A stretch of DNA of 64,000 bases, taken from positions 1 through 64,000 of the forward strand of contig JAHYIV010000013.1 in assembly GCA_019429465.1 (NCBI GenBank), read 5' to 3'. This stretch comes from Desulfoarculaceae bacterium (GTDB lineage: Bacteria > Desulfobacterota > Desulfobulbia > Desulfobulbales > Desulfocapsaceae). Below are positions 1-64,000 of this stretch, one piece after another. The notes below the pieces were generated by a model. It searched no databases and was not told the origin of the DNA. It saw only the letters and a list, made by a program, of their open reading frames with translations. Numbering within the stretch: position 1 is the stretch's first letter; every line of letters starts with the position of its first letter. Made by a program: the position numbers and the translations under genes.

Positions 1-1745
1 AATTCAGATCAAAAGTGGCACCAGCACTCGCCCTCTTCCTTCTCTCCCTTGTTCTTCTCTCCTGCACTCCGTTGACCGCGGAACCGGAGCAGGCAACAGC
101 AGAGGCTGCAAAACCTGTTATTCAGGACATGACGCCTCCAGCCCTGCCCGTTCGCTACCAGACAGCCTCGTACCTGGTTGATGCAGCCGACAGAGACGAA
201 CTGGACAGCCAGGCCGACGATGTTGTGCTTAAGGTAGGAGCCAATATTACTTCTAAAATCCCCGTACCTCTCAGGGAAATCATGAAACCCCTGGCCAGCC
301 AGAAGAAATTTAATATCTCTTGGGCCCCAGATGTCAATCAAGAGGTATATGTGGATGTGGATATTAAAGCCGATGATGACTTTTATAAGGCCATTGACCA
401 ACTCTTACGCCAGGTCGAATACTTCTACGAGATCCAGGGAAGTACCCTGGTCATCAAATACCGGGAGACCAAACAGTTTCATATTGCCATGCCCTTTACC
501 AAACAGGACTTCAAGTATGCAACTGGGGGTGATCTCCTTGGCGGCAAGATTGGCGGCGAAGATGTGTCGGATAATATTGAAGGACTGATCAAACTCACGA
601 GTGGACAAACACCGGAAACGCAAAACATTTTTGACAGTTGGGAAAACATCAAACTCAATCTGGACACTATCCTTAACATCAAGTCCACTCGTAGAGAGAA
701 GGAATCTGGAGCAAAAGACGCTAAAACAACGAAGACCACCACAAACAAAGAAGGTGAAAGAGTAACATCGACAACAGGCGAACCCGATGATAATGAATTA
801 AGGGTTAGACGCCTAGAAATAGAGAAAAAAGCCGGTGCGGAAATTGACGAAAGAATGTCTGAAGCATCAGGCTCTTATTATATTGACAAACCAGTTGGTT
901 TAATAACGGTGACCGCCCCGCGTCACGTCCTTCAAAAAGTTGAATCCTATATCACTGCACTGCAAAACGAAATCTATAAACAGATCTCCATTGAGGCCAA
1001 GATCATTGAAGTCGAACTATCCGACAGTTCCTCCATCGGCATTAACTGGACTCAAGTCCTGAGTGGCCTTAAGATTGATGGGTCTGTTGAATTTGGAACT
1101 GGGGGAAACATCTTCCAATGGAATCCCATAAGCGGCGCCACCACTGATTCACGCTTAGTTTCTGATGTCAGTATCAATCCCGCTAATTTCACATTATTTC
1201 TCAACGCCCTCAAAACCCAGGGCAATACCAAGGTCCTCTCCAATCCCAAAATCAGCGTCCTCAATGGCCAGCCTGCCCTGATTACAGTAGGCCGTAACAT
1301 AACATATATTAAAAGAATTACAGTTAGACCAGGCGAAGACGGAGCACCTCCAACCTACGCAGCCGAACCGGCCAGTGTCCTTTCTGGTGTTGGTTTAACC
1401 TTAATAGCCACCATTCTTAACAATAACGAAATTGTCATGAACCTGGTACCGGTCACCTCAGAGGTACAGGTGGATGAAAATGATGAGATCAGATATAAAA
1501 CATTAGCAGACGGTAATCAAATAGGCGTACCCATTGTCAATGTCCGCGAGATGAGCACCATGGTCCGGGTCAAGGACGGAGAGATGCTGGTCATCGGCGG
1601 TCTTATCAGTGATATGAACAGCGAGGCAGGTAACTTTGCCCCCGTTCTTGGCGACATCCCCTTGGTCAAATATCTTTTCGGTCATGAAAAGAAGATTAAA
1701 AACAAACGTGAGCTGATTATCCTGTTAAAACCCCGGATAATCTAA
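1..1745 (+). CDS. mshL: Secretin of the MshL/PilQ type (type IV pilus or type II-like outer-membrane pore), 5' end cut by window edge
   Basis: This is the outer-membrane secretin subunit of a type IV pilus (MSHA-like) or related secretion machine. The reading frame is already open at the left edge, so the true start lies just outside; the GTG at 15 is internal to what looks like a lipoprotein signal peptide with the lipobox LLSC around residue 17 counted from that GTG. After it come a low-complexity segment, an STN/N0-like domain (about residues 80-150), a charged low-complexity insert rich in Lys and Thr (about 225-260), and the C-terminal secretin beta-domain with the VLSNPKISVLNG stretch, the VNVREMST strand and the ending ELIILLKPRII, all typical of the family. 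The next gene is a lipoprotein 51 bp downstream. PilQ or GspD are less likely because the protein is short and lipidated. The family is certain, the exact subfamily moderately so. Confidence 0.85.
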   Translation, partial: FRSKVAPALALFLLSLVLLSCTPLTAEPEQATAEAAKPVIQDMTPPALPVRYQTASYLVDAADRDELDSQADDVVLKVGANITSKIPVPLREIMKPLASQKKFNISWAPDVNQEVYVDVDIKADDDFYKAIDQLLRQVEYFYEIQGSTLVIKYRETKQFHIAMPFTKQDFKYATGGDLLGGKIGGEDVSDNIEGLIKLTSGQTPETQNIFDSWENIKLNLDTILNIKSTRREKESGAKDAKTTKTTTNKEGERVTSTTGEPDDNELRVRRLEIEKKAGAEIDERMSEASGSYYIDKPVGLITVTAPRHVLQKVESYITALQNEIYKQISIEAKIIEVELSDSSSIGINWTQVLSGLKIDGSVEFGTGGNIFQWNPISGATTDSRLVSDVSINPANFTLFLNALKTQGNTKVLSNPKISVLNGQPALITVGRNITYIKRITVRPGEDGAPPTYAAEPASVLSGVGLTLIATILNNNEIVMNLVPVTSEVQVDENDEIRYKTLADGNQIGVPIVNVREMSTMVRVKDGEMLVIGGLISDMNSEAGNFAPVLGDIPLVKYLFGHEKKIKNKRELIILLKPRII

Positions 1746-1796
1746 TTATTTTTTTACAAAAATCAGAAAACAATACCTTTGTACAGGGAGAGAATT

Positions 1797-2717
1797 ATGA
1801 AGAGGTTGCACTACGCACTGGTCGGCCTGATGCTTCTGCTGCTTAGCGGCTGCGGACAAACTGTGATTGAGACCCTCAAGGTCCCGCAGGCATCAGGCCC
1901 CTATGCCGCTGGCCAGGGGAGAACGATCGTCATCCTGCCCTTTGCTGATTACAGCAATGCCGACTCACTGGCTGCGGCCCATCGGCGTGATATGGCCATC
2001 ACCGAATCCCTGACCGACCGGTTGGTGGCCAATGGCTTCAATCTTCCCATCCAGGAAGACGTTTTCGCCTACATGGTCAATCAGTCTATCATCAGCCTGG
2101 TCCCCTATGAGCAGAACACTTCGCTGTCACTGAACAATGAACTGAGCGGTGAATGGTCGGAGGTGATGAAAGATCGGCTCCGTGGCTATATCGCCGAGCA
2201 ACAGGTCCAACGCTCCAATCAGTCGCTCGGCAGTCCCGGCACCCATAGCCTGACGCCACAGACGGTCGCCAAGATTGGTCGAAAATTTCAGGCTGACTAT
2301 ATCGTTCGTGGCCGTATCCTTGAATTCAAGACGCGGCAGGAACATACCTGGGAACCTTGGAAGAGGGGTATCCTGCCATTTATATTTGGAACAAATGACC
2401 AACTTTTCCTCGGTTTCGCACGAACAGACCAATATGACTTTTGGAATGACATGAGGGCAGACGGTTTTCTCGGTTTGCTTGATTACAGCAGAGATGAGCA
2501 GGAATACTCAAGTGGTCAATTGGATCAGGCCGTAGTGCAAATCCGTATCTGGGTGCAGGAAGCAGCCACCGGCAATGTGATCTGGACCAATAGAATTGAT
2601 GTTAAGTCCTCTCCAAAATCAATGTGGGCTGACAAACAACACGATGCCCTTTTTGAACAGTCCATTGAGACAGGCGTTACCACCCTGGTGGACAACTTTA
2701 TATACACCGGTCTGTAG
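1797..2717 (+). CDS. Predicted outer-membrane/periplasmic lipoprotein, possibly pilus-associated
   Basis: A 306-residue protein with a lipoprotein signal peptide (MKRLHY..., lipobox LSGC). I start it at the ATG at 1797 because a GGAGAG ribosome binding site sits just before it and the lipoprotein signal begins there; an in-frame ATG at 1779 would add six charged residues in front of the signal. The mature part has the look of a periplasmic assembly lipoprotein: an early IVILPFADYS strand and a later ADYIVRGRILEF segment, as in proteins related to the CsgG/LpoB-like fold that build on a conserved ILPF strand. Its position directly behind a secretin suggests a role in secretin or pilus assembly, which is inference. 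No specific family is recognised with confidence. Confidence 0.75.
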   Translation: MKRLHYALVGLMLLLLSGCGQTVIETLKVPQASGPYAAGQGRTIVILPFADYSNADSLAAAHRRDMAITESLTDRLVANGFNLPIQEDVFAYMVNQSIISLVPYEQNTSLSLNNELSGEWSEVMKDRLRGYIAEQQVQRSNQSLGSPGTHSLTPQTVAKIGRKFQADYIVRGRILEFKTRQEHTWEPWKRGILPFIFGTNDQLFLGFARTDQYDFWNDMRADGFLGLLDYSRDEQEYSSGQLDQAVVQIRIWVQEAATGNVIWTNRIDVKSSPKSMWADKQHDALFEQSIETGVTTLVDNFIYTGL

Positions 2718-2807
2718 GAGAAGATTGCGTCAAGTTCCAGGGGAGCAGAGCCACCAGGTAAAATCTTCCGGGGAAGTGACCAGTGGGCAAGGGACATCGT
2801 CTTTGCG

Positions 2808-2942
2808 AGCGGCAGCGAAGCAATCCAGAGAGATCCCGGCACGTCTCTGCGAACGACGGGGGTGAAGTAACGCAGGAGGTCTTAGTGACCGTGGCCCCAC
2901 ACCTCTCTGGACTGCCACGTTGCTGCGCGCCTCGCAGTGACG
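2808..2942. repeat. Imperfect inverted repeat of the dispersed REP-like type
   Basis: The left arm (TGCGAGCGGCAGCGAAGCAA and following) and the right arm ending CGCGCCTCGCAGTGACGG are imperfectly complementary. The layout (a GCGAAGCAATCC-type arm, a spacer, then a reverse arm ending in CAGTGACG) resembles a palindromic intergenic repeat found in many sequenced bacteria. It lies in the convergent gap between the lipoprotein gene and secB. No gene is seen here. Confidence 0.5.
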
Positions 2943-3055
2943 GGTGGAGGAACAAAAAAAGATGCGGCTCTTTTGGCGTTTACACAGGTCCTGTCGGGGC
3001 GACCAGCCGGATTGACCCGACAATCAAATCAGACACCAACGTTGCCCGGCAATAA

Positions 3056-3102
3056 CGACTAAGGCCCTTATTCCCCCTACTTGGGAATAAGGGCCTTAGT
3101 CG
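3056..3102. terminator. Perfect 20-bp hairpin between convergent genes
   Basis: Positions 3056-3075 and 3083-3102 are exact reverse complements (20 bp) around a 7-nt loop. It sits between the converging lipoprotein gene and secB. There is no clean T run directly after the stem on either strand, so it may act as a bidirectional terminator or simply be a palindromic repeat. Confidence 0.5.
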
Positions 3103-3118
3103 TCTAAGCCGCTGTAAA

Positions 3119-3258
3119 AAAAATAACATGGCCATCTAAGTGCCCGAAGCGGCATAAGGAGCCGGTCGCTCCTACGCGGTCCATGGCGCTCGCGACACTG
3201 GGCCATCCCTGGCCTGCGTAACGAAATAGATACAAATGGCCATGTTATTTCGTAACGG
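3119..3258. repeat. Dispersed palindromic repeat with AACATGGCCAT arms
   Basis: AAATAACATGGCCAT near 3121 is mirrored by ATGGCCATGTTATTT at 3236-3250, and within the right part CGTAACGAAATA (3217-3228) faces TATTTCGTAACG (3246-3257). The right arm is closely matched, in reverse complement, by 27150-27183. No coding function is seen. Confidence 0.5.
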
Positions 3259-3287
3259 CTCCTAAAGAACCAGGAGCCGGGAGCTTA

Positions 3288-3773
3288 TCAATTCTCCTGC
3301 TGGGCCAGATCATCCTTCTGTTTCTTGGAATTCTGATACAGCCCCATAAAATTGATCGGCTCCATCAGAAAGGGAACAAAACCGCCATCGACTGACATCT
3401 GACTGACAATCTGGCGGGTGAAGGGAAAGAGCAGGGTGGGACAATCGACCCCGAGGACCATCTCCAGATGTTCTTCCGGGATGTTTTTCAGCAGATAGGC
3501 AGCCGCGTGTTCAATCTCCATGATAAACATGGTTTTATCATCGTTGCCCTTGTCAACAATCTTGGCCGTGATCTGCAGACTGACCTCATAATGATCATCA
3601 CCCAGTTTCCGGTGATTTAATTTCAGATTCACATCCACCTTGGGTTCTGAGTTCTGCAGACGGTACACCTCAGGGGCATTCGGATTTTCAAAGGAAAAAT
3701 CTTTGATATACATCTTCTGCATCCGGAAAACCGGACTCTCACTACCACCATTATTCTCTTTTTCTTCAGTCAT
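3288..3773 (-). CDS. secB: Protein-export chaperone SecB
   Basis: SecB is the cytoplasmic tetrameric chaperone that keeps preproteins unfolded and delivers them to SecA. The 161-residue product carries the typical family stretches: an early YIKDFSFENPNAP, the DVNLKL and YEVSLQITA strands, EIEHAAAY, and the PTLLFPFTRQIVS plus GGFVPFLMEPINF helices near the C-terminus. I chose the ATG at 3773 (MTEEKENN) because the family starts there and a purine-rich AGGGTTGG precedes it; the frame stays open to 3824 without a supporting ribosome site. It lies 137 bp downstream of uvrA on the same strand. Its substrates here would include the many exported cytochromes and barrels, which is inference. Confidence 0.96.
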   Translation of the reverse strand: MTEEKENNGGSESPVFRMQKMYIKDFSFENPNAPEVYRLQNSEPKVDVNLKLNHRKLGDDHYEVSLQITAKIVDKGNDDKTMFIMEIEHAAAYLLKNIPEEHLEMVLGVDCPTLLFPFTRQIVSQMSVDGGFVPFLMEPINFMGLYQNSKKQKDDLAQQEN

Positions 3774-3910
3774 TATTCCAACCCTTTTTAATAAAAAAAA
3801 TTCATTTCGCATCGTCTGATGCATTCATAAAAACCAATTAGAAGACACTACTTTAAAGCAAACAGAGAGAGGACGCAAAGAAAAAGCTGCCCTCCACCCT
3901 TATTTCAGCT

Positions 3911-6766
3911 TCATCCCACCCTCTTTCTTTCGGCCTCCAACACCTGCCCTAAAAACATGCCGGTGTATGAGCTCTTCTCCTCCGCTACCTCCTCGGGAGT
4001 GCCGCAGACTACAATCCTGCCCCCCATATCACCGCCCTCAGGCCCCACATCAATGATCCAGTCGGCAGTTTTAATCACGTCCAGATTGTGTTCGATAACC
4101 ACCACCGTATTGCCATGATCCACCAGACGACCGAGGACAGCCAGCAGATGCTGGATATCTGCCGGATGGAGGCCTGTTGTCGGCTCATCCAGGATATACA
4201 AGGTTCTGCCGCTGGGTCGTCCTGACAACTCCTTGGCCAGCTTGACCCTCTGGGCCTCACCGCCGGACAGGGTTACCGAAGACTGGCCAAGGGTGATATA
4301 GGCAAGCCCCACATCAAACAGGGTCTGCAGGCGGTTTTTCAGCGGCGGAATATTCTGGAAAAAGGCCAGCGCCTCTTCCACGGTCATGGAGAGGACATCA
4401 TGAATGTTTCTATCACGATACCTGATATCGAGCGTTTCCTGATTATAGCGCTTCCCCTTACAGGATTCGCAGATCACATAGATATCAGGGAGAAAGTGCA
4501 TGGCAATCTTATTAACGCCCTCGCCTTCACAGGCCTCACAGCGGCCGCCCTTCATGTTGAAGCTGAACTGGCCCAGCTTATACCCTCTGGCGCGTGATTC
4601 CGGCAGTCTGGCAAAAAGCTCGCGCACCGGGGTAAAGACTCCGGTATAGGTCGCCGGGTTGGACCGGGGAGTCCTGCCGATGGGGCTCTGATCAATATCG
4701 ACAATCTTGTCGACACTCTCCAGGCCGGACAAAACGGCCCCGTCAATCTCCACCTTGGACACCCTCTGTTCCAGCCCCTTGCGGGCCATCCGAAACAAGG
4801 TCTCCATGACCAGAGAACTCTTGCCTGAGCCGGAGACCCCGGTGACACAGCTCATCACCCCCAGGGGGAAGGCGACCTCAACCTGCTTCAGATTATTCAC
4901 CGATGCATTCTTCAGCAGGAGATTATCCTGTTTCCCTTTGCGGACGCGTCTTCTTTTGGCCGGCTGCTCAATCATCAACCTGCCTGACAGATAGGCCCCG
5001 GTAAGAGAGCGTTCACAGTCCAGGAGCCCGGGAATCTTACCATTATAGACCACCTCTCCCCCATGGACACCGGCACCAGGCCCCATATCGAGCACATGAT
5101 CAGCGGCCAGAATGGTATCGGTATCGTGCTCAACGACAATGACGCTGTTACCGAGATCACGCAATTCCATCAGCGTATTAATGAGTTTTTGATTATCACG
5201 CTGATGGAGCCCGATACTCGGTTCATCGAGGATATAGAGGACCCCGGCCAGACGGGAGCCGATCTGGGAGGCCAGCCTGATCCGTTGCGCCTCGCCTCCA
5301 GATAAGGTCCCGGAACGTCTGGCCAGCGACAGATAGCCCAGTCCCACATCTTCAAGGAAAGAAAGACGGTCGACAATCTCTTTGAGTACCGGCTGGCCAA
5401 TCTGGCGCTCCCTTTCGCTGAGCGGCAAAAGAGGGATCTCATGGAGCAGGGCATCAATCGACAGGCAGGTCAGTTCATAGATCGACCATCTGCCGATCCT
5501 TACCGCCAGGGCCTCAGGGCGCAGGCGGGCGCCATGGCAGCGGGGACAGGTCTGTTCATTCATATAGCGGCCCAGTTCCTCACGCACCATCACCGACTGG
5601 GTCTCATGATAACGACGATCGAGCTGGGGGATAACCCCTTCAAAACTCTGCTCGGACTGCATCGTTCTTTTGCCTTTCTGATAGTGGAAGGGGATCTCCT
5701 CCCGGCCTGAACCATAGAGTATGATCTCCTGAATCCCGGGCGCCAGTTTTTTAAAAGGCGCTGCCATGGAAAAGTGATAATGAGTGGCCAGTGCCGCCAG
5801 CATCTGACCGGAATAGGAGCTCTCAATCCTTTTCCCCCAGGGGGCGATGGCTCCATCAAGCAGACTCAAGGCCGGATCAGGAATAAGAAGATCCCGATCA
5901 AAAAACTGTTTGACGCCCAGGCCGCTGCACTCCTCACAGGCACCCTGCGGATTATTAAAGGAGAAAAGCTGGGTGGAAAGAGTCGGCATGGAGAGGCCGC
6001 AGCTATGACAGGCGGCAAGCTCGCTGAACAACTGTTCCCTGTCCTCATCGAGGAACTGGACAACTAAGGATCCCTCAGTCAACCTGACCGCCGTGGCTAC
6101 CGAATCCGAGAGGCGGCGGCGGATTGATTGCTTCAGCACCAGCCTGTCAACCACCACCTCGATCGAATGACGCTGGTTTTTGTCAAGGGCCTCCACCTCA
6201 TCCGCATGGAGGACATCTCCATCAACCCTGACCCTGACAAAGCCCTCTTTGCGGATACGAGCCAGGACCTGTTCGTGCCGTCCCTTTTTATTGACCACCA
6301 GTGGCGCCAGGAGCAGCACCTTTGTCCCTTCCGGCCAGGCCAGCAGGCCAAGAACCATCTCTTCGATCGATTGCGAGCGGATCGGCTCGCCACACTGAGG
6401 GCAACAGGGCTGGCCACAGCGGGCAAAAAGCAGACGCAGGTGATCGTAAATCTCGGTGACCGTGCCGACAGTTGAACGCGGGTTCTTGCTGGTGGTCTTC
6501 TGTTCAATCGATACCGCAGGCGATAACCCCTCCAGGGAATCGACATCAGGTTTATCCATCTGGCCGAGAAACTGTCTGGCATAGGTGGACAACGATTCCA
6601 CATAGCGGCGCTGTCCTTCAGCGTACAGGGTGTCAAAGGCCAGGGTAGACTTGCCGGAGCCGGAAAGCCCGGTAAAGACCACCAGACTGTTCCGGGGCAG
6701 ATCGACATCAATATTTTTCAGATTATGCATCCGCGCCCCGCGGATACTCAAAGTCTGTGGTTCCAT
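3911..6766 (-). CDS. uvrA: Excinuclease ABC subunit A (UvrA)
   Basis: UvrA is the damage-recognition ATPase of nucleotide excision repair; it dimerises, loads UvrB on damaged DNA and leaves. The 951-residue protein has the full family layout: first Walker [10 protein letters not shown] near residue 33, a UvrB-binding and zinc module with CPQCG pairs, a CHSCG...CEECSG zinc region, the first LSGGEAQRI signature near 490, the second Walker [10 protein letters not shown] near 640, a second zinc finger (CEACEGEG ... [10 protein letters not shown]) near 740-770, and the second [12 protein letters not shown]. Its length matches the usual 940-960. No SOS box was recognised upstream. It is monocistronic or read through into secB. 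Confidence 0.98.
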
Positions 6767-6796
6767 GAAAGATCAACCAGGAAGAATGAAAGACTG

Positions 6797-6865
6797 ATCT
6801 CACGCAGAGACACTGAGAAGAACAAAAAAAAATCTTTTCTCTGCGCCTCAGCGTCTCTGCGCGAG
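6797..6865. repeat. Dispersed inverted repeat of the CACGCAGAG type, copy A
   Basis: CTCACGCAGAGACACTGAG at the left is mirrored by CTCAGCGTCTCTGCGCGAG at the right around an A/T-rich centre. A second copy with the same ends lies at 30806-30879. Both sit directly upstream of genes (uvrA here, the radical SAM fusion there). Such elements are known from many unrelated bacteria. Confidence 0.6.
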
Positions 6866-6921
6866 CCTTATGTGATTACAGCTTGTGATTACAAAAACTT
6901 ATATATATTGTTACCAACAAT

Positions 6922-7338
6922 TCAGACAGACCCGAACTGCATATGATCCACCTTGATACAGCGATCCATGATAACAATCAGCCCGGCCTTTTCTGCCAGG
7001 TCTGCCGCTTCTCTGTTGATAACTCCCTGCTGCATCCAGACCACTTTTGCCTTGATGGCAATCGCCTCCTCAACCACGGGCAGCACCTCCTCTGAGCGCC
7101 TGAAGATATCCACCACATCAACAGACTCAGGAATAGAGGCAAGATCGGGGTAACATTTAAGCCCACAGATCTCGCTATGACCTGGATTGACCGGGATCAC
7201 CCGGAATCCGGCCTGTATCAGATAGCAGCCCACCAGATTACTGGGCCGACTCTCTTTGGGCGAAAAACCGACGACGGCGATGGTTCTGGCGGTATGCAAT
7301 ACCTTTTTCACAACAGCAAGCAAAGGTGGATTAGACAT
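6922..7338 (-). CDS. CoA-binding domain protein (YccU family)
   Basis: A 138-residue single-domain Rossmann protein of the CoA-binding family also found at the N-terminus of ADP-forming acyl-CoA synthetases. Visible family features are TIAVVGFSPKESRPSN at the nucleotide loop, VIPVNPG, the ESVDVVDIFRRSEEV strand-helix, and VVWMQQGVIN followed by the closing IVIMDRCIKVDH. Members of this stand-alone family bind CoA in crystal structures but their cellular role is not settled, so I do not assign a reaction. It is transcribed in the same direction as uvrA, 155 bp upstream of it, with a dispersed repeat in between. Confidence 0.88.
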   Translation of the reverse strand: MSNPPLLAVVKKVLHTARTIAVVGFSPKESRPSNLVGCYLIQAGFRVIPVNPGHSEICGLKCYPDLASIPESVDVVDIFRRSEEVLPVVEEAIAIKAKVVWMQQGVINREAADLAEKAGLIVIMDRCIKVDHMQFGSV

Positions 7339-7353
7339 ATCAGATCACGGTAA

Positions 7354-7531
7354 GGGCCCGTCCGCCAACAACCTGAACAAAATTGCGCTCAGATTTGGGT
7401 CAGATTTGATTGCGGCGATTGAGCAAAACCGCAGACGTAGCAGGGCTACGTTGAGGATTTTGTGATTGAGCCGCAGCCAAAGATGACCTAAAGATGAGAT
7501 GCAATTGTGTAGGTTATTGGCGGACGAGCCC
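7354..7531. repeat. Structured repeat element with conserved core and locus-specific arms, copy 1
   Basis: A 178-bp unit bounded by inverted arms (7354-7374 and 7511-7531, 19 of 21 pairs). Its interior is closely related to 19859-20025, which has entirely different arms. Both cores contain CGATTGAG, AAAACCGCAG, a small hairpin (ACGTAGC/GCTACGT here) and TGAGGATTTTG. The hairpin changes in a compensatory way between copies. It lies between the CoA-binding gene and glyQ. See findings. Confidence 0.75.
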
Positions 7532-7790
7532 ATAATAGAAAGAATAGAAAGCACTGCATCTCTGCATCTCCAGGCGATAAAAAATATTACAAGACAACAA
7601 GTTACACATATCAACAATGAATAGTTCCTAAATAACATCTGGATTTTTAACAGGAGCAAGCCCTTTTGCGAGAAAAGGATTTACCACTTATACAGGCTGT
7701 GGTATTTTAACCCTTTATTATCACAGGCTGAAAGAAAAAATAAACGGGTGAATACTCTTCTCCTCTTTTCCCAAAACTGAAGGAACTTCC

Positions 7791-8672
7791 ATGAATTTTC
7801 AAGATATCATCCTGGAGCTGAACCATTACTGGGCAGATCAGGGATGCGTCATTCAACAACCCTATGACATGGAGGTCGGGGCCGGAACATTTCATCCAGC
7901 CACCCTGCTCCGCTCGCTGGGACCTGAGCCCTGGAGGGCTGCCTATCCGCAGCCATCAAGACGTCCGACCGATGGCCGTTATGGCAACAATCCGAACCGC
8001 CTGCAACATTATTATCAATACCAGGTCGTCCTCAAGCCATCTCCCCTTGATGTCCAGGAGCTCTATCTGACCAGCCTGAAACGTTTTGGTCTCAATCCAC
8101 TCGAACACGATATCCGTTTCGTTGAAGATGACTGGGAATCGCCGACATTAGGGGCCTGGGGTCTGGGCTGGGAGGTCTGGCTCGATGGCATGGAGGTAAC
8201 CCAGTTCACCTATTTTCAACAGGCAGGTTCCATTGATCTGTCCCCGACCACCGTAGAGATCACGTATGGTCTGGAACGACTCGCCATGTACCTCCAGGGC
8301 GTTGACAGTGTTTATGACATTGCCTGGAACGATAGTGTCACTTATGGTGAAATCTTTCACCAGGCAGAGGTTGAATTCTCCACCTTTAATTTTGAAGAAG
8401 CTAATGTGGAGAGATTGGTTTCCTTCTTTGACATCTACGAACAGGAAGCGCTCAAGCTCCTGGAGAAAAGACTTATCCTGCCGGCCTATGACTACTGCCT
8501 GAAATGCTCGCACACCTTCAATCTCCTGGATGCGCGCAAGGCCATAAGCGTTTCAGAACGGACACGCTATATCGGCAGGATCAGAAATATTGCCAGAAAG
8601 GTGGCGGAACAGTATGTCATGCAAAGGGCAGAAATGGGACACCCGTTGATCAAGACAGGACAGGCCGCATAA
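7791..8672 (+). CDS. glyQ: Glycyl-tRNA synthetase alpha subunit
   Basis: Catalytic alpha subunit of the alpha2beta2 glycyl-tRNA synthetase, which charges tRNA-Gly in the cytoplasm. The 293-residue product is collinear with the family: [18 protein letters not shown] at the start, the [15 protein letters not shown] motif 2 region, [43 protein letters not shown] and the [12 protein letters not shown] motif 3. A GAAGGAA ribosome site precedes the ATG. The beta subunit gene glyS, which often follows directly, is not here; selC follows on the other strand instead. Confidence 0.98.
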
Positions 8673-8710
8673 GGGAAGTTATGCACTCTGTCGTAACGGC
8701 TCCTCAAGGA

Positions 8711-8808
8711 TGGCGGAAGTGCATGGGAATCGAACCCACCTGCCAGGCTATTAACCCGACACACCGGATTTGAAGTCCGGGAGGGCCACCAGTACCCTGC
8801 CCACTTCC
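8711..8808 (-). tRNA. selC: tRNA-Sec (anticodon TCA), selC
   Basis: The minus strand reads GGAAGTGGGC... with the acceptor arm closed by CACTTCC, then G and an encoded CCA (8711-8713). The anticodon arm CCGGACTTCAAATCCGG has the TCA anticodon (8771-8773). The 98-nt length, the long variable arm and the long acceptor stem fit a bacterial selenocysteine tRNA. This shows that the organism decodes some UGA codons as selenocysteine. selA, selB and selD are not in the window. Confidence 0.95.
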
Positions 8809-8965
8809 ACAGCATTTTTTTACAAAAGTCAAATAAACAGTAATAGATATTGACCTCGAAAACAACTTTTTATTATACTTCTTCTTTCTTTACAAAACTA
8901 CAAACAACAACCTCAAGAGTTATTCTCTCTCCAACAATAATCCGAGAAACAAAAATACAAACGCC

Positions 8966-9322
8966 ATGCAATGTGAAAGACTAATAAAACAAACAAAGAC
9001 TTGGTTCCTTCATGTCCAGAATGAGACCATGGCTCCGGCCCGCATGATCAGCTTTATCGAAAATCACGCCAGCCATTGTGCTATCTGCCTGGCCGATCCC
9101 GACCTGCAGGAAGAAATTTCCAGAATATCAGAAATTGTTCTTCCAGAATCCAAGATTCCAAAAGCAGTACGTCAGCATCAGGAACAGACTGCAGAAGATG
9201 AATCAGAGGATGAGGAAAAAGGCACGGAAGACACGGAAGAAGAAGGGGAGGAAGAGGAAGAAGAAAAGGAGGATGAGGATGAGGATGAGGAGGAGGTTTT
9301 TGACAATGACGACGAGACCTAG
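8966..9322 (+). CDS. Small protein with acidic C-terminal tail, function unknown
   Basis: A 118-residue protein I do not recognise. Residues 1-70 look like a folded domain with several Cys/His (CERL near the start, HASHCAIC around residues 34-40), and the last 45 residues are almost only Glu and Asp, ending in a run such as EDEDEDEEEVF. The early HCAIC motif could bind metal or haem loosely, but CxxCH is not present. The start at 8966 lacks a good ribosome site; an ATG at 9029 is an alternative that would still keep the HCAIC motif. It lies between selC and a convergent DNA ligase gene. The acidic tail makes shadow frames on both strands look long. Confidence 0.55.
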   Translation: MQCERLIKQTKTWFLHVQNETMAPARMISFIENHASHCAICLADPDLQEEISRISEIVLPESKIPKAVRQHQEQTAEDESEDEEKGTEDTEEEGEEEEEEKEDEDEDEEEVFDNDDET

Positions 9323-9340
9323 AAGCCGCAACGAAAACTC

Positions 9341-10174
9341 TCATGGAGATCCATCCGGCCTGATCCTGAGAAAAGAGGGAAACTTGGGACGACCTGATTT
9401 TAAGAAACCATAATACTTGAAGGTAATGATGGAACCGACCGGCGGAGGATTACCCCGCTCGTCATCACTGAATCCTGTTCCGATCTTGAACCTGATCTTA
9501 CCGGGTATCTCCACGAGCAGTGAACCAAGCCGCCCAAGATTTCTGCCCTTACCTCCGATATGAGCAATGACCGCTGCCTCCATATCAAGGAAACTTTTCA
9601 CTTTCAAGATCTCGTGGCTGCGTCCTCTGCTGTAGAGCGTGTCTGGTTTTCTGACAATCAGCCCCTCGCCACCCAGCTTCTCTACTTGTTGCAGTTCGGC
9701 CTGCAGCTGTCTTTTCTCCTGAACAGTCTTCTGCGGTATAACAAAGGCAAACGAGGAGGGATGTTTGTCAAACCAGTCCTTGGCCTTCTGTAGTCGCTGT
9801 ACAAACCCTCCAGCTTCCCGGGGCACATCAAATATAGCAAATTTGAGCTCCAGCCATCCGTCATGGGCTTGCTGCCTCTTAACAATGGCCACGGTTTTCT
9901 CAAAACTTCCTCGTCCTCCCCAGAGCTCTCCCTCGAGGGCAAAAGGAGGAAAGTTATGATAAAATGTTTCTGGCGCCTGCAAGGGATTACCATTCTTGCT
10001 GAGCAGTCTTTTCCCGTCCCAATACCCTCGAACCCCATCCAGTTTTTCACTGACCAGCCAGCCGGAAATGTCGACATCATCGGTATAGACCTGGGGAAGC
10101 ATAATATCCAGGGCATGTGAATTGAGCGGCAGGCATGAGACAAACAGCCATAAGCAGAGAATAATTTTCTTCAT
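9341..10174 (-). CDS. Secreted ATP-dependent DNA ligase (LigE/ATP-dependent ligase with signal peptide)
   Basis: A 277-residue minimal ATP-dependent DNA ligase. It opens with a Sec signal peptide (MKKIILCLWLFVSCLP...SHA), so the enzyme acts in the periplasm. The adenylation motif I is SEKLDGVRG with the nucleophilic Lys, followed by a LEGELWGGRG motif III-like segment, a GEGLIVRK motif IV, a LKVKSF motif V, and a short OB-fold ending KYYGFLKSGRPKFPSFLRIR. I chose the ATG at 10174 because a GGTGGAG site precedes it and the signal peptide begins there; upstream codons in the same frame give a charged non-signal stretch. Periplasmic Lig E enzymes are known from Gram-negative bacteria and have been linked to DNA uptake and extracellular DNA. 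It replaces nothing of the NAD-dependent LigA, which must be elsewhere. Confidence 0.88.
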   Translation of the reverse strand: MKKIILCLWLFVSCLPLNSHALDIMLPQVYTDDVDISGWLVSEKLDGVRGYWDGKRLLSKNGNPLQAPETFYHNFPPFALEGELWGGRGSFEKTVAIVKRQQAHDGWLELKFAIFDVPREAGGFVQRLQKAKDWFDKHPSSFAFVIPQKTVQEKRQLQAELQQVEKLGGEGLIVRKPDTLYSRGRSHEILKVKSFLDMEAAVIAHIGGKGRNLGRLGSLLVEIPGKIRFKIGTGFSDDERGNPPPVGSIITFKYYGFLKSGRPKFPSFLRIRPDGSP

Positions 10175-10293
10175 TGCTCCACCAAGATCCTGTTCCACAT
10201 TTCTTCTGGCTGGCATTTTTGTCTCATCGTTGAGTTTTTGCCTATCGCTATATACTCTTCTGCTTACCCTCCGGGTCAAAAGAGTATTCTATC

Positions 10294-10434
10294 ATGTTAT
10301 GGAAATCAAGCACTGACATTGGCAAGACCGACAGAGTTAAAACAAAATTCGGCCTTGAGAGATATGGTCTCCAGGGCGACGATATTGCTGCCTGCAACGA
10401 GTTAGAGCGAGAGAAAGAAGAATATGCAGGATAA
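10294..10434 (+). CDS. Possible 46-residue small protein
   Basis: An ATG at 10294 opens a 46-codon frame, MLWKSSTDIGKTD... to ...EKEEYAG, with a charged helical C-terminal half. Only a weak AAAAGAG precedes the start, and its stop codon overlaps the T tract of the tRNA-Met terminator on the other strand. It may be a real small protein, a remnant of a longer gene, or chance. Confidence 0.25.
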   Translation: MLWKSSTDIGKTDRVKTKFGLERYGLQGDDIAACNELEREKEEYAG

Positions 10435-10476
10435 AAAAAAGGCCTCTTACCGAGATATAATCTCAACAAGGGGCCT
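10433..10476 (-). terminator. Intrinsic terminator of the tRNA-Met gene
   Basis: On the minus strand a stem AGGCCCCTT...AAGAGGCCT, with an inner GAGAT/ATCTC helix, is followed by eight T residues. It lies 46 bp downstream of tRNA-Met. Confidence 0.8.
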
Positions 10477-10521
10477 CATATACTGAAAATATTTTCATCA
10501 TCTGAAAATATTTAATGATTC

Positions 10522-10598
10522 TGGTGGCGATGCAGGGAATTGAACCCCGGACACTACGGATATGAGCCGTATGCTCTAACCATCTGAGCTACATCGCC
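10522..10598 (-). tRNA. tRNA-Met (anticodon CAT), elongator type
   Basis: The minus strand starts GGCGATGTAGCTCAG and closes with CATCGCC plus A and an encoded CCA (10522-10524). The anticodon arm is ACGGCTCATATCCGT with CAT. The GGC...GTAGCTCAG start resembles elongator tRNA-Met; a tRNA-Ile(CAT) read by lysidine cannot be fully excluded from sequence alone. Confidence 0.9.
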
Positions 10599-10713
10599 AT
10601 TGATTTTGAGACGAGATAAATACCTCACCCCCCCCTCCATGTCAACCTATTTTTTCCTAAGGCCGCCCAGGAAGGTACAAAAAAAAAACGGAATCTCTCG
10701 TTAAACATACCAA

Positions 10714-10748
10714 CAGGGAAAGGACCTCAAAGCGAGTTCCTTTCCCTG
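10714..10748 (-). terminator. Hairpin downstream of groEL
   Basis: CAGGGAAAGGA (10714-10724) and TCCTTTCCCTG (10738-10748) form a perfect 11-bp stem 59 bp after the groEL stop. There is no T run, so the terminator call is moderate. Confidence 0.5.
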
Positions 10749-10806
10749 CTGATTCTTTCTTTCCTATCACATCCTGTCACAGCAGGAGAAGATAAAAAAA
10801 GTTTTT

Positions 10807-12823
<2,017 letters not shown>

Positions 12824-12925
12824 GTAGTTCCTCCGACACGATTTTATTTGAAGATTGGGCATCCGCCCCCTGCACTTTAACTGGAGTATCGATAACAGCA
12901 ACCGACCCCCTCGAAACTGGGCAAA

Positions 12926-12957
12926 ACTATAGGCTGGCTTTTGCAAAAATCAAGGGG
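12926..12957 (-). promoter_or_regulatory. Likely promoter of groES-groEL
   Basis: On the minus strand TTGATT (12953-12948) and TATAGT (12931-12926) are 16 bp apart, about 100 bp upstream of the groES start. The first box is part of CCCCTTGATT and the second of CCTATAGT, so a heat-shock sigma factor reading is also possible. I found no CIRCE inverted repeat (TTAGCACTC/GAGTGCTAA). Confidence 0.45.
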
Positions 12958-13053
12958 CGAATGTCAAAAAAAAACATCCGCCCCCTCACCTCATGTAGGC
13001 AGCTCTTTCCCGCAGAAACAGCGGCATCTAAACCTTTACCGCCCGCTCAAAGA

Positions 13054-14136
13054 TCAGCCGACCCGGGTTATCCACTTGAACGGATCTTCCTGCTTCCCGC
13101 TCTGAATCGCCTGCAACTCGTCAAACATTCGCTGGGCAAAGATACCCGTCCGACCACCGCTGATAACATACTTCCGGCCCTGATAACAGAGCTCACCAAT
13201 AGGCGAAATAACCGCTGCCGTGCCGGTGCCAAAGGCCTCGGTTAAGTTACCCTGGATACTCGCCGCGATCACCTCATCAATGGCAATTGGCCTCTCAACC
13301 ACATTCACGCCCCACTCCCGGGCCAGCCGGATTACCGAATCCCTGGTAATCCCGGGAAGGATGGAGCCGCCAAGCGGCGGTGTTACCAGCTCATCATTGA
13401 TCATGAAAAATATATTCGAGGTTCCCACCTCTTCCACGTACTTTCTCTCACAGGCATCCAGCCACAGCACCTGAGTATATCCAGCCCGATGCGCCTCCTC
13501 GGCCGCCATAATGCTGGCCGCGTAGTTACCGGCAGTCTTCACATGGCCGACCCCGCCTTTAACTGACCGCACATATTTATCGGTGACATAAATCTTGGTC
13601 GGGCCAAACCCTTCAGGGTAATAGGCCCCAACCGGACACATGATAATATAAAAATAATATTCCCCGGCCGGCCGAACCCCCAGGACCGGCTCCACGGCAA
13701 TCATGGTGGGCCGGATATACATGGTGGCGCCCGCAATCGTCGGGATCCAGTCCCGATCAAGATAGACAAGGGCCTTGAGGGCCTTAAAGACCTTGGCAAC
13801 CGGCAGACGGGGCATGCACATCCGCTGAGCCGAGACATTCATTCGCTCGATATTATCCTCAGGGCGGAAGAGATAGACCTGGCCGCCGTCTCCCTTGTAG
13901 GCCTTCAACCCCTCAAAGATAGCCTGACCATAATGAAAAACCATGGCCGCGGGATCCAGCCTGAACTCGTGATAAGGACAGATCTTGGCATCATGCCAGC
14001 CACTCTGCCGGTTCCATTTCATCAAAAACATATGATCAGTAAAATGCACTCCAAAACCAAGACTATCCTGGGCAGGCTTTTCTTTCAGTTGTTCTCCGCT
14101 TGCCTTCTCCAGCTCTATCTCAAGATTTTCCCACAT
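13054..14136 (-). CDS. ilvE: Branched-chain amino acid aminotransferase
   Basis: Pyridoxal-phosphate enzyme that transaminates the 2-oxo acids of valine, leucine and isoleucine with glutamate. At 360 residues it belongs to the longer BCAT type (as in eukaryotes and many bacteria) rather than the 309-residue E. coli form. Seen are FHYGQAIFEGLKAY, RPEDNIERMN, RPTMIAVEP, the PLP-lysine region GHVKTAGNYAAS, the VEEVGTSNIFF motif and PGITRDSVI. It stands alone between groES and a divergent transporter gene. Confidence 0.96.
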   Translation of the reverse strand: MWENLEIELEKASGEQLKEKPAQDSLGFGVHFTDHMFLMKWNRQSGWHDAKICPYHEFRLDPAAMVFHYGQAIFEGLKAYKGDGGQVYLFRPEDNIERMNVSAQRMCMPRLPVAKVFKALKALVYLDRDWIPTIAGATMYIRPTMIAVEPVLGVRPAGEYYFYIIMCPVGAYYPEGFGPTKIYVTDKYVRSVKGGVGHVKTAGNYAASIMAAEEAHRAGYTQVLWLDACERKYVEEVGTSNIFFMINDELVTPPLGGSILPGITRDSVIRLAREWGVNVVERPIAIDEVIAASIQGNLTEAFGTGTAAVISPIGELCYQGRKYVISGGRTGIFAQRMFDELQAIQSGKQEDPFKWITRVG

Positions 14137-14438
14137 GACAATTCCTTTTTTTTAAGTGCCGTTACGAAAAACCCATTCCATGCCGAACAATTTTCTGACG
14201 ACGGCCCTGGTCGCATATCGAGCCTGATACCACTGCTGCAAAAAGCAGCCTTCGTCTTATTTCTCTTTTCTTCAACCACATTAAACTATATAGTGAAATA
14301 CAATATATTACCAACCATGACGATTGCGACATGAAGCCCCGCAATTCCTTCTGAACTGTACTGAATTACTCAGCTATATAAGAAATTGCAACTTTATTTC
14401 TCATCTCCTGACCACCAACGACTCAAGCTCAACCTGCC

Positions 14439-15551
14439 ATGAACCATGACCAGCCCCTCCAAACCCCGAATTACCCCGCTCCAGATTCACTGGAGGCCCG
14501 TTATTTTCTTCTGATCTTTTGCATTTCGACCCTCTTTCTGGGACGCATCCTCTGGCCCTTCTGGTCCATCCTGGTTCTCTCATTCCTGCTGGCCAGTCTG
14601 TTCAGGCCGATCTATACTTTTTTAAACCACAGACGGATCTCGGCGACCTTTGCTTCCATCCTTACCTGCACCCTGATCGTTGTTATTGTCTTCATCCCTC
14701 TCCTCTTTTTTATTGGCGCACTGTCCAACGAGGCCTTCTCTCTTTACCAATGGGCACGAGATGCAGGCATCGGACCTAAGATGCATTCATTCCTTTACCA
14801 AAGCCCAATCGTTGGCCAGGTTCAGACCTATCTTCATGAAATCGGGCTGAACTTTGAGCCGGCACAACTGACGAACACCCTGTCAGATATTGTTAAGGCC
14901 GGCGGCCTTTTTCTCTACAATCAGGCAAGCTCCTGGGCAGGAAACATCCTGCAATTCCTTGCTCTCTTCGTCATGATGATCCTGATCATCTTCTTTCTGC
15001 TCATTGAGCAGGAAAAACTTGTTGCTTTTATTATTCGCATTTCGCCGCTCCCAGACAATGAAGACCGACTCCTTCTTGCCAAATTTGAAGAAATCGCCAA
15101 TGCCATCCTCAAGGGAAACATCATCTGCGGACTGATCCAGGGCACCATTGCCGGTTCAGTCTTTGCCATACTCGGCCTCAACGCCCCTATCCTCTGGGGT
15201 TGCATTATGGCAGTTCTGGCCTTTCTTCCGATCTTCGGCATCGGTCTGGTAATGGTACCTGCCGCCTTGATCCTGACCATCAATGGCAGACCTGGCGCGG
15301 GAATATTTCTGTTCTTTTTTTATATGCTCCTCTCCTTTTCCATCGAATACCTGGTAAAACCAAAAATGGTGGGAGGACAGGTCAAAATGCACACCCTGCT
15401 GGTCTTTCTTTCGCTCATAGGAGGACTCAGCGTCTATGGGGTGCTTGGCATTATCTACGGGCCATTGATCGTCACTGCCTTTCTGACCCTGTCGGATCTT
15501 TATCTGGCAAGATATGATTTTTCGTCACAAAGGAATCACGACCAGGAATGA
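14439..15551 (+). CDS. AI-2E family transporter (PerM/YdiK-like membrane protein)
   Basis: An inner-membrane protein of 370 residues with about eight hydrophobic segments: a pair near residues 20-60, one near 75-100, a long one near 160-190, and a cluster from about 215 to 350. The family hallmarks are visible: QASSWAGNILQFLALFVMM, a loop starting PLPDNEDRLLLAKFEE..ANAILKGN, GLIQGTIAGSVFAILGL, LWGCIMAVLAFLPIFGIGLV, and VKPKMVGGQVKMHTLLVFLSLIGGLSVYGVLGIIYGP. Members of this family have been tied to autoinducer-2 export or Na+/H+ exchange, but most have no proven substrate. The start lacks a strong ribosome site; no better start is nearby. Confidence 0.9.
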   Translation: MNHDQPLQTPNYPAPDSLEARYFLLIFCISTLFLGRILWPFWSILVLSFLLASLFRPIYTFLNHRRISATFASILTCTLIVVIVFIPLLFFIGALSNEAFSLYQWARDAGIGPKMHSFLYQSPIVGQVQTYLHEIGLNFEPAQLTNTLSDIVKAGGLFLYNQASSWAGNILQFLALFVMMILIIFFLLIEQEKLVAFIIRISPLPDNEDRLLLAKFEEIANAILKGNIICGLIQGTIAGSVFAILGLNAPILWGCIMAVLAFLPIFGIGLVMVPAALILTINGRPGAGIFLFFFYMLLSFSIEYLVKPKMVGGQVKMHTLLVFLSLIGGLSVYGVLGIIYGPLIVTAFLTLSDLYLARYDFSSQRNHDQE

Positions 15552-15620
15552 CGATTGCAGCATGCTGGGAGATATCCAGAGGCAAGAAAGAAGACAAAAA
15601 AAACGGGGAGGGGAAAAAAG

Positions 15621-15652
15621 AAAAAGGCCAAACACCATATAAGTGTTTGGCC
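15621..15652 (-). terminator. Intrinsic terminator after tRNA-Pro
   Basis: GGCCAAACAC (15626-15635) and GTGTTTGGCC (15643-15652) form a perfect 10-bp stem, followed on the minus strand by TTTTTC. It lies 14 bp downstream of tRNA-Pro. Confidence 0.85.
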
Positions 15653-15666
15653 TCTGATCTGATGAA

Positions 15667-15744
15667 TGGTCGGGGCGGCAGGATTCGAACCTGCGGCCTC
15701 CTGCTCCCAAGGCAGGCGCGCTAACCAGGCTGCGCTACGCCCCG
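15667..15744 (-). tRNA. tRNA-Pro (anticodon TGG)
   Basis: The minus strand starts CGGGGCGTAGCGCAGCCTGG and ends GCCCCG with A and an encoded CCA (15667-15669). The anticodon loop CTTGGGA gives TGG. The unusual first base C paired with G at the acceptor end is normal for bacterial tRNA-Pro. Confidence 0.96.
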
Positions 15745-15754
15745 ACACAATAAT

Positions 15755-15782
15755 AAAAAAAAGTCCGATCTAAATCAGACTT
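15755..15782 (-). terminator. Terminator between tRNA-Asn and tRNA-Pro
   Basis: On the minus strand AAGTCTGAT and ATCGGACTT pair around TTAG with one mismatch and are followed by eight T residues. This suggests that tRNA-Asn and tRNA-Pro are separate transcripts. Confidence 0.7.
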
Positions 15783-15790
15783 GATAATTC

Positions 15791-15866
15791 TGGCTCCTCG
15801 GGACGGATTCGAACCGCCGACAGGGTGATTAACAGTCACCTGCTCTACCAGCTGAGCTACCGAGGA
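15791..15866 (-). tRNA. tRNA-Asn (anticodon GTT)
   Basis: The minus strand starts TCCTCGGTAGCTCAGCTGG and closes with CCGAGGA, G and an encoded CCA (15791-15793). The anticodon loop CTGTTAA gives GTT. Confidence 0.96.
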
Positions 15867-16060
15867 TTATTTTGAGACACGTATATCATATTCAGCAGGG
15901 CTTCGTCAACACATTAATACACATTTTCCGCGATGAAGATAACGAACGGGGGAACAAACAGGGACAGAAGCAGATAATGACTTCATTTTTTTGCTCCGCA
16001 TAACCCAATTTCTCTCTGAGACTACAAGCCCTTTCAGAACACGGCCTTTCAAAAAGGAAC

Positions 16061-16214
16061 GCAACTATCCAGCTTAATGCCGGGAAAATGCCAAAACACA
16101 TGTCACGTAACTATCCAGCAGTGCCTCATATGCGAGAAAGAGGCCTGCGAAGTGTACTGATTCGTACATAAGCAGGCCGATGACGAAGCAGATGAGGTGC
16201 TGCTGGATAGTTAC
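16061..16214. repeat. GTAACTATCCAGC repeat cluster next to pyk
   Basis: The 13-mer G(C/T)AACTATCCAGC occurs at 16061 and 16107 as a direct repeat 46 bp apart, and inverted (GCTGGATAGTTAC) at 16202-16214. Positions 16107-16214 form a long imperfect palindrome with nested arms (AGTGCCTCAT/GATGAGGTGCT, GGCCTGC/GCAGGCC). Positions 16061-16116 recur in reverse orientation at 44362-44417 with one difference in 56. The element ends 10 bp before the pyk start codon. Confidence 0.8.
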
Positions 16215-16224
16215 AAAGGAACAA

Positions 16225-17652
16225 ATGAAACTTCGCACCAATAAGACAAAAATCATCGCCACCATAGGACCTGCCTCCGACAATGTGGAGACCCTGACCC
16301 AGATGATCAAGGCAGGGATGAACATTGCCCGACTTAATTTCTCCCACGGAACCTTCTCCGCCCACCGCCGGACCATAGCCAAGATCCGGGAGACGGCCAG
16401 CCTGTGCGGCTGCCGGGTCGCCATTATGGCAGACCTCCCAGGCCCCAAGATGCGTATCGGCGTCATTGCCAATGAACCTGTCCTGCTGAAGACCGGAGAG
16501 AGCTTCACCCTGACCACCGAGGACATCCTCGGCAATGGCCGCCGGGTCTCAGTCAGCTACCAGGAGCTCCCGCAGGCGGTCACGGCAGGCGACATCCTCT
16601 TTCTCGATGATGGCTTCATTCAACTCATGGTTGTTTCCGTGCAGGGCCAGGAAGTGCACTGCCTTGTCCAGGTCGGCGGCAGATTGCGCTCTCGCAAGGG
16701 GCTCAATCTGCCGGGCATTGATCTCGGCATCTCGGCCTTTACCGCCCATGACCGCAAGTGCCTGAAATTTGCCCTGAGGCATGGGGTGGATGCCATCAGC
16801 CAATCATTTGTCGCCAGCGAGGACGACCTCAAGGATGTCAGAGAAACGGCCAGAGAACTGGGCTATGCCCCCTTTATCATCGCCAAGATCGAACGCTCGG
16901 CCGCCCTCGATCATCTTGATGCCATCCTGCAGGCTGCTGACGGTGTGATGATCGCGCGCGGCGACTTGGGGGTTGAGATTCCCATCGAGAAGATAGCGAT
17001 CACCCAGAAGACAATCATGACTTTGGCCCGGAAGGCGGGCAAACCGGTGATCACCGCCACCCAGATGCTTGAATCGATGACCACCAACCGCAGACCCACC
17101 CGGGCCGAGGCCACGGATGTGGCCAATGCCATCCTCGACGGTACGGACTGCATCATGCTCTCCGGAGAATCCGCCATGGGCGACTACCCCGTGGAGGCAG
17201 TGGCCATGCTGGCCTCCATCGGCGCCTCGATCGAGAACTTCCGCCCTGACTGCCCGCTCAAAAGGCAGCTCGCGCTCGACAGCCACTGGAAAAAGGCCGC
17301 CACCAGCCTCATCGCCCTGGCCGTGGACTCCACCATCGAACGGATAGAACCGGCATTCCTGATCATTCCCACCCAATCAGGGGCCACGGCCCGCAATATC
17401 GCCCGCTTCCGCCATAAGGTATGGACCTTTGCCATCTCCAGCTCGGAGAAGACCTGTCAGCAGCTCCTTTTTTCCTACGGCGTGCATCCCCTGCACGCCT
17501 CTCCCATGCCTGAAGAGTGGAACCGGTTTGCCGACGAACTGCAACAACGCTATGCGCTGCCAGGCGACTTTTCCATCCTGACGGAAGGCCCATCCCCGCT
17601 CCACCCGGACGCAAATTACCGCATGGAACTCCTCCCGCTGGGGGCAGTGTAA
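16225..17652 (+). CDS. pyk: Pyruvate kinase
   Basis: Glycolytic enzyme that makes pyruvate and ATP from phosphoenolpyruvate and ADP. The 475-residue product shows TKIIATIGPAS at the start, MIKAGMNIARLNFSHG, ADLPGPKMRIG, the catalytic FIIAKIER with its Lys, GVMIARGDLGVEIP, and VITATQMLESM, then a C-terminal domain with PTQSGATARNIARFR. I chose the ATG at 16225 (MKLRTNK) because AAAGGAAC precedes it and the homologues begin there; the longer in-frame start at 16180 would read through a dispersed palindromic repeat that abuts this ribosome site. Confidence 0.96.
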   Translation: MKLRTNKTKIIATIGPASDNVETLTQMIKAGMNIARLNFSHGTFSAHRRTIAKIRETASLCGCRVAIMADLPGPKMRIGVIANEPVLLKTGESFTLTTEDILGNGRRVSVSYQELPQAVTAGDILFLDDGFIQLMVVSVQGQEVHCLVQVGGRLRSRKGLNLPGIDLGISAFTAHDRKCLKFALRHGVDAISQSFVASEDDLKDVRETARELGYAPFIIAKIERSAALDHLDAILQAADGVMIARGDLGVEIPIEKIAITQKTIMTLARKAGKPVITATQMLESMTTNRRPTRAEATDVANAILDGTDCIMLSGESAMGDYPVEAVAMLASIGASIENFRPDCPLKRQLALDSHWKKAATSLIALAVDSTIERIEPAFLIIPTQSGATARNIARFRHKVWTFAISSSEKTCQQLLFSYGVHPLHASPMPEEWNRFADELQQRYALPGDFSILTEGPSPLHPDANYRMELLPLGAV

Positions 17653-17689
17653 GGCAGGACAGGAGAAGCGGGAAAGATCGAGAGACAGG

Positions 17690-17731
17690 CGCGGCTTCCC
17701 TCTCAGGGATCAGCCTTGAGGAGAAGCCGCG
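17690..17731 (+). terminator. Hairpin downstream of pyk
   Basis: CGCGGCTTC (17690-17698) pairs with GAAGCCGCG (17723-17731), with further partial pairing of CCTC and GAGG inside. It lies 38 bp after the pyk stop and before the convergent ABC-F gene; no T run follows. Confidence 0.5.
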
Positions 17732-17785
17732 ATGATAAAGACAAGCAGCGGAGGTGTCGATCGCAACGCTTAGCGTTGAACGGAA

Positions 17786-19399
17786 TCAGGCAAACTGCTC
17801 CCGCATCCGGGCCACGGATTCATCCTCCAGATAATCATCAAAGGGCATCATCTTGTCAATAACACCGCCGGGCAGAAACTCGACAATCCTGTTGGCCACC
17901 GAGGTCACAAACTGATGATCATGGGAGGAAAAAAGCAGCACCTCGGGAAAGGCAATGAGCGCGTCATTGAGGGCGGTGATCGATTCCAGGTCAAGATGGT
18001 TGGTCGGTTCATCGAGGATCAGGGCATTGGCATCCGAGAGCATCATCTTGGAGAGCATGCAGCGTACCCGCTCCCCCCCTGAAAGGACGCTGGTCTTCTT
18101 CAGGGCCTCATCGCCCGAGAAGAGCATCTTGCCGAGAAAACCCCGGGCAAAGGTCTCACCCTCGGTGATCGGGGTATACTGCCCCAGCCAGTCCACCAGC
18201 GGCATATCCTGGGTAAAATAAGCGCTGTTATCCATGGGAAAATAGGAATGGCTCATGGTCACCCCCCAGCGGAAGGTGCCGCTGTCCGCTTCGAGCTCGC
18301 CGGCCAGGATCTGAAAGAAGGTGGTCTTGGCCACACTATTGATGCCGACAAAGGCGACCTTATCGCCCTGGTTCAGGGTAAAATCGAAATCCTGAAACAG
18401 AGAGACCCCGTCAACGGACTTGGAGAGCCCCTTGACCTCAAGGATGATATCACCACAGGGGCGGCCCGCCTTGAAGGAGATAAAGGGGTACTTCCGGGAA
18501 GAAACGGGCATGTCGTCAATCTGCAGCTTATCGAGCAGCTTTTTCCGTGAGGTGGCCTGCTTGGACTTGGAGGCATTGGCGGAAAAGCGGAGGATAAACT
18601 CCTTGAGCTCCTTGGCCTTGTCCGTCACCTTCTTATTGTCGCTCTGCCGCTGCTTCAGACTGAGCTGGCTGGCCTGATACCAGAAGTCATAGTTGCCGAC
18701 ATAGACCTTGATCTTGCCGAAATCGATGTCGGCCACGTGGGTGCAGACCTGATTGAGAAAATGACGATCATGGGAGACGATGATCACCGTATTCTGGAAA
18801 CGGGCCAGGAAGTCCTCCAGCCAGGTGATCGACTGGAGATCCAGATGGTTGGTCGGCTCATCGAGCAGCAGGATGTCGGGGTTGCCGAACAGGGCCTGGG
18901 CCAGCAGCACCCGCACCTTTTCACCACCCTCCAGCTCCTTCATCTTTTTGTGCAGAAGCTCTTCGGTGATCCCCAGACCGCTGAGGAGCACAGAGGCCTC
19001 TGACTCGGCCTCGTAGCCATTCATCTCGCCGAATTCAGCCTCCAGTTCTCCGCTGCGGATGCCGTCCTCCTCGCTGAAGTCGGCCTTGGCATAAAGGGCC
19101 TCGCGCTCGGCCATCAAATCGTATAAACGGATATGCCCCTTGATCACCGTATTGAGCACGGTCTCCTCGTCAAAAGCGAAATGGTCCTGCCGGAGCATGG
19201 CGATCCGCTCGCGGGAGCCAACCGCTATTTCCCCCTTGTCCGGTGGAAAATCTCCGGCCAGGATCTTCAGAAAGGTCGACTTCCCGGCCCCGTTGGCGCC
19301 GATCAGCCCATAACAGTTCCCCGGAACAAACTTGATATTGACATCTTGAAAAATAACCCTCTTGCCATAGGAGAGGGCAACATTGGAAGCATTGATCAT
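17786..19399 (-). CDS. ybiT: ABC-F family ATPase, YbiT type
   Basis: A soluble twin-ATPase protein that binds the ribosome E site and assists stalled translation; it is not a transporter. The 537-residue protein has a normal first cassette (Walker A GANGAGKST near residue 35, EGGEKVRV signature, LLLDEPTNHLDL), the linker with FSANASKSKQATSRKK that is diagnostic of the YbiT group, and a second cassette with LSGGERVRCM and LILDEPTNHLDL. The second Walker A reads GINSVAKTT: the Gly before the Lys is Ala and the usual NG is NS, so it departs from the GxxGxGK[ST] consensus. Whether that is a trait of this subgroup I cannot tell. It is monocistronic and convergent with pyk. Confidence 0.92.
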   Translation of the reverse strand: MINASNVALSYGKRVIFQDVNIKFVPGNCYGLIGANGAGKSTFLKILAGDFPPDKGEIAVGSRERIAMLRQDHFAFDEETVLNTVIKGHIRLYDLMAEREALYAKADFSEEDGIRSGELEAEFGEMNGYEAESEASVLLSGLGITEELLHKKMKELEGGEKVRVLLAQALFGNPDILLLDEPTNHLDLQSITWLEDFLARFQNTVIIVSHDRHFLNQVCTHVADIDFGKIKVYVGNYDFWYQASQLSLKQRQSDNKKVTDKAKELKEFILRFSANASKSKQATSRKKLLDKLQIDDMPVSSRKYPFISFKAGRPCGDIILEVKGLSKSVDGVSLFQDFDFTLNQGDKVAFVGINSVAKTTFFQILAGELEADSGTFRWGVTMSHSYFPMDNSAYFTQDMPLVDWLGQYTPITEGETFARGFLGKMLFSGDEALKKTSVLSGGERVRCMLSKMMLSDANALILDEPTNHLDLESITALNDALIAFPEVLLFSSHDHQFVTSVANRIVEFLPGGVIDKMMPFDDYLEDESVARMREQFA

Positions 19400-19858
19400 A
19401 ATAAAATCTCTTTTCAGATAAAGGTATCGGTGAGTCTAGGAGCCTGCCCGCAAATAATTTGGACAACTCTGCGCACTGAGTGAAAAAACATAAATTTTAG
19501 CACGAGGAGAGACGGAGGTGCAAGTTTAATTTTAGTGCCTTACAGATTGTTTTCTTGTTTTTTTGCAAGAAAATAATCTGCGAAAGGCACTTATCCCGTT
19601 CATCGGGGTTTGAAAAAAGAACTATATTCATCCCGCCACGGAAAGCAAGCAACCGCTCCGAAAACCTTCTGCACCGACCCCTTGAGGGGATTCAGAGATG
19701 GGGAAAAGGAGGCTCGAGTGGGATTGATCGTGCGACGCAGCCGCATTTGGCCCGGATGCAATTTCTTATCCATCCAATGCTGGTTTTCTCTTCCAACAAT
19801 GGTTACTGTTGCCGCTTAAGATTAACCATTTCTTTAACTCCTTTTCCTCTAAGGGACT
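19400..19858. other. Intergenic region with one strong hairpin, no gene
   Basis: Between the divergent ABC-F and sulfatase genes. A stem-loop at 19534-19591 pairs AGTGCCTT with AAGGCACT and, inside it, GTTTTCTTG with CAAGAAAAT. Reading frames here have no ribosome site and run into the repeat at 19859-20025, so I see no gene. Confidence 0.5.
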
Positions 19859-20025
19859 CGGAAAATACTGATGTACCTGAATTGCGACTGGATTTGGGCC
19901 GGATTTGGCTGCACCGATTGAGTAAAACCGCAGATGTAGTTGCGCTACATTGAGGATTTTGCGATTGAAGTGCGGTCAAAGATGGCCCGAAGACGGGAAG
20001 CAAGATGGTATGTCAGTATTTTCCG
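19859..20025. repeat. Structured repeat element with conserved core and locus-specific arms, copy 2
   Basis: A 167-bp unit bounded by inverted arms (19859-19878 and 20006-20025, 17 of 20 pairs) whose sequence is unrelated to the arms of copy 1 at 7354-7531. The core is clearly homologous to copy 1. The inner hairpin is ATGTAG/CTACAT here, against ACGTAG/CTACGT in copy 1. It ends 24 bp before the sulfatase start codon. Confidence 0.75.
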
Positions 20026-20049
20026 CGTCTTTAAAGCGTCTCACCACAC

Positions 20050-21924
20050 ATGTCGAAAACATCCCGCACCCTGACCCTGTTTCTGCCTGCCATTTCAACA
20101 AGCCTGGCCTATGGCCTGGCCTACCTTGTCAGCACGCATTTTTTCTCCGTTACCATATCAACTCTGGGCATGACCCGGGATTTTCCTCTCCTCCTTGCCG
20201 TCTCGTACCTCCTTTTTTTCTTATCCCGTAACATCTGGACCTTCATCGGTCTGCAGTGGCTCATTATCGGCATCCTCTATATCGGCAATGCGGTAAAGCT
20301 TTCCTTTTTTGGCGGCCCCATGGTGCCTGATGACGTCTATGCCCTGCGCTCCCTCCTGCTGATTCTGAGTGGCTGGCAACGGTTTCTGGTCGTCGGGGCG
20401 CTGACCGGGCTGGCCGGGCTGCTGCTCTTCAACTTTCAGTTCAGACGTGGTCGCGCCTGGCTGTCTCTCGGGCTCATCCTGGCCCTGGGACTCATCCTGA
20501 TCCATTACCCACAGCCTATCGTCGCCGCACTCGACAAGCGCGTCGGCAACTCCGTCTGGGATCAGCGCTCCAACTACCTTGGCAAAGGGGCCACCCTCTA
20601 TTCCCTCCAGGAAACAGCCCGTTTCTTCCGCGATATGGAACAGACGCCGGACAGGAAAAAGGCTACAGGCGCCGCCTCTGCCCTGCTGACAAGGTCCTCG
20701 GCCCATACAGTCTCCCCTGCGCAAGGCCCGCGAAACGTCTATGTCATCCTCCTCGAATCCTTTTGGGATCCCCTGCTGCTGAAGGACATTCAGTTCAACC
20801 AGGACCCGCTGCCTCCTTCGTTCAGAGAACTGTGGCAAGCCACCGGGAATTCGACGATCATGAGTCCGGTCTTTGGCGGCTACACCGCCAACGCCGAATT
20901 CGAGAGCCTGTGCGGCTTCCCGGTGGTGCACGATGATGTTAAATTTGAACGTCGCTTGATCAATACGGCGCCATGCCTACCGGCAATCCTGGAAGAGCAC
21001 GACTACAACACCGTGGTCTCCCATCCCAACATCCCCGCCTTCTGGAATCGAACCAACGCCTACAGGCGGCTGGGATTCAAGACCTACTGGTCCATCAAGG
21101 ACTTTAACCTGGACGACATGAACTACAAATTCCTCTCAGACGCATCCTTGTACCGGCAGGTTATGGAAAAGTCGGCGCAGCTGGAAGAGCCGAAGAAACC
21201 GGTTTTCAACTATATCATCACCTATTCCGGCCACTGGGACGGTTCCCGCATCTACCCCCGCAACGAGGAGTCAAGACCGCAGGTCATCAACTGCGTGGGG
21301 GAATGCAAGACCCCGGAGATCGAGTCGTACGCCAACACCGTCCACTACAAGGCCAAGGAGCTGATGGAATTTGTTGATGAATTGAAAAAGAACGACCCGG
21401 ACGCCCTCATCGTCGCCTTTGGCGACCATCTCCCCTTCCTCGGCGGCAATTTTCAGGGCTATGTGGAGGCGGGCACCCTGGCCGGCACCAGAAATCAGTT
21501 CACTCCCGAGATGTTTCTGACCTATGTCAGCACCCCGCTCATCGTCATCGACGGCAAGCGCGGCCCAGTGGACCTGGGAAGCCTCCCCCTCTACCAGCTC
21601 CCGGGCCGGATCCTGGAACTGCTGGGGATTGGCGAACCGACCATCATGAGCTACGCGGGGAGTAAACAAGGCGCCGGGGTTCGTCCCCTGTGGGGCGTTC
21701 ACTTCATCAACACGGCCCCGGGCAAGGTCGAGATATGCAAAGACAGCGAACAATCCCCCACCTGCGAGGCCTCCACCGCCTGGCTGGATCAGCTGCTGAC
21801 CGTGGGCATCGATGTCTTCCAGGGGGAACAATTCAGCCTGCCCATGCCGGAGAGGCCAACACAGCTGGCAGCGGCAAGAACAGACGCGGCTGTGCAGAAG
21901 GCGACGGAGCAGGTTGTCCGCTAG
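20050..21924 (+). CDS. Membrane-anchored sulfatase-fold phosphotransferase (LtaS/MdoB-like)
   Basis: A 624-residue inner-membrane protein with about five N-terminal membrane segments (residues 10-150) followed by a periplasmic alkaline-phosphatase/sulfatase-type domain. Active-site signatures are LLESFWDP at the first metal site, GYTANAEFESLCGFP where the Thr corresponds to the catalytic nucleophile of LtaS-type enzymes, THSGHWDG-like YSGHWDG, and AFGDHLPFLGG for the distal metal ligands. Relatives transfer phosphoglycerol from lipids to lipoteichoic acid or to periplasmic glucans; in a Gram-negative, glucan or polysaccharide modification is the likelier use. The substrate is inferred only. 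The gene is monocistronic, and its leader contains a structured repeat. Confidence 0.85.
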   Translation: MSKTSRTLTLFLPAISTSLAYGLAYLVSTHFFSVTISTLGMTRDFPLLLAVSYLLFFLSRNIWTFIGLQWLIIGILYIGNAVKLSFFGGPMVPDDVYALRSLLLILSGWQRFLVVGALTGLAGLLLFNFQFRRGRAWLSLGLILALGLILIHYPQPIVAALDKRVGNSVWDQRSNYLGKGATLYSLQETARFFRDMEQTPDRKKATGAASALLTRSSAHTVSPAQGPRNVYVILLESFWDPLLLKDIQFNQDPLPPSFRELWQATGNSTIMSPVFGGYTANAEFESLCGFPVVHDDVKFERRLINTAPCLPAILEEHDYNTVVSHPNIPAFWNRTNAYRRLGFKTYWSIKDFNLDDMNYKFLSDASLYRQVMEKSAQLEEPKKPVFNYIITYSGHWDGSRIYPRNEESRPQVINCVGECKTPEIESYANTVHYKAKELMEFVDELKKNDPDALIVAFGDHLPFLGGNFQGYVEAGTLAGTRNQFTPEMFLTYVSTPLIVIDGKRGPVDLGSLPLYQLPGRILELLGIGEPTIMSYAGSKQGAGVRPLWGVHFINTAPGKVEICKDSEQSPTCEASTAWLDQLLTVGIDVFQGEQFSLPMPERPTQLAAARTDAAVQKATEQVVR

Positions 21925-22121
21925 GATGGCTGCCTCGGGTTACGGCGCAAAAAGACGCGCCCGTTTCGCCAGCTCCGCAGGCTCCTGCACCCGACCTTTA
22001 AACCTTCAGCCTACCTGTCTGAGTATTGACTATAATTTTTCATTTGACAGCAAGCCATCCCGGGTGTTGGAATAAAGAGAGAGGCACACCTGCATCCAAT
22101 AACCCATGAAGGAGCCCGACC

Positions 22122-22607
22122 ATGACCATGACCATCAGTTCACCGGCATTTACCCACAACGCACAGATCCCGGTCATCTATACCTGCGACGGCCTGGACA
22201 TCTCTCCTCCCCTGCAATGGGCAGGGGTTCCGGCTGAAACCAGGCGCCTGGTGCTGATCATCGATGACCCTGACGCCCCTGACCCGGCTGCGCCCCAACG
22301 CATCTGGATCCACTGGGTTCTCTACAATATCCCTGTCGGCGCCTCCGGCCTGCCTGAAGGCATCAACCCGCAGGAGCTGCCGGCCGGGACCCTCGAAGGT
22401 CTCAATGACTGGGGACTCACGGGTTACGGCGGCCCCTGCCCGCCCATAGGCTGCCATCGCTACTTCCATAAGCTCTATGCCCTGGACGTCATCCTGCCGG
22501 ATCTGCGGCAGCCCACAAAAAAGACACTCCTCCAGGCCATGGAGGGTCATATCCTGGCCCATGCCGAGATCATCGGCCTGTACCAGCGACCTCCCAAGAC
22601 ATTATAA
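22122..22607 (+). CDS. YbhB/YbcL family protein (PEBP-like)
   Basis: A 161-residue protein of the phosphatidylethanolamine-binding/Raf-kinase-inhibitor-like fold. The family hallmarks are present: IPVIYTCDGLDISPPLQW, LVLIIDDPDAPDP, the WIHWVLYNIP strand, GYGGPCPPIGCHRYFHKLYALD and the closing HILAHAEIIGLYQR. The conserved Asp/His pocket that binds phosphate groups is intact. There is no signal peptide, so it is cytoplasmic. Bacterial members have no settled role. A GAAGGAGCC site lies before the ATG. Confidence 0.92.
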   Translation: MTMTISSPAFTHNAQIPVIYTCDGLDISPPLQWAGVPAETRRLVLIIDDPDAPDPAAPQRIWIHWVLYNIPVGASGLPEGINPQELPAGTLEGLNDWGLTGYGGPCPPIGCHRYFHKLYALDVILPDLRQPTKKTLLQAMEGHILAHAEIIGLYQRPPKTL

Positions 22608-22636
22608 CCTTACCGGGCATTCAAGCCAAGAGCTGC

Positions 22637-22759
22637 GTCAGGCTGAAGCCCGACCTACGAAGGCCTAAAATAGCCGGGTGCGAGCAGCCAGCCAGATTCC
22701 GAGTGTCGCGGATGGCAAGGACAACACAGGAGTGACCGCAGGGCAGGCTTCAGCCTGAC
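22637..22759. repeat. Inverted repeat between convergent genes
   Basis: GTCAGGCTGAAGCC (22637-22650) is the exact reverse complement of GGCTTCAGCCTGAC (22746-22759), each part of a GGCTGAAGCC-type motif. It lies between the YbhB-like gene and the convergent methyltransferase. It could stop transcription from both sides or be a dispersed repeat like the one at 25787. Confidence 0.5.
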
Positions 22760-22783
22760 AAAAAGTCTGCACGGCGCACCTTC

Positions 22784-23596
22784 TCAACAAAACCTTGCCC
22801 CCATCTCCTCAAGGCCCAGGAGATGCAGCAGTTCCTGGAGACGCTCCGTTGGGCGCCGGCGCGGCAGATCTTTATAGGTGGCGATGATCAGCTCATTTTT
22901 CATCGAGTGCTCCCAGCCGACAAGTTCGGTAACGCTCACCTGGTAGCCATGGGCCTCCAGCTGCAGACAGCGCAGCACATTGGTGACATGACTGCCGAAT
23001 TCCCGGGTATGCAGGGGATGCCGCCAGATCTCGGTAAGGACCTCCCCCTTCAGTCTCTTGCCCTTGTTTTTTCTCAGTATTGACGCCACTTCCGCCTGAC
23101 AGCAGGGCACCAGCACAATAAATCTCGCCTCTTTCCGCAGTCCAAATTGAATGGCATCATCGGTTGCCGTATCACAGGCATGGAGGGCGGTTACTATGTC
23201 GACATGGGCCGGCAGCAGGGATGAATGGGTGGATTCAGCCACCGACAGGGTCAAAAAGGACATATCGGCAAAGCCCAGTCGCAGGGCCAGATCCCGGGAT
23301 CTTTGCACCAGTTCATCCCGGGTCTCAATGCCATAAATGTGCGGCCCGCTCTCCAGATTCTTAAAAAAAAGATCGTAGAGGATAAAGCCCAGATAGGACT
23401 TGCCGGCCCCATGATCAACGAGCTGGATATCCGGGTGATCCTGCCGGATCTCCTCCAGGAGCGGTTCAATAAACTGGGTGAGATGATAGACCTGTTTCAG
23501 TTTACGCCTGCTGTCCTGATTCATCTTTCCGTCGCGGGTAAGGATATGCAATTCCTTCAACAGTTCGACGGATTGGCCGGGTTTTATCTCGTGCAT
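22784..23596 (-). CDS. SAM-dependent methyltransferase domain protein, substrate unknown
   Basis: A 270-residue cytoplasmic protein with a class I methyltransferase core. The SAM-binding motif I is seen as QLVDHGAGKSYLGFILYDL near residue 60, followed by the GIETRDEL acidic strand, ALHACDTATDDA and FIVLVPCCQAEV. The CDTAT plus PCCQ combination and the N-terminal KLKQVYHLTQFIEP helix fit the group of methyltransferases (Methyltransf_32-like) related to predicted RNA or tRNA methylases. I cannot name its substrate. It is alone on its strand. Confidence 0.8.
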   Translation of the reverse strand: MHEIKPGQSVELLKELHILTRDGKMNQDSRRKLKQVYHLTQFIEPLLEEIRQDHPDIQLVDHGAGKSYLGFILYDLFFKNLESGPHIYGIETRDELVQRSRDLALRLGFADMSFLTLSVAESTHSSLLPAHVDIVTALHACDTATDDAIQFGLRKEARFIVLVPCCQAEVASILRKNKGKRLKGEVLTEIWRHPLHTREFGSHVTNVLRCLQLEAHGYQVSVTELVGWEHSMKNELIIATYKDLPRRRPTERLQELLHLLGLEEMGARFC

Positions 23597-23723
23597 GATA
23601 GTAATAAGTTTTAAGTTTTGAATGGTAAGTGGTAAGAAGTAAGCTGGATAACTTAGAGGTATTCAAGTAGAGGGGGAGAAACAATCCTGACAGACTCAAA
23701 GACTACAGACTGAACAACCTTGT

Positions 23724-25715
23724 ATGCGCCGACTCATCCAATCACTCCTGCTGCTCTGTCTCCTGCTCACCACCGCCCCGCTGAGCGCCAAGACCGTTGA
23801 ACTGCCGCTTGTCCTCCGTACCCAGATATTGCAGAACGCCCTGGTGGAGTCTCTGACCCCGCAGCCTGACCGTCCCACTGTACTCTTTCAGCAGGGAGCT
23901 TACAACTATCTTCACATCTCCGAGCCCCGGCTGTCCATACGTAACGGACAGCCTTACTTCAGTTGCAATGCCGCCGCCGGCATGGGTTTTGACTCACTCG
24001 GCCTTCTGCCGTCCATGGTCAAGTGGAATGGCTCGGTCCTCATGAAATTAAACTTTTTCGTGGATCCGCAATGGCAGTTACGCTATCGCATCCTCGAGTC
24101 CTCCATCTACAACGAAAAGGGCGGCAGGCCAGTGGTCACCGGATTTGCCTGGGAACTCTCCAAGCGCTTCCTCCATCCTCGTCTGGAGCAGTACGCCTTT
24201 GATCTGGCCATGCCCCAAAAAGAAATCACGCTTTTACTGCGCGCCTGCGCCTCCCCCGCGGATACAGCGGCGCTTGAGGCGGCCCTGAAGACACTTACCG
24301 TGGGCACCCTGCGGAGCAACGATGATGGCCTTATCGTCCCCCTGCTCCTGACTGTGCCAGACGCGCAGACGCAGGCAGTACTCCCTCTGCCTGCGCAGGG
24401 ACCGCTCGGCTTTGAAGAATTAGAACAGCTCCAGCATGTTTTTGAACCACTCGATGCCTTTCTGGTCTTTGTCATCAAAAGCCTCAGCGGCACCATGGGT
24501 GATTCACTGCATCAGGAACAGCTCTTTGACCTGCTCATCACCAGCCGCTATCAACTGTTGATGATCCTGACCGGACAGACGCCGATAGAGGATGAAGACC
24601 CATTACGACTGTTATTTATCGATGCCTGGCAGCAATTACGACCTATCATCGAAGGCAGCAGCGGCAAAAATGGACTGATGCAGAAACAACTGCTGCGCTA
24701 CATGACCTTTCTCAATGCCGGAGACGCTTTACTGGTCCTGGATACCGCCGCCCCTGGCCTTGGAATCCATATTACCAGTGATGGTCTGCGGAGACTGGCG
24801 AGGATGCTGCAGCCAGGTTCCGAAACAGACCCGCTGCGCTTTGACTGGCAGATCGACCCTGCCCTTCGCGAACTGTTCCATTTTCAACCGGAAGAACCGG
24901 AACAAAAAATTCAAGAGGCAGTACCGGGGTTGCCGCCGGAGCCACTGCCACACGATTCACTACCGGAATTCCCGCCGGAGCTGCCGCCACAAGATTCTCT
25001 GCCGGAGTTTCCGCCGGAGCCACTGCCACAAGAATCACCACCCGAGTTCCGGCAAAGCTCAACAACAGGCCGCCGTCTTCTCGATTTTCTGGTGGGAGTC
25101 GCCACCGCCGCTGAAGCCCCGGCCCCGGCCTCTACCGACCTGAACAAACGCCTTGCTAACTGGGTACCAAACTCGGCAGAGCTGGGAGAATACGAACAGA
25201 TCATCGGCAAACTACTGGCGACATCCGCCAGCGAGAAGGTGAAAAAGACCGGTCTTGATCAACGTTACGCACCGATCTACCGGCACCTGATCCCTGCCAC
25301 CGCCATGATTGAAAGCTGCTGGAAACAATATACCCGAAAAGACAACACGATCGTAACGCTGCGATCTCCGGCTGGCGGAATTGGCATCATGCAGATCAAT
25401 CAGCATGTCTGGCGGGGGTTTTACGACATAGAACGACTGCAAAGGGACGTCATCTACAATATTGAGGCAGGAAATCAGATCATGATGCGCTACTTTCAAC
25501 AGTATGCGATAAAAGTAGCCGAAGAAAACAACAATAGCGAACTTGCAGCCCGCGCCGCCTATGCAACATACAACGGCGGACCACGCGCCAGTCGACGGTT
25601 CTTGAAAGAAGACGCCAGCGCCCGTCAGAAACGGGTGGATGACCACCTGTGGAGACTCTACAGGAAGGCTGCCGCCGGCGGCAGGGGCGATCTGGCAACC
25701 TGCACTATTTTATAG
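23724..25715 (+). CDS. Secreted lytic transglycosylase with SLT domain
   Basis: A 663-residue exported murein enzyme. Residues 1-22 are a signal peptide (cleavage after LSA). The N-terminal 400 residues form a large region I do not recognise. A proline-rich linker (about residues 405-445) holds three copies of a PPEPLPxxSLPEF-like unit. The C-terminal SLT domain (about 500-650) has the catalytic Glu in TAMIESCW, the GIGIMQINQHVW motif and YATYNGGPRASRRF. Such enzymes cleave the MurNAc-GlcNAc bond and leave 1,6-anhydro ends, for wall turnover or for placing envelope machines. The N-terminal part could be a substrate or partner-binding domain. Confidence 0.87.
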   Translation: MRRLIQSLLLLCLLLTTAPLSAKTVELPLVLRTQILQNALVESLTPQPDRPTVLFQQGAYNYLHISEPRLSIRNGQPYFSCNAAAGMGFDSLGLLPSMVKWNGSVLMKLNFFVDPQWQLRYRILESSIYNEKGGRPVVTGFAWELSKRFLHPRLEQYAFDLAMPQKEITLLLRACASPADTAALEAALKTLTVGTLRSNDDGLIVPLLLTVPDAQTQAVLPLPAQGPLGFEELEQLQHVFEPLDAFLVFVIKSLSGTMGDSLHQEQLFDLLITSRYQLLMILTGQTPIEDEDPLRLLFIDAWQQLRPIIEGSSGKNGLMQKQLLRYMTFLNAGDALLVLDTAAPGLGIHITSDGLRRLARMLQPGSETDPLRFDWQIDPALRELFHFQPEEPEQKIQEAVPGLPPEPLPHDSLPEFPPELPPQDSLPEFPPEPLPQESPPEFRQSSTTGRRLLDFLVGVATAAEAPAPASTDLNKRLANWVPNSAELGEYEQIIGKLLATSASEKVKKTGLDQRYAPIYRHLIPATAMIESCWKQYTRKDNTIVTLRSPAGGIGIMQINQHVWRGFYDIERLQRDVIYNIEAGNQIMMRYFQQYAIKVAEENNNSELAARAAYATYNGGPRASRRFLKEDASARQKRVDDHLWRLYRKAAAGGRGDLATCTIL

Positions 25716-25786
25716 ATAAAGTGGTGAGTGGTGAGTAACCACTTAGGGATTTGGAAATTGCAAATTCACCAGATATGCACAACAAA

Positions 25787-25859
25787 TGTAGGTCGGACTT
25801 CAGTCCGACGACGGTGGTCGCGACAAGGCCGGCTGTCGGGTTGAAACCCGACCTACATA
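25787..25859. repeat. Inverted repeat with two GTCGG hairpins
   Basis: The ends TGTAGGTCGG and CCCGACCTACA are mirrored. Each half also folds on itself: GTCGGACTTCAGTCCGAC and GTCGGGTTGAAACCCGAC. It lies between two convergent genes. Confidence 0.55.
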
Positions 25860-25893
25860 TTCAAAAACGGTAATTTGGTAATTTCTATATCCC

Positions 25894-26535
25894 TTACCAA
25901 CCATATTCCCCGACCAGATTGACAAAGCGGACACGCTCAAGGATCTCCACCTGAATAAGGCCATCTTTTTTGGTGACCAGCTGTAATTCCTGAACTTCCT
26001 GATCACCGACAGGAATCACCATCCGGCCGGGATCTGCCAGTTGGGCCAATAATGGTTCAGGAATCTCGGGACCGCCGGCAGTCACCATGATGGCATCATA
26101 GGGAGCATACTCCGGCCAGCCCAGCGTACCATCGTCGAGCCTCGACTGGATATTATAATAACGAAGTCGGTCAAAGGTGCGACGGGCTCGTGCCAGCAGG
26201 CTGTTCAGCCGTTCAACGGTATAGACTTTTTCGCAGAGCCGGGACAGGACAGCAGCCTGATATCCCGACCCCGTCCCGATCTCCAGGACTTTTTCCACTC
26301 CTGTCAGCCGCAGGGCCTGGGTCATACAGGCCACGATAAAGGGCTGGGAGATCGTCTGGCCGTCAACAATAGGCAGGGGATAATCTCCATAGGCCTGGGC
26401 CTGCATGGCATCATCGACAAAGAGATGGCGCGGCACCTCAGCCATGACCTCCAATACCCGCGGGTCATCAATCCCGCGGCAGGTCAGCTGTTCCTGCACC
26501 ATCCGTTGGCGAATGGTCTCAAAACGATCTATCAC
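25894..26535 (-). CDS. pcm: Protein-L-isoaspartate O-methyltransferase
   Basis: Repairs isoaspartyl residues in aged proteins by methylating them with SAM. The 213-residue product has the family's N-terminal [16 protein letters not shown], the [18 protein letters not shown] motif, [50 protein letters not shown], and GRMVIPVG. It starts within the last codons of the upstream lipoprotein gene (ATGA overlap at 26532-26535), so the two are translationally coupled. Confidence 0.96.
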
Positions 26536-26942
26536 TTATCGGTCTTTTTTTTTGTTTTCTGGTCTATTTCCTGCCAGGTATAATCATCCTGCCAGTCCAG
26601 TTCATCCTTGTCATAGGCGCCATAACGGGTGGCCGTAACAATATCACCCTCAAGGGTCAAGACCACCGTTTTATACCCCTTGGCGGAAAACATGCTACCT
26701 ACCCCCGGCGTCTTCTGCAACAGAGACTTGTCTTCCTGGTAATAGGTCCACTCTTCGGTCGTGGCCGAGACCATCCGCGTCGAGTCCGGCTCGCCCAGCA
26801 GGGAAATCACCTCTTGACGACTGGTCACTCCGACCTTGACCAGACCGATATCCGAGGTCAGATGCCGCACGGGATGAGAATAACAGCCGGGAATGACCAT
26901 AAGCAACAAGACCGCGGTCAATAAAACAGCACGACGACGCAT
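26532..26942 (-). CDS. SmpA/OmlA-like lipoprotein
   Basis: A 136-residue lipoprotein (signal [16 protein letters not shown], lipobox IPGC). The mature part has the small BamE/SmpA-type fold: [25 protein letters not shown], then [11 protein letters not shown] and a [17 protein letters not shown] ending. Members sit in the outer membrane, for example as the BamE subunit of the barrel-assembly machine, but this copy is not clearly BamE. I chose the start at 26942, where the signal peptide begins, over the ATG at 26969. It overlaps pcm by four bases. Confidence 0.8.
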
Positions 26943-27013
26943 AGAGACAAACTGCACACAGGTGGACATCTCATTCTCTCCCTTAAAAAAAATCAGGTTG
27001 CTTAGAGACCGTT

Positions 27014-27102
27014 ATAATAAGAGCAAAGCTTTTCTGGCTCTTATTATTTACGGACTCTTATGCCGCATCCAGGAATCAGCAATCCTTACCGCTGATTCCT
27101 GG
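27014..27102 (-). terminator. Two perfect hairpins downstream of htpG
   Basis: ATAATAAGAGC (27014-27024) pairs with GCTCTTATTAT (27037-27047), and CCAGGAATCAGC (27069-27080) pairs with GCTGATTCCTGG (27091-27102). They lie between htpG and the SmpA-like lipoprotein gene, both on the minus strand, and probably separate the two transcripts. Confidence 0.5.
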
Positions 27103-27149
27103 TGTGGCGTCTGGCAAGTTACATCTGCCGGCGATCATACAGGGTGCCG

Positions 27150-27183
27150 TCACGAAACAACATGGCCATCTATATCTATTGAC
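27150..27183. repeat. Dispersed GCCGTYACGAAA repeat
   Basis: This segment matches the reverse complement of about 3220-3257 with about five differences in 34 (shared pieces GCCGT, ACGAAA, AACATGGCCAT, TATCTATT). A short match to its first part begins the region after ilvE at about 14157. Confidence 0.45.
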
Positions 27184-27277
27184 AAAGACCAGACGTGTGT
27201 CCCAGGGGCGCCTCGTTGCCGTTCGTCGCTTACCCTGACAAACTAAACACCTGCACGCCTAAGTTTCAATAGTTATG

Positions 27278-29161
27278 TCATAGACAGCCGGCAGCCCGGT
27301 TCAGAATCTTATAATTCCGCTCCACCATGGCCAGGGGGTCAACCACCAGTCCTGCCTGAATCATGGCATTATCATAGATCTGGGCAGCCACCTCGGCGGC
27401 AAAGGATTCGTCACTTTTCTGCAGTTCCGCCAACTGTTTGATCAGCGGACTTCCGGTATTGATCTCCAGATTCTTCTTGCTGGGCGCAGGCTCCTGCCCT
27501 TTTTCCCGGCGGCCGGCGGCCATAATCCGCTCCATGGAAGAGGTCATATAGCTGTCAGGATTGACAATCATGGCCGGGGCGTGGGCCAGACGTTTGGACT
27601 CGACCACATCCGCGACCTTGTCTCCCAGGGTCTTTTTCAGCCAGCTGACCAGGACCTCCTTGGCCCCCTGCTCCAGCTGCTCTGCCTTCTGACCAGCGTC
27701 CCCTTCCTTATCCTCAACGTCACCCTCCCGGCCAAGATCCAGGTCCGCCCGGTCGGCTGACACCAGCTTCTTGCCATCAAACTCGGCCAGATGGTTCAAG
27801 ACAAAGTCATCAATGGGCTCCAGGGTGTAGAGGATCTCGATATCCTTGCGGGTGAACATCTCCACATAGGGCCCAGCCTCAATGGCCGCGCGGCTGGGGC
27901 CATTGATGTAATAAATAGCCTCCTGCCCCTCTTTCATCCGCTCCACATAGGCGGCCAGGGACGTCGGTTTGCCCTCTTCCGTGCGGGAAGACTCAAAGCG
28001 GACCAGCCTGCCCAGCTCTTTCTGAAACTCATAGTCAGAGGTGATCCCCTCTTTCAGATAGATGCCGAAGGTATTCCAGAAAACAAGATAGGCCTCCGGA
28101 TCTTCCTGGGCCTGCTCATCGAGGAATTTGAGAAAACGCCTGGTGATCACCTTGCGCAGCTTGGCCAGCAGGGCGTTATCCTGCAGGGACTGCCGCGAGA
28201 TATTGAGCGGCAGATCCTCGCTGTCAACCACTCCTTTCAAAAAACGCAGCCACTCGGGCAGGACATTCTCCGAATGCTGATCGATGAGGATCCGCTGACA
28301 GTAGAGATTGACCCCGGAATCGACGCGGCCAAAGCCCATAATCTCAAAATTGTCCCTGGGCACAAAGAGCAGGGCATTGATGGCCAGCGGCGCATCGGCG
28401 GAAAAATGGAGGCGATAGAGGGGCTCGTCCGAGGCCGTGCCGATAAACTTGTAAAAATCATTATACTCCTGCTCGCTGATATCCGCCTTGCCGCGGGTCC
28501 AGAGGGCGGATACCGTATTCACCGTTTCGCCGGCCAGTTTGATCGGGAAAGGGACAAAGGATGAGTATTGCTTGATGATGCTTTCCACCTTCCACTTCAG
28601 GGCATAGTCATGGGCATCATCCTTCAGCTCCATGATGATCCGCGTGCCCCGATGCAGGCCCGGCAGCTCACTGATGGTATAGCTGCCGGTGCCATCGGAG
28701 ACCCACTCATGCCCTTCCGACCCGTCCCAGGAGCGGCTCTGGACCCGAACCGTTGACGCCGCCATGAAGGCGGCATAAAAGCCGACCCCGAACTGACCGA
28801 TCAGGCTTACGTCCTTTTTGGCCGCCTCGGCCAGACCGGTCATGAAGGAGCTGGAGCCGGAGTGGGCAATGGTTCCCAGATTGGCCTCGAGCTCGGACCT
28901 GCTCATGCCGATACCGGTATCGGTAATGGTCATGGTGTGCTTTTCTTCATCAAGATCAATGGCGATCTCAAGGGGCAGATGGGAGTCAAAGGATTCGCCG
29001 GCGGTCAGGCTCTCGTGCCGGAATTTTTCCAGGGCATCCGAGGCATTGGAGATCAATTCCCGGACAAAGATATCGCGCTCGGTATAGAGTGAATTGATAA
29101 CGATATCGAGAAGCTTCTTGGTCTCGGCCTGAAATTCATGAGTTGTGGTCTGACTGGTCAT
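27278..29161 (-). CDS. htpG: Molecular chaperone HtpG (Hsp90)
   Basis: Cytoplasmic Hsp90, an ATP-dependent dimeric chaperone for stressed proteins. The 627-residue protein has the GHKL ATPase N-domain (ELISNASDALEKFR, TITDTGIGMSRSEL, GTIAHSGSSSF, GQFGVGFYAAFM), the middle domain starting EQEYNDFYKF and LFVPRDNFEIMGFGR, LPLNISRQSLQDN, and a C-terminal dimerisation domain ending in NYKILNRAAGCL. Two ATGs lie six bases apart; a GAGG eight bases before the second (29161) favours it over 29167. It is monocistronic. Confidence 0.97.
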   Translation of the reverse strand: MTSQTTTHEFQAETKKLLDIVINSLYTERDIFVRELISNASDALEKFRHESLTAGESFDSHLPLEIAIDLDEEKHTMTITDTGIGMSRSELEANLGTIAHSGSSSFMTGLAEAAKKDVSLIGQFGVGFYAAFMAASTVRVQSRSWDGSEGHEWVSDGTGSYTISELPGLHRGTRIIMELKDDAHDYALKWKVESIIKQYSSFVPFPIKLAGETVNTVSALWTRGKADISEQEYNDFYKFIGTASDEPLYRLHFSADAPLAINALLFVPRDNFEIMGFGRVDSGVNLYCQRILIDQHSENVLPEWLRFLKGVVDSEDLPLNISRQSLQDNALLAKLRKVITRRFLKFLDEQAQEDPEAYLVFWNTFGIYLKEGITSDYEFQKELGRLVRFESSRTEEGKPTSLAAYVERMKEGQEAIYYINGPSRAAIEAGPYVEMFTRKDIEILYTLEPIDDFVLNHLAEFDGKKLVSADRADLDLGREGDVEDKEGDAGQKAEQLEQGAKEVLVSWLKKTLGDKVADVVESKRLAHAPAMIVNPDSYMTSSMERIMAAGRREKGQEPAPSKKNLEINTGSPLIKQLAELQKSDESFAAEVAAQIYDNAMIQAGLVVDPLAMVERNYKILNRAAGCL

Positions 29162-29370
29162 CGTCATTTCCTCTTGTTTCTGTGGTTATTTTGAAGGACA
29201 GGACATGGCAACACGATTGAGCCTTGTCCTATTCCATTGCATTTTTGCCTGAATTCGGCCAAAATGATAAACATCGAACCCAAGGTGTCAAGATTTCTTG
29301 CCGATTCCCATTCATATACCGCAATCTTGTCATTCATAATTCATAATTCGTAATTCGTAATAGAAAAAAA

Positions 29371-30756
29371 ATGGATACCCTTATCATTGGCGGCGGGCTT
29401 TCAGGCCTGACCGTGGCCCATAAACTGCGACAATCCTGCCCCGGACATCAAGCCCTTATTCTGGAGAAATCGGAGAGGGCGGGCGGGGTCATCTGGAGTC
29501 ATGGAGAGCAGGGCTTTCTGGCTGAAAACGGTCCCCATGGCTTTCTCGACAATTGCCCGGAGAGTCAGCTGCTCCTGCAGGAGACTGGCCTTGACCGGGA
29601 ATGCGTGAAGGCGCCGCTCAGTAAATTTGTCCGCTATGTCTGCATGGACGGCGGACTGCGCTGCATCCCCCAGAGCCCGCCCAAGATCCTCATGGCCCCC
29701 CTGATCTCACCGCTGGCCAAGCTTCGAGTCTTGGGCGATCTCTTCAAAAAGCCGCTTGCAGGCGAGCCCACGGTGGCCGAGTGGGTGGCATACCGCTTCG
29801 GCCCGGCCCTGCTGCCCTATGTGGACGCGGTCTTCACCGGCACCTACGCCGGCGATTTCAACCGGCTGGTCATCGACGGGGTCATGCCGGGGGTGCGGAA
29901 CCTGGAGATGGCCCATGGCTCGGTGATTCGCGGCCTGCTTGCCAAAATGAGACAAAGCAAAAAGAATGGCGATAAGAAAAAAGGGCTGCCGGCCATGACC
30001 AGTTTTCCCGGCGGCATGGGTCGTCTCCCGGAGAAACTGGCCGAGTCACTGCGGCCGGGCCGTGACCTCCTGCTGAACTGCGGCGTCCTGGCCATCCGCA
30101 AGAGCCAGTCAGGCTGGGAGGTGGACTCGGAACAGGGCACCCATGAGGCCGGAAACCTGGTGCTGGCCCTGCCGATCAACTCGACCCTGGGCCTGCTCCA
30201 GGGCTTTACCCCCGCCATGCCCCGGAAAGCTGTCCCTGAGGCCCGGATTGTGACCATTGCCCTGGGATTCGGCCCCGGCTCCACCCTGCCCCCGGGATTC
30301 GGCTATCTGGCCCCGGAACAGGAGGAACGGTTCTGCCTGGGGGCGCTCTTTTCATCCAACATGTTTCCCGCCAGGGCGCCCCAGGGCCATATCCTCCTTG
30401 AGGCCCTGATCGGCGGACGGAGGCACCCGGAACGGCTCGACCTTGACGACGCCACCCTGATCCGCCAGGCCCTGGAGGACCTGCGGCAGTTGCTGCCCCT
30501 GCAGGGAGAACCCGTCTACGCCAGGGTTCTGCATCCCAAAGGAGGAATCCCCCAACTGGAGGCAGGCTACCCCGGCCTGCTCCACTGGCGTGACCAGCTG
30601 ATGCGAGAGCATGAAGGCTTGTTTATTCACGGTTTCGGCTGGGAAGGCATCGGACTCAACGACATGATCAAGAGCGCCACCCGGGTCGCGGACGCCATCA
30701 GGGAAAACAGCATGGCAAAGAGAGAAGAGGCCGCAGTAAAGGGAATCTATTTTTAG
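29371..30756 (+). CDS. hemY: Protoporphyrinogen oxidase, FAD-dependent (HemY/PPO type)
   Basis: Oxidises protoporphyrinogen IX (or coproporphyrinogen III in the alternative pathway) in haem synthesis, with FAD. The 461-residue protein has the dinucleotide motif IIGGGLSGLTVAHKL at residue 4, LEKSERAGGVIWS, the FLAENGPHGFLDN segment, TVAEWVAYRFG, VDAVFTGTYAGDFNRL, and the closing LFIHGFGWEGIGLNDMIKSATRVADAI. No signal peptide. A haem supply makes sense beside so many cytochromes, but the gene is 4 kb away from them and alone. The start is fixed by the FAD motif, although no clear ribosome site is seen. Confidence 0.92.
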   Translation: MDTLIIGGGLSGLTVAHKLRQSCPGHQALILEKSERAGGVIWSHGEQGFLAENGPHGFLDNCPESQLLLQETGLDRECVKAPLSKFVRYVCMDGGLRCIPQSPPKILMAPLISPLAKLRVLGDLFKKPLAGEPTVAEWVAYRFGPALLPYVDAVFTGTYAGDFNRLVIDGVMPGVRNLEMAHGSVIRGLLAKMRQSKKNGDKKKGLPAMTSFPGGMGRLPEKLAESLRPGRDLLLNCGVLAIRKSQSGWEVDSEQGTHEAGNLVLALPINSTLGLLQGFTPAMPRKAVPEARIVTIALGFGPGSTLPPGFGYLAPEQEERFCLGALFSSNMFPARAPQGHILLEALIGGRRHPERLDLDDATLIRQALEDLRQLLPLQGEPVYARVLHPKGGIPQLEAGYPGLLHWRDQLMREHEGLFIHGFGWEGIGLNDMIKSATRVADAIRENSMAKREEAAVKGIYF

Positions 30757-30805
30757 CCTGTTGAGGAAATCGCAACGACTCACTTTGGTTACAGATTAAC
30801 AATTG

Positions 30806-30879
30806 ATCTCACGCAGAGGCCCAGAGGCGCAGAGAAAAACTTTCATTTTCCTTCTCAGTGTCTCTGGGCCTCTGCGCGA
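30806..30879. repeat. Dispersed inverted repeat of the CACGCAGAG type, copy B
   Basis: ATCTCACGCAGAGGCCCAGAG at the left faces CTCTGGGCCTCTGCGCGAA at the right. It is the same family as copy A (6797-6865). It lies just upstream of the radical SAM fusion gene. Confidence 0.6.
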
Positions 30880-30915
30880 AAAAGCTCCTCATAAAAAATT
30901 ATTTTCATACTGATA

Positions 30916-33900
30916 ATGACCAGAGCTAACCTTGCCTGCCCCGGCGGCACAAAGCAGAGCGTCAGGAGATGGCAGCGCCTCGAACATGGCGGCCGCGTAA
31001 TTTATATCCAGCCGGAAAAACCGGACTGGCTGGTACCAAGCACCTACGGTGATCACTTGCTGCAGGCCCTGCTGAATACTGACAACCTCGCAGACGCAGC
31101 CAGCCGGCTGGACAAGACCTTGGCTGACGCGATCCCAAAGACTCCCGGCATTGAACAGCGCCTCTTACTCGACCTCGATCGTCTTCAACAGAGCCTGAAA
31201 ATCAATGACGAAAAAAACTATGGGGGACGCGGTCGGGAGCTGACCCTGGGGCGCCTCAAGGAGTGCTGGTTTCATCTGACAGACCGCTGCAACCTCAGCT
31301 GTGCCCACTGCCTGTTCGGGGCCTCTCCGGCCAAGTCCCTTGCCCTGTCGCGCGTCCACCTTGACAGTGGTTCCAGTAAGGCTCTGGAGCTAGGCTGCCG
31401 TCTCTTTTATTTTACCGGCGGCGAGCCCTTCCTCTATCCTGATTTCTTCCCCTGGCTGACCGGTTTTCTCTCCCACAACCCTCAGGCCCATGCGGTCATT
31501 CTGACCAACGGCACCCTGCTGCAACACAACATCCACCTGCTGCCAGGCCTTGAGCGCCTGCATCTGCAGGTCAGCCTCGACGGGATGGAGCAGGCCCATG
31601 ACCGCCTGCGGGGCCAGGGGGCCTACAGCCGGCTGCTGACCAATCTGGCAGCCCTGCACCAGGCTGGAATTCCTTTTACCCTCTCCATTGCCATCAGCCG
31701 GGCCAATGTGGCCGATCTGGCTGAGCTGGTGAGCCTGGCGGCGGCGATCGGCGCCGCCAGTATCCATCTGCTGTACCTCTTTATCCGCGGCAAGGCCAGC
31801 CGGGAGCAGTTTGTCGGCCCCGCGGAGATCTTCCCCCATCTGCTGGCCGCCTGGCAGCGGGCCGAACAGATGGGGCTCCCCATTGACAATATCGAGACCA
31901 TGCGCGGCCAGGTCTTCTCCACCCCCGGCACCCGCCACGATCTGTCCAATAGCGGCTGGGAATCGCTGGCCATCGGCCCGGACGGCGTGATCTATCCCTC
32001 CCCTGCTCTGGTTGGGCTCAAAGAGACCGCCTGCGGCGATCTGGCCCAGGGTCTGGCCACGGTGTGGCGGAGCAGCCCGGTACTGCAATCCCTGCGCAAC
32101 GCCTCCCTGATAGACTCCTCACGCTATGCGGCCAATCTCCTGAAGTTCATCATTGGCGGCGGGGATATCGATCACAGTTTTCTGACCGGCGGTGAATGGA
32201 CGGGCCATGACCCCTATGTGGAGCTGTATAACAAGATTGCCCTCGAACTGATCAGCAGGCAGGCTGCTCTCTCTCGCACTCAGGGCCGCGCCACCATAGC
32301 CCTGCGTATGGGCGATATCCGCCATGACTGCCCCGACCCGGAGGCGGCAGGCCGCAGCGTGACCCTGACCCATTGTAATTGTGTCATTTCCCTGAGTTCT
32401 GACCAGGGACACAACCAGGTGCGCGAATTTTACGGCCAGGCGGCCCTGGCGGCCAATAACGATATCGTCAACCCCCTGGCTCCGGCCCAGGGACAGGCCG
32501 ATTTTATCCCCGAGGTCTCCCGCAAGCGCTCCTACGGCTGCGGCAGTCCGGTGACCGATGCGGCCCCGCAGGCAGGCGAGACCCTGGTGGATCTGGGCTC
32601 CGGATCAGGAGTGGAATGTTTCATGGCGGCAGCCGCAGTCGGCGCCCAGGGGCGGGTCTTCGGCATTGACATGACCACAGAGATGCTCCGCCTGGCCACG
32701 ACCTCGAAAGAGGAGGTCGTGGCCCGCCTTGGCTATGACAATGTGGTGTTTCGCCACGGATTTCTGGAACAGATCCCGCTCGACAACAGTTGCGCCGATA
32801 TTGTCATCTCCAACTGCGTCATCAACCTGAGCCCGGATAAACGTCGGACCTACCAGGAGATTTTCCGGGTCTTGAAACCGGGCGGCCGGATGGTGATCTC
32901 GGATATCATTACCGACACACCCGTTCCTGCAACCATCAAGAACAACGTGCTCTACCGTGGGGAATGTCTGGGCGGGGCCATGCAGCAGGAAGAGCTGGTG
33001 GCCATGCTGGAGGCGACCGGATTTGCAGCCGTCCGTCTGCTGAAACGCTTTCCCTATCGTCAGGTGGAGGGGATGGATTTTTTTTCTCTCACCTACCAGG
33101 CTCAGCGGCCGGAGCAGGAAGAAAGGACGGATGCAAAAGATACCGGTCGTTCCTGTGTCTACCGGGGACCCTATGGGGCGGTTTTCACCGAAAGCGGCAT
33201 CCTGCTGGTCAAGGGGCGGCGCACCAAGGTCCCTGATGGTGACATGGCGCTGCTCGATGATTCTGTTTTCATTCTGGATGAGGCAGGGGCGGTCACTAAT
33301 CTGGAGATGACCAACTCCTGCTGTGTCCCGCCATCCGCAACGCCCACCTCCGCCTCCTGCTGCGCGCCTCCTTCGGCCACTCTTTCTCCGTCCCTGGAGC
33401 GTGCGGCACTCGGGCGTCCATGCCCTTCGGCCACTCTTTCTCCATCCCTGGAACGTGCGGCACTCGGGCGTCCATGCCCTTCGGCCACTTCAAAGGAGAT
33501 GACACGGCAGAGTTCCGGCTGCTTGTGCTGCGGCGGCGACCTGCACTACTTTACTGAACCACAAGAGATGGCCTGTCATTACTGTGGTCAGACACGGCTT
33601 GCCGACTGCTGCTGTCCGCAACAACATTTCGTCTGCAACCACTGCCACCAGGAAAACGGACTGGAGGTCATCAGATCCATCTGCACCACCACCGGGGAAA
33701 AGGATCTGATCCGGCTGCTCACCCTCATCCGCAGCCACCCGTCCATCCCCATGCACGGCCCGGACCACCATGCCATGATACCGGGTATCCTGCTGGCCTG
33801 TTATCGCAATAGCGGCGGGGCGATCAGCTCCCAGGAGATTCTGACGGCTATCAACCGCGGCGCCGAGGTGCCCGGCGGGGTCTGCGGCTTCTGGGGCGCC

Positions 33901-34248
33901 TGCGGCGCCGCCATCGGCATCGGCATAGGCGTCGCCACCATCCTTGCAGCCACCCCGCTGACGGCAGGACCCCGGCAACTGGCCCAGGAGTTTTCCGGCA
34001 GGATCCTGATCGCCCTGGCCAGCCGTAAAAGCGGCCGCTGCTGTCAGCGCGAGACCTATATCGCCCTCACCGAGACCGCCAGGCTCTCATCCGAGCTGCT
34101 GCCCATCTCCCTGCGGGCCGAGGCGGGACTCCACTGCGCTCAGTATCGGCGCAACAAGGAGTGTATCCGTGCGCAGTGCCCGCTCTGGGAGCAGAGGGTA
34201 CGCTTCACATCGACTACAGCCATCCCTATGGCAATCCCACTTTTCTGA
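30916..34248 (+). CDS. Triple-domain fusion: radical SAM, ArsM-like methyltransferase and cysteine-rich DUF5714-like domain
   Basis: An 1110-residue cytoplasmic protein that I read as three fused enzymes. Residues about 110-400 are a radical SAM barrel with the 4Fe-4S motif C125-x3-C129-x2-C132 and TGGEP at 167. Residues about 495-730 are a class I methyltransferase close to arsenite methyltransferase ArsM: GCGSP with C542, VDLGSGSGVECF, FGIDMTTEML, ISNCVINLSPDK with C634 and GECLGGAM with C684, matching the three As(III)-binding cysteines of ArsM. A short ArsM-type tail follows (CVYRGPYGAV near 747). After a repetitive linker (800-865) comes a Cys-rich region (CLCCGG, CHYCG, CCCPQ, CNHCH) with a helical bundle ending near 1095, which I recognise as DUF5714-like. 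The substrate may be arsenic, another metalloid or something else. No ars genes flank it. No good ribosome site precedes the ATG, so the start is moderate. Confidence 0.85.
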   Translation: MTRANLACPGGTKQSVRRWQRLEHGGRVIYIQPEKPDWLVPSTYGDHLLQALLNTDNLADAASRLDKTLADAIPKTPGIEQRLLLDLDRLQQSLKINDEKNYGGRGRELTLGRLKECWFHLTDRCNLSCAHCLFGASPAKSLALSRVHLDSGSSKALELGCRLFYFTGGEPFLYPDFFPWLTGFLSHNPQAHAVILTNGTLLQHNIHLLPGLERLHLQVSLDGMEQAHDRLRGQGAYSRLLTNLAALHQAGIPFTLSIAISRANVADLAELVSLAAAIGAASIHLLYLFIRGKASREQFVGPAEIFPHLLAAWQRAEQMGLPIDNIETMRGQVFSTPGTRHDLSNSGWESLAIGPDGVIYPSPALVGLKETACGDLAQGLATVWRSSPVLQSLRNASLIDSSRYAANLLKFIIGGGDIDHSFLTGGEWTGHDPYVELYNKIALELISRQAALSRTQGRATIALRMGDIRHDCPDPEAAGRSVTLTHCNCVISLSSDQGHNQVREFYGQAALAANNDIVNPLAPAQGQADFIPEVSRKRSYGCGSPVTDAAPQAGETLVDLGSGSGVECFMAAAAVGAQGRVFGIDMTTEMLRLATTSKEEVVARLGYDNVVFRHGFLEQIPLDNSCADIVISNCVINLSPDKRRTYQEIFRVLKPGGRMVISDIITDTPVPATIKNNVLYRGECLGGAMQQEELVAMLEATGFAAVRLLKRFPYRQVEGMDFFSLTYQAQRPEQEERTDAKDTGRSCVYRGPYGAVFTESGILLVKGRRTKVPDGDMALLDDSVFILDEAGAVTNLEMTNSCCVPPSATPTSASCCAPPSATLSPSLERAALGRPCPSATLSPSLERAALGRPCPSATSKEMTRQSSGCLCCGGDLHYFTEPQEMACHYCGQTRLADCCCPQQHFVCNHCHQENGLEVIRSICTTTGEKDLIRLLTLIRSHPSIPMHGPDHHAMIPGILLACYRNSGGAISSQEILTAINRGAEVPGGVCGFWGACGAAIGIGIGVATILAATPLTAGPRQLAQEFSGRILIALASRKSGRCCQRETYIALTETARLSSELLPISLRAEAGLHCAQYRRNKECIRAQCPLWEQRVRFTSTTAIPMAIPLF
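33370..33488 (+). repeat. In-frame 54-bp tandem repeat, 2.2 copies
   Basis: Units begin at 33370, 33424 and 33478 (partial) and are nearly identical. Each encodes 18 residues (SATLSPSLERAALGRPCP) in the linker between the methyltransferase and DUF5714-like parts of the fusion protein. Confidence 0.9.
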
Positions 34249-34264
34249 TAAGGAATTATAATCC

Positions 34265-34822
34265 ATGGCACAATCACTGCGGGACCAATTTTTAAAGATG
34301 GGGCTGGTCGATAAAAAACAGGCCAGTCAGGCCAAAAAGACCACCTATAAAAAAAACAAGGAAGAAGAAAAGGGCCGTATGCAGGCCCCGGACGAAAATA
34401 AAATCCACGCCCGGAAGGCCCTGGCCGAGAAGAAGGAGCAGGCCGTGATTGCCAACCTGAAGCGCCAGGAGGAGGCACGAAAAAATGAAGCGATCGCCCG
34501 GCTCCGACAACTGATCAGCAGCAACCTCCTGCCCCTGAAGGATGGTACCATTCCCTATCGCTTCACCGACAACACCAGGATTACAAAGATCCTGCTGCCG
34601 TCCAAAGAGATGGTGGACCAGCTGAGCCAGGGGCATCTGGCCATCGTCCGAGAAAAAGGCAGCTATGGAGTGGTGCCGGCAGCCATTGCCGACAAGATCA
34701 GGGAACAGCAGCCGGATCTTGTCGTCGTCTGCAACGCGGCCACACACAAGAACCAGGCCGGTGCTGATGATCCCGATGACCCTTATGCGGCCTACACCGT
34801 TCCGGATGATCTGATCTGGTAA
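34265..34822 (+). CDS. DUF2058 family protein (YaiL-like)
   Basis: A 185-residue soluble protein. Its N-terminal half is a very basic, helical, probably coiled-coil stretch (AQSLRDQFLKMGLVDKKQA, the conserved opening of DUF2058), and the C-terminal half is a small domain with YRFTDNTRITKILLP and the final conserved acidic end TVPDDLIW. The function is unknown in the family. It begins 16 bp after the fusion gene with an AAGGAATT site and may be in its operon. Its last 25 bases recur 9.5 kb away at 44318, marking a probable integration site. Confidence 0.9.
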   Translation: MAQSLRDQFLKMGLVDKKQASQAKKTTYKKNKEEEKGRMQAPDENKIHARKALAEKKEQAVIANLKRQEEARKNEAIARLRQLISSNLLPLKDGTIPYRFTDNTRITKILLPSKEMVDQLSQGHLAIVREKGSYGVVPAAIADKIREQQPDLVVVCNAATHKNQAGADDPDDPYAAYTVPDDLIW

Positions 34823-34823
34823 G
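34798..34823 (+). other. Putative attachment site (left direct repeat) at the 3' end of the DUF2058 gene
   Basis: The last 25 bases of the DUF2058 gene plus one further G match 44318-44343 in the same orientation at 25 of 26 positions. The two copies bracket the whole minus-strand electron-conduit operon. A gene 3' end restored by one copy of a short direct repeat is typical of integrase-made islands. Confidence 0.6.
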
Positions 34824-34960
34824 GGCCTGTCAGTGTTGTTCACTCATGTAGAGATAGAGCGGTCGGGAGCAATTGAAAACAGAGGCTCCTGCAACCCGAA
34901 CTATTCAACATACATAAAGGTGGAGTGCATAGAGCTGGTATTCTCCGAGGATAAAATTTA

Positions 34961-35698
34961 TTAGAGATCATCGTTGCTCTCTTTTCCCCACTCTTCAAAT
35001 CCCCATGATTTGAATCTCGGAGTCCAGGGCGATCGTGTTTTTGATTGAACACTTTTTTCCGGCGACGAATTGTCGGTTACCGGGACAATGGTCTCGACCG
35101 GCAGCGCTGATTCGGCCGCTACACCTTGCTCATCTCTTCCGTCGTCCTGACTCGTGCCGCCGCTTTGTGCGGCGGAAGGATCGTTACTTTTATCCGTCGT
35201 CATCATCTTTTTGGGCGACTGATTCTTTTGGGCAGACGGCACACGTGGAGAGCTGTCGGGGTGGATATCCTGACGCAATTGCGCAAAGGCTGCCGTCACG
35301 CCCATTTCCGGCTTGGTTATGCTGTTGTTTGCATAAAAATAGTCGGCAACGGCGACAAAGGTCTCTGTGCCCGGTTCCGCAAGCTGGATGTGAATACTTT
35401 GCAGACGGTTCAACAAATGTCCTTCCTCGTTTATGTCACGCCCCTGCTGGAAAAAAAAACGGACCTCAAGATCCGGGCGGCTGCCTTCGCCCGGGAGAAC
35501 CGTCAACCCCATTTCCTGTAATTCCGCCAGGATCGCCGGCCTCAAACGCCATGGATCCTGCTGCGGTCCCAGCAAGGTCACGGTGGAAACCTCGCCCCAT
35601 TTTGTATTCGGGTCCACCTTGACGTGCAGTGAGGAGCAGCCGACAAGGCAGAATAACAACAGAGAAATCCCCAACGATAATACTTTAGTCTGGCTCAC
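34961..35698 (-). CDS. Lipoprotein with DUF4136-like domain, last gene of the conduit operon
   Basis: A 245-residue lipoprotein (signal ending LVGCSSL, lipobox LVGC). Residues about 25-150 resemble the DUF4136/SmpA-like fold of envelope lipoproteins (HVKVDPNTKWGEVSTVTLLGPQQDP). The C-terminal 90 residues are Ser/Asp/Lys-rich, probably disordered. Start codon GTG, overlapping the stop of the tetrahaem cytochrome by GTGA. No haem motif. As the last cistron of the operon it might hold or assemble the outer-membrane part, but that is only inferred from position. Confidence 0.75.
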   Translation of the reverse strand: MSQTKVLSLGISLLLFCLVGCSSLHVKVDPNTKWGEVSTVTLLGPQQDPWRLRPAILAELQEMGLTVLPGEGSRPDLEVRFFFQQGRDINEEGHLLNRLQSIHIQLAEPGTETFVAVADYFYANNSITKPEMGVTAAFAQLRQDIHPDSSPRVPSAQKNQSPKKMMTTDKSNDPSAAQSGGTSQDDGRDEQGVAAESALPVETIVPVTDNSSPEKSVQSKTRSPWTPRFKSWGFEEWGKESNDDL

Positions 35699-36645
35699 AG
35701 TGTATCCTTTTCTTTAATCAGTTGGTTGTTAAGTGTGTCTGGTGTTGAAACGGAAGATGGCCGCTGTTTGTCTTCTTGCTCCGGAAAAGTCCCGGGATCT
35801 TCAGCCGGTGCAAGCGCTGACAGAGTATTCTCCGGTTCATCAATGAGATCGAGCAGCCGCTGAAAATCATCCCGGTTCAAAGGAACCGGCCTCATGCCGG
35901 TCTGAGACCTGCTCTGACGGGGGTTGTCCAGCCATTTTTTGAGATTATCCCGGTTCCACGTTTCCTTTTCCCGGTAAACGCCGGGGAAAAATGGGCTGAA
36001 CAGACCTGACAGATTCGGAGCCACCTCACCGCTGCCCAAACCTCCTCGGGCAGCGGTCAACACCCGATGACAGGCTCCGCACCTGGTGACGAATATAGTG
36101 TCTTTCCCACGGTCACGCTCTTGAAAATGAACCACCCGCGGCTGTTCGACGTCCGCCCCGGTACTCTGCGCGTTCACTCCGGCAGCGAAAAGAGCATTGA
36201 CCACCTGCTCCACCACGGCCTCGGGAAAATAAAACTCTGGCATAAAGAGCGCCGGCCTGCGGATCGCTTCAGCCAGGGTCAAGGGATCGAAAAGACGCAC
36301 GCTCTGGTCGAGATCGGTCGCCAGATGGTTACCGCGTCCACCGATAGTGTGACAGCGGCGGCAAGCGCTGTTTTCGATATGCCGGGCGCCTTCCTTTGTC
36401 GCGACGTTTTCCTTTATCGTGAAATAAGCATAGCGGCCTGGGATTAACCCCTGATGGGCAATGTGCAGCCGGGTCGTACGAGGATCGCCGCGGTGGCAGC
36501 CGACACAGCTCGCCAGTTCACTGTAGTGCACCGGATGACAGGCCAGGCACCCCGGCGGTGCTGGTGGCGGCACCGGTGGAGCGGCCAGTCCCCTGAGCGC
36601 AATCAACAGAAAAGCAGCCGTCAGAACGGGAATACGAAGGACCAA
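35695..36645 (-). CDS. Periplasmic tetrahaem cytochrome c, partner of the bc complex
   Basis: A 316-residue exported cytochrome with four CxxCH sites (CLACH, CVGCH, CRRCH and CGACH) and an N-terminal signal (VLRIPVLTAAFLLIALRGLAA). No ATG or GTG fits this signal; a TTG at 36645 follows GGGGGGAAAA and is my choice, so translation starts 25 bases inside the 3' end of the cytochrome b C-terminal gene. The distal region has a MPEFYFPE segment and a GEVAPNLSGLF loop typical of class I c-type folds, so the third and fourth haems may be in such domains. It would take electrons from the Rieske protein or pass them to the decahaem protein. The signal start is likely but not certain. Confidence 0.82.
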   Translation of the reverse strand: MVLRIPVLTAAFLLIALRGLAAPPVPPPAPPGCLACHPVHYSELASCVGCHRGDPRTTRLHIAHQGLIPGRYAYFTIKENVATKEGARHIENSACRRCHTIGGRGNHLATDLDQSVRLFDPLTLAEAIRRPALFMPEFYFPEAVVEQVVNALFAAGVNAQSTGADVEQPRVVHFQERDRGKDTIFVTRCGACHRVLTAARGGLGSGEVAPNLSGLFSPFFPGVYREKETWNRDNLKKWLDNPRQSRSQTGMRPVPLNRDDFQRLLDLIDEPENTLSALAPAEDPGTFPEQEDKQRPSSVSTPDTLNNQLIKEKDTL

Positions 36646-37034
36646 TTTTCCCCCCGAAAGAAAAGTCCCACGACAGTCATGGCCACGATCGCCGCAAAGG
36701 TCACAAGGGTTACCGCGTTGACCAGCCGCTGATCGGCCGGAAACCAGCATGCCTGTTTTGCCGGAAGGGTTCGTGGCAGCCAGGGCAGAGCGGTGAAAAA
36801 AACCGCCAGCAGCACGATCAGGTAAACCAGAGCGCTGGAATAACTTACCATTTCCTGCATCCAGAGCAGGAACCAGGCCGATTTTGACGGGTTGGGAACC
36901 CGGCCTAAATCGGCAGGTGTCTCCAGGGGGGCAGGGATCAGCCAGGCAAGGAGCAGCAGCACCACAACCCCCAGGACAAAAGCCCTGTTGATCAGCCGGA
37001 AAAAGAAGGGGGAACTCTGTACATGGTCATTCAT
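36621..37034 (-). CDS. Cytochrome b C-terminal subunit (subunit IV-like), three membrane helices
   Basis: A 137-residue inner-membrane protein with three hydrophobic helices (about residues 17-35, 68-90 and 103-125). VPNPSKSAWFLLWMQEMVSYSS is the quinone-site loop region of cytochrome b C-terminal domains (PNPAKAPWYFLGLQE type), where the usual PEW motif is replaced. As in the b6f complex, the C-terminal half of cytochrome b is a separate gene. The start codon lies in the ATGA overlap with the b6-like gene. Longer upstream frames at this place are out of frame with both proteins and not real. Confidence 0.85.
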   Translation of the reverse strand: MNDHVQSSPFFFRLINRAFVLGVVVLLLLAWLIPAPLETPADLGRVPNPSKSAWFLLWMQEMVSYSSALVYLIVLLAVFFTALPWLPRTLPAKQACWFPADQRLVNAVTLVTFAAIVAMTVVGLFFRGENWSFVFPF

Positions 37035-37666
37035 AGGTATGGAAGAATCCCCTTGTCCTTGCGCACTCGGTAAAAATGCAGGGCAATCAGCAGCAGCATC
37101 ATCGAAGGCACCACGGCGATATGCAGGGCATAAAAACGCAGCAGAGAAAGCGGCCCGCCAATGCCGTCCGGCACCAGAAAATCCCGGACCAATCCCCCTC
37201 CCGGCAGCGTGGCGAGCAGTTCCATTCCGGTCTGGGTCGCCCACAGGGCCAGTTGATCCATGGGCAGCAGATAACCGGTATAGCCGGATAAAAGCGCCAG
37301 ACACAGCAGGCCGAATCCGATCAGCCAGTTGAACTGGCGCGGAGGCCGGTAGGCGCCGGTCAGAATCACCCGCAGGATATGCAGAAAAATCAGCAGCAGA
37401 AAGACGTGGGAACAGAGGCGGTGCAGGCTGCGCAGATAGCGGCCTCCGGACACATTTTCCTCGAGGAAAAGGATTGAGGAAAAAGCACCGGTCACTGTCG
37501 GCTGGTAATAAAAAAGCAGCAGGACGCCGCTCAGGGCCAGCAGGACCATGGTGGTCAACGCCAAGCCACCCAGACAAAAGGTGTAACTCAGGCTCAGGTC
37601 CTGGCGCCGAACCATGCGCGGGAAAAGATGGACCATGAATTCGGCGATGATACCCTGCCGCTTCAT
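37031..37666 (-). CDS. Cytochrome b, b6-type N-terminal subunit
   Basis: A 211-residue four-helix inner-membrane cytochrome b that oxidises quinol at the periplasmic side. The haem-ligating histidines are clear: SLHRLCSHVFLLLIFLHILRV in helix B and LHIAVVPSMMLLLIALHFYRVRK in helix D, with SGYTGYLLPMDQLALWA in between, a close match to b6. The start at 37666 (MKRQGI) lies in the ATGA overlap with the Rieske gene. The quinol is most likely menaquinol; the sequence itself does not show it. Confidence 0.93.
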   Translation of the reverse strand: MKRQGIIAEFMVHLFPRMVRRQDLSLSYTFCLGGLALTTMVLLALSGVLLLFYYQPTVTGAFSSILFLEENVSGGRYLRSLHRLCSHVFLLLIFLHILRVILTGAYRPPRQFNWLIGFGLLCLALLSGYTGYLLPMDQLALWATQTGMELLATLPGGGLVRDFLVPDGIGGPLSLLRFYALHIAVVPSMMLLLIALHFYRVRKDKGILPYL

Positions 37667-38055
37667 CCTGCCACCACCCAACGTCCATCTCGCTCTTCCA
37701 CGGTTAATCGCCTCAGGGGCTGTTTTGCCGGTCCCTGCAGAACATTGCCCCGCCGATCGAAACGGCTGCCGTGGCAGGGGCAGACGAGTTCAGAGGAGGT
37801 CACGGCCACGGTGCAGCCCAGATGAGTGCAGGTGAGGTCAAGGGCATGAATCTCTTCTCCCTCGCGGACCAGGGCCACCCTCGCCTGGCGGAAGACCAGG
37901 GCTCCCTCGGCGGGGACCGGTCGGCTCGACACATCAAGCCGCACCTTGCCGGATGGCAGACGGGGCCGGAAAAAGGCGCCGAAAAACCAGATACCGCTCA
38001 AGGCAAGAATCAGGGTTGCGATAAAATTTCGACGCTTTCGGCCAGATTTTTCCAT
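37663..38055 (-). CDS. Rieske iron-sulfur protein
   Basis: A 130-residue protein with the Rieske 2Fe-2S motifs CTHLGC and CPCHGSRFD and an N-terminal twin-arginine signal anchor (KRRNFIATLILALSG), so it is membrane-tethered with its cluster in the periplasm. It accepts electrons from quinol at the cytochrome b site. Its start lies 46 bases inside the decahaem cytochrome gene, and its stop overlaps the cytochrome b start by four bases. Confidence 0.94.
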   Translation of the reverse strand: MEKSGRKRRNFIATLILALSGIWFFGAFFRPRLPSGKVRLDVSSRPVPAEGALVFRQARVALVREGEEIHALDLTCTHLGCTVAVTSSELVCPCHGSRFDRRGNVLQGPAKQPLRRLTVEERDGRWVVAG

Positions 38056-39275
38056 TTTTCCACATATGCCTTGACGTATTGGGGTCCACGTCGGCTCATT
38101 TGTTCATAACGTTTCTGGTCGAAAAAAGAACCGTTTGCCACCTGCTGTCCCTGCTGGCTCCAGAAAGAGGTTAACGAGAGACCATCCTTGTCCGGAAGAT
38201 ACACCCGGTCCTCCGGAGCCTGGAGGAGAAAACGGGCGGCATTGCCGTGACAGCCGTCACACATCACTGTGCCGCGCTGGACGGTGTGCGGGAAAAATGC
38301 CTTCCACTGGGCGTTGAGCAGACGATTTTCCTCCCCCACCACCTTCGTCCCTTCCGGCCCTGCTATGTGGGTGAAATACGCCAGGAACTGGGGACGGATC
38401 GGGCTGACCCTGCCCTGTTCGTTCAGGCCAAGCGGCGGGGCGTCCTGCCGACGCAGATAGGCGCTGCGAATATATTCAGGTGCTGTCAGGTCGCGGCGCA
38501 AGCGAAAATAATCGGGCACCTCTCCGTCCGTGAACCGGATGAAGAAGGTGCCGTATTCCTGCGGCGCCCATGCCGAGTGGCAGGCATAGCATTCGAGCTG
38601 TTCCATATGGGCGGTGATTCGATGTTCGATCACCTGGGGATCAGGTTCGTGGCAATCCAGACAGGTTCGCCCCGTCGTTTCGCCCCTGGACAGGCTTTCC
38701 ATGGTGTGACAGTCACCGCAAACCATTCCGGCCCGGGCATGGACATCGGCACGCATCTTGAGATAGTGTTCCTCATCGTATGCCGGTCCGCGCTGATAAC
38801 GGAGGGCATCCTCGCGCGGCGCCATGCCGTAGTAGTCCGCCCCGACGTAATAGCCGCGATGGCAGGAATGGCAATTTTCTTTTTTGGGCAGGGCAATGTC
38901 GTGGCCCTCACGGCCGTGACAGTCAAAACAACTGCGGACATGGCACTGACTGCAGTTGTTGGCGTAAAAATTCGGGTCGGCCTGCCCCCAGGATCGGGCC
39001 ACAAATTCTTTTTCAGCCTGACGCAGGGCCATGGGACCATGCATAACCCCGGCGGACTCCTCGTGGCATGCCTGGCAGCGCTGCTCCATGCCGGCCGACA
39101 TCGGTCCGGGGTGCGGGATCTCGAGCCCGGGCTCATGACACGCCGTGCAGGCAATCTCGGCATGGGCCCCGCCGAGATTCACCTGATGACAGGAGCGACA
39201 AGAGTCGTCAGCGACTGCCGGTGACAGGAGTCCCGACAGGAGCAGGACGAGAAAGGCAGCGATCAAGCGAACCAT
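38010..39275 (-). CDS. Periplasmic decahaem cytochrome c
   Basis: A 421-residue exported protein with ten CxxCH motifs: CRSCH, CTACH, CQACH, CSQCH, CFDCH, CHSCH, CGDCH, CLDCH, CYACH and CDGCH. A Sec signal (MVRLIAAFLVLLLSGLLSPAVA) starts at the ATG 39275; the frame continues upstream without support. No lipobox, so it is soluble in the periplasm and well placed to shuttle electrons between the bc complex and the outer membrane. Only the last haem lies far downstream (about residue 360). It overlaps the 12-haem gene by 68 bases. Confidence 0.92.
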   Translation of the reverse strand: MVRLIAAFLVLLLSGLLSPAVADDSCRSCHQVNLGGAHAEIACTACHEPGLEIPHPGPMSAGMEQRCQACHEESAGVMHGPMALRQAEKEFVARSWGQADPNFYANNCSQCHVRSCFDCHGREGHDIALPKKENCHSCHRGYYVGADYYGMAPREDALRYQRGPAYDEEHYLKMRADVHARAGMVCGDCHTMESLSRGETTGRTCLDCHEPDPQVIEHRITAHMEQLECYACHSAWAPQEYGTFFIRFTDGEVPDYFRLRRDLTAPEYIRSAYLRRQDAPPLGLNEQGRVSPIRPQFLAYFTHIAGPEGTKVVGEENRLLNAQWKAFFPHTVQRGTVMCDGCHGNAARFLLQAPEDRVYLPDKDGLSLTSFWSQQGQQVANGSFFDQKRYEQMSRRGPQYVKAYVEKWKNLAESVEILSQP

Positions 39276-41067
39276 AATCCAGTTTCCTCTGGTAAATAGG
39301 GTCCTTGGCGTCAATATGACAGACCAGGCATTGGTTTACAGCCCAGACTCGTTGAATTTCAGCGGCGTTCAAGGGGCGAGAATTCTCTCTGGTAATGGCG
39401 GAAAAGGCGTTGGTTTTCCCCTGAAGCAGGGTCAGGAACCCGTCGAGAGGCTTGTCCTCGGACTTCTCACAGAGAAGGGTGGCATGGATCGAATCTTTTT
39501 CCACCACATGTTGACCGAAACCGAAAAAGGCCGGATTGGCGTGGCACTCACTGCAACCTACCGCTTTGGTTCCGGTATTATGCCCATAAAACGGGGCAAA
39601 GCGCAACTGGTTTTTTCCATCGTAGTTGGCCACATATTCCTCTTTCAGCCGGCGTCCTTCCTGGTCTATCACGGTCACAAAGGTCTGGCACCCGGGAGTC
39701 ACCGTGGATATCCTTTGCCTCTGGTTCAGCGCCAGGGGAAAAGGGTACAGCATGCGGTAGTCTTCGCTCTCGCTGAAAGCGCCGGGGGTTTCGCGCTGGC
39801 GGATGAAATCATAGCTCTTTTCACGTTGATCGTACTGGGTATGACAGCCAAAACACTGGACGACGCTGCGGGAATGGCAGGAGTGGCATTCCATGCGCTC
39901 GTGCCCGGCAATGGTATGTTCCGCGGTGTTGGTGATAACCTTGCTTTCATGGCGTTTGCCGTCACGTTTGCCCACCAGCCAAACCTGGCCATTTTCAACA
40001 AAAACGTTGGAATATTTACGCCCCTTGGATGTCAGCACCATTTCGTCACCGATCATGACCTGGCGTTGGTAGGTACGTGATTCACGCACCGGTTCTTCGT
40101 TTTCGCGACTGACCGCCTCTTGGCGCGGTCGCTGCACAGGGCTGCCATGACAGTCCTCGCAGGTGATCTCAACCTGCAGATACATGTTTTCATGGAGATA
40201 GCCATCGCCCATAATATCTCGAGAGGTATGACAGTCGATGCACTCCATCCCCTTTTCATGATGAATATCCGGAGCGATGGAGGTGACATTGCGCAGGCCG
40301 CCGATCAACTGCGGGCCGGGCTGACCGTTGCTGGTGGGAACCAGCCCGTTATTGCCGTCATTGAGGCCCTGATAGGAAAGGGCGATGCGGCCGCTCCGGT
40401 TGTGACAGCTGAAGCAGACCTTGTTGCCAGGCAGAGCGGTCATCTCATGCGTGGCCGAGTAGGGCCATTTCCCCTGCATGTTTTGATCCGCCCCCTGGTA
40501 GGTGGCATTGTCATTATAGGGAAAATGGCAGGTGGCACAGCCGGCACCGTGGTTGGCGGTCCAGACTTGATTGGTTTCGATGGAGACATGGCAGGAAGCG
40601 CAGAATTTGCGATAGAGCTCTCCGGAAATATTATCCAGACCCGCCACCCCAGCCACTTGCCGGGGCAAGCCATCCGGAGCATATCCTTCCTGGGAGCCGG
40701 AGGCATACAGCGTGCCGTCCTCTCCTTCCCAGGTGAGCTGAATATTCTTGATCATGCCGGTGTTGGTATTCATCAGGCTTGAGCGGACCCGTTCAAGTTG
40801 ATAGGTATGACAGTGCCCGCAGGTTTTTTCCCAGACCCGGGGAGAGGCAGGATTTTTTTTTCCCAACATACCAGCATGGGAACGGTCCTTGTCTGTGACG
40901 TCGGGATGGCCGCCGTGACACGAGACACAATCACCGTGGCTCGACGAAACCTTTTCCAGGTTTATGTGGCAGTCAACGCAGGTCGAGATTTCCGACTGGG
41001 GTGTACCGCAACCAACGGTTGCCAGCAAGGGGACCAGGCTGAAAAGAAGGGAAAGGAGTAATCTCAT
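39208..41067 (-). CDS. Dodecahaem cytochrome c, probable outer-membrane lipoprotein of the conduit
   Basis: A 619-residue exported cytochrome with twelve CxxCH motifs (CVDCH, CVSCH, CGHCH, CASCH, CATCH, CFSCH, CIDCH, CEDCH, CHSCH, CFGCH, CSECH and CLVCH). The signal sequence MRLLLSLLFSLVPLLATVGC ends in TVGC, a near-lipobox, so it is probably lipidated and sits in the outer membrane. The ATG at 41067 is chosen since the frame upstream runs through a transcription terminator at 41137-41178. Its last 68 bases overlap the decahaem gene. By analogy with porin-cytochrome conduits it would pass electrons through or along the neighbouring barrel. Confidence 0.9.
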   Translation of the reverse strand: MRLLLSLLFSLVPLLATVGCGTPQSEISTCVDCHINLEKVSSSHGDCVSCHGGHPDVTDKDRSHAGMLGKKNPASPRVWEKTCGHCHTYQLERVRSSLMNTNTGMIKNIQLTWEGEDGTLYASGSQEGYAPDGLPRQVAGVAGLDNISGELYRKFCASCHVSIETNQVWTANHGAGCATCHFPYNDNATYQGADQNMQGKWPYSATHEMTALPGNKVCFSCHNRSGRIALSYQGLNDGNNGLVPTSNGQPGPQLIGGLRNVTSIAPDIHHEKGMECIDCHTSRDIMGDGYLHENMYLQVEITCEDCHGSPVQRPRQEAVSRENEEPVRESRTYQRQVMIGDEMVLTSKGRKYSNVFVENGQVWLVGKRDGKRHESKVITNTAEHTIAGHERMECHSCHSRSVVQCFGCHTQYDQREKSYDFIRQRETPGAFSESEDYRMLYPFPLALNQRQRISTVTPGCQTFVTVIDQEGRRLKEEYVANYDGKNQLRFAPFYGHNTGTKAVGCSECHANPAFFGFGQHVVEKDSIHATLLCEKSEDKPLDGFLTLLQGKTNAFSAITRENSRPLNAAEIQRVWAVNQCLVCHIDAKDPIYQRKLDYGSLDRCLSRPAPVGTPVTGSR

Positions 41068-41136
41068 GATGAAAAGAACGGCATTTGCATGGAGTTCCGG
41101 CGGCAGAATACGAGGAGAGCCGCCCGGGCAAGACTC

Positions 41137-41178
41137 AAAAAAGGCCGGCAGGTGCCCCGCCAAGGGCGCCTGCCGGCC
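41137..41178 (-). terminator. Strong hairpin with T run between porin and cytochrome genes
   Basis: On the minus strand GGCCGGCAGGCGCCC pairs with GGGGCACCTGCCGGCC and is followed by TTTTTT. It lies 30 bp after the porin stop and 70 bp before the dodecahaem start. It would end part of the transcription inside the operon and so lower cytochrome expression relative to rhodanese and porin. Confidence 0.85.
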
Positions 41179-41207
41179 TGCAACGATTAAGCCTCAATCG
41201 ATGTTTT

Positions 41208-42398
41208 TTAGAAAATTACCTGCAATGACGTGACAAAGGTGGTGAAGTCCTTTGTTTCCACGTTGGTGAAAGTTCCCTCCTTATCGAAGTCAGCCCTTGA
41301 CAACTCCATGGTCAATTTCAGGTTCTGGCCGCGGAAGTAATAGTTGATGCCGCCGCCATACCAGTCGACTTCCTGGTCATAGACGTTGTTCAGCTTGGCA
41401 AACGACCAATTTTCGGAACGGGCGAAAAACTGCAGCGGCAGGCTGGGCAGCATATAGCCTGCCTTGATATACCCGCCGTTCTTCTCTCCGTTGAGGTCAA
41501 TGGTGCCCAGATCAGGACTAGCCGACTGGTACGCGTCGTCGAGGTCATAATCAACGTAGGCACCGGCAAGGGTAAAGGTGCCGACGCCATCAACCGGATA
41601 CTCAAAGAACAGGTCGGCAGTCCATGCCTTATAATCGACCGCGCCGGTCCGGGTCATCACGTTCCGGTAGGCGACGTCATTTTCCATCTGGTAGGCGGCG
41701 CCAATGGTCAGCACCTTTTTTTCTCCCAGATATGTCCCTCTGTAGCCGTGTCCGTTTTCCGGATCCAGCAGACTCACATGGGCACGGGCGCCATAACGAA
41801 AGGCTGAATCCGGAGTCGAATCGGAATCGTTGCGGCCGTTCATCGCATTGATCCGGTACTGGAAGATGTCGTTAAAGAGGTTGCCCCAGAGGGTGACCCC
41901 CTTGTCGCGGGTCCCGTCGCTGACCAGAGGCGCCCGAAGCAGCAGGGAACGGTCGAGGGTCAGCGGCATTTCACAGGCCTCGAGATTCTCACGGGTCATA
42001 CTGTATTTGTACTTGCCGAGCCAGAGGTTAAGTGCGTTGTCATAACGGAATCGCGCGACCGCATCGAGTATCCTGAAATCGTTGTCGCTGCCGTCGGTCA
42101 CGGATAACGGGCCGATATTGATGTCTTCGGTGTACTCGGTCTGAACATAGATGCCGAATTGTTCCCCGTAGCCACCCATCAGAGCCAGACGATTGCGGCG
42201 GAATTTGAACTCATTGGTGCTGTCGTCCCCATTGTCACCCGATCCGGTGTCGCGGCTGACAAACTGGAACTGCCCCTTATAATCAAGCTTGAGTACACCC
42301 TGATCTTCCTCGCCGAATGTCCAGGTTGGCCCGGCAAAGGCCGGAGCAGTCACCAGGAGCATACCTGCGCAGGCAAGCAGTGTCTTATGAATTTTCAC
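41208..42398 (-). CDS. Outer-membrane beta-barrel (porin-like), conduit pore
   Basis: A 396-residue exported barrel. A signal peptide (VKIHKTLLACAGMLLVTAPAFA) is followed by alternating strands typical of porins, such as LKLDYKGQFQFVSRD, FKFRRNRLALMGGYGEQFGIYVQTEYTED, and the closing TTFVTSLQVIF whose C-terminal Phe suits the Bam signal. The phosphate-selective porin (OprO/P-like) fold is the nearest I recognise. The start is the GTG at 42398, seven bases after AAGGAG. It follows the rhodanese gene by 50 bp. In context it is probably the sheath of an electron conduit, like ExtI or MtrB, but its strand number cannot be set without modelling. Confidence 0.83.
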   Translation of the reverse strand: MKIHKTLLACAGMLLVTAPAFAGPTWTFGEEDQGVLKLDYKGQFQFVSRDTGSGDNGDDSTNEFKFRRNRLALMGGYGEQFGIYVQTEYTEDINIGPLSVTDGSDNDFRILDAVARFRYDNALNLWLGKYKYSMTRENLEACEMPLTLDRSLLLRAPLVSDGTRDKGVTLWGNLFNDIFQYRINAMNGRNDSDSTPDSAFRYGARAHVSLLDPENGHGYRGTYLGEKKVLTIGAAYQMENDVAYRNVMTRTGAVDYKAWTADLFFEYPVDGVGTFTLAGAYVDYDLDDAYQSASPDLGTIDLNGEKNGGYIKAGYMLPSLPLQFFARSENWSFAKLNNVYDQEVDWYGGGINYYFRGQNLKLTMELSRADFDKEGTFTNVETKDFTTFVTSLQVIF

Positions 42399-42448
42399 GA
42401 TAGTTCTCCTTTGCAAAATAAATTATTGAGTACGGATTCTTGACGTCA

Positions 42449-43846
42449 TTAACAGCCGCCACCGCTGCCACCCGAGGTGGAGCCAGGCGCGCCGCTGCCG
42501 GCAGGCGGTGTTTCGGCATGGGCCCGGTCCTCGATCTCGATGCTGTTGGCACCTGAGTCACGAGGAGTGAGGGCGTTTTCGAGAATCCTGAACGTCGGTT
42601 TCTCAATCACTTTGGGGAAATTTATATTGTAGTAGATACCGGGGAAGAACGGACCATTGTTAACCAATGTATAACCGTCTCTAGTCAAAACATCGGTTGC
42701 CCACTCGGACAGTTCGGCCGGCAGGGCGTAACTGGCATCGGGAACATAGATCGTCCGGTCCAACTCGTTGGTCAGGCTGCCCCACTGGCTCCAGGAACCG
42801 TCATAGACCATGATGTCCCAATCCAGCGCGGCGTCAATCGGCATAAAAGCATAAGATGCGGCGATGCCGGCTCGGCAATAGATAATAATCGGCTTGGTCC
42901 CATCGATACCCAGAGGTAGGAGAAGGGCCTTGATATCCTCGGCACTCTTCGCGGTCATCACTCCATCAACGGTCTCGTAGAAATTAGCGTGGTTGAGATG
43001 CTGGCCGCCGTTGATGGTGCCCTGGAAGATGACAAAGTCGTTTGTTGATTTTTGTGGTGATAAGCATTTTTCTTTATCGAACTCGGTGTACGGGTATGTC
43101 AGATCATCGTCGCAATAAGCTGACGGTGCAAAAATACCAGTGGTGCCCCCTGCTTTTTCGGTGTTATTGGTCAGGACATTCAGGGGTATTGCCGTCTCAT
43201 CCCGCACGGCGATTATGAGCTCGCTGAGGGCGGCACGGACGCTGGGATTAAACTGGAGATTATTGACGCCGTAGTCAGACGGCGTGATGACAGGTTCTAC
43301 GGTGGTCAGGGCGTAGTCGGCAGCAGTCCATGCCGCAACACCGCCGTCAAGCACCTTCAGCCGCTCTTTCGGGAAACCCCAGTAGCGGAAAGTGAAATAG
43401 GCTCGAGAATCACTCCTGCCGTTTGCAAAGACGACCGTGGTCCTCTCATCTATACCGTGCTGTTGCAACAGGCTGTCCATGGTAGGGCCGTCAAGGACCA
43501 TGCTGGAACTGAGCACCGGGCCATCATAGCGCTCAATGCCGGCAGGGCCCGTCCATTTTTGGGAACCGGGAATGCGACCACCCTTCCCTTCGCCATTGAG
43601 AATGACGATCTTTTCCCAACCCTCGTCATTGTTGACCAGGCCTTGGTCAATCCAGCCTTTCAGGGTGGCCGCATCGATCAGGACACTCTGGGTTTGTCCC
43701 TCAATCGGGGCGCTCTTGGTGGCTTCGGGCTCGCTGTAACTATCGGAGCCGCCGCCGCAACCGGCAACTAGCAATGATGTCGCCATAACGAACACCATCG
43801 GTAGGGTTCCCGCCATGTTCCTCATCCGCAAAAAATATCTGGTCAT
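42449..43846 (-). CDS. Tandem rhodanese-like lipoprotein, first gene of the conduit operon
   Basis: A 465-residue lipoprotein (lipobox VAGC near residue 30) with two rhodanese folds. The second has the active-site loop YCRAGIAASYAF with its Cys, near residue 345. In the first the equivalent loop is FANGRSDSRA and has no Cys, so it is probably structural. The protein ends in a Gly/Ser-rich tail closing in GGSGGGC, whose last residue is Cys before TAA. The ATG at 43846 follows AGGAGAGAAC. A rhodanese-like lipoprotein in front of a barrel and multihaem cytochromes recalls the extH gene of the Geobacter extHIJKL conduit. Its role there is unknown; here it may bind sulfur or a metalloid. Confidence 0.87.
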   Translation of the reverse strand: MTRYFLRMRNMAGTLPMVFVMATSLLVAGCGGGSDSYSEPEATKSAPIEGQTQSVLIDAATLKGWIDQGLVNNDEGWEKIVILNGEGKGGRIPGSQKWTGPAGIERYDGPVLSSSMVLDGPTMDSLLQQHGIDERTTVVFANGRSDSRAYFTFRYWGFPKERLKVLDGGVAAWTAADYALTTVEPVITPSDYGVNNLQFNPSVRAALSELIIAVRDETAIPLNVLTNNTEKAGGTTGIFAPSAYCDDDLTYPYTEFDKEKCLSPQKSTNDFVIFQGTINGGQHLNHANFYETVDGVMTAKSAEDIKALLLPLGIDGTKPIIIYCRAGIAASYAFMPIDAALDWDIMVYDGSWSQWGSLTNELDRTIYVPDASYALPAELSEWATDVLTRDGYTLVNNGPFFPGIYYNINFPKVIEKPTFRILENALTPRDSGANSIEIEDRAHAETPPAGSGAPGSTSGGSGGGC

Positions 43847-44317
43847 GTTCTCTCCTGTAAATTTTGTATAAACATCCGTTTGAATGAGAATGCAATCTCC
43901 GCCTGATTCACTTGAATCCGTAGAGCGCATCACCTTAATCCTTTTTGGATTGATCTTGATTGCTGTTTCCCTGCACAAAGGTTTCCTCATGTTTTTACGC
44001 ACACATTCCCTGGTGCAGGCAAATTCATACAGAAGCCTTCAAGATCTTACGGCATTTACTCTACTATCACCCCCCGTTTCATGTTTTTACTGTTTTTATT
44101 GTCCATCTCAAAACATATTAAAAAAACTGTATTACAAATTGTAAAAGATATGAAGTAAAATTTTTAGTATTTATCAAATTTTTTGTATTTTGGAGTAAAC
44201 CTTGTATATTGTTTCGGAACAGAGATAAAAAAAAACAGATTCTCCCTCTCTTGAGGGATGCGCTAATCGCTTAAAATTACAAATAAAAGATGGAAATTTT
44301 CTGAAAGAGGAAAGCAG
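43847..44317. other. AT-rich intergenic region, no gene
   Basis: A 470-bp stretch of clearly lower GC than its surroundings (from about 44080 to 44310 it is nearly all A and T). It holds the leader and promoter region of the conduit operon on the minus strand. The open frame at 43884-44144 has no ribosome site. It ends at the right copy of the direct repeat. Confidence 0.5.
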
Positions 44318-44343
44318 CGTTCCGGATGATCTGACCTGGTAAG
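44318..44343 (+). other. Putative attachment site (right direct repeat), DUF2058 gene remnant
   Basis: Matches the 3' end of the DUF2058 gene (34798-34823) at 25 of 26 positions, in frame so as to encode VPDDLTW and a stop. Upstream sequence is unrelated to the gene, so only this end is duplicated. Confidence 0.6.
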
Positions 44344-44361
44344 CCTCGCCTTGCTGCTGCC

Positions 44362-44417
44362 GGATAGTTACGTGACATGTGTTTTGGCATTTTCCCGGCA
44401 TTAAGCTGGATAGTTAC
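44362..44417. repeat. GTAACTATCCAGC repeat, inverted copy of 16061-16116
   Basis: The reverse complement of this 56-bp segment differs from 16061-16116 at one position. It has CCGGATAGTTAC at the left and GCTGGATAGTTAC at the right, 46 bp apart. It lies just outside the right direct repeat. Confidence 0.8.
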
Positions 44418-44519
44418 GAAAGTAATCGACAAAAGCGGGAAAAATTGTTCCAATAGGAATCGCTGCAGGTGTATGGATTACAAAGATAATCAGAGAATTC
44501 ACAAAAGGAGAAATTCACG

Positions 44520-44642
44520 ATGAGCGGACACGAGCACCATGAGCCGGTTGTGCATGAAGAGGATCATTCAATCAATGTAAAGGTCGGTCTGTTTTTGGTT
44601 TTTGTGATCATCTCCCTCTTTATTATTGCCATGATCAATTGA
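44520..44642 (+). CDS. Small membrane protein, 40 residues
   Basis: A 40-residue protein missed by length filters: it starts MSGHEHHEPVVHEEDHS, is rich in His and Glu, and then has a single hydrophobic helix ending FIIAMIN. An AAGGAG eight bases before the ATG and a terminator downstream support it as real. Short His-rich one-helix proteins of this kind are found as small subunits of oxidases and other membrane complexes, but I do not recognise a family. The gene is on the plus strand in front of rnhA. Confidence 0.7.
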   Translation: MSGHEHHEPVVHEEDHSINVKVGLFLVFVIISLFIIAMIN

Positions 44643-44674
44643 TGCCCAGCATGCAATCCTGGTCAGTCATGATC

Positions 44675-44718
44675 GAAAAAACCGTCCCGGTATGGATCAA
44701 CATCGCGGACGGTTTTTC
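44675..44718 (+). terminator. Intrinsic terminator after the small membrane protein gene
   Basis: GAAAAAACCGTCC (44675-44687) pairs with GGACGGTTTTTC (44707-44718). The T-rich right arm lies 65-75 bp after the stop of the 40-residue gene. It is nearly symmetric, so it can work on either strand. Confidence 0.7.
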
Positions 44719-44736
44719 TATTTTCAGGACCGCTGC

Positions 44737-45432
44737 ATGACCAGGAAAAAGTTCTATGCCGTGGCCGTCGGAGTCAAGCCCGGGATCTATGAAACCTGGC
44801 CGGAGGCGGAAAGACAGGTCAAGGGATGTGGTGGGGCCAAATTCAAAGGCTTTACCGACCGGGCCGCGGCCGAGGCCTGGCTGCTCAACCCGCAGTACGG
44901 TCAGGCGCCGGCCAAAAAAAAATCCAGCCCTGAAACGGCGGAGCCTCCGCCCCGGCAACGTCCAGGCGAGATCAACATCTATACCGACGGGGGCTGCAGC
45001 AATAACCCCGGCCCCGGCGGCTATGGCGCTATTGTCGTTGCCGACGATCGTGAGCAGGAGATCTCCGGCGGCTTCCGGCTGACCACCAATAACCGGATGG
45101 AACTGATGGCCTGCATTGTCGCCCTGCGGACCCTGGAACAGAGGGACCGGCCGATAACCGTCTGGTCCGACTCCAGTTATGTGGTCAACGGCATCACCAA
45201 GGGCTGGGCCAGGGGCTGGCGCCGGCGGGGCTGGATCAAATCCGACCGGCAGCCGGCCCTCAATCCGGATCTCTGGGCCGAGCTGCTCGAGCTGGCGGAA
45301 GAGCTGGACGTCACCTTTCAATGGGTCAGAGGTCATGCCGGCCACCCACAAAATGAACGCGCCGATAAACTGGCGGTTGCGGCCCTGAAAAAGAAAGATC
45401 TGCCGGCAGATAAAGGATACCCGGGACCATGA
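44737..45432 (+). CDS. rnhA: Ribonuclease HI with N-terminal hybrid-binding domain
   Basis: Cuts the RNA strand of RNA-DNA hybrids. The 231-residue protein has an N-terminal viroplasmin/RHBD domain (KKFYAVAVGVKPGIYETWPEAE ... GFTDRAAAEAWL), a Lys/Pro linker, and the RNase HI core with its catalytic set: the Asp in IYTDGGC, the Glu in RMELMA, the Asp in WSDSSYV and the final Asp in NERADKLA, plus RGHAGHP. The N-terminal domain is typical of eukaryotic RNase H1 and some bacteria. The start at 44737 (MTRKKFYA) fits the domain. It overlaps the next gene by ATGA. Confidence 0.95.
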   Translation: MTRKKFYAVAVGVKPGIYETWPEAERQVKGCGGAKFKGFTDRAAAEAWLLNPQYGQAPAKKKSSPETAEPPPRQRPGEINIYTDGGCSNNPGPGGYGAIVVADDREQEISGGFRLTTNNRMELMACIVALRTLEQRDRPITVWSDSSYVVNGITKGWARGWRRRGWIKSDRQPALNPDLWAELLELAEELDVTFQWVRGHAGHPQNERADKLAVAALKKKDLPADKGYPGP

Positions 45433-46439
45433 AAAAAAACACCTCCACCCCCGGCCGCCATGCCTTTCACGGACTGACTCCGGATGTCATCATCACCCTG
45501 GCGGAAAAGAGCCTGGGCGTGCGCTGCACCAATCTCTGCCGCCCCTTGAACAGTTATATCAACCGGGTCTATGAACTGGAGTATGAGGACAGAACCGGCC
45601 TGGTGATCAAGTTTTACCGGCCGGGCCGCTGGTCAAAAAACGGGCTGCTGGACGAACATACCTTTCTCCTCGAACTTGCCGCCCGGGAAATCCCGGTCAT
45701 CGCCCCCTTGAAAATGGCGGATGGCACGACTCTCGGCCAGGTCGGCCGGATATTTTTTGCCTGCTTTGCCAAGTGCGGCGGCCGCAGTTACGATGAGTAT
45801 TCAGAAGAGCAATGGCTGGAACTTGGCCGTCTCATCGGCCGTGTCCATGCCGTGGGGGCCACCCATCCGCCCCGGGAGCGGATCACCATGGCGCCTGACC
45901 GCTCAACAAGAAACCAGGTTGATAGCCTGCTGATAGGCGGGCTGATCCCTGGCGACCTGCGCCACGAATTCACGGAAGTGACGGATGGTCTGATCCGGGA
46001 GATCACTCCCCTCTTTGCCCGGACCCGGATGATCCGCATCCATGGCGACTGCCATTTTTCCAATCTCATCTATCGCCCCGACAATTCCTTTTTCATCATT
46101 GATTTTGATGACATGGCGTCGGGACCGCCTGTCCAGGACTTCTGGATGCTGCTTCCCGGATTGATGGAGGATTCATGGCGGGAGATCAATCTCTTTCTTG
46201 AGGGCTATGAGACCTTTATGGATTTTGACCAGCGCAGCCTGGCGCTCATCGAGCCGCTGCGGGCCATGCGCTATATCCATTATATCGCCTGGTGCGCCCA
46301 CCAGTTCAGCGAGGACGGGGAGTCGCGGGTGGCCCCCAATTTCGGCACCCGTGAATACTGGCGGCAGGAGCTGGGCGATCTGGCCGATCAGCTGGAGCGC
46401 ATCAGGCAGGCGCCCCGGCCGTCAGGGAATATGCTCTAA
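45429..46439 (+). CDS. srkA: Stress-response kinase A (SrkA/YihE family)
   Basis: A 336-residue aminoglycoside-phosphotransferase-fold kinase. The features are FHGLTPDVIITLAEKSLG, LNSYINRVYELEYEDRTGLVIKFYRPGRW with the ATP-binding Lys, HGDCHFSNLIY as the catalytic loop, and FFIIDFDDMASGPPVQDFWML as the DFD-like metal motif. E. coli SrkA counters stress-induced death and acts on Ser/Thr. It is translationally coupled to rnhA. A plain terminator lies further down. Confidence 0.94.
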   Translation: MKKNTSTPGRHAFHGLTPDVIITLAEKSLGVRCTNLCRPLNSYINRVYELEYEDRTGLVIKFYRPGRWSKNGLLDEHTFLLELAAREIPVIAPLKMADGTTLGQVGRIFFACFAKCGGRSYDEYSEEQWLELGRLIGRVHAVGATHPPRERITMAPDRSTRNQVDSLLIGGLIPGDLRHEFTEVTDGLIREITPLFARTRMIRIHGDCHFSNLIYRPDNSFFIIDFDDMASGPPVQDFWMLLPGLMEDSWREINLFLEGYETFMDFDQRSLALIEPLRAMRYIHYIAWCAHQFSEDGESRVAPNFGTREYWRQELGDLADQLERIRQAPRPSGNML

Positions 46440-46525
46440 GAACCGTTCATCCTGAATGCGGCTCAGCCTGGATGGTTGGACCTGGAGCATGGACTTCCGC
46501 ACTCGGGATATTCTTCGCATACTAT

Positions 46526-46558
46526 AAAAAAAGGGGCCGGGATAGATTTCCCGGCCCC
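46526..46558 (-). terminator. Terminator of the second conduit operon
   Basis: GGGGCCGGGA (46533-46542) and TCCCGGCCCC (46549-46558) form a perfect 10-bp stem. On the minus strand seven T residues follow. It lies 52 bp after the last cytochrome stop. Confidence 0.9.
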
Positions 46559-46609
46559 CAAATGATCTGCAAACAGATTGCAACTCAGGTTCTTGTCTGG
46601 CAGCACCTT

Positions 46610-48472
46610 TTATTCAGGATACCAAGTCTTGTTGGTGTGAGGATAGATAAAATCAAGGGTGTCAAATTTGATATGACAGGCACCGTTGCAGGTCGTATTG
46701 GTGCCCGTGGAAACCGCCGTCATGGTATCGGACTGGTCGGGACGGAGAAAGTTCACATCCGCCGGGCTGGATGCGTCAAAATGGGCATCCGTACCGACCC
46801 CGGCCCCGTTATGACAGCGACTGCAGGTCTGATCGGCGACACCGCTGATGGTGATGGTATGACCAAGTCGATTGTGCTGGCCCTGGCGATTGGGCCGCTG
46901 GTCTCCAGCCGGATCGCCACCGTCTGGCGGCAGGCTGTGACAGGAAACACAGCCGCTGGCATTTGCCACCGGATCAACCGCATGGCAGGCGGTACAGGCC
47001 GGACCTGTGCCTCCACCAAGGGCGGCGCCATGGCAGAGCGTGCAAGCCGTAAATCCTGTGACATCCGCATGGCTATAAGTATTATCGTACCAGTGGGTTT
47101 TATCCCTGACATCGGCCGACGGGTGGGCGGTGTTGTCATTGTGGCACGACTCGCAGCCGTTGCCACCGACCCGGTTGATCCCAACATTAAAACGCGGGTT
47201 GGTCCCGGCCTGGGCATGGCAGGGCTGGCAGTCTGCCATGCCGCCTGGGAAGGCCGCGGTCAGTCCTTTGGCGGCCGGTCCGTGGTAAAGAGGGTTGAAA
47301 AACGTTCCATCCAACGGGTGGGGAACCGCATCACCAAAACCAAAATCACCCAAGGCCACGGGCAAAGCGGAGTCGGACAGCCGATGACCGCTGTCATTGG
47401 CATGGCAGGCTGCAGTACAACCAAAATTCGTCTGGTCATAGCCGGGGCTGGCGTTCATGTCGATCCGGCCATTCCAGTGATTCCCCTGGGTATTGGTGGA
47501 ATTGTCAAAGCGCAGGTAGTTTGTGGACGTGGTAAAACCGCCGCCCGTGCTGGACTCCTTCATGCCGTGGCAGACGACACAGGTGTCATGGGCAGCGACA
47601 TCGGCGACATTGCCGTGGGCCACTCCGACAGAAGCAGCGATATCGGTTGTGCCATCGGGGGGATACCCATGACAGGCAGTGCAGTCAAGGGTAAAGGTGG
47701 TGGTTGAATTGTGGCAGTTCAGACAACTGACACCGACCCCACCAACGCCATTCAGGTTGGCACCGTGACACAGGGTGCAACTTTTCTCGATAGTGCCGGC
47801 GGCTGTCGAATAATGGAAGGTGGCATTCGGGCCGGCCCAGTCGGCAGGATGGGCATAGTTGGTGCCGTGGCAACCCTCACAACCGGTCCCATTGACGCTG
47901 TCGATCCCGATATTGAACCGGGGATTGCTTCCCGGGCCGCCTGGCTGGCCATGGCAGTCCTGACAGATCGTCAGATCAGCCTTGGCAACAGGACCATGAT
48001 TGGCGCCATTCAGAAAGGTGGTGTCAAGGGGGTGCGGCACATGACCGGGCCCTTCCGCGTGACAGCGGCGGCCGTCAAAATCGGCGGAAAAGCAGCCGGG
48101 CGCCGCCGGGCTGCCACCCAGGTTGGCACCGTGGCACTTGGCACAGGAAGTGGAACCGTTGGCCGTCGCATAGCCGCGATGGCTGGCGTACGGATCGGTC
48201 CAGTCGGCCGGATGGATGCTCAAGGGTGGTGTGGTGTTGTAGGAGTGGCAGGAATAGCAACTGGCCACCCCTGCGCCTCCCCGCAGGTCTGCTCCGTGGC
48301 AGAAGACGCAGTCGGCTGATCCGGGAGAAGCCTGGGCGTCCGCGGCATGAGTCTTGATCCAGCCCAGCGGGTGCGCTTGATTGTCAGCAGGCGCACTGGC
48401 ATTGTCACTGGAACAGCCGGTTATGGCGAGGGACAGGAGCAGCAAAAACAATAAGGCAGATCGACGCATCAT
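46610..48472 (-). CDS. Large multihaem cytochrome c lipoprotein, 15 standard and up to 3 unusual haem sites
   Basis: A 620-residue outer-membrane lipoprotein (lipobox ITGC). I count fifteen CxxCH motifs, two CxxxCH (CTAACH and CNGACH), and one possible C-x9-CH (CFSADFDGRRCH), so 15 to 18 haems. The chain is built from repeats of the type CHG(A/Y)xxxG...H, with recurrent HPLD.TF(L/F)N..NHGP and NPRFN(V/I)GI units and a CxxCHxxPPDG motif seen twice, recalling the large Geobacter multihaem surface proteins. The start (ATGATG) is the stop-overlap of the pentahaem gene. It is likely the surface-exposed, electron-delivering component of the second conduit. Its antisense strand shows long false frames. 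Confidence 0.9.
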   Translation of the reverse strand: MMRRSALLFLLLLSLAITGCSSDNASAPADNQAHPLGWIKTHAADAQASPGSADCVFCHGADLRGGAGVASCYSCHSYNTTPPLSIHPADWTDPYASHRGYATANGSTSCAKCHGANLGGSPAAPGCFSADFDGRRCHAEGPGHVPHPLDTTFLNGANHGPVAKADLTICQDCHGQPGGPGSNPRFNIGIDSVNGTGCEGCHGTNYAHPADWAGPNATFHYSTAAGTIEKSCTLCHGANLNGVGGVGVSCLNCHNSTTTFTLDCTACHGYPPDGTTDIAASVGVAHGNVADVAAHDTCVVCHGMKESSTGGGFTTSTNYLRFDNSTNTQGNHWNGRIDMNASPGYDQTNFGCTAACHANDSGHRLSDSALPVALGDFGFGDAVPHPLDGTFFNPLYHGPAAKGLTAAFPGGMADCQPCHAQAGTNPRFNVGINRVGGNGCESCHNDNTAHPSADVRDKTHWYDNTYSHADVTGFTACTLCHGAALGGGTGPACTACHAVDPVANASGCVSCHSLPPDGGDPAGDQRPNRQGQHNRLGHTITISGVADQTCSRCHNGAGVGTDAHFDASSPADVNFLRPDQSDTMTAVSTGTNTTCNGACHIKFDTLDFIYPHTNKTWYPE

Positions 48473-48951
48473 CTCTTCCCCCCGTGACAGGGCGCGCAGG
48501 TCTGCGACGCCTTTGGATTGCCGTGACAGCGAAAACAGGAGGTTGGATCAACCCGCCCGTCGATTCGGTGCCGGCTCAGGTAATCACCCCGGTGCGGCAT
48601 CTGCCGATAGGTCTCCGCCTGGTTCTTCAATGAAGGCTTCAGTTCTACCCGCGTGGCGTGGCAGTCGTTACAGTAGCTGGGCTGGTGGCACATGGCGCAT
48701 ACCTGCTCATGCTGATTTGCCTGCTGGAGGTGGGTCTGCAGCCAGGTTGGGGTGTGGTTGAAGCTGCCGAAGGCCAGCTTTTCCCCGCGCGCATCGTGAC
48801 AGTTGGTGCACTGCGTCGGCGCCTCCCCCAGATCCGCCGTCGTCTGATGATATCTCGGCAGAGCCATTCCGCTGTCCAGCGCCGCGCAGGCCCCCAGGCC
48901 GAGCAGCAGCAGACTCACTCCCGCCCCTATCCAACTTTTTGTATACATCAT
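48469..48951 (-). CDS. Pentahaem cytochrome c lipoprotein
   Basis: A 160-residue lipoprotein (lipobox LGAC) with five CxxCH sites: CTNCH, CAMCH, CNDCH, CFRCH and CAPCH. It is small and compact, with haem motifs both in a mid-chain triad and at the C-terminus (CAPCHGGKR). The gene overlaps the next by ATGA. It is likely the periplasm-facing plug of the barrel, like the MtrA position but shorter. An MtrA-type decahaem protein is not seen in this locus. Confidence 0.9.
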   Translation of the reverse strand: MMYTKSWIGAGVSLLLLGLGACAALDSGMALPRYHQTTADLGEAPTQCTNCHDARGEKLAFGSFNHTPTWLQTHLQQANQHEQVCAMCHQPSYCNDCHATRVELKPSLKNQAETYRQMPHRGDYLSRHRIDGRVDPTSCFRCHGNPKASQTCAPCHGGKR

Positions 48952-48980
48952 TTCGTCTCCTGAACGTAATTGTGGGGTTA

Positions 48981-50273
48981 TTACAGTGTCTTACCAAAAC
49001 GGTAGCTGGCCGTCAGCATCCCCCGCAGGTCGTGGTCAAAGTACGGATCGCGGCTGTAGTCGGCGGACAGCTTCAGCTCAAGGGTATCAGCCAGAAACTT
49101 CTTGCCGACCCCCAAGGAGATAAACAGCGAGCTGTCCTCACCGTAGATCGCCTGGTCGTAGCCGACAAAGAGCAGATCGCCGCTGATAAACCCGATCGGG
49201 CAGCCTGCCGGCAGCTGATCCCAGTAGCTGAAGAGACGGAACAGGGTGTAGTCGTTCTGCGCCGTATCGCCGTCCATATAACCGAGCTCGCCGCCGATCC
49301 GGCTGTGTCCCGCTCCGGTCGACCAGGTAGCCTGGGCACCGGAATAGCGGGAGCTGTCGTCAAAAATCTCGTAGTCGTAATGCTTGGCCTTGGCCACCAG
49401 GATCCAGGACTTACCGACCGGCAAGGTCAGGTCGGCGCCGCCGACACGCAGCCTCTCGCCGGTGTCGGCGAGATAGCGGAAGGGGCCGGCACTGTTGATG
49501 CCGGTGCTGAAGTAGTCTTCGTACTGGAATTCCTGAAAATAGGGGCGCAGCGCCACCGGACCAAGGGGCAGGCGCAGCTCGTAGGAGTGTTCGCCCCAGC
49601 CCTCGCTCTCCAGGTTGTACGAGGAGAGGCCGTAGAGGCTGACGTCGTAGGGCAGGTAGGCCGACAGGTCGATGCCGGTCATCTCGCCGGCGTTGTCGCT
49701 GTCATTGCGGATCTTCTTGTAGGAGAGACCGAGATCATACCAGGAAGCCAGGTGAGAGGCCAGACGGCCGCCGTAGATGCTGTCGCCGCTGCTGCCGCTC
49801 TCGCTGTTGAGCGCCACCGGCTGCCCGGCGTAGAGTGAGCCGGAAAAGTAGCGCCCCAGGTCGGAGCTGAACCGCACCCCGTCGACGGCATCATTGGCCA
49901 CCCCCTCGAACACCTGCTGCCGGCCGAGCCGGGCGTTGAAGCGGGCCTCCTTACGGCTGTATTCAAGGTATCCGTAGAGCAGCTCGCCCTCCGTGTCGTC
50001 GCTGTAATAGTCGTTATTGGCCAGATCAGCGCGTCCCCAGCCGTACATGTGGAAGGCCAGGCCCGGCTCGCCTGGCGAGTCGATGTCAAGTCGCAGGTAC
50101 TCGTACAAGGGCATCACCGCCGCATCCTTCTCTGTGGCGGTGCTCCGCTCGAAGGCCCGGAGGATGGTGTCGGACTTGAAATTGATCTCCGCGGCAGAAA
50201 CAGAAAGAGGCATACAGAGTATCCCCATTATTGCCAACCAGAAAAAACGCCCCGACCATTCAGTCATTATCAT
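48981..50273 (-). CDS. Outer-membrane beta-barrel of the second conduit
   Basis: A 430-residue exported barrel with signal peptide (FFWLAIMGILCMPLSVSAA) and many strand pairs rich in aromatic and acidic residues, for example RADLANNDYYSDDTEGELLYGYLEYSR and SYELRLPLGPVALRPYFQEF. It ends LTASYRFGKTL, without a terminal Phe but with a Phe three residues from the end of the strand. No haem site. As the first gene of a three-gene unit with cytochromes it is probably the pore sheath, a role akin to MtrB or OmbB. I do not recognise a closer family. Two start codons six bases apart (50273, 50267) are both possible. Confidence 0.83.
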   Translation of the reverse strand: MIMTEWSGRFFWLAIMGILCMPLSVSAAEINFKSDTILRAFERSTATEKDAAVMPLYEYLRLDIDSPGEPGLAFHMYGWGRADLANNDYYSDDTEGELLYGYLEYSRKEARFNARLGRQQVFEGVANDAVDGVRFSSDLGRYFSGSLYAGQPVALNSESGSSGDSIYGGRLASHLASWYDLGLSYKKIRNDSDNAGEMTGIDLSAYLPYDVSLYGLSSYNLESEGWGEHSYELRLPLGPVALRPYFQEFQYEDYFSTGINSAGPFRYLADTGERLRVGGADLTLPVGKSWILVAKAKHYDYEIFDDSSRYSGAQATWSTGAGHSRIGGELGYMDGDTAQNDYTLFRLFSYWDQLPAGCPIGFISGDLLFVGYDQAIYGEDSSLFISLGVGKKFLADTLELKLSADYSRDPYFDHDLRGMLTASYRFGKTL

Positions 50274-50931
50274 GCTGCCCCCCTGAACAAGGTAAAAGAT
50301 CCTTGAATATCCAAATAATACAAGCTCTTCCTAAAAAGAAATAAAAAACGATAGCCTACTCAAACAACTAAATAAATGAAACAAAAAAGAGAGATGCTTT
50401 TGGAAAAAGGGCATCCAGCGACGCCAGAAGGAGAATGCCAATAAAGCAACGGTTTATTTTGCAGGCCGGACTTCAACAGTCCAAATTATTCTTTCTCATA
50501 AGATTGAACATTTTGCAAGAGGCGCAATCGCTTTTCACTCATCATATGAGTCCTTCCTCACCAGAAAATCCTGCTGGCTCACCTCTCACAACTTGCATCC
50601 TACCTGATTCCGGGACGGCCAGATTCATGAGATGCGGCCCAAGGTCGCGACCGCCCATCAAGTAGCCGGCCGCCCCGGCGGAGGGAAAAACAGGGAGATA
50701 TGTGGGACATGGCCGGGATATCGGCCAGACAAATCAGGCCGTTACAGACCAAAAACAGGGGATGGGTCTGGCCCTGATCGGTTGCCGGTGCCATTCGACA
50801 GCAGTAGGAATCGTATGCTTTACATGGTTTTTACAATCCTGATGGCATCCAGAACCTGGCGGGTTGGATGGTTTTTTACTCAACCGATAACGTTGGCTGC
50901 ATCCCAGAGGGTGTGCCCCTGGTGTTTTTTT
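50274..50931. other. Intergenic region between the decahaem and barrel genes, no gene seen
   Basis: A 660-bp gap on an operon-like strand. It begins (minus direction) after the decahaem terminator and leads into the barrel gene, so it probably holds the barrel promoter. A plus-strand frame from 50632 crosses the terminator and is not credible. No repeat family seen elsewhere in the window is found here. Confidence 0.45.
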
Positions 50932-50965
50932 AAAAAAAAGAGGGCGGACCTTACGGCCCGCCCTC
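50932..50965 (-). terminator. Terminator after the decahaem lipoprotein gene
   Basis: On the minus strand GAGGGCGGGCC and GGTCCGCCCTC pair around GTAA and are followed by eight T residues. It lies 52 bp after the stop and shows that the decahaem gene is a separate transcript or is attenuated from the barrel genes. Confidence 0.92.
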
Positions 50966-51016
50966 CGGTGTACTCGTGGAAATTCAGAGTTCTTCTTCTA
51001 AATCTTCCAGTTAGGA

Positions 51017-53254
51017 TTAATTGGAAATATCAAAAGCTCTATCAGCACCATGGCAGACAGCGCATGCATTTTCGTTTTGTTCCATGTGCTCAACAGCAGC
51101 CCCACCATCATGACAACCGATACACGGTGTTAGGGACATTCCGGTCGTCTGGTACGAGGTGTTGCCCGAATCATGGCAAGTCTCGCAACGGAGGACATTC
51201 TGCGGATAGGTTATTTCCGACCAATTGTAGCCAAGGAGATCGCCAGATACGGAGGCATCGTGTATCGCATGCACCCGGTTAGCGATCGGATCAGCGTGGT
51301 TACCGGATTTATCATGGCAGGCAATACAACCGTCAGTTCCGAAGTAACTGCGGTGATACGTGCTGGTCCAGTCAGCCAGATTATGACAACTGATACAACC
51401 ATCGCCGGCAACCTTCAACTCTTCCGTGGCCGTCCCGACCTGGAAGGTTGTAATTGCCCAACCGTCTATTTTATAGTTACGTTTGCCGACGAGCCTACTA
51501 TCAGGATGACCAATGGCAGCCATTACCATGTAAGTGCCTGGCTCAAGGTCCTTGGGAATCGGCAGCAGTTGATACTTGAATCCTTCGGCATCGGTTTTGA
51601 CCTGAGCATCGGTATTCACAATGTCATCAGCAGTTCCAGGAAGCCTGTCTGTCCCCCAAAGAGTGCTTAACATGCTGTGACTCTGGGTTGGCAGCTTTGC
51701 TGGATCTGTTTTGAGCGCTTCTATAAAGGCAGGATCCGTGGTTGAATTGGTAGTTAAGACCGGTACCGCCTTGGCACGCGGTCCATAGACGTACAGATTG
51801 GCATCAGTGAAAGATACACCTTGAATATCGGTGTAGTTACCGGTTGCACCTGTAACGGTAACCTTAACCAGGGGCGCTTCACCAGCTTCATAGACACCAT
51901 CACCATTGGCGTCGGCGCTCATGGTAATGGTAGAGGTGTACACCGGTACGTTGGATACAAGCGGAGCGTTTTTAAGCGTCGTCACCGCATGGGCATTGGT
52001 GACACTCTGGCCGACGCCTTTTCCAGTAGCGGGATGACAAAATTTACAACCGGTGTTATTGGCCTGCGCGCCACCACTATGGGTGGGGGCGGCTCCAGTG
52101 AACGTGGTGTCAATATGACAGGTCACGCAGACCTCGGCGGTGGGGTTGTTCTTCCAGTTGTCGATTTTATCACCGGTACCCAAATCGTTACCACTGGCGG
52201 TGTGGCAGACCACACAGTCATTGATAACTTGCGGGTAGGTGACAGCGCCATAGCCTTTACCGCCGATCCTGTTGTTATCCCAATCTCCCATATCAATGGC
52301 GGCATGGATTTTGTGAATCAAATTGGGCAGGAATGCCATTCTTGTATCGGCGCTCCTACCAGACAGTGGCGAATGGCACACGACGCAGGACATGTCGAAA
52401 TAGCTACTGGCGTGCGCGGCCTTATCCATCTGCTCGCTGTGACAGCTTTGACAGGCTTCAAGGGTGGTGTACTGGTTTTGCTTGTCGATCGGTGTCGCTA
52501 CCGCGTCAAGTGCAGGCGCTGCCGCAATGTCAAAAGTAGTGGCATCACCATTAGTATCTAACGGCAATGGAGCGGCAGCGTTATTGGAGATCCTGATAAA
52601 TACCCGTTTTGCATTAGCATCGGCGTACTCATTGTTATTTGCCCTTGTGGCCGATTTAGTACCAAAGGCTACCGGCGCGGTGTAGACGTAGTCGCCAGTC
52701 GCTGCGTTAGTAGTATCAAGAGTGCCCGTGCCCGTTTCGTACATCCAGTTCTCAAAATAATCGCTGCCATAGGTTTTGGTAGCGCCAGCAGCACCATCCA
52801 GATCAACCGTCACAGTGCCAGCTTTGATCAAGTCGGCGATAACAACGCGTAGATTTTGTACTGCAAGAGTCGTGTAAGGTTCGCCAGCAGCATCTTTAAC
52901 GTTGAACGTGACAACCGGAAAACCACCGACATTTGAAACTTCGGTGATGGCCGCGGCCAGATTTTGCCGTTTGACCTGCAGCGTGCCATCGGATTTGTAC
53001 ATGTGTGATGCGCTACGAATGCCGAGGGCACCATCGACACCATCTTTACCATCGACACCATCTTTACCATCGACACCATCGATACCATCGACACCATCTT
53101 TACCATCGACACCAGCGATACCATCTTTACCATCGACACCAGCGATACCATTTTTCCCGTCGTCGCCGGAACAGCCCGTCATAGCCAGGGTGGCACTGAG
53201 CAGCCCTACCAACAACAGAGATTTTAGCCCAAAGGGCCTTATTCCACTTTCCAT
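51017..53254 (-). CDS. OmcA/MtrC-family decahaem surface cytochrome with collagen-like stalk
   Basis: A 745-residue lipoprotein (lipobox MTGC at about residue 28) with ten CxxCH sites in two sets of five, the layout of the MtrC/OmcA family: CQSCH, CVVCH, CVVCH, CVTCH and CKFCH in the first set, and CISCH, CIACH, CETCH, CIGCH and CAVCH in the second. Between them is a beta-rich domain (about 440-590), and another precedes the first set (about 85-265). Immediately after the lipid site there are about fifteen Gly-X-Y triplets (GKDGIAGVDGKDGVDG type), a collagen-like run. The ATG follows AAGGAG seven bases before. This surface protein would hand electrons to extracellular acceptors or partner cells. 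A stalk of this kind is not part of the standard family. Confidence 0.93.
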   Translation of the reverse strand: MESGIRPFGLKSLLLVGLLSATLAMTGCSGDDGKNGIAGVDGKDGIAGVDGKDGVDGIDGVDGKDGVDGKDGVDGALGIRSASHMYKSDGTLQVKRQNLAAAITEVSNVGGFPVVTFNVKDAAGEPYTTLAVQNLRVVIADLIKAGTVTVDLDGAAGATKTYGSDYFENWMYETGTGTLDTTNAATGDYVYTAPVAFGTKSATRANNNEYADANAKRVFIRISNNAAAPLPLDTNGDATTFDIAAAPALDAVATPIDKQNQYTTLEACQSCHSEQMDKAAHASSYFDMSCVVCHSPLSGRSADTRMAFLPNLIHKIHAAIDMGDWDNNRIGGKGYGAVTYPQVINDCVVCHTASGNDLGTGDKIDNWKNNPTAEVCVTCHIDTTFTGAAPTHSGGAQANNTGCKFCHPATGKGVGQSVTNAHAVTTLKNAPLVSNVPVYTSTITMSADANGDGVYEAGEAPLVKVTVTGATGNYTDIQGVSFTDANLYVYGPRAKAVPVLTTNSTTDPAFIEALKTDPAKLPTQSHSMLSTLWGTDRLPGTADDIVNTDAQVKTDAEGFKYQLLPIPKDLEPGTYMVMAAIGHPDSRLVGKRNYKIDGWAITTFQVGTATEELKVAGDGCISCHNLADWTSTYHRSYFGTDGCIACHDKSGNHADPIANRVHAIHDASVSGDLLGYNWSEITYPQNVLRCETCHDSGNTSYQTTGMSLTPCIGCHDGGAAVEHMEQNENACAVCHGADRAFDISN

Positions 53255-53883
53255 TCTTTGCTCCTTAATAAAGTGAGGGAATTTCTTTATTCACAAGAAA
53301 GGCGCCCCCCTATTAGCGTTCCCTTCCCTGCAGACATCTTGCAGCCTTACGATACATCTTGGAACAAAGAAATTTGACACCAAGCAATGCAAGCTTGCTG
53401 TCAATAAGGAATGCAAACTGGATTAAACAGAACCTGACTCAAGCCGACACTGCCCCTGAATCAATGGATTATCGCTGTATCAGATCTACTTTTGTTGCGA
53501 GTGCAACACTGTAACCGGGGGTCTCTCTCTTCGCCGTATATCCATGCAATGTTTATTTTTTATACATGGATACTTTTAACTCATTATGAACCTAATTTTT
53601 TCACATGTCAAATAAATAAACTCATTTATTGCGCAGCTGACTTTTTTTAAAGGACCCTCTACAAGTTCCTTCATTTTCAGCAAATTCAAATTGACAAATC
53701 AAGGGAGGTCTTGTTAAAAAGATGTGGGGATATGGGGAATATCCTGCAGTTTCAGCCGGGATTTCTGTCCGCCGAATCCACATCCAGCGTCCTTCCTCCA
53801 TCAAAAAAAGTGAAGTTCCCGTTTAATTGACGGGTGCTGTTTTTTTTGATGCAGAACAAGGCAATTTTCTTTACAGTGCCGTC
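53255..53883. other. Divergent intergenic region between decahaem cytochrome and type II secretion operon
   Basis: A 630-bp AT-rich region that must hold both promoters. The only structure I see is a small inverted repeat, GTATATCCATG ... CATGGATAC, at about 53535-53573. No small gene with a good ribosome site was found. Confidence 0.4.
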
Positions 53884-54894
53884 ATGATAGCCATGGTCGA
53901 ACACAAGAGATATATTTACTGGCAGCAACGCCTCAGAGAACAAGGGCCCCAGATCCTGATCCCTCTCATCTCCCTGGTGCTGATCCTGTTGACTGCCCAG
54001 GGCTCGGCCCGCTTAAGCTGGCGGCTTTTTGACCTCGTCCGCCCGAGCCAGCAGGGAGCAGTCTCCACCACCGCCGCCGGGCCTGTTGACAGCGGCGGGA
54101 TCGCTCGTCCGGAGAGGACCTCGCCGGCCCAGGAGCTGACAAAGCTGCATCTCTTCGGCCAGGCCGGCGGTATGACCGTCGCCACCCTGCCCAATGCCCG
54201 CGATCTGCCGCGGACGACCCTCCGGCTGGCCCTCATCGGCGTCATCTTCAGCTCCAATCAGGAGAAAGCGGTGGCCATTATCCAGGAAAAGGAATCAACA
54301 AAAGAGGCCGCCATCTACGGAGTGGGCGACCAGCTGCCCGGAAGCTCCGTGCTCCGTGAGATCCTTACCGACCGGGTCATCCTGCTGCGGGCAGGGAACC
54401 ACGAGATCCTGCTTCTTGAGGATCTGTCGTCCACTGCCGCCCCCGGCATGGCAAAAAAAACCACGCCGACGGTCGATAGAGCCGCCAGGAGAGCGGAGAC
54501 ACGACCTCGACCGCCAAGCCAGCCGCGCGAAGACGATGGCGACGCAGGAAACGGCGGGAATGGTACCAGTGCCAGCCTGAATATCAATCGTGAGGACCTC
54601 AATGAGCGCATAGCCGATCTCCAGGCCCTGGCCAGCGAGATCAGCGCCGAGGTCTATCAGGTGGAGGGTGCCCAGCAGGGCTATCGGCTCCAGGCCGGCA
54701 GCGGCAGCGAGCTCCTGGGCCAGCTGGGCCTGAGGAGCGGCGATGTCCTGACCGAGGTCAACGGCATGCCCCTCAGCAGTGCCGGCGATGCCATGCAGGC
54801 CTACACCAAAGCCAAGAATGAAGAAATGATCCAGATCCAGTTTATCAGGGACGGTAAACCGCAAACCGTGGAATATTTCATCGGCCAGCCCTGA
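53884..54894 (+). CDS. gspC: Type II secretion inner-membrane protein GspC
   Basis: Links the inner-membrane platform of type II secretion to the secretin. The 336-residue protein has a short cytoplasmic N-terminus, one membrane helix (ILIPLISLVLILLTAQGS), an HR domain (about 90-185, with TTLRLALIGVIFSS and AIYGVGDQLPG), a charged linker and a C-terminal PDZ domain (SELLGQLGLRSGDVLTEVNGMPLS). The start is not sharp: ATG at 53884 or 53893 fits best, since upstream codons in the frame look non-coding and no good ribosome site is seen. Confidence 0.88.
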   Translation: MIAMVEHKRYIYWQQRLREQGPQILIPLISLVLILLTAQGSARLSWRLFDLVRPSQQGAVSTTAAGPVDSGGIARPERTSPAQELTKLHLFGQAGGMTVATLPNARDLPRTTLRLALIGVIFSSNQEKAVAIIQEKESTKEAAIYGVGDQLPGSSVLREILTDRVILLRAGNHEILLLEDLSSTAAPGMAKKTTPTVDRAARRAETRPRPPSQPREDDGDAGNGGNGTSASLNINREDLNERIADLQALASEISAEVYQVEGAQQGYRLQAGSGSELLGQLGLRSGDVLTEVNGMPLSSAGDAMQAYTKAKNEEMIQIQFIRDGKPQTVEYFIGQP

Positions 54895-55019
54895 GCCGTT
54901 GTCGAAGGTCGAAAGACAATTATTTCCATGGTGAATAGTTCCAAAAATGCAACAATTATTACTTAACACCTACTCAGTTGACCGATCCGCTAACGATCAT
55001 CACCCCTATCCCGTGAGTC

Positions 55020-56954
55020 ATGTATAGTATGTTCATCATCAAACGATTCGCCCTTCTCTGCCTCGTGACTGTCTTGTTACTGCCATCCTCCGCCTGTGCC
55101 GAGGAGCAGATTGCCTTCAATTTCAACAATGCCGATATCCGGACGGTGATCAAGAGCGTGGCCCACATCACCGGCAGGAATTTTGTCATTGACCCGGCGG
55201 TGAAGGGAGAGGTCACCATTATCAGTTCGGAGACCATGTCAGCGGAGGAACTCTACGCCATCTTTCTTTCCGTCCTCCAGGTCCATGGCTATACCGCTAT
55301 CGAGTCCGGCAATATCATCAAGGTCATCCCTGTGGTCAAGGCCAAGCAGGAGACCGATGCGACCGCTATGTCGAGGCGGGGGTCATCGCCCAGCGATCAA
55401 ACCATTACCAGAATTTACAAGTTACGCTATATAGGAGTGCAAGAGTTAATTTCCGTCCTGAAGCCTCTGGTAGCAAACACCGCCTACCTCGGGTTCCATC
55501 TGGAGAGTAATACGCTGATCATGGTGGATCGAGCGGCCAATATTGAACGGCAGGTCAAAATCATCGAAAGCATTGATCATGATACCACAGGCAAATCCGA
55601 GATTATTACCCTGCAATATGCCTCGGCCACAGACCTGGTCGCGGTGATTGCCTCGCTGGAGAATAAGGCAAACAAAAGAGCTGGCGATCATCTGCAGATG
55701 GCTGCCGATGCCCGGACCAACAGCATCCTGCTGAGTGGCGATCCCCACTATATACTCAGGGTAAAGGCCCAGATAGCGCACCTTGACACACCCGTCATCA
55801 GCGAAGGCAGCACCCAGGTTGTCTTTCTCCGTAATGCCAAGGCCATAGACCTGGTACCCATCTTAACCGGCACGGTGAAGGCAGAAACTCCTGCCGGACA
55901 AGCAGCTCCCCCTCCCGCCAAGCAGGAAGCTATCATTGTCCTTGCCGATGAGGCCAGCAATGCCTTGATCATTACCGCCCCGCCGGCCCAGATGAAATCG
56001 ATACAGTCGGTGGTTCGACAACTTGACATTCGCCGGGCCCAGTTGATGATCGAGGCCATTATCGCCGAGGTCTCCGTTGACAATGCCGAGGAATTCGGCA
56101 TCCAGTGGCGTTCAGGCAGCGATGTCGGCGCCGGCAACAACGCGGTTCTTGGCGGCACCAATTTTAACGCCACAGGCTCCGGGATCAATGCCATCTCCGT
56201 TAACCCCGAGGCATTGATTCACGCCGAGGGCTTGAGTCTTGGTTTCTTCAGCGGTACCTCGCATATCCTCGGCCAGGAGATCATCAACCTCAGCTCCCTG
56301 ATCCGTGCCCTGTCGTATACCGGGAACACCAACATCCTTTCGACCCCGAGTCTGATGACCATGGACAATGTGGAAGCGGAGATCGTCGTCGGCCAGAACG
56401 TTCCCTTCCCCACCGGCAGCTATACCTCTACCGGCAGCACGACCTCCACGGTCAACCCCTTCACCACCTACGAGCGCCACGATGTCGGCATCAAGCTCAA
56501 GGTCAAGCCGCAGATTACCGAAGGCGACACCATCCGTCTTGATATCACCCAGGAGGTGTCCAGCGTTGTCCCTGCCTCATTTGGCCAGGCCGCCGGCCCG
56601 ACCACCAATACCCGGACCATCACCACCTCCGTGCTGGTCGATGACGGCAAGCTCCTGGTACTCGGCGGTCTGATCAGCAATGATGTGCGCGAAGAAGAAC
56701 ATTCCGTCCCCATTCTCGGCCGCATCCCCCTTCTCGGCGCCCTCTTCCGCTACAACAGCGTCAACCATGACAAACGCAACCTCATGGTTTTTCTCCGGCC
56801 GGTTATTATCCGCGAAGCCGCCAGCAGTTCCAGGATCACCTTTGACAAGTACGATTACATGCGTGATCTCCAGCAGCGACATGGAGAGCAGCAAAGCTTC
56901 CTGCTGCCGAAAGATGAGGCCCCGCTCCTGCCGGTGGCCGGCCAGGGTGATTAA
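55020..56954 (+). CDS. gspD: Type II secretion secretin GspD
   Basis: Outer-membrane secretin ring. The 644-residue product has a signal peptide (cleavage near SACA), the N0 domain ([37 protein letters not shown]), N1-N3 repeats ([46 protein letters not shown]), and the secretin core with [38 protein letters not shown] and [15 protein letters not shown]. Two ATGs nine bases apart are both possible starts. It is 125 bp after gspC. Confidence 0.96.
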
Positions 56955-56955
56955 G

Positions 56956-58470
56956 ATGCCCGAGTCCGCAATCATTATCGAACGGCTTCTCCCCTTTTCC
57001 TTTGCCAAGCGGCACGGGGTCCTGGTTGATCATCGTGGCGGCAACAGCATGGCCCAGGTCTCCTGCCGTTCCGGTTTCACGCCCCTGGTCCTGGCCGAGC
57101 TGCGCCGCTTTCTGGGGCAGCCTTTTGAGCTGGTGCCGGTGGAAGATGACCAGTTTGACCTGCTGCTGCATACCATCTATGAAGGTGGCGTCGAGGACAT
57201 GGAGCTCAACGGCGGGCTTGAAGATGAGCTGGAAGAAGAGCTTGACCTCAACAGCATCGCCCGGCAGCTGGCCGAGCCGGAAGATCTGCTGGAAAGCCAG
57301 GATGACGCGCCGATCATTCGCCTGATCAACGGCCTGCTCACCGAGGCCATCAAGGAAAATGCCTCCGATATCCACATTGAGCCCTTTGAAAAAAGACTGC
57401 GGGTGAGATTCAGGACCGACGGCATGCTGCGTGACCGACTGCAGCCGCCCCGTGAGCTGGCGCAACTCATTACCTCCCGGATCAAGATCATGGCCAAGCT
57501 TGATATTGCCGAGAAAAGACTGCCCCAGGACGGACGCATCTCCCTGCGTGTCGCCGGCCGGCCGGTGGATGTACGGGTCTCCATTATGCCCTGCGGGGCC
57601 GGGGAGCGGGTTGTGCTCCGCCTGCTCAACAAACAGTCCGGGCGCCTCGATCTCAAACAACTGGGCATGGCGCCCGCCGATCTGACCCTGATGGACAATC
57701 TCATTCACCGTCCCCATGGCATTATCCTGGTCACGGGCCCCACCGGTTCAGGGAAGACGACCACCCTCTATGCCGCCTTAACCCGCCTGAACCAGAGCGA
57801 CCGCAACATCATGACGGTGGAAGATCCCATTGAATATTATCTTGACGGCATCGGCCAGACCCAGATCAATCCCAAGGTGGGTATGACCTTTGCCAAGGGT
57901 CTGCGCGCCATCCTGCGCCAGGATCCGGATGTGGTGATGGTGGGTGAGATCCGCGACCTGGAAACCGCCGAAATCGCCGTCCAGGCCAGCCTCACCGGTC
58001 ATCTCGTTCTTTCGACCCTGCACACCAATACGGCAGTGGGGGCGGTGACCCGCCTGCGTGACATGGGCATTGAGCCCTTTCTGCTCTCCTCGACCGTGAT
58101 CGGGGTTGTGTCCCAGCGCCTGGTACGCATGCTCTGCCCCCATTGTAAATCCTCACACCCGGCCACCCCTTCCGAGTGCGAGGAATTGGGTCTGTCGGCT
58201 GCCGCCCCTCCCCAACTCTTCTCCGCCAACGGTTGTGAGAAATGTAACTCTCTGGGCTACCATGGCCGGAGCAGTATCTACGAAATGCTGGAGATTTCAG
58301 ATGCCCTGCAGACCATGATCCACGACTGTGCCTCCGAGCAAGAGCTGGAGGCCCAGGCCCGCCTGCATACCGCCAGTATTCGTCAGGATGGACTGCGACG
58401 CATTCTCGCCGGCGACACCACCATCGAAGAGGTGCTCCGGGTCACCAACAGAGATCTGGAGGTGGTGTGA
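56956..58470 (+). CDS. gspE: Type II secretion ATPase GspE
   Basis: Cytoplasmic hexameric ATPase that drives pseudopilus assembly. The 504-residue protein has an N-terminal domain, [18 protein letters not shown], the arginine finger region [11 protein letters not shown], Walker [11 protein letters not shown], the Asp-box [13 protein letters not shown], the Walker [17 protein letters not shown], a His-box [14 protein letters not shown], and the zinc motif CPHC...CEKC. I start it at the ATG at 56956, just after the gspD stop; a much longer in-frame extension at 56680 would lie within gspD. Confidence 0.97.
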
Positions 58471-58473
58471 TCG

Positions 58474-59688
58474 ATGGCCGCGTTTAACTATAGCGCCCTC
58501 AACCGGCAAGGCAGTCTCCTGCATGGTGTGATCGAGGGTGATTCCCCCCGCCATGTCAGACAACTGCTCCGTCACAAGGAGCTGATCCCGGTCACCATTG
58601 AAGAGATAAAACGACGCGCTTCCGCAGGCAAATTCCAGATGCATCGGCGGCGCAAGATCAGTGCCTCCGAGCTGGCACTGATCACCAGACAACTCGCCAC
58701 CCTGATCCGCTCAGGCACGGTGCTGGAAGAATCCCTCAAGGCCGTGGCCGAGCAAAGCGAGCAGGACCGGATCAAATCCGTTCTCCTCGCCGTTCGGGCC
58801 AAGGTGGTCGAGGGGCATTCACTGGCCGTTGCCCTGGCGCAATTCCCGGCCATTTTCCAGGAACTTTATCGGGCCACGGTGGCGGCCGGCGAGAAGACCG
58901 GCTATCTTGATCTTGTTCTCGAACGGCTGGCAGACTATACGGAGTTCAGCCAGCAGTTACGCCAGAAGATGATCCTGGCCCTCCTCTATCCGGTTTTGCT
59001 CACCGGGGTCGCCTTTGCCGTCGTCACCGCCATGATGATCTATGTGGTACCGCAGGTCGTCAAGGTCTTTGAGAATATGGGGCAGGAGCTGCCCCTGCTG
59101 ACCCGGGCGCTGATCACGGCCAGCAGCCTGTTGAAGGCCTACGGGCTCCTTCTTTTTATCACCGTGATTGTGCTGATCATCCTCTTTCGCCTCGTCCTCC
59201 GCCGCGAAGGGGTGCGCTGCCGTTTTCATCATCTGCTGCTGCGGGTACCCTTGCTGGCCAAGGGAATCAAGACCTTGAATGCCGCCCGTTTTGCGCGTAC
59301 CTTCAGTATCTTGACGGCCAGCGGTATTTCGGTCCTCGAAGGGCTGCAGATATCCTCCCAGGTTCTCAGCAACCTGGCCATCCGTCAGGCCGCGACCACA
59401 GCGGCCAGCAGGGTCCGTGAGGGGGCAAGCCTGAACAGGAGCCTGGCTCAATGCGGGTTTTTCCCCCCCATCACCATTCACATGATCGCCAGCGGCGAGG
59501 CCAGCTCCAAGCTCGATGAGATGCTGGGGCGGGCCGCCGACATCCACGAACGCGAAGTCGAGACCATGCTGACCGCCACTCTCAGCATCTTTGAACCCTT
59601 ACTGATCCTGGTGATGGGGGGCGTGGTCCTCTTAATCGTCCTCGCCATCCTGATGCCCATCTTTGAGCTGAACCAACTCGTGCATTAA
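58474..59688 (+). CDS. gspF: Type II secretion inner-membrane platform protein GspF
   Basis: Polytopic platform protein. The 404-residue product has the standard two GspF domains, LITRQLATLIRSGTVLEESLKAVAEQ and the later AARFARTFSILTASGISVLEGLQISSQ, and three membrane helices (about 170-195, 220-240 and 370-395). GEASSKLDEMLGRAADIHE near the end is a family hallmark. It begins three bases after gspE. Confidence 0.96.
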   Translation: MAAFNYSALNRQGSLLHGVIEGDSPRHVRQLLRHKELIPVTIEEIKRRASAGKFQMHRRRKISASELALITRQLATLIRSGTVLEESLKAVAEQSEQDRIKSVLLAVRAKVVEGHSLAVALAQFPAIFQELYRATVAAGEKTGYLDLVLERLADYTEFSQQLRQKMILALLYPVLLTGVAFAVVTAMMIYVVPQVVKVFENMGQELPLLTRALITASSLLKAYGLLLFITVIVLIILFRLVLRREGVRCRFHHLLLRVPLLAKGIKTLNAARFARTFSILTASGISVLEGLQISSQVLSNLAIRQAATTAASRVREGASLNRSLAQCGFFPPITIHMIASGEASSKLDEMLGRAADIHEREVETMLTATLSIFEPLLILVMGGVVLLIVLAILMPIFELNQLVH

Positions 59689-60059
59689 TGCCATCTCTCC
59701 GGTCAAAAAAGGGCTTTACCCTGCTGGAAATCCTGGTTGCCCTGGCGGTTCTCAGTATTGCTCTCATGGCGGCCTTGAAAAGCAGCGGCGTGGCAATACA
59801 GAACACCTCGGCCCTCAAGGAGCGTACCCTGGCCCATTGGGTGATGCTCAATCGGGTCGCCGAGCTGGAACTTGACAGACGCTGGATCTCGCTTGGCACC
59901 ACGAGAGGCAAGACCTTGATGGCCGGACAGACCTGGTATTGGGTCATTTCCACCGAGAAAACTCCTGATCCGGATATTCGCATGGCCGAGGTGAGCGTCG
60001 GCCTCGGAGAGAAAGATAACGCTCTGGTATCTATGGTAGCCTTCCTTGATCGTCCGTAA
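59688..60059 (+). CDS. gspI: Type II secretion minor pseudopilin GspI
   Basis: A 123-residue pseudopilin with the prepilin peptidase site KKG-FTLLEILVALAVLS and the short C-terminal domain of GspI (ALKERTLAHWVMLNRVAELEL, then a DIRMAEVSVG strand). It forms the pseudopilus tip with GspJ and GspK. It starts at the stop codon of gspF. The usual gspG and gspH do not precede it. Confidence 0.9.
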   Translation: MPSLRSKKGFTLLEILVALAVLSIALMAALKSSGVAIQNTSALKERTLAHWVMLNRVAELELDRRWISLGTTRGKTLMAGQTWYWVISTEKTPDPDIRMAEVSVGLGEKDNALVSMVAFLDRP

Positions 60060-60678
60060 ACCCATTACCGACACAGGCTTTACCCTGCTTGAGATCCTGG
60101 TCGCCATGGCTATATTCGCGGTCATTTCGGTCATGACCTTTCACGGACTGCAGGCCATCCTCAAAACCCGTGAAGACATGGATCTTGAGGGCGATCGTCT
60201 GGCCTCCCTGCAGCGGGTCATGATCATGATGAGCAGGGATTTTGAGCAGATTGTCGCCCGCCGTATTCGTGATGAATATGGCGGGCAGCAGCCGGCCCTG
60301 CTCTGCCAGGCCCTGGCAGAAAAAACGGTGGAATTCAGTCGAGGCGGCTGGCGCAATCCGGCAACGCTGGCCCGCAGCAGCATTCAGCGGGTCTCCTACC
60401 GCTTTATCGACCGCAGCATCGTCAGAGAGAGCTGGCCTGTGCTCGACCGTGCCGTGGCCACCAAGCCGCTCAGCCAGACGGTTTTAACCGGAGTCGATGA
60501 TTTCAGGCTTCGTTTCCTCGACCGCGACGAAGAATGGCAGACCAGCTGGCCGCCGGAAGCAAGGGAAGCCAGCAATGACCAGCGCATGCTTCCCCAGGCC
60601 ATTGAGGTGACCCTTGATCTTGAAGATTGGGGAACTATTCACCGGCTTTTTCTGCTGGCCTGGGAGGGTGGTGAATAA
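60046..60678 (+). CDS. gspJ: Type II secretion minor pseudopilin GspJ
   Basis: A 210-residue pseudopilin with the cleavage site DTG-FTLLEILVAMAIFA, then VMTFHGLQAIL and MMSRDFEQIVARRIRDEYG, typical of GspJ. No ATG lies near; a TTG at 60046, inside the end of gspI, gives MIVRKPITDTG and is the likely start. It ends TAATG, overlapping gspK by one base. Confidence 0.88.
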   Translation: MIVRKPITDTGFTLLEILVAMAIFAVISVMTFHGLQAILKTREDMDLEGDRLASLQRVMIMMSRDFEQIVARRIRDEYGGQQPALLCQALAEKTVEFSRGGWRNPATLARSSIQRVSYRFIDRSIVRESWPVLDRAVATKPLSQTVLTGVDDFRLRFLDRDEEWQTSWPPEAREASNDQRMLPQAIEVTLDLEDWGTIHRLFLLAWEGGE

Positions 60679-61637
60679 TGACCAGTCGGCGCCTCCTTTG
60701 CTTGCGGACCCTGGTCCCGGCGAGGCAGTGGAACCAGGAGGGAGCCGCCCTCCTCTCCGTGCTCCTGATATCCGCTTTGATAACTATCATGGCCGTGGCC
60801 ATGATCAGCCGCCAGCAGATTGATATCAGGCGTACGGCGAATGTCATCGAGGCGGAACAGGCCTATTTTCTGGCCAGGGGCGGGGAAAGCTGGGCCAGGT
60901 ACCTGTTGATCAGAGACACCAAAAAGGGGACCATCGATCACCTGGGAGAAGACTGGGCTCGAGGACTGCCCCCGGTTCCGGTAGCAGGTGGCATGGTGTC
61001 GGGAATGATCTTTGACCTGCAGGCACGTTTTAATGTGAACAACCTGCTGGCAGCTGACAGCAACCTGCGGGAAGACAGCCGTCGCCAGTTTGCAAGATTG
61101 CTGAGTTTCTGTCACCTTGAGCCTCAACTCCTGGAGGCGGTGGTTGACTGGATTGATGATGACGTCGATAACGGCTGGTTCGAGGACATGGCCTATAGCA
61201 GTTATGATCCTCCCTACCGCACCGCCAATCAGCCGCTGATAAGCCCAAGCGAGCTCCTCCAGGTGCAGGGTATGAGCGGTGCCGGTTTCCAGTGCCTGGC
61301 CCCTTTGCTCTCGGCCCTGCCGGCTGGAACACGGACGAATATCAATACCGCACCCGCCGGTATTATTGCCTCTCTGGCCGATGACATCTCCCTGGAACAG
61401 GCGGAAGAAGTGATTGCACGGAGACCGATTAAGGGGTATGCAAGGCTTGCCGACTTTTTGGCTGAGCCGGAGTTTATCGACAGTGGGCTGTCAGAGAACA
61501 GCTTATCGCTGGGCAGTGATTTTTTTCTGGTGCAGAGTAAGGCCTCCATGGGCCGGGGCAAAAACACGCTGTTCAGCCTTCTTCAACGCCATGGTTATGG
61601 CGTAAAGGTATTGCAGAGAACAATGGGAACCTATTGA
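60678..61637 (+). CDS. gspK: Type II secretion minor pseudopilin GspK
   Basis: A 319-residue large tip pseudopilin. The hydrophobic segment GAALLSVLLISALITIMAVAM starts after EQG- or EG- like sites, followed by the large alpha-helical domain with FDLQARFNVNNLL, LEAVVDWIDDDVDNGWFEDMAY, TNINTAPAGIIASLADDIS and RRPIKGYARLADFL. It overlaps gspJ by one base. The N-terminal 20 residues before the segment are unusually long and Arg-rich. Confidence 0.92.
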   Translation: MTSRRLLCLRTLVPARQWNQEGAALLSVLLISALITIMAVAMISRQQIDIRRTANVIEAEQAYFLARGGESWARYLLIRDTKKGTIDHLGEDWARGLPPVPVAGGMVSGMIFDLQARFNVNNLLAADSNLREDSRRQFARLLSFCHLEPQLLEAVVDWIDDDVDNGWFEDMAYSSYDPPYRTANQPLISPSELLQVQGMSGAGFQCLAPLLSALPAGTRTNINTAPAGIIASLADDISLEQAEEVIARRPIKGYARLADFLAEPEFIDSGLSENSLSLGSDFFLVQSKASMGRGKNTLFSLLQRHGYGVKVLQRTMGTY

Positions 61638-61639
61638 TA

Positions 61640-62836
61640 ATGAAAGATATAATCATCAGATTCGGTGCCGAAAATCTAGAGGACGTCAGCTGGATGAGGA
61701 CGGATGATGCCTCCTCCCTGCAAAGCGGCTCACTGGCCGAGGCCGCCGCGGACTGCCAGGAGGCACGGGTCATTGTGCTCGTGCCGGCGGCCGATGTTCT
61801 GCTGATCAGGGCCATGATTCCCGGCCGGAATCGAAAAAGGAGTATCCAGGCGGCCCCTTTCGTTCTGGAGGAACACCTGGCCGATAATATTGAAAAATTT
61901 CATTTTTCCTGTGGCCCCCGCAATCCCGACGGCAGCATGGATGTCGCCGTCGTTAACAAAAAGTGCATGGTCCAGTGGCTCTCTCTGTTACACAATGTTG
62001 GCCTGGAAGTTGACGCCCTGATCCCTGAAACCCTGGCTGTGCCCTATGAAGAGGAGGGTCTGACGATCCTGATCGATCATGATCAGGCCCTGATCCGTAC
62101 CGGACTAAGAGCCGGTTTTGCCGTCGATGTCCACAATCTGCAGGCCGCCCTGCAGGCCCATCTGGCGTCTCTTGCCGATGCTTCCATTGGCCGGATCCGC
62201 CTCTTTCAGGAGGAGGATATCGATCTCAATCTCGAGCTGGCAGTGCCTGTCTCGCCAGCCGTCAAGACAACAGCCATGGCCGCTTTTGGTCAGGGATTTG
62301 ACAGGAAGATCGCCCTTGACCTCCTCCAGGGAGAATACAGCCGGAAGACCGATTGGCAGCAGGTCATGGAGCACTGGAGGATCCCCTTTGTCCTGGCCCT
62401 GGTCTTCATTACGGTCAAAGTCGTTTTATTTGGTGTCGATTTCATCTATTATCAACAGCAAAGCCAATCCCTGCAGAAACGCATTGAAAGCGTGTATCTC
62501 TCCGCTTTTCCAGAGACCAGAAAGCTGGTGAATCCCCGGGCCCAGATGGAACAACAGCTGTCCCTGCTCACTGACGGCCAAGGGGTTCAGTCCGGTTTCC
62601 TCGAATCATTGGCCCGAGTCGGCCCGGCCTTACAACAGACAGAAGGCTACGCCCTGCAGCGTCTCAGTTACCGGGATAATGACCTGGAGCTGGAGTTGAC
62701 CTTGGCCGGCCTGGATGCCGCCAGGGAATTAAAGGATCGTCTGCTGGCCAATACCGATTTAAGCGTCGAGATTCGCACCAGTCCGGCCGACGATAATCGG
62801 GTTTCAGCGCGCCTGCAAGTCAAGGAGAAAAGATAA
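61640..62836 (+). CDS. gspL: Type II secretion platform protein GspL
   Basis: A 398-residue bitopic inner-membrane protein that ties GspE to the platform. It has an actin-like cytoplasmic domain (LVPAADVLLIRAMIPGRNRKRSIQAAPFVLEEHLADNIEKFHF), one membrane helix near residue 250 (IPFVLALVFITVKVVLFGVDF), and a periplasmic domain (LESLARVGPALQQTEGYALQRLSY). The ATG at 61640 is preferred over a TTG at 61634. Confidence 0.9.
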   Translation: MKDIIIRFGAENLEDVSWMRTDDASSLQSGSLAEAAADCQEARVIVLVPAADVLLIRAMIPGRNRKRSIQAAPFVLEEHLADNIEKFHFSCGPRNPDGSMDVAVVNKKCMVQWLSLLHNVGLEVDALIPETLAVPYEEEGLTILIDHDQALIRTGLRAGFAVDVHNLQAALQAHLASLADASIGRIRLFQEEDIDLNLELAVPVSPAVKTTAMAAFGQGFDRKIALDLLQGEYSRKTDWQQVMEHWRIPFVLALVFITVKVVLFGVDFIYYQQQSQSLQKRIESVYLSAFPETRKLVNPRAQMEQQLSLLTDGQGVQSGFLESLARVGPALQQTEGYALQRLSYRDNDLELELTLAGLDAARELKDRLLANTDLSVEIRTSPADDNRVSARLQVKEKR

Positions 62837-63333
62837 TGACCAGCTTTTTGAACACCCTAAGCCGCCGGGAAAGATTAATGGTGATGGCGGCCGGGGGGCT
62901 GCTCCTGCTGCTGGTCAGCTATTTTGCCATCATTTCGCCCCTTACTAAAAAGTTACATTTCCACCAGGAACGGATCCCGGCCCAGCAGGAGTTGTTAACC
63001 TGGATGGAGCAATCAGCTCAGCAGGTGAAAAAGAGCCGCGGCCTGGTGCGGAATACGACAAGGTACAGCGGCAGTGAATCCGCCTCTTCTTATATCAAGA
63101 CCACGGCCAAGGCGCGAGGCCTTGGCGACGGTATCAAGGAGGTGGAATCCACCGGCCAGGGCATCAAGGTCTTGATCGAAGGAGTCATCTTTGATAGTAT
63201 CATCTCCTGGCTTGACCTGCTCCAACAGAGCTATGGCCTGGCGGTCGTAGATATCTCCATCAGCAGGGCGAAAGATCCCGGGACTGTTAACGTCCAGGTT
63301 CTTTTCAGGGAGGGCGGCCATGATGAATCGTAA
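62836..63333 (+). CDS. gspM: Type II secretion platform protein GspM
   Basis: A 165-residue protein with one N-terminal membrane helix (LMVMAAGGLLLLLVSYFAIISPL) after LSRRERL, and a periplasmic ferredoxin-like domain with FDSIISWLDLLQQSYGLAVVDISISRA. It pairs with GspL. It starts at the gspL stop and overlaps gspN by 14 bases. Confidence 0.9.
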   Translation: MTSFLNTLSRRERLMVMAAGGLLLLLVSYFAIISPLTKKLHFHQERIPAQQELLTWMEQSAQQVKKSRGLVRNTTRYSGSESASSYIKTTAKARGLGDGIKEVESTGQGIKVLIEGVIFDSIISWLDLLQQSYGLAVVDISISRAKDPGTVNVQVLFREGGHDES

Positions 63334-64000
63334 AAGGCTGGTCCTCCTCGCGGTTGTGGCCTATGCCTTCTTTCTGCTCTGGTATGCGCCGGCTCAGCTG
63401 GTCTTTGGTTTTCTCGGGAAGGGGGTGACTACGCCGGCAGGTCTTCTCCAGTGCCGCAATCTTGAGGGTAACTGGCGCGAGGGTGTGGCCCGTGATGGTC
63501 AGCTGGGAAGGGTCCAATTAAAGGAGATCCGCTGGACGCTGCGCCCCTGGAGTCTGTTAACAGGGAGCCTGAGCGCCTCCATCTCGGCACAAACAGGGTA
63601 TGGCTCTTTTATGGCCCGCCTCAACAGGGGGATCCGCTCGTTGTCCCTGCGGGAACTGGAGGCCGATATTGATATTGCCTCATTATCACCACTCATGAAA
63701 GCGACCGGCATCCAACTGGACGGCAAGGTGCTTGGCTCCATGTCCGATTTTACCGTCCGCCAGGGCAGAATAACCGCGGCCCAGGGGCAATGGGTGTGGC
63801 ACGATGCCTCGGTTACCTCCCCCCGGCAAAACCAGCTGGGAACCATCACCATCGATCTTACCACCAGCTCAAATGAGACCAGGGCCATCATCGGTGACAA
63901 GGGCGGCCCGTTGCAGCTTGACGGGCTCGTGGTCTTGGCGGGTGATGGCCGTTACAGCCTGACGGCCAGGATGGGTGCCCGCCAGTCGGAGCTGGATGAG
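63320..64000 (+). CDS. gspN: Type II secretion protein GspN, 3' end beyond the window
   Basis: An ATG at 63320 (then a second at 63323) within the end of gspM opens a frame that stays open to the window edge: MMNRKRLVLLAVVAYAFFLLWYAPAQ, a membrane anchor, then GVTTPAGLLQCRNLEGNWREGVA and LKEIRWTLRPWSLLTGSLSASIS, the typical GspN/AsmA-like beginning. 227 residues are visible; the gene is not complete. It continues the operon by a 14-base overlap. Confidence 0.85.
   Translation, partial: MMNRKRLVLLAVVAYAFFLLWYAPAQLVFGFLGKGVTTPAGLLQCRNLEGNWREGVARDGQLGRVQLKEIRWTLRPWSLLTGSLSASISAQTGYGSFMARLNRGIRSLSLRELEADIDIASLSPLMKATGIQLDGKVLGSMSDFTVRQGRITAAQGQWVWHDASVTSPRQNQLGTITIDLTTSSNETRAIIGDKGGPLQLDGLVVLAGDGRYSLTARMGARQSELDE

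Follow-up and report, generated by a model that had tools for sequence, protein, structure and literature searches.

A long Gly-X-Y array behind the lipobox of an OmcA/MtrC-type decahaem cytochrome and its probable growth from a short conserved stub

The window analysed here, a stretch of 64,000 nucleotides from contig JAHYIV010000013.1 of a Desulfoarculaceae bacterium, encodes on its minus strand an OmcA/MtrC-type decahaem lipoprotein in which a long Gly-X-Y array directly follows the lipid anchor. On one side of this gene lie those for a likely outer-membrane beta-barrel and for two further haem lipoproteins, and on the other side a divergent type II secretion operon (Table 1).

Table 1. Features of the cytochrome locus, with positions in the window
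Feature	Positions	Strand	Basis
OmcA/MtrC-type decahaem lipoprotein, 745 aa, 10 CXXCH	51017..53254	-	Translation
Lipoprotein signal peptide, residues 1-27, ending LAMTG	53174..53254	-	Sequence; helix 11-23 in AlphaFold2 model
Putative lipidated Cys28, from lipobox MTGC	53171..53173	-	Sequence; invariant in 23-sequence alignment
Gly-X-Y tether, 17 triplets, residues 30-80	53015..53167	-	Sequence; Pfam Collagen match, residues 27-78
Conserved stub GDDGKN, codons GGC GAC GAC GGG AAA AAT	53150..53167	-	Codons unlike those of the array; relatives' consensus
Expanded part, 14 triplets, each beginning GGT	53024..53149	-	Codon counts; Tandem Repeats Finder
Beta domain I, residues 100-243	52526..52957	-	AlphaFold2 model
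Haem domain II, residues 265-422, five CXXCH	51989..52462	-	PF22113 match; AlphaFold2 model
Beta domain III, residues 439-606	51437..51940	-	AlphaFold2 model
Haem domain IV, residues 617-734, five CXXCH	51053..51406	-	Translation; AlphaFold2 model
Likely outer-membrane beta-barrel of a conduit, 430 aa, with signal peptide	48981..50273	-	Sequence
Pentahaem lipoprotein, 160 aa	48469..48951	-	Sequence; conserved neighbour
Multihaem (CXXCH) lipoprotein, 620 aa	46610..48472	-	Sequence; conserved neighbour
Divergent type II secretion operon: gspC, D, E, F and pseudopilin/K/L/M-like genes	53827..63333	+	Profile matches; ORFs

The translated N-terminus of the cytochrome runs ...LAMTGC-S and then GDDGKNGIAGVDGKDGIAGVDGKDGVDGIDGVDGKDGVDGKDGVDGALGIR. 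Behind it, the ten CXXCH motifs form two pentahaem domains that alternate with beta domains, ordered I to IV according to an AlphaFold2 model (23 homologues as input; mean pLDDT 65.5, pTM 0.52). The match to PF22113, which covers domains II and IV of MtrC and MtrF, reaches 101.3 bits against a gathering score of 30. The family model for OmcA/MtrC decahaem cytochromes, TIGR03507, gives 184.5 bits (E 3.3e-54) and thus stays below its curated cut-off of 209.3, for which reason we call the protein OmcA/MtrC-type and do not formally place it in that model. In a Foldseek search, the best solved structures for the model were MtrC (E 1.4e-21), followed by OmcA and UndA. The overall TM-scores are low (0.35-0.42), as expected for a haem-free model of modest quality; against 9eov, an MtrC fragment of two domains (I-II), the TM-score is 0.74 when normalised by the length of that fragment. 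Judged by sequence and predicted fold, the protein behind the tether is a recognisable four-domain OmcA/MtrC-type cytochrome.

The likely barrel matches no family in NCBIfam or Pfam. Its neighbourhood with the cytochrome is conserved at four homologous loci (L046, L048, L049 and L107), and the set of barrel, pentahaem and multihaem neighbours recurs beside the cytochrome at L046, L049/L104, L048 and L107. This set is likely to be a porin-cytochrome conduit. In Shewanella the genes of MtrC and MtrF cluster with those of MtrA and MtrB and not with such a set. The adjoining secretion genes are well recognised by profiles (TIGR02517 GspD 546.8 bits, TIGR02533 GspE 694.2 bits), with the GspC_delta match at 126.1 bits lying under its cut-off of 150, and they adjoin the cytochrome in the window as well as at L046 and L049/L104. 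MtrC and OmcA of Shewanella are exported by type II secretion (PMC1974784). In view of this precedent and of the adjacent genes, we infer that the window cytochrome is likely exported to the cell surface by the neighbouring type II system. The search of Rfam gave no riboswitch upstream of the cytochrome gene. At three loci (L046:11358-13514, L049:11384-13585 and L048:4671-6905) a protein of about 720-745 amino acids, which by eye has an SGNH-like N-terminal and a TPR-like C-terminal part, is encoded between cytochrome and barrel; it is missing in the window.

The distribution of these genes was followed in 97 genomes of relatives, 16 of them from the same genus, with a close homologue defined by an E-value of at most 1e-20. 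Close homologues of the cytochrome are absent from the other genomes of the same family and occur in only three genomes of the same order; one more distant member of the cytochrome family is found elsewhere in the same taxonomic family (G057). The likely barrel follows the same pattern. For GspD, the best matches come from other families of the order (49-55% identity), compared to an identity of about 36% within its own genus. HtpG, which the same contig encodes, by contrast shares 85-93% identity with same-genus genomes, so that the contig does not look mis-binned. From the patchy homologues and the identities of GspD set against those of HtpG, the unit of secretion, cytochrome and conduit genes looks acquired by the lineage of the window. 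This suggests joint horizontal transfer of the segment 46610-63333, from the type II operon to the barrel, pentahaem and multihaem genes, with loss in the other lineages as a possible alternative. The three functions would then be packaged together in an apparently transferable unit.

The array consists of 17 uninterrupted triplets, counting a last G-I-R, which begin two residues past the lipobox cysteine. GVD and GKD dominate, and proline is absent from all 17 triplets. Pfam Collagen (PF01391) matches residues 27-78 with 34.9 bits, above its gathering score of 27.2. Tandem Repeats Finder reports periods of 18 and 27 at 53029-53162 with 82-91% matching, in agreement with the earlier note, which had described the DNA as a near-perfect tandem repeat. 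DNA pattern searches of the draft genome (2,842,290 bases) found this array as the sole run of at least eight consecutive Gly-X-Y triplets. For TGY followed by four triplets there were eight matches, of which that in the cytochrome gene alone combines a lipobox cysteine with a long open frame. As a genome-wide control on lipoproteins, likewise a DNA pattern search, the combination of a lipobox cysteine with at least four triplets in the C-x-G register returned the cytochrome as its single instance. This uniqueness confirms the Gly-X-Y observation as far from chance. The earlier note had placed the collagen-like triplets at 53029-53160, which proves to be the core of the array, and had set them directly after the lipobox; indeed, they lie in the exported part, right behind the cysteine predicted to be lipidated. 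An artefact of sequencing or assembly is unlikely, as similar arrays are present in unrelated genomes, but the exact number of units is uncertain because the assembly is a draft and the array, at about 150 nt, is near the length of a short read. Candidate genes in other frames (52902-53276 on the plus strand and 52828-53151 on the minus strand) are no more than shadow frames of the repeat and were dismissed.

A shorter form of the same element is found across the family. The earlier note held that standard MtrC lacks such a stalk, yet stubs of 4-5 triplets are carried by the sequences of solved MtrC structures, namely those of S. oneidensis (7o7g, N-terminus LTGCGGSDGNNGNDGSDGGEP) and S. baltica (6r2q, LTGCGGSDGNDGNPGEPGGEP), and also by MtrF (3pmq, ACGGSDGDDGSPGEPGKPP). 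We surveyed relatives from the same order, the same phylum and further classes together with named records, 67 of which have a recognisable lipobox; these were taken as best matches to the family model and hence do not sample the family at random, and a single genus is the source of many five-triplet copies. The homologue comparison that the earlier note had called for bears out the repeat: in 52 of the 67 relatives, or in 38 of 52 once near-duplicates are removed, the cysteine is directly followed by four or more triplets. The length of this element varies between lineages from 0 to 39 triplets (median 6), the longest being L030. The consensus start is C-[S/E/G]-G-[D/S]-D-G, while the favoured triplet differs between lineages: GVD and GKD in the window, GVD in L047, GAD in L011, GAT in L030 and L054, GTN in L050, and GPA in others. 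A single-sequence search with the window cytochrome returned no close relatives among genome or viral contigs, an alignment-based query gave seven named homologous loci, and the plasmids searched yielded none.

With shorter tethers throughout the family, the window tether is to be seen as an enlarged ordinary part and no new kind of stalk; going by these sequences, it is conserved in kind and exaggerated in length. MtrC and MtrF of Shewanella share with the window protein the architecture of a ten-haem, four-domain lipoprotein with Gly-X-Y triplets two residues past the lipidated cysteine, and differ in having 4-5 triplets instead of 17. The homologue of Desulfuromonas sp. BM509 (L047) likewise has 17 triplets (11 of them GVD) and belongs to the same clade of bodies, but in contrast to the window protein it has a CXXCH immediately behind its tether. 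Such a motif directly behind the tether is found in many relatives (L002, L003, L006, L007, L047), about 29 residues past the lipid cysteine where the tether is short. The window cytochrome is devoid of it; at its C-terminus, however, it bears an additional CAVCHGADRAFD that is similar to this motif, as though a haem had been shifted from one end of the protein to the other.

A maximum-likelihood tree of the protein bodies (54 rows, tether left out) indicates how often long tethers arose. Tethers of at least 13 triplets require at least seven changes on this tree, and the nearest relatives of their bearers mostly have 5-9 triplets. Long tethers thus emerged on at least seven separate occasions, in most cases next to relatives with short ones. 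The window protein (17 triplets) falls in a group of five with L002 (7), L003 (6), L046 (6) and L047 (17), its close relatives otherwise carrying 6-8 triplets. Since L047 is separated from it by relatives with 6-7 triplets, the two were counted as separate expansions. The codons tell the same story. In triplets 3-16 all 14 glycines are encoded by GGT, whereas elsewhere in the gene 26 of 61 glycines use this codon; if each glycine is treated as independent, our own arithmetic puts the chance of an unbroken run of 14 GGT at about 7 in a million. Valine in the array is always GTC (6/6) and lysine always AAA (5/5). The first two triplets lack this uniformity and look like an ancestral stub. From the uniform codons we conclude that tandem duplication in frame, probably recent, gave rise to the array behind an old CSGDDGKN stub. 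In pairs of relatives with bodies more than 90% identical, tether lengths are equal, and short, in 17 of 17 cases, which argues that the stub itself is constrained.

We consider it probable, though well short of certain, that the array is a slippage-expanded, single-chain flexible leash on a surface-anchored cytochrome that is probably exported by type II secretion. An old C-x-G-(D/S)-D-G stub would have been lengthened in frame by duplication of 9- and 18-bp units. The cytochrome would be made as a lipoprotein, probably pass through the neighbouring secretion system and then be anchored to the outer face of the outer membrane. There, the Gly/Asp-rich chain would serve as a hydrated single strand that retains the cytochrome at the cell surface and lets its haem body clear the lipopolysaccharide, so as to reach both the electron-supplying outer-membrane conduit and acceptors outside. 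Fully extended, 51 residues reach about 15 nm and five triplets about 5 nm. A role in retention is in line with work on Shewanella, where MtrAB and a soluble MtrC that lacks the lipid site form a complex that cannot be told from its native counterpart, and where the anchor was proposed solely to confine MtrC to the surface, with no structural role assigned (PMC8415449). Two points speak against a leash: flexibility alone does not require glycine at strictly every third residue, and the short tethers of close relatives are invariant in length (the 17 pairs above).

The rigid trimeric rod put forward in the earlier note, in which a triple helix of three chains would keep the haem domains off the membrane and render the cytochrome trimeric, appears improbable. 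The perfect Gly-X-Y phase through 17 triplets and the match to PF01391 are what it would predict, and proline-poor collagen-like proteins are known in Burkholderia (PMC4565658). The array resembles Scl, BclA, Lcl and Bucl in that it varies in length and is dominated by one or two triplet types. The well-studied bacterial collagens, however, contain 20-40% proline, the most stable Burkholderia proteins have predicted values of 35-38 C, and short collagen-like regions may form no triple helix at all (PMC4565658), whereas the window array has no proline and falls short of the predicted stability that proline or favourable charge pairs would give such a helix, and Asp, unfavourable there, occupies most of its Y positions. 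Its mean per-triplet estimate of 27.7 C, of which only the ranking is meaningful, is the fifth lowest among 36 tethers of at least six triplets. The host-guest stability values behind this estimate are reportedly those of Persikov and colleagues. The usual stubs of the family (4-8 triplets) would be too short for a stable triple helix. Behind the window tether, a simple pattern search found no heptad segment and the monomer model no extra domain that could trimerise the protein. A possible coiled-coil, heptad-like segment does follow the tether in L024 (L024:1435-3744), and also in L046 and L017, so that some relatives could oligomerise. In a narrower version, to which we give slightly less credence still, only the long-tether members including the window protein would form triple helices, as trimeric cytochromes on stalks of about 15 nm, and their short-tether relatives would be monomeric. 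To our knowledge, no trimeric collagen-stalk surface architecture is known for any electron-transfer protein. Residues 25-96, tether included, have a pLDDT under 50 in the AlphaFold2 model, which does not tell leash and triple helix apart, since the single-chain prediction of a collagen strand gives the same. The missing proline, the low stability ranking, the absence of a heptad and the normal assembly of soluble MtrC together favour a single-chain leash over a triple helix.

Alternatively, the stub might matter while the extra triplets are slippage products tolerated in a disordered region with no functional gain. At least seven independent expansions with differing favoured triplets, the uniform codons of a recent duplication and close relatives at 6-8 triplets are all compatible with such neutral growth. 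Frame and Gly-X-Y phase are nonetheless perfect up to the 39 triplets of L030, which are mostly GAT, although duplication of a 9-nt unit preserves both by itself; on balance we regard neutral growth as unlikely. That the C-x-G-(D/S)-D-G start is read as a signal by the lipoprotein sorting or type II machinery and merely extended by the array is an idea we hold to be very unlikely. The first glycines stand in fixed register to the cysteine, positions +4/+5 are acidic in most relatives, G30, G33, G36 and G39 are invariant in 23 aligned sequences (partly selected for having a tether), and type II secretion genes adjoin the cytochrome; against this, no further lipoprotein in the genome shows the element in the C-x-G register and some relatives are entirely without it. 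Hardly credible, finally, is a putative Asp-rich arm that binds metals or minerals. Of about 384 Y positions across the family, 119 hold Asp, more than any other residue, and for the extracellular cytochrome PgcA of Geobacter sulfurreducens, which likewise has low-complexity tandem repeats beside its haems, the repeat regions were proposed to bind iron oxides (PMC5732950). Many relatives, however, have neutral Ala, Pro or Thr triplets instead. PgcA itself differs in that its PTX repeats lie between three haem motifs and in not being OmcA/MtrC-type.

The register-fixed Gly-X-Y start is a neglected part of a much-studied family, being present in most of the OmcA/MtrC-type cytochromes examined, MtrC included. 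In the literature searched, no description of a collagen-like element on MtrC or on decaheme, multiheme or c-type cytochromes was found, and the family-wide start and its repeated lengthening, unmentioned there, are of interest to specialists. If the reach of a surface cytochrome depends on the length of its tether, that length would be a simple parameter by which evolution or engineering could tune electron transfer to minerals and electrodes.

Several further elements were noted in the window. Close to the cytochrome cluster, the minus strand carries an almost entire ext operon, known for selenite/tellurite reduction (34961-44002), with profile matches to ExtH, ExtI, ExtM, ExtN/O, ExtP, ExtQ and ExtS. 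These matches are shared with the ext selenite-tellurite operon and Ext conduits of Geobacter, whereas the barrel, pentahaem and 620-aa set beside the cytochrome matches no NCBIfam Ext model. A selenocysteine tRNA gene lies at 8715-8808 (minus strand), and the genome may encode selenoproteins. A 54-bp repeat on the plus strand (33370-33489; 2.2 copies, 96% match), which encodes SATLSPSLERAALGRPCP twice, sits inside a radical-SAM/methyltransferase-like ORF of 1110 amino acids (30916-34248) and may be an inserted repeat element.
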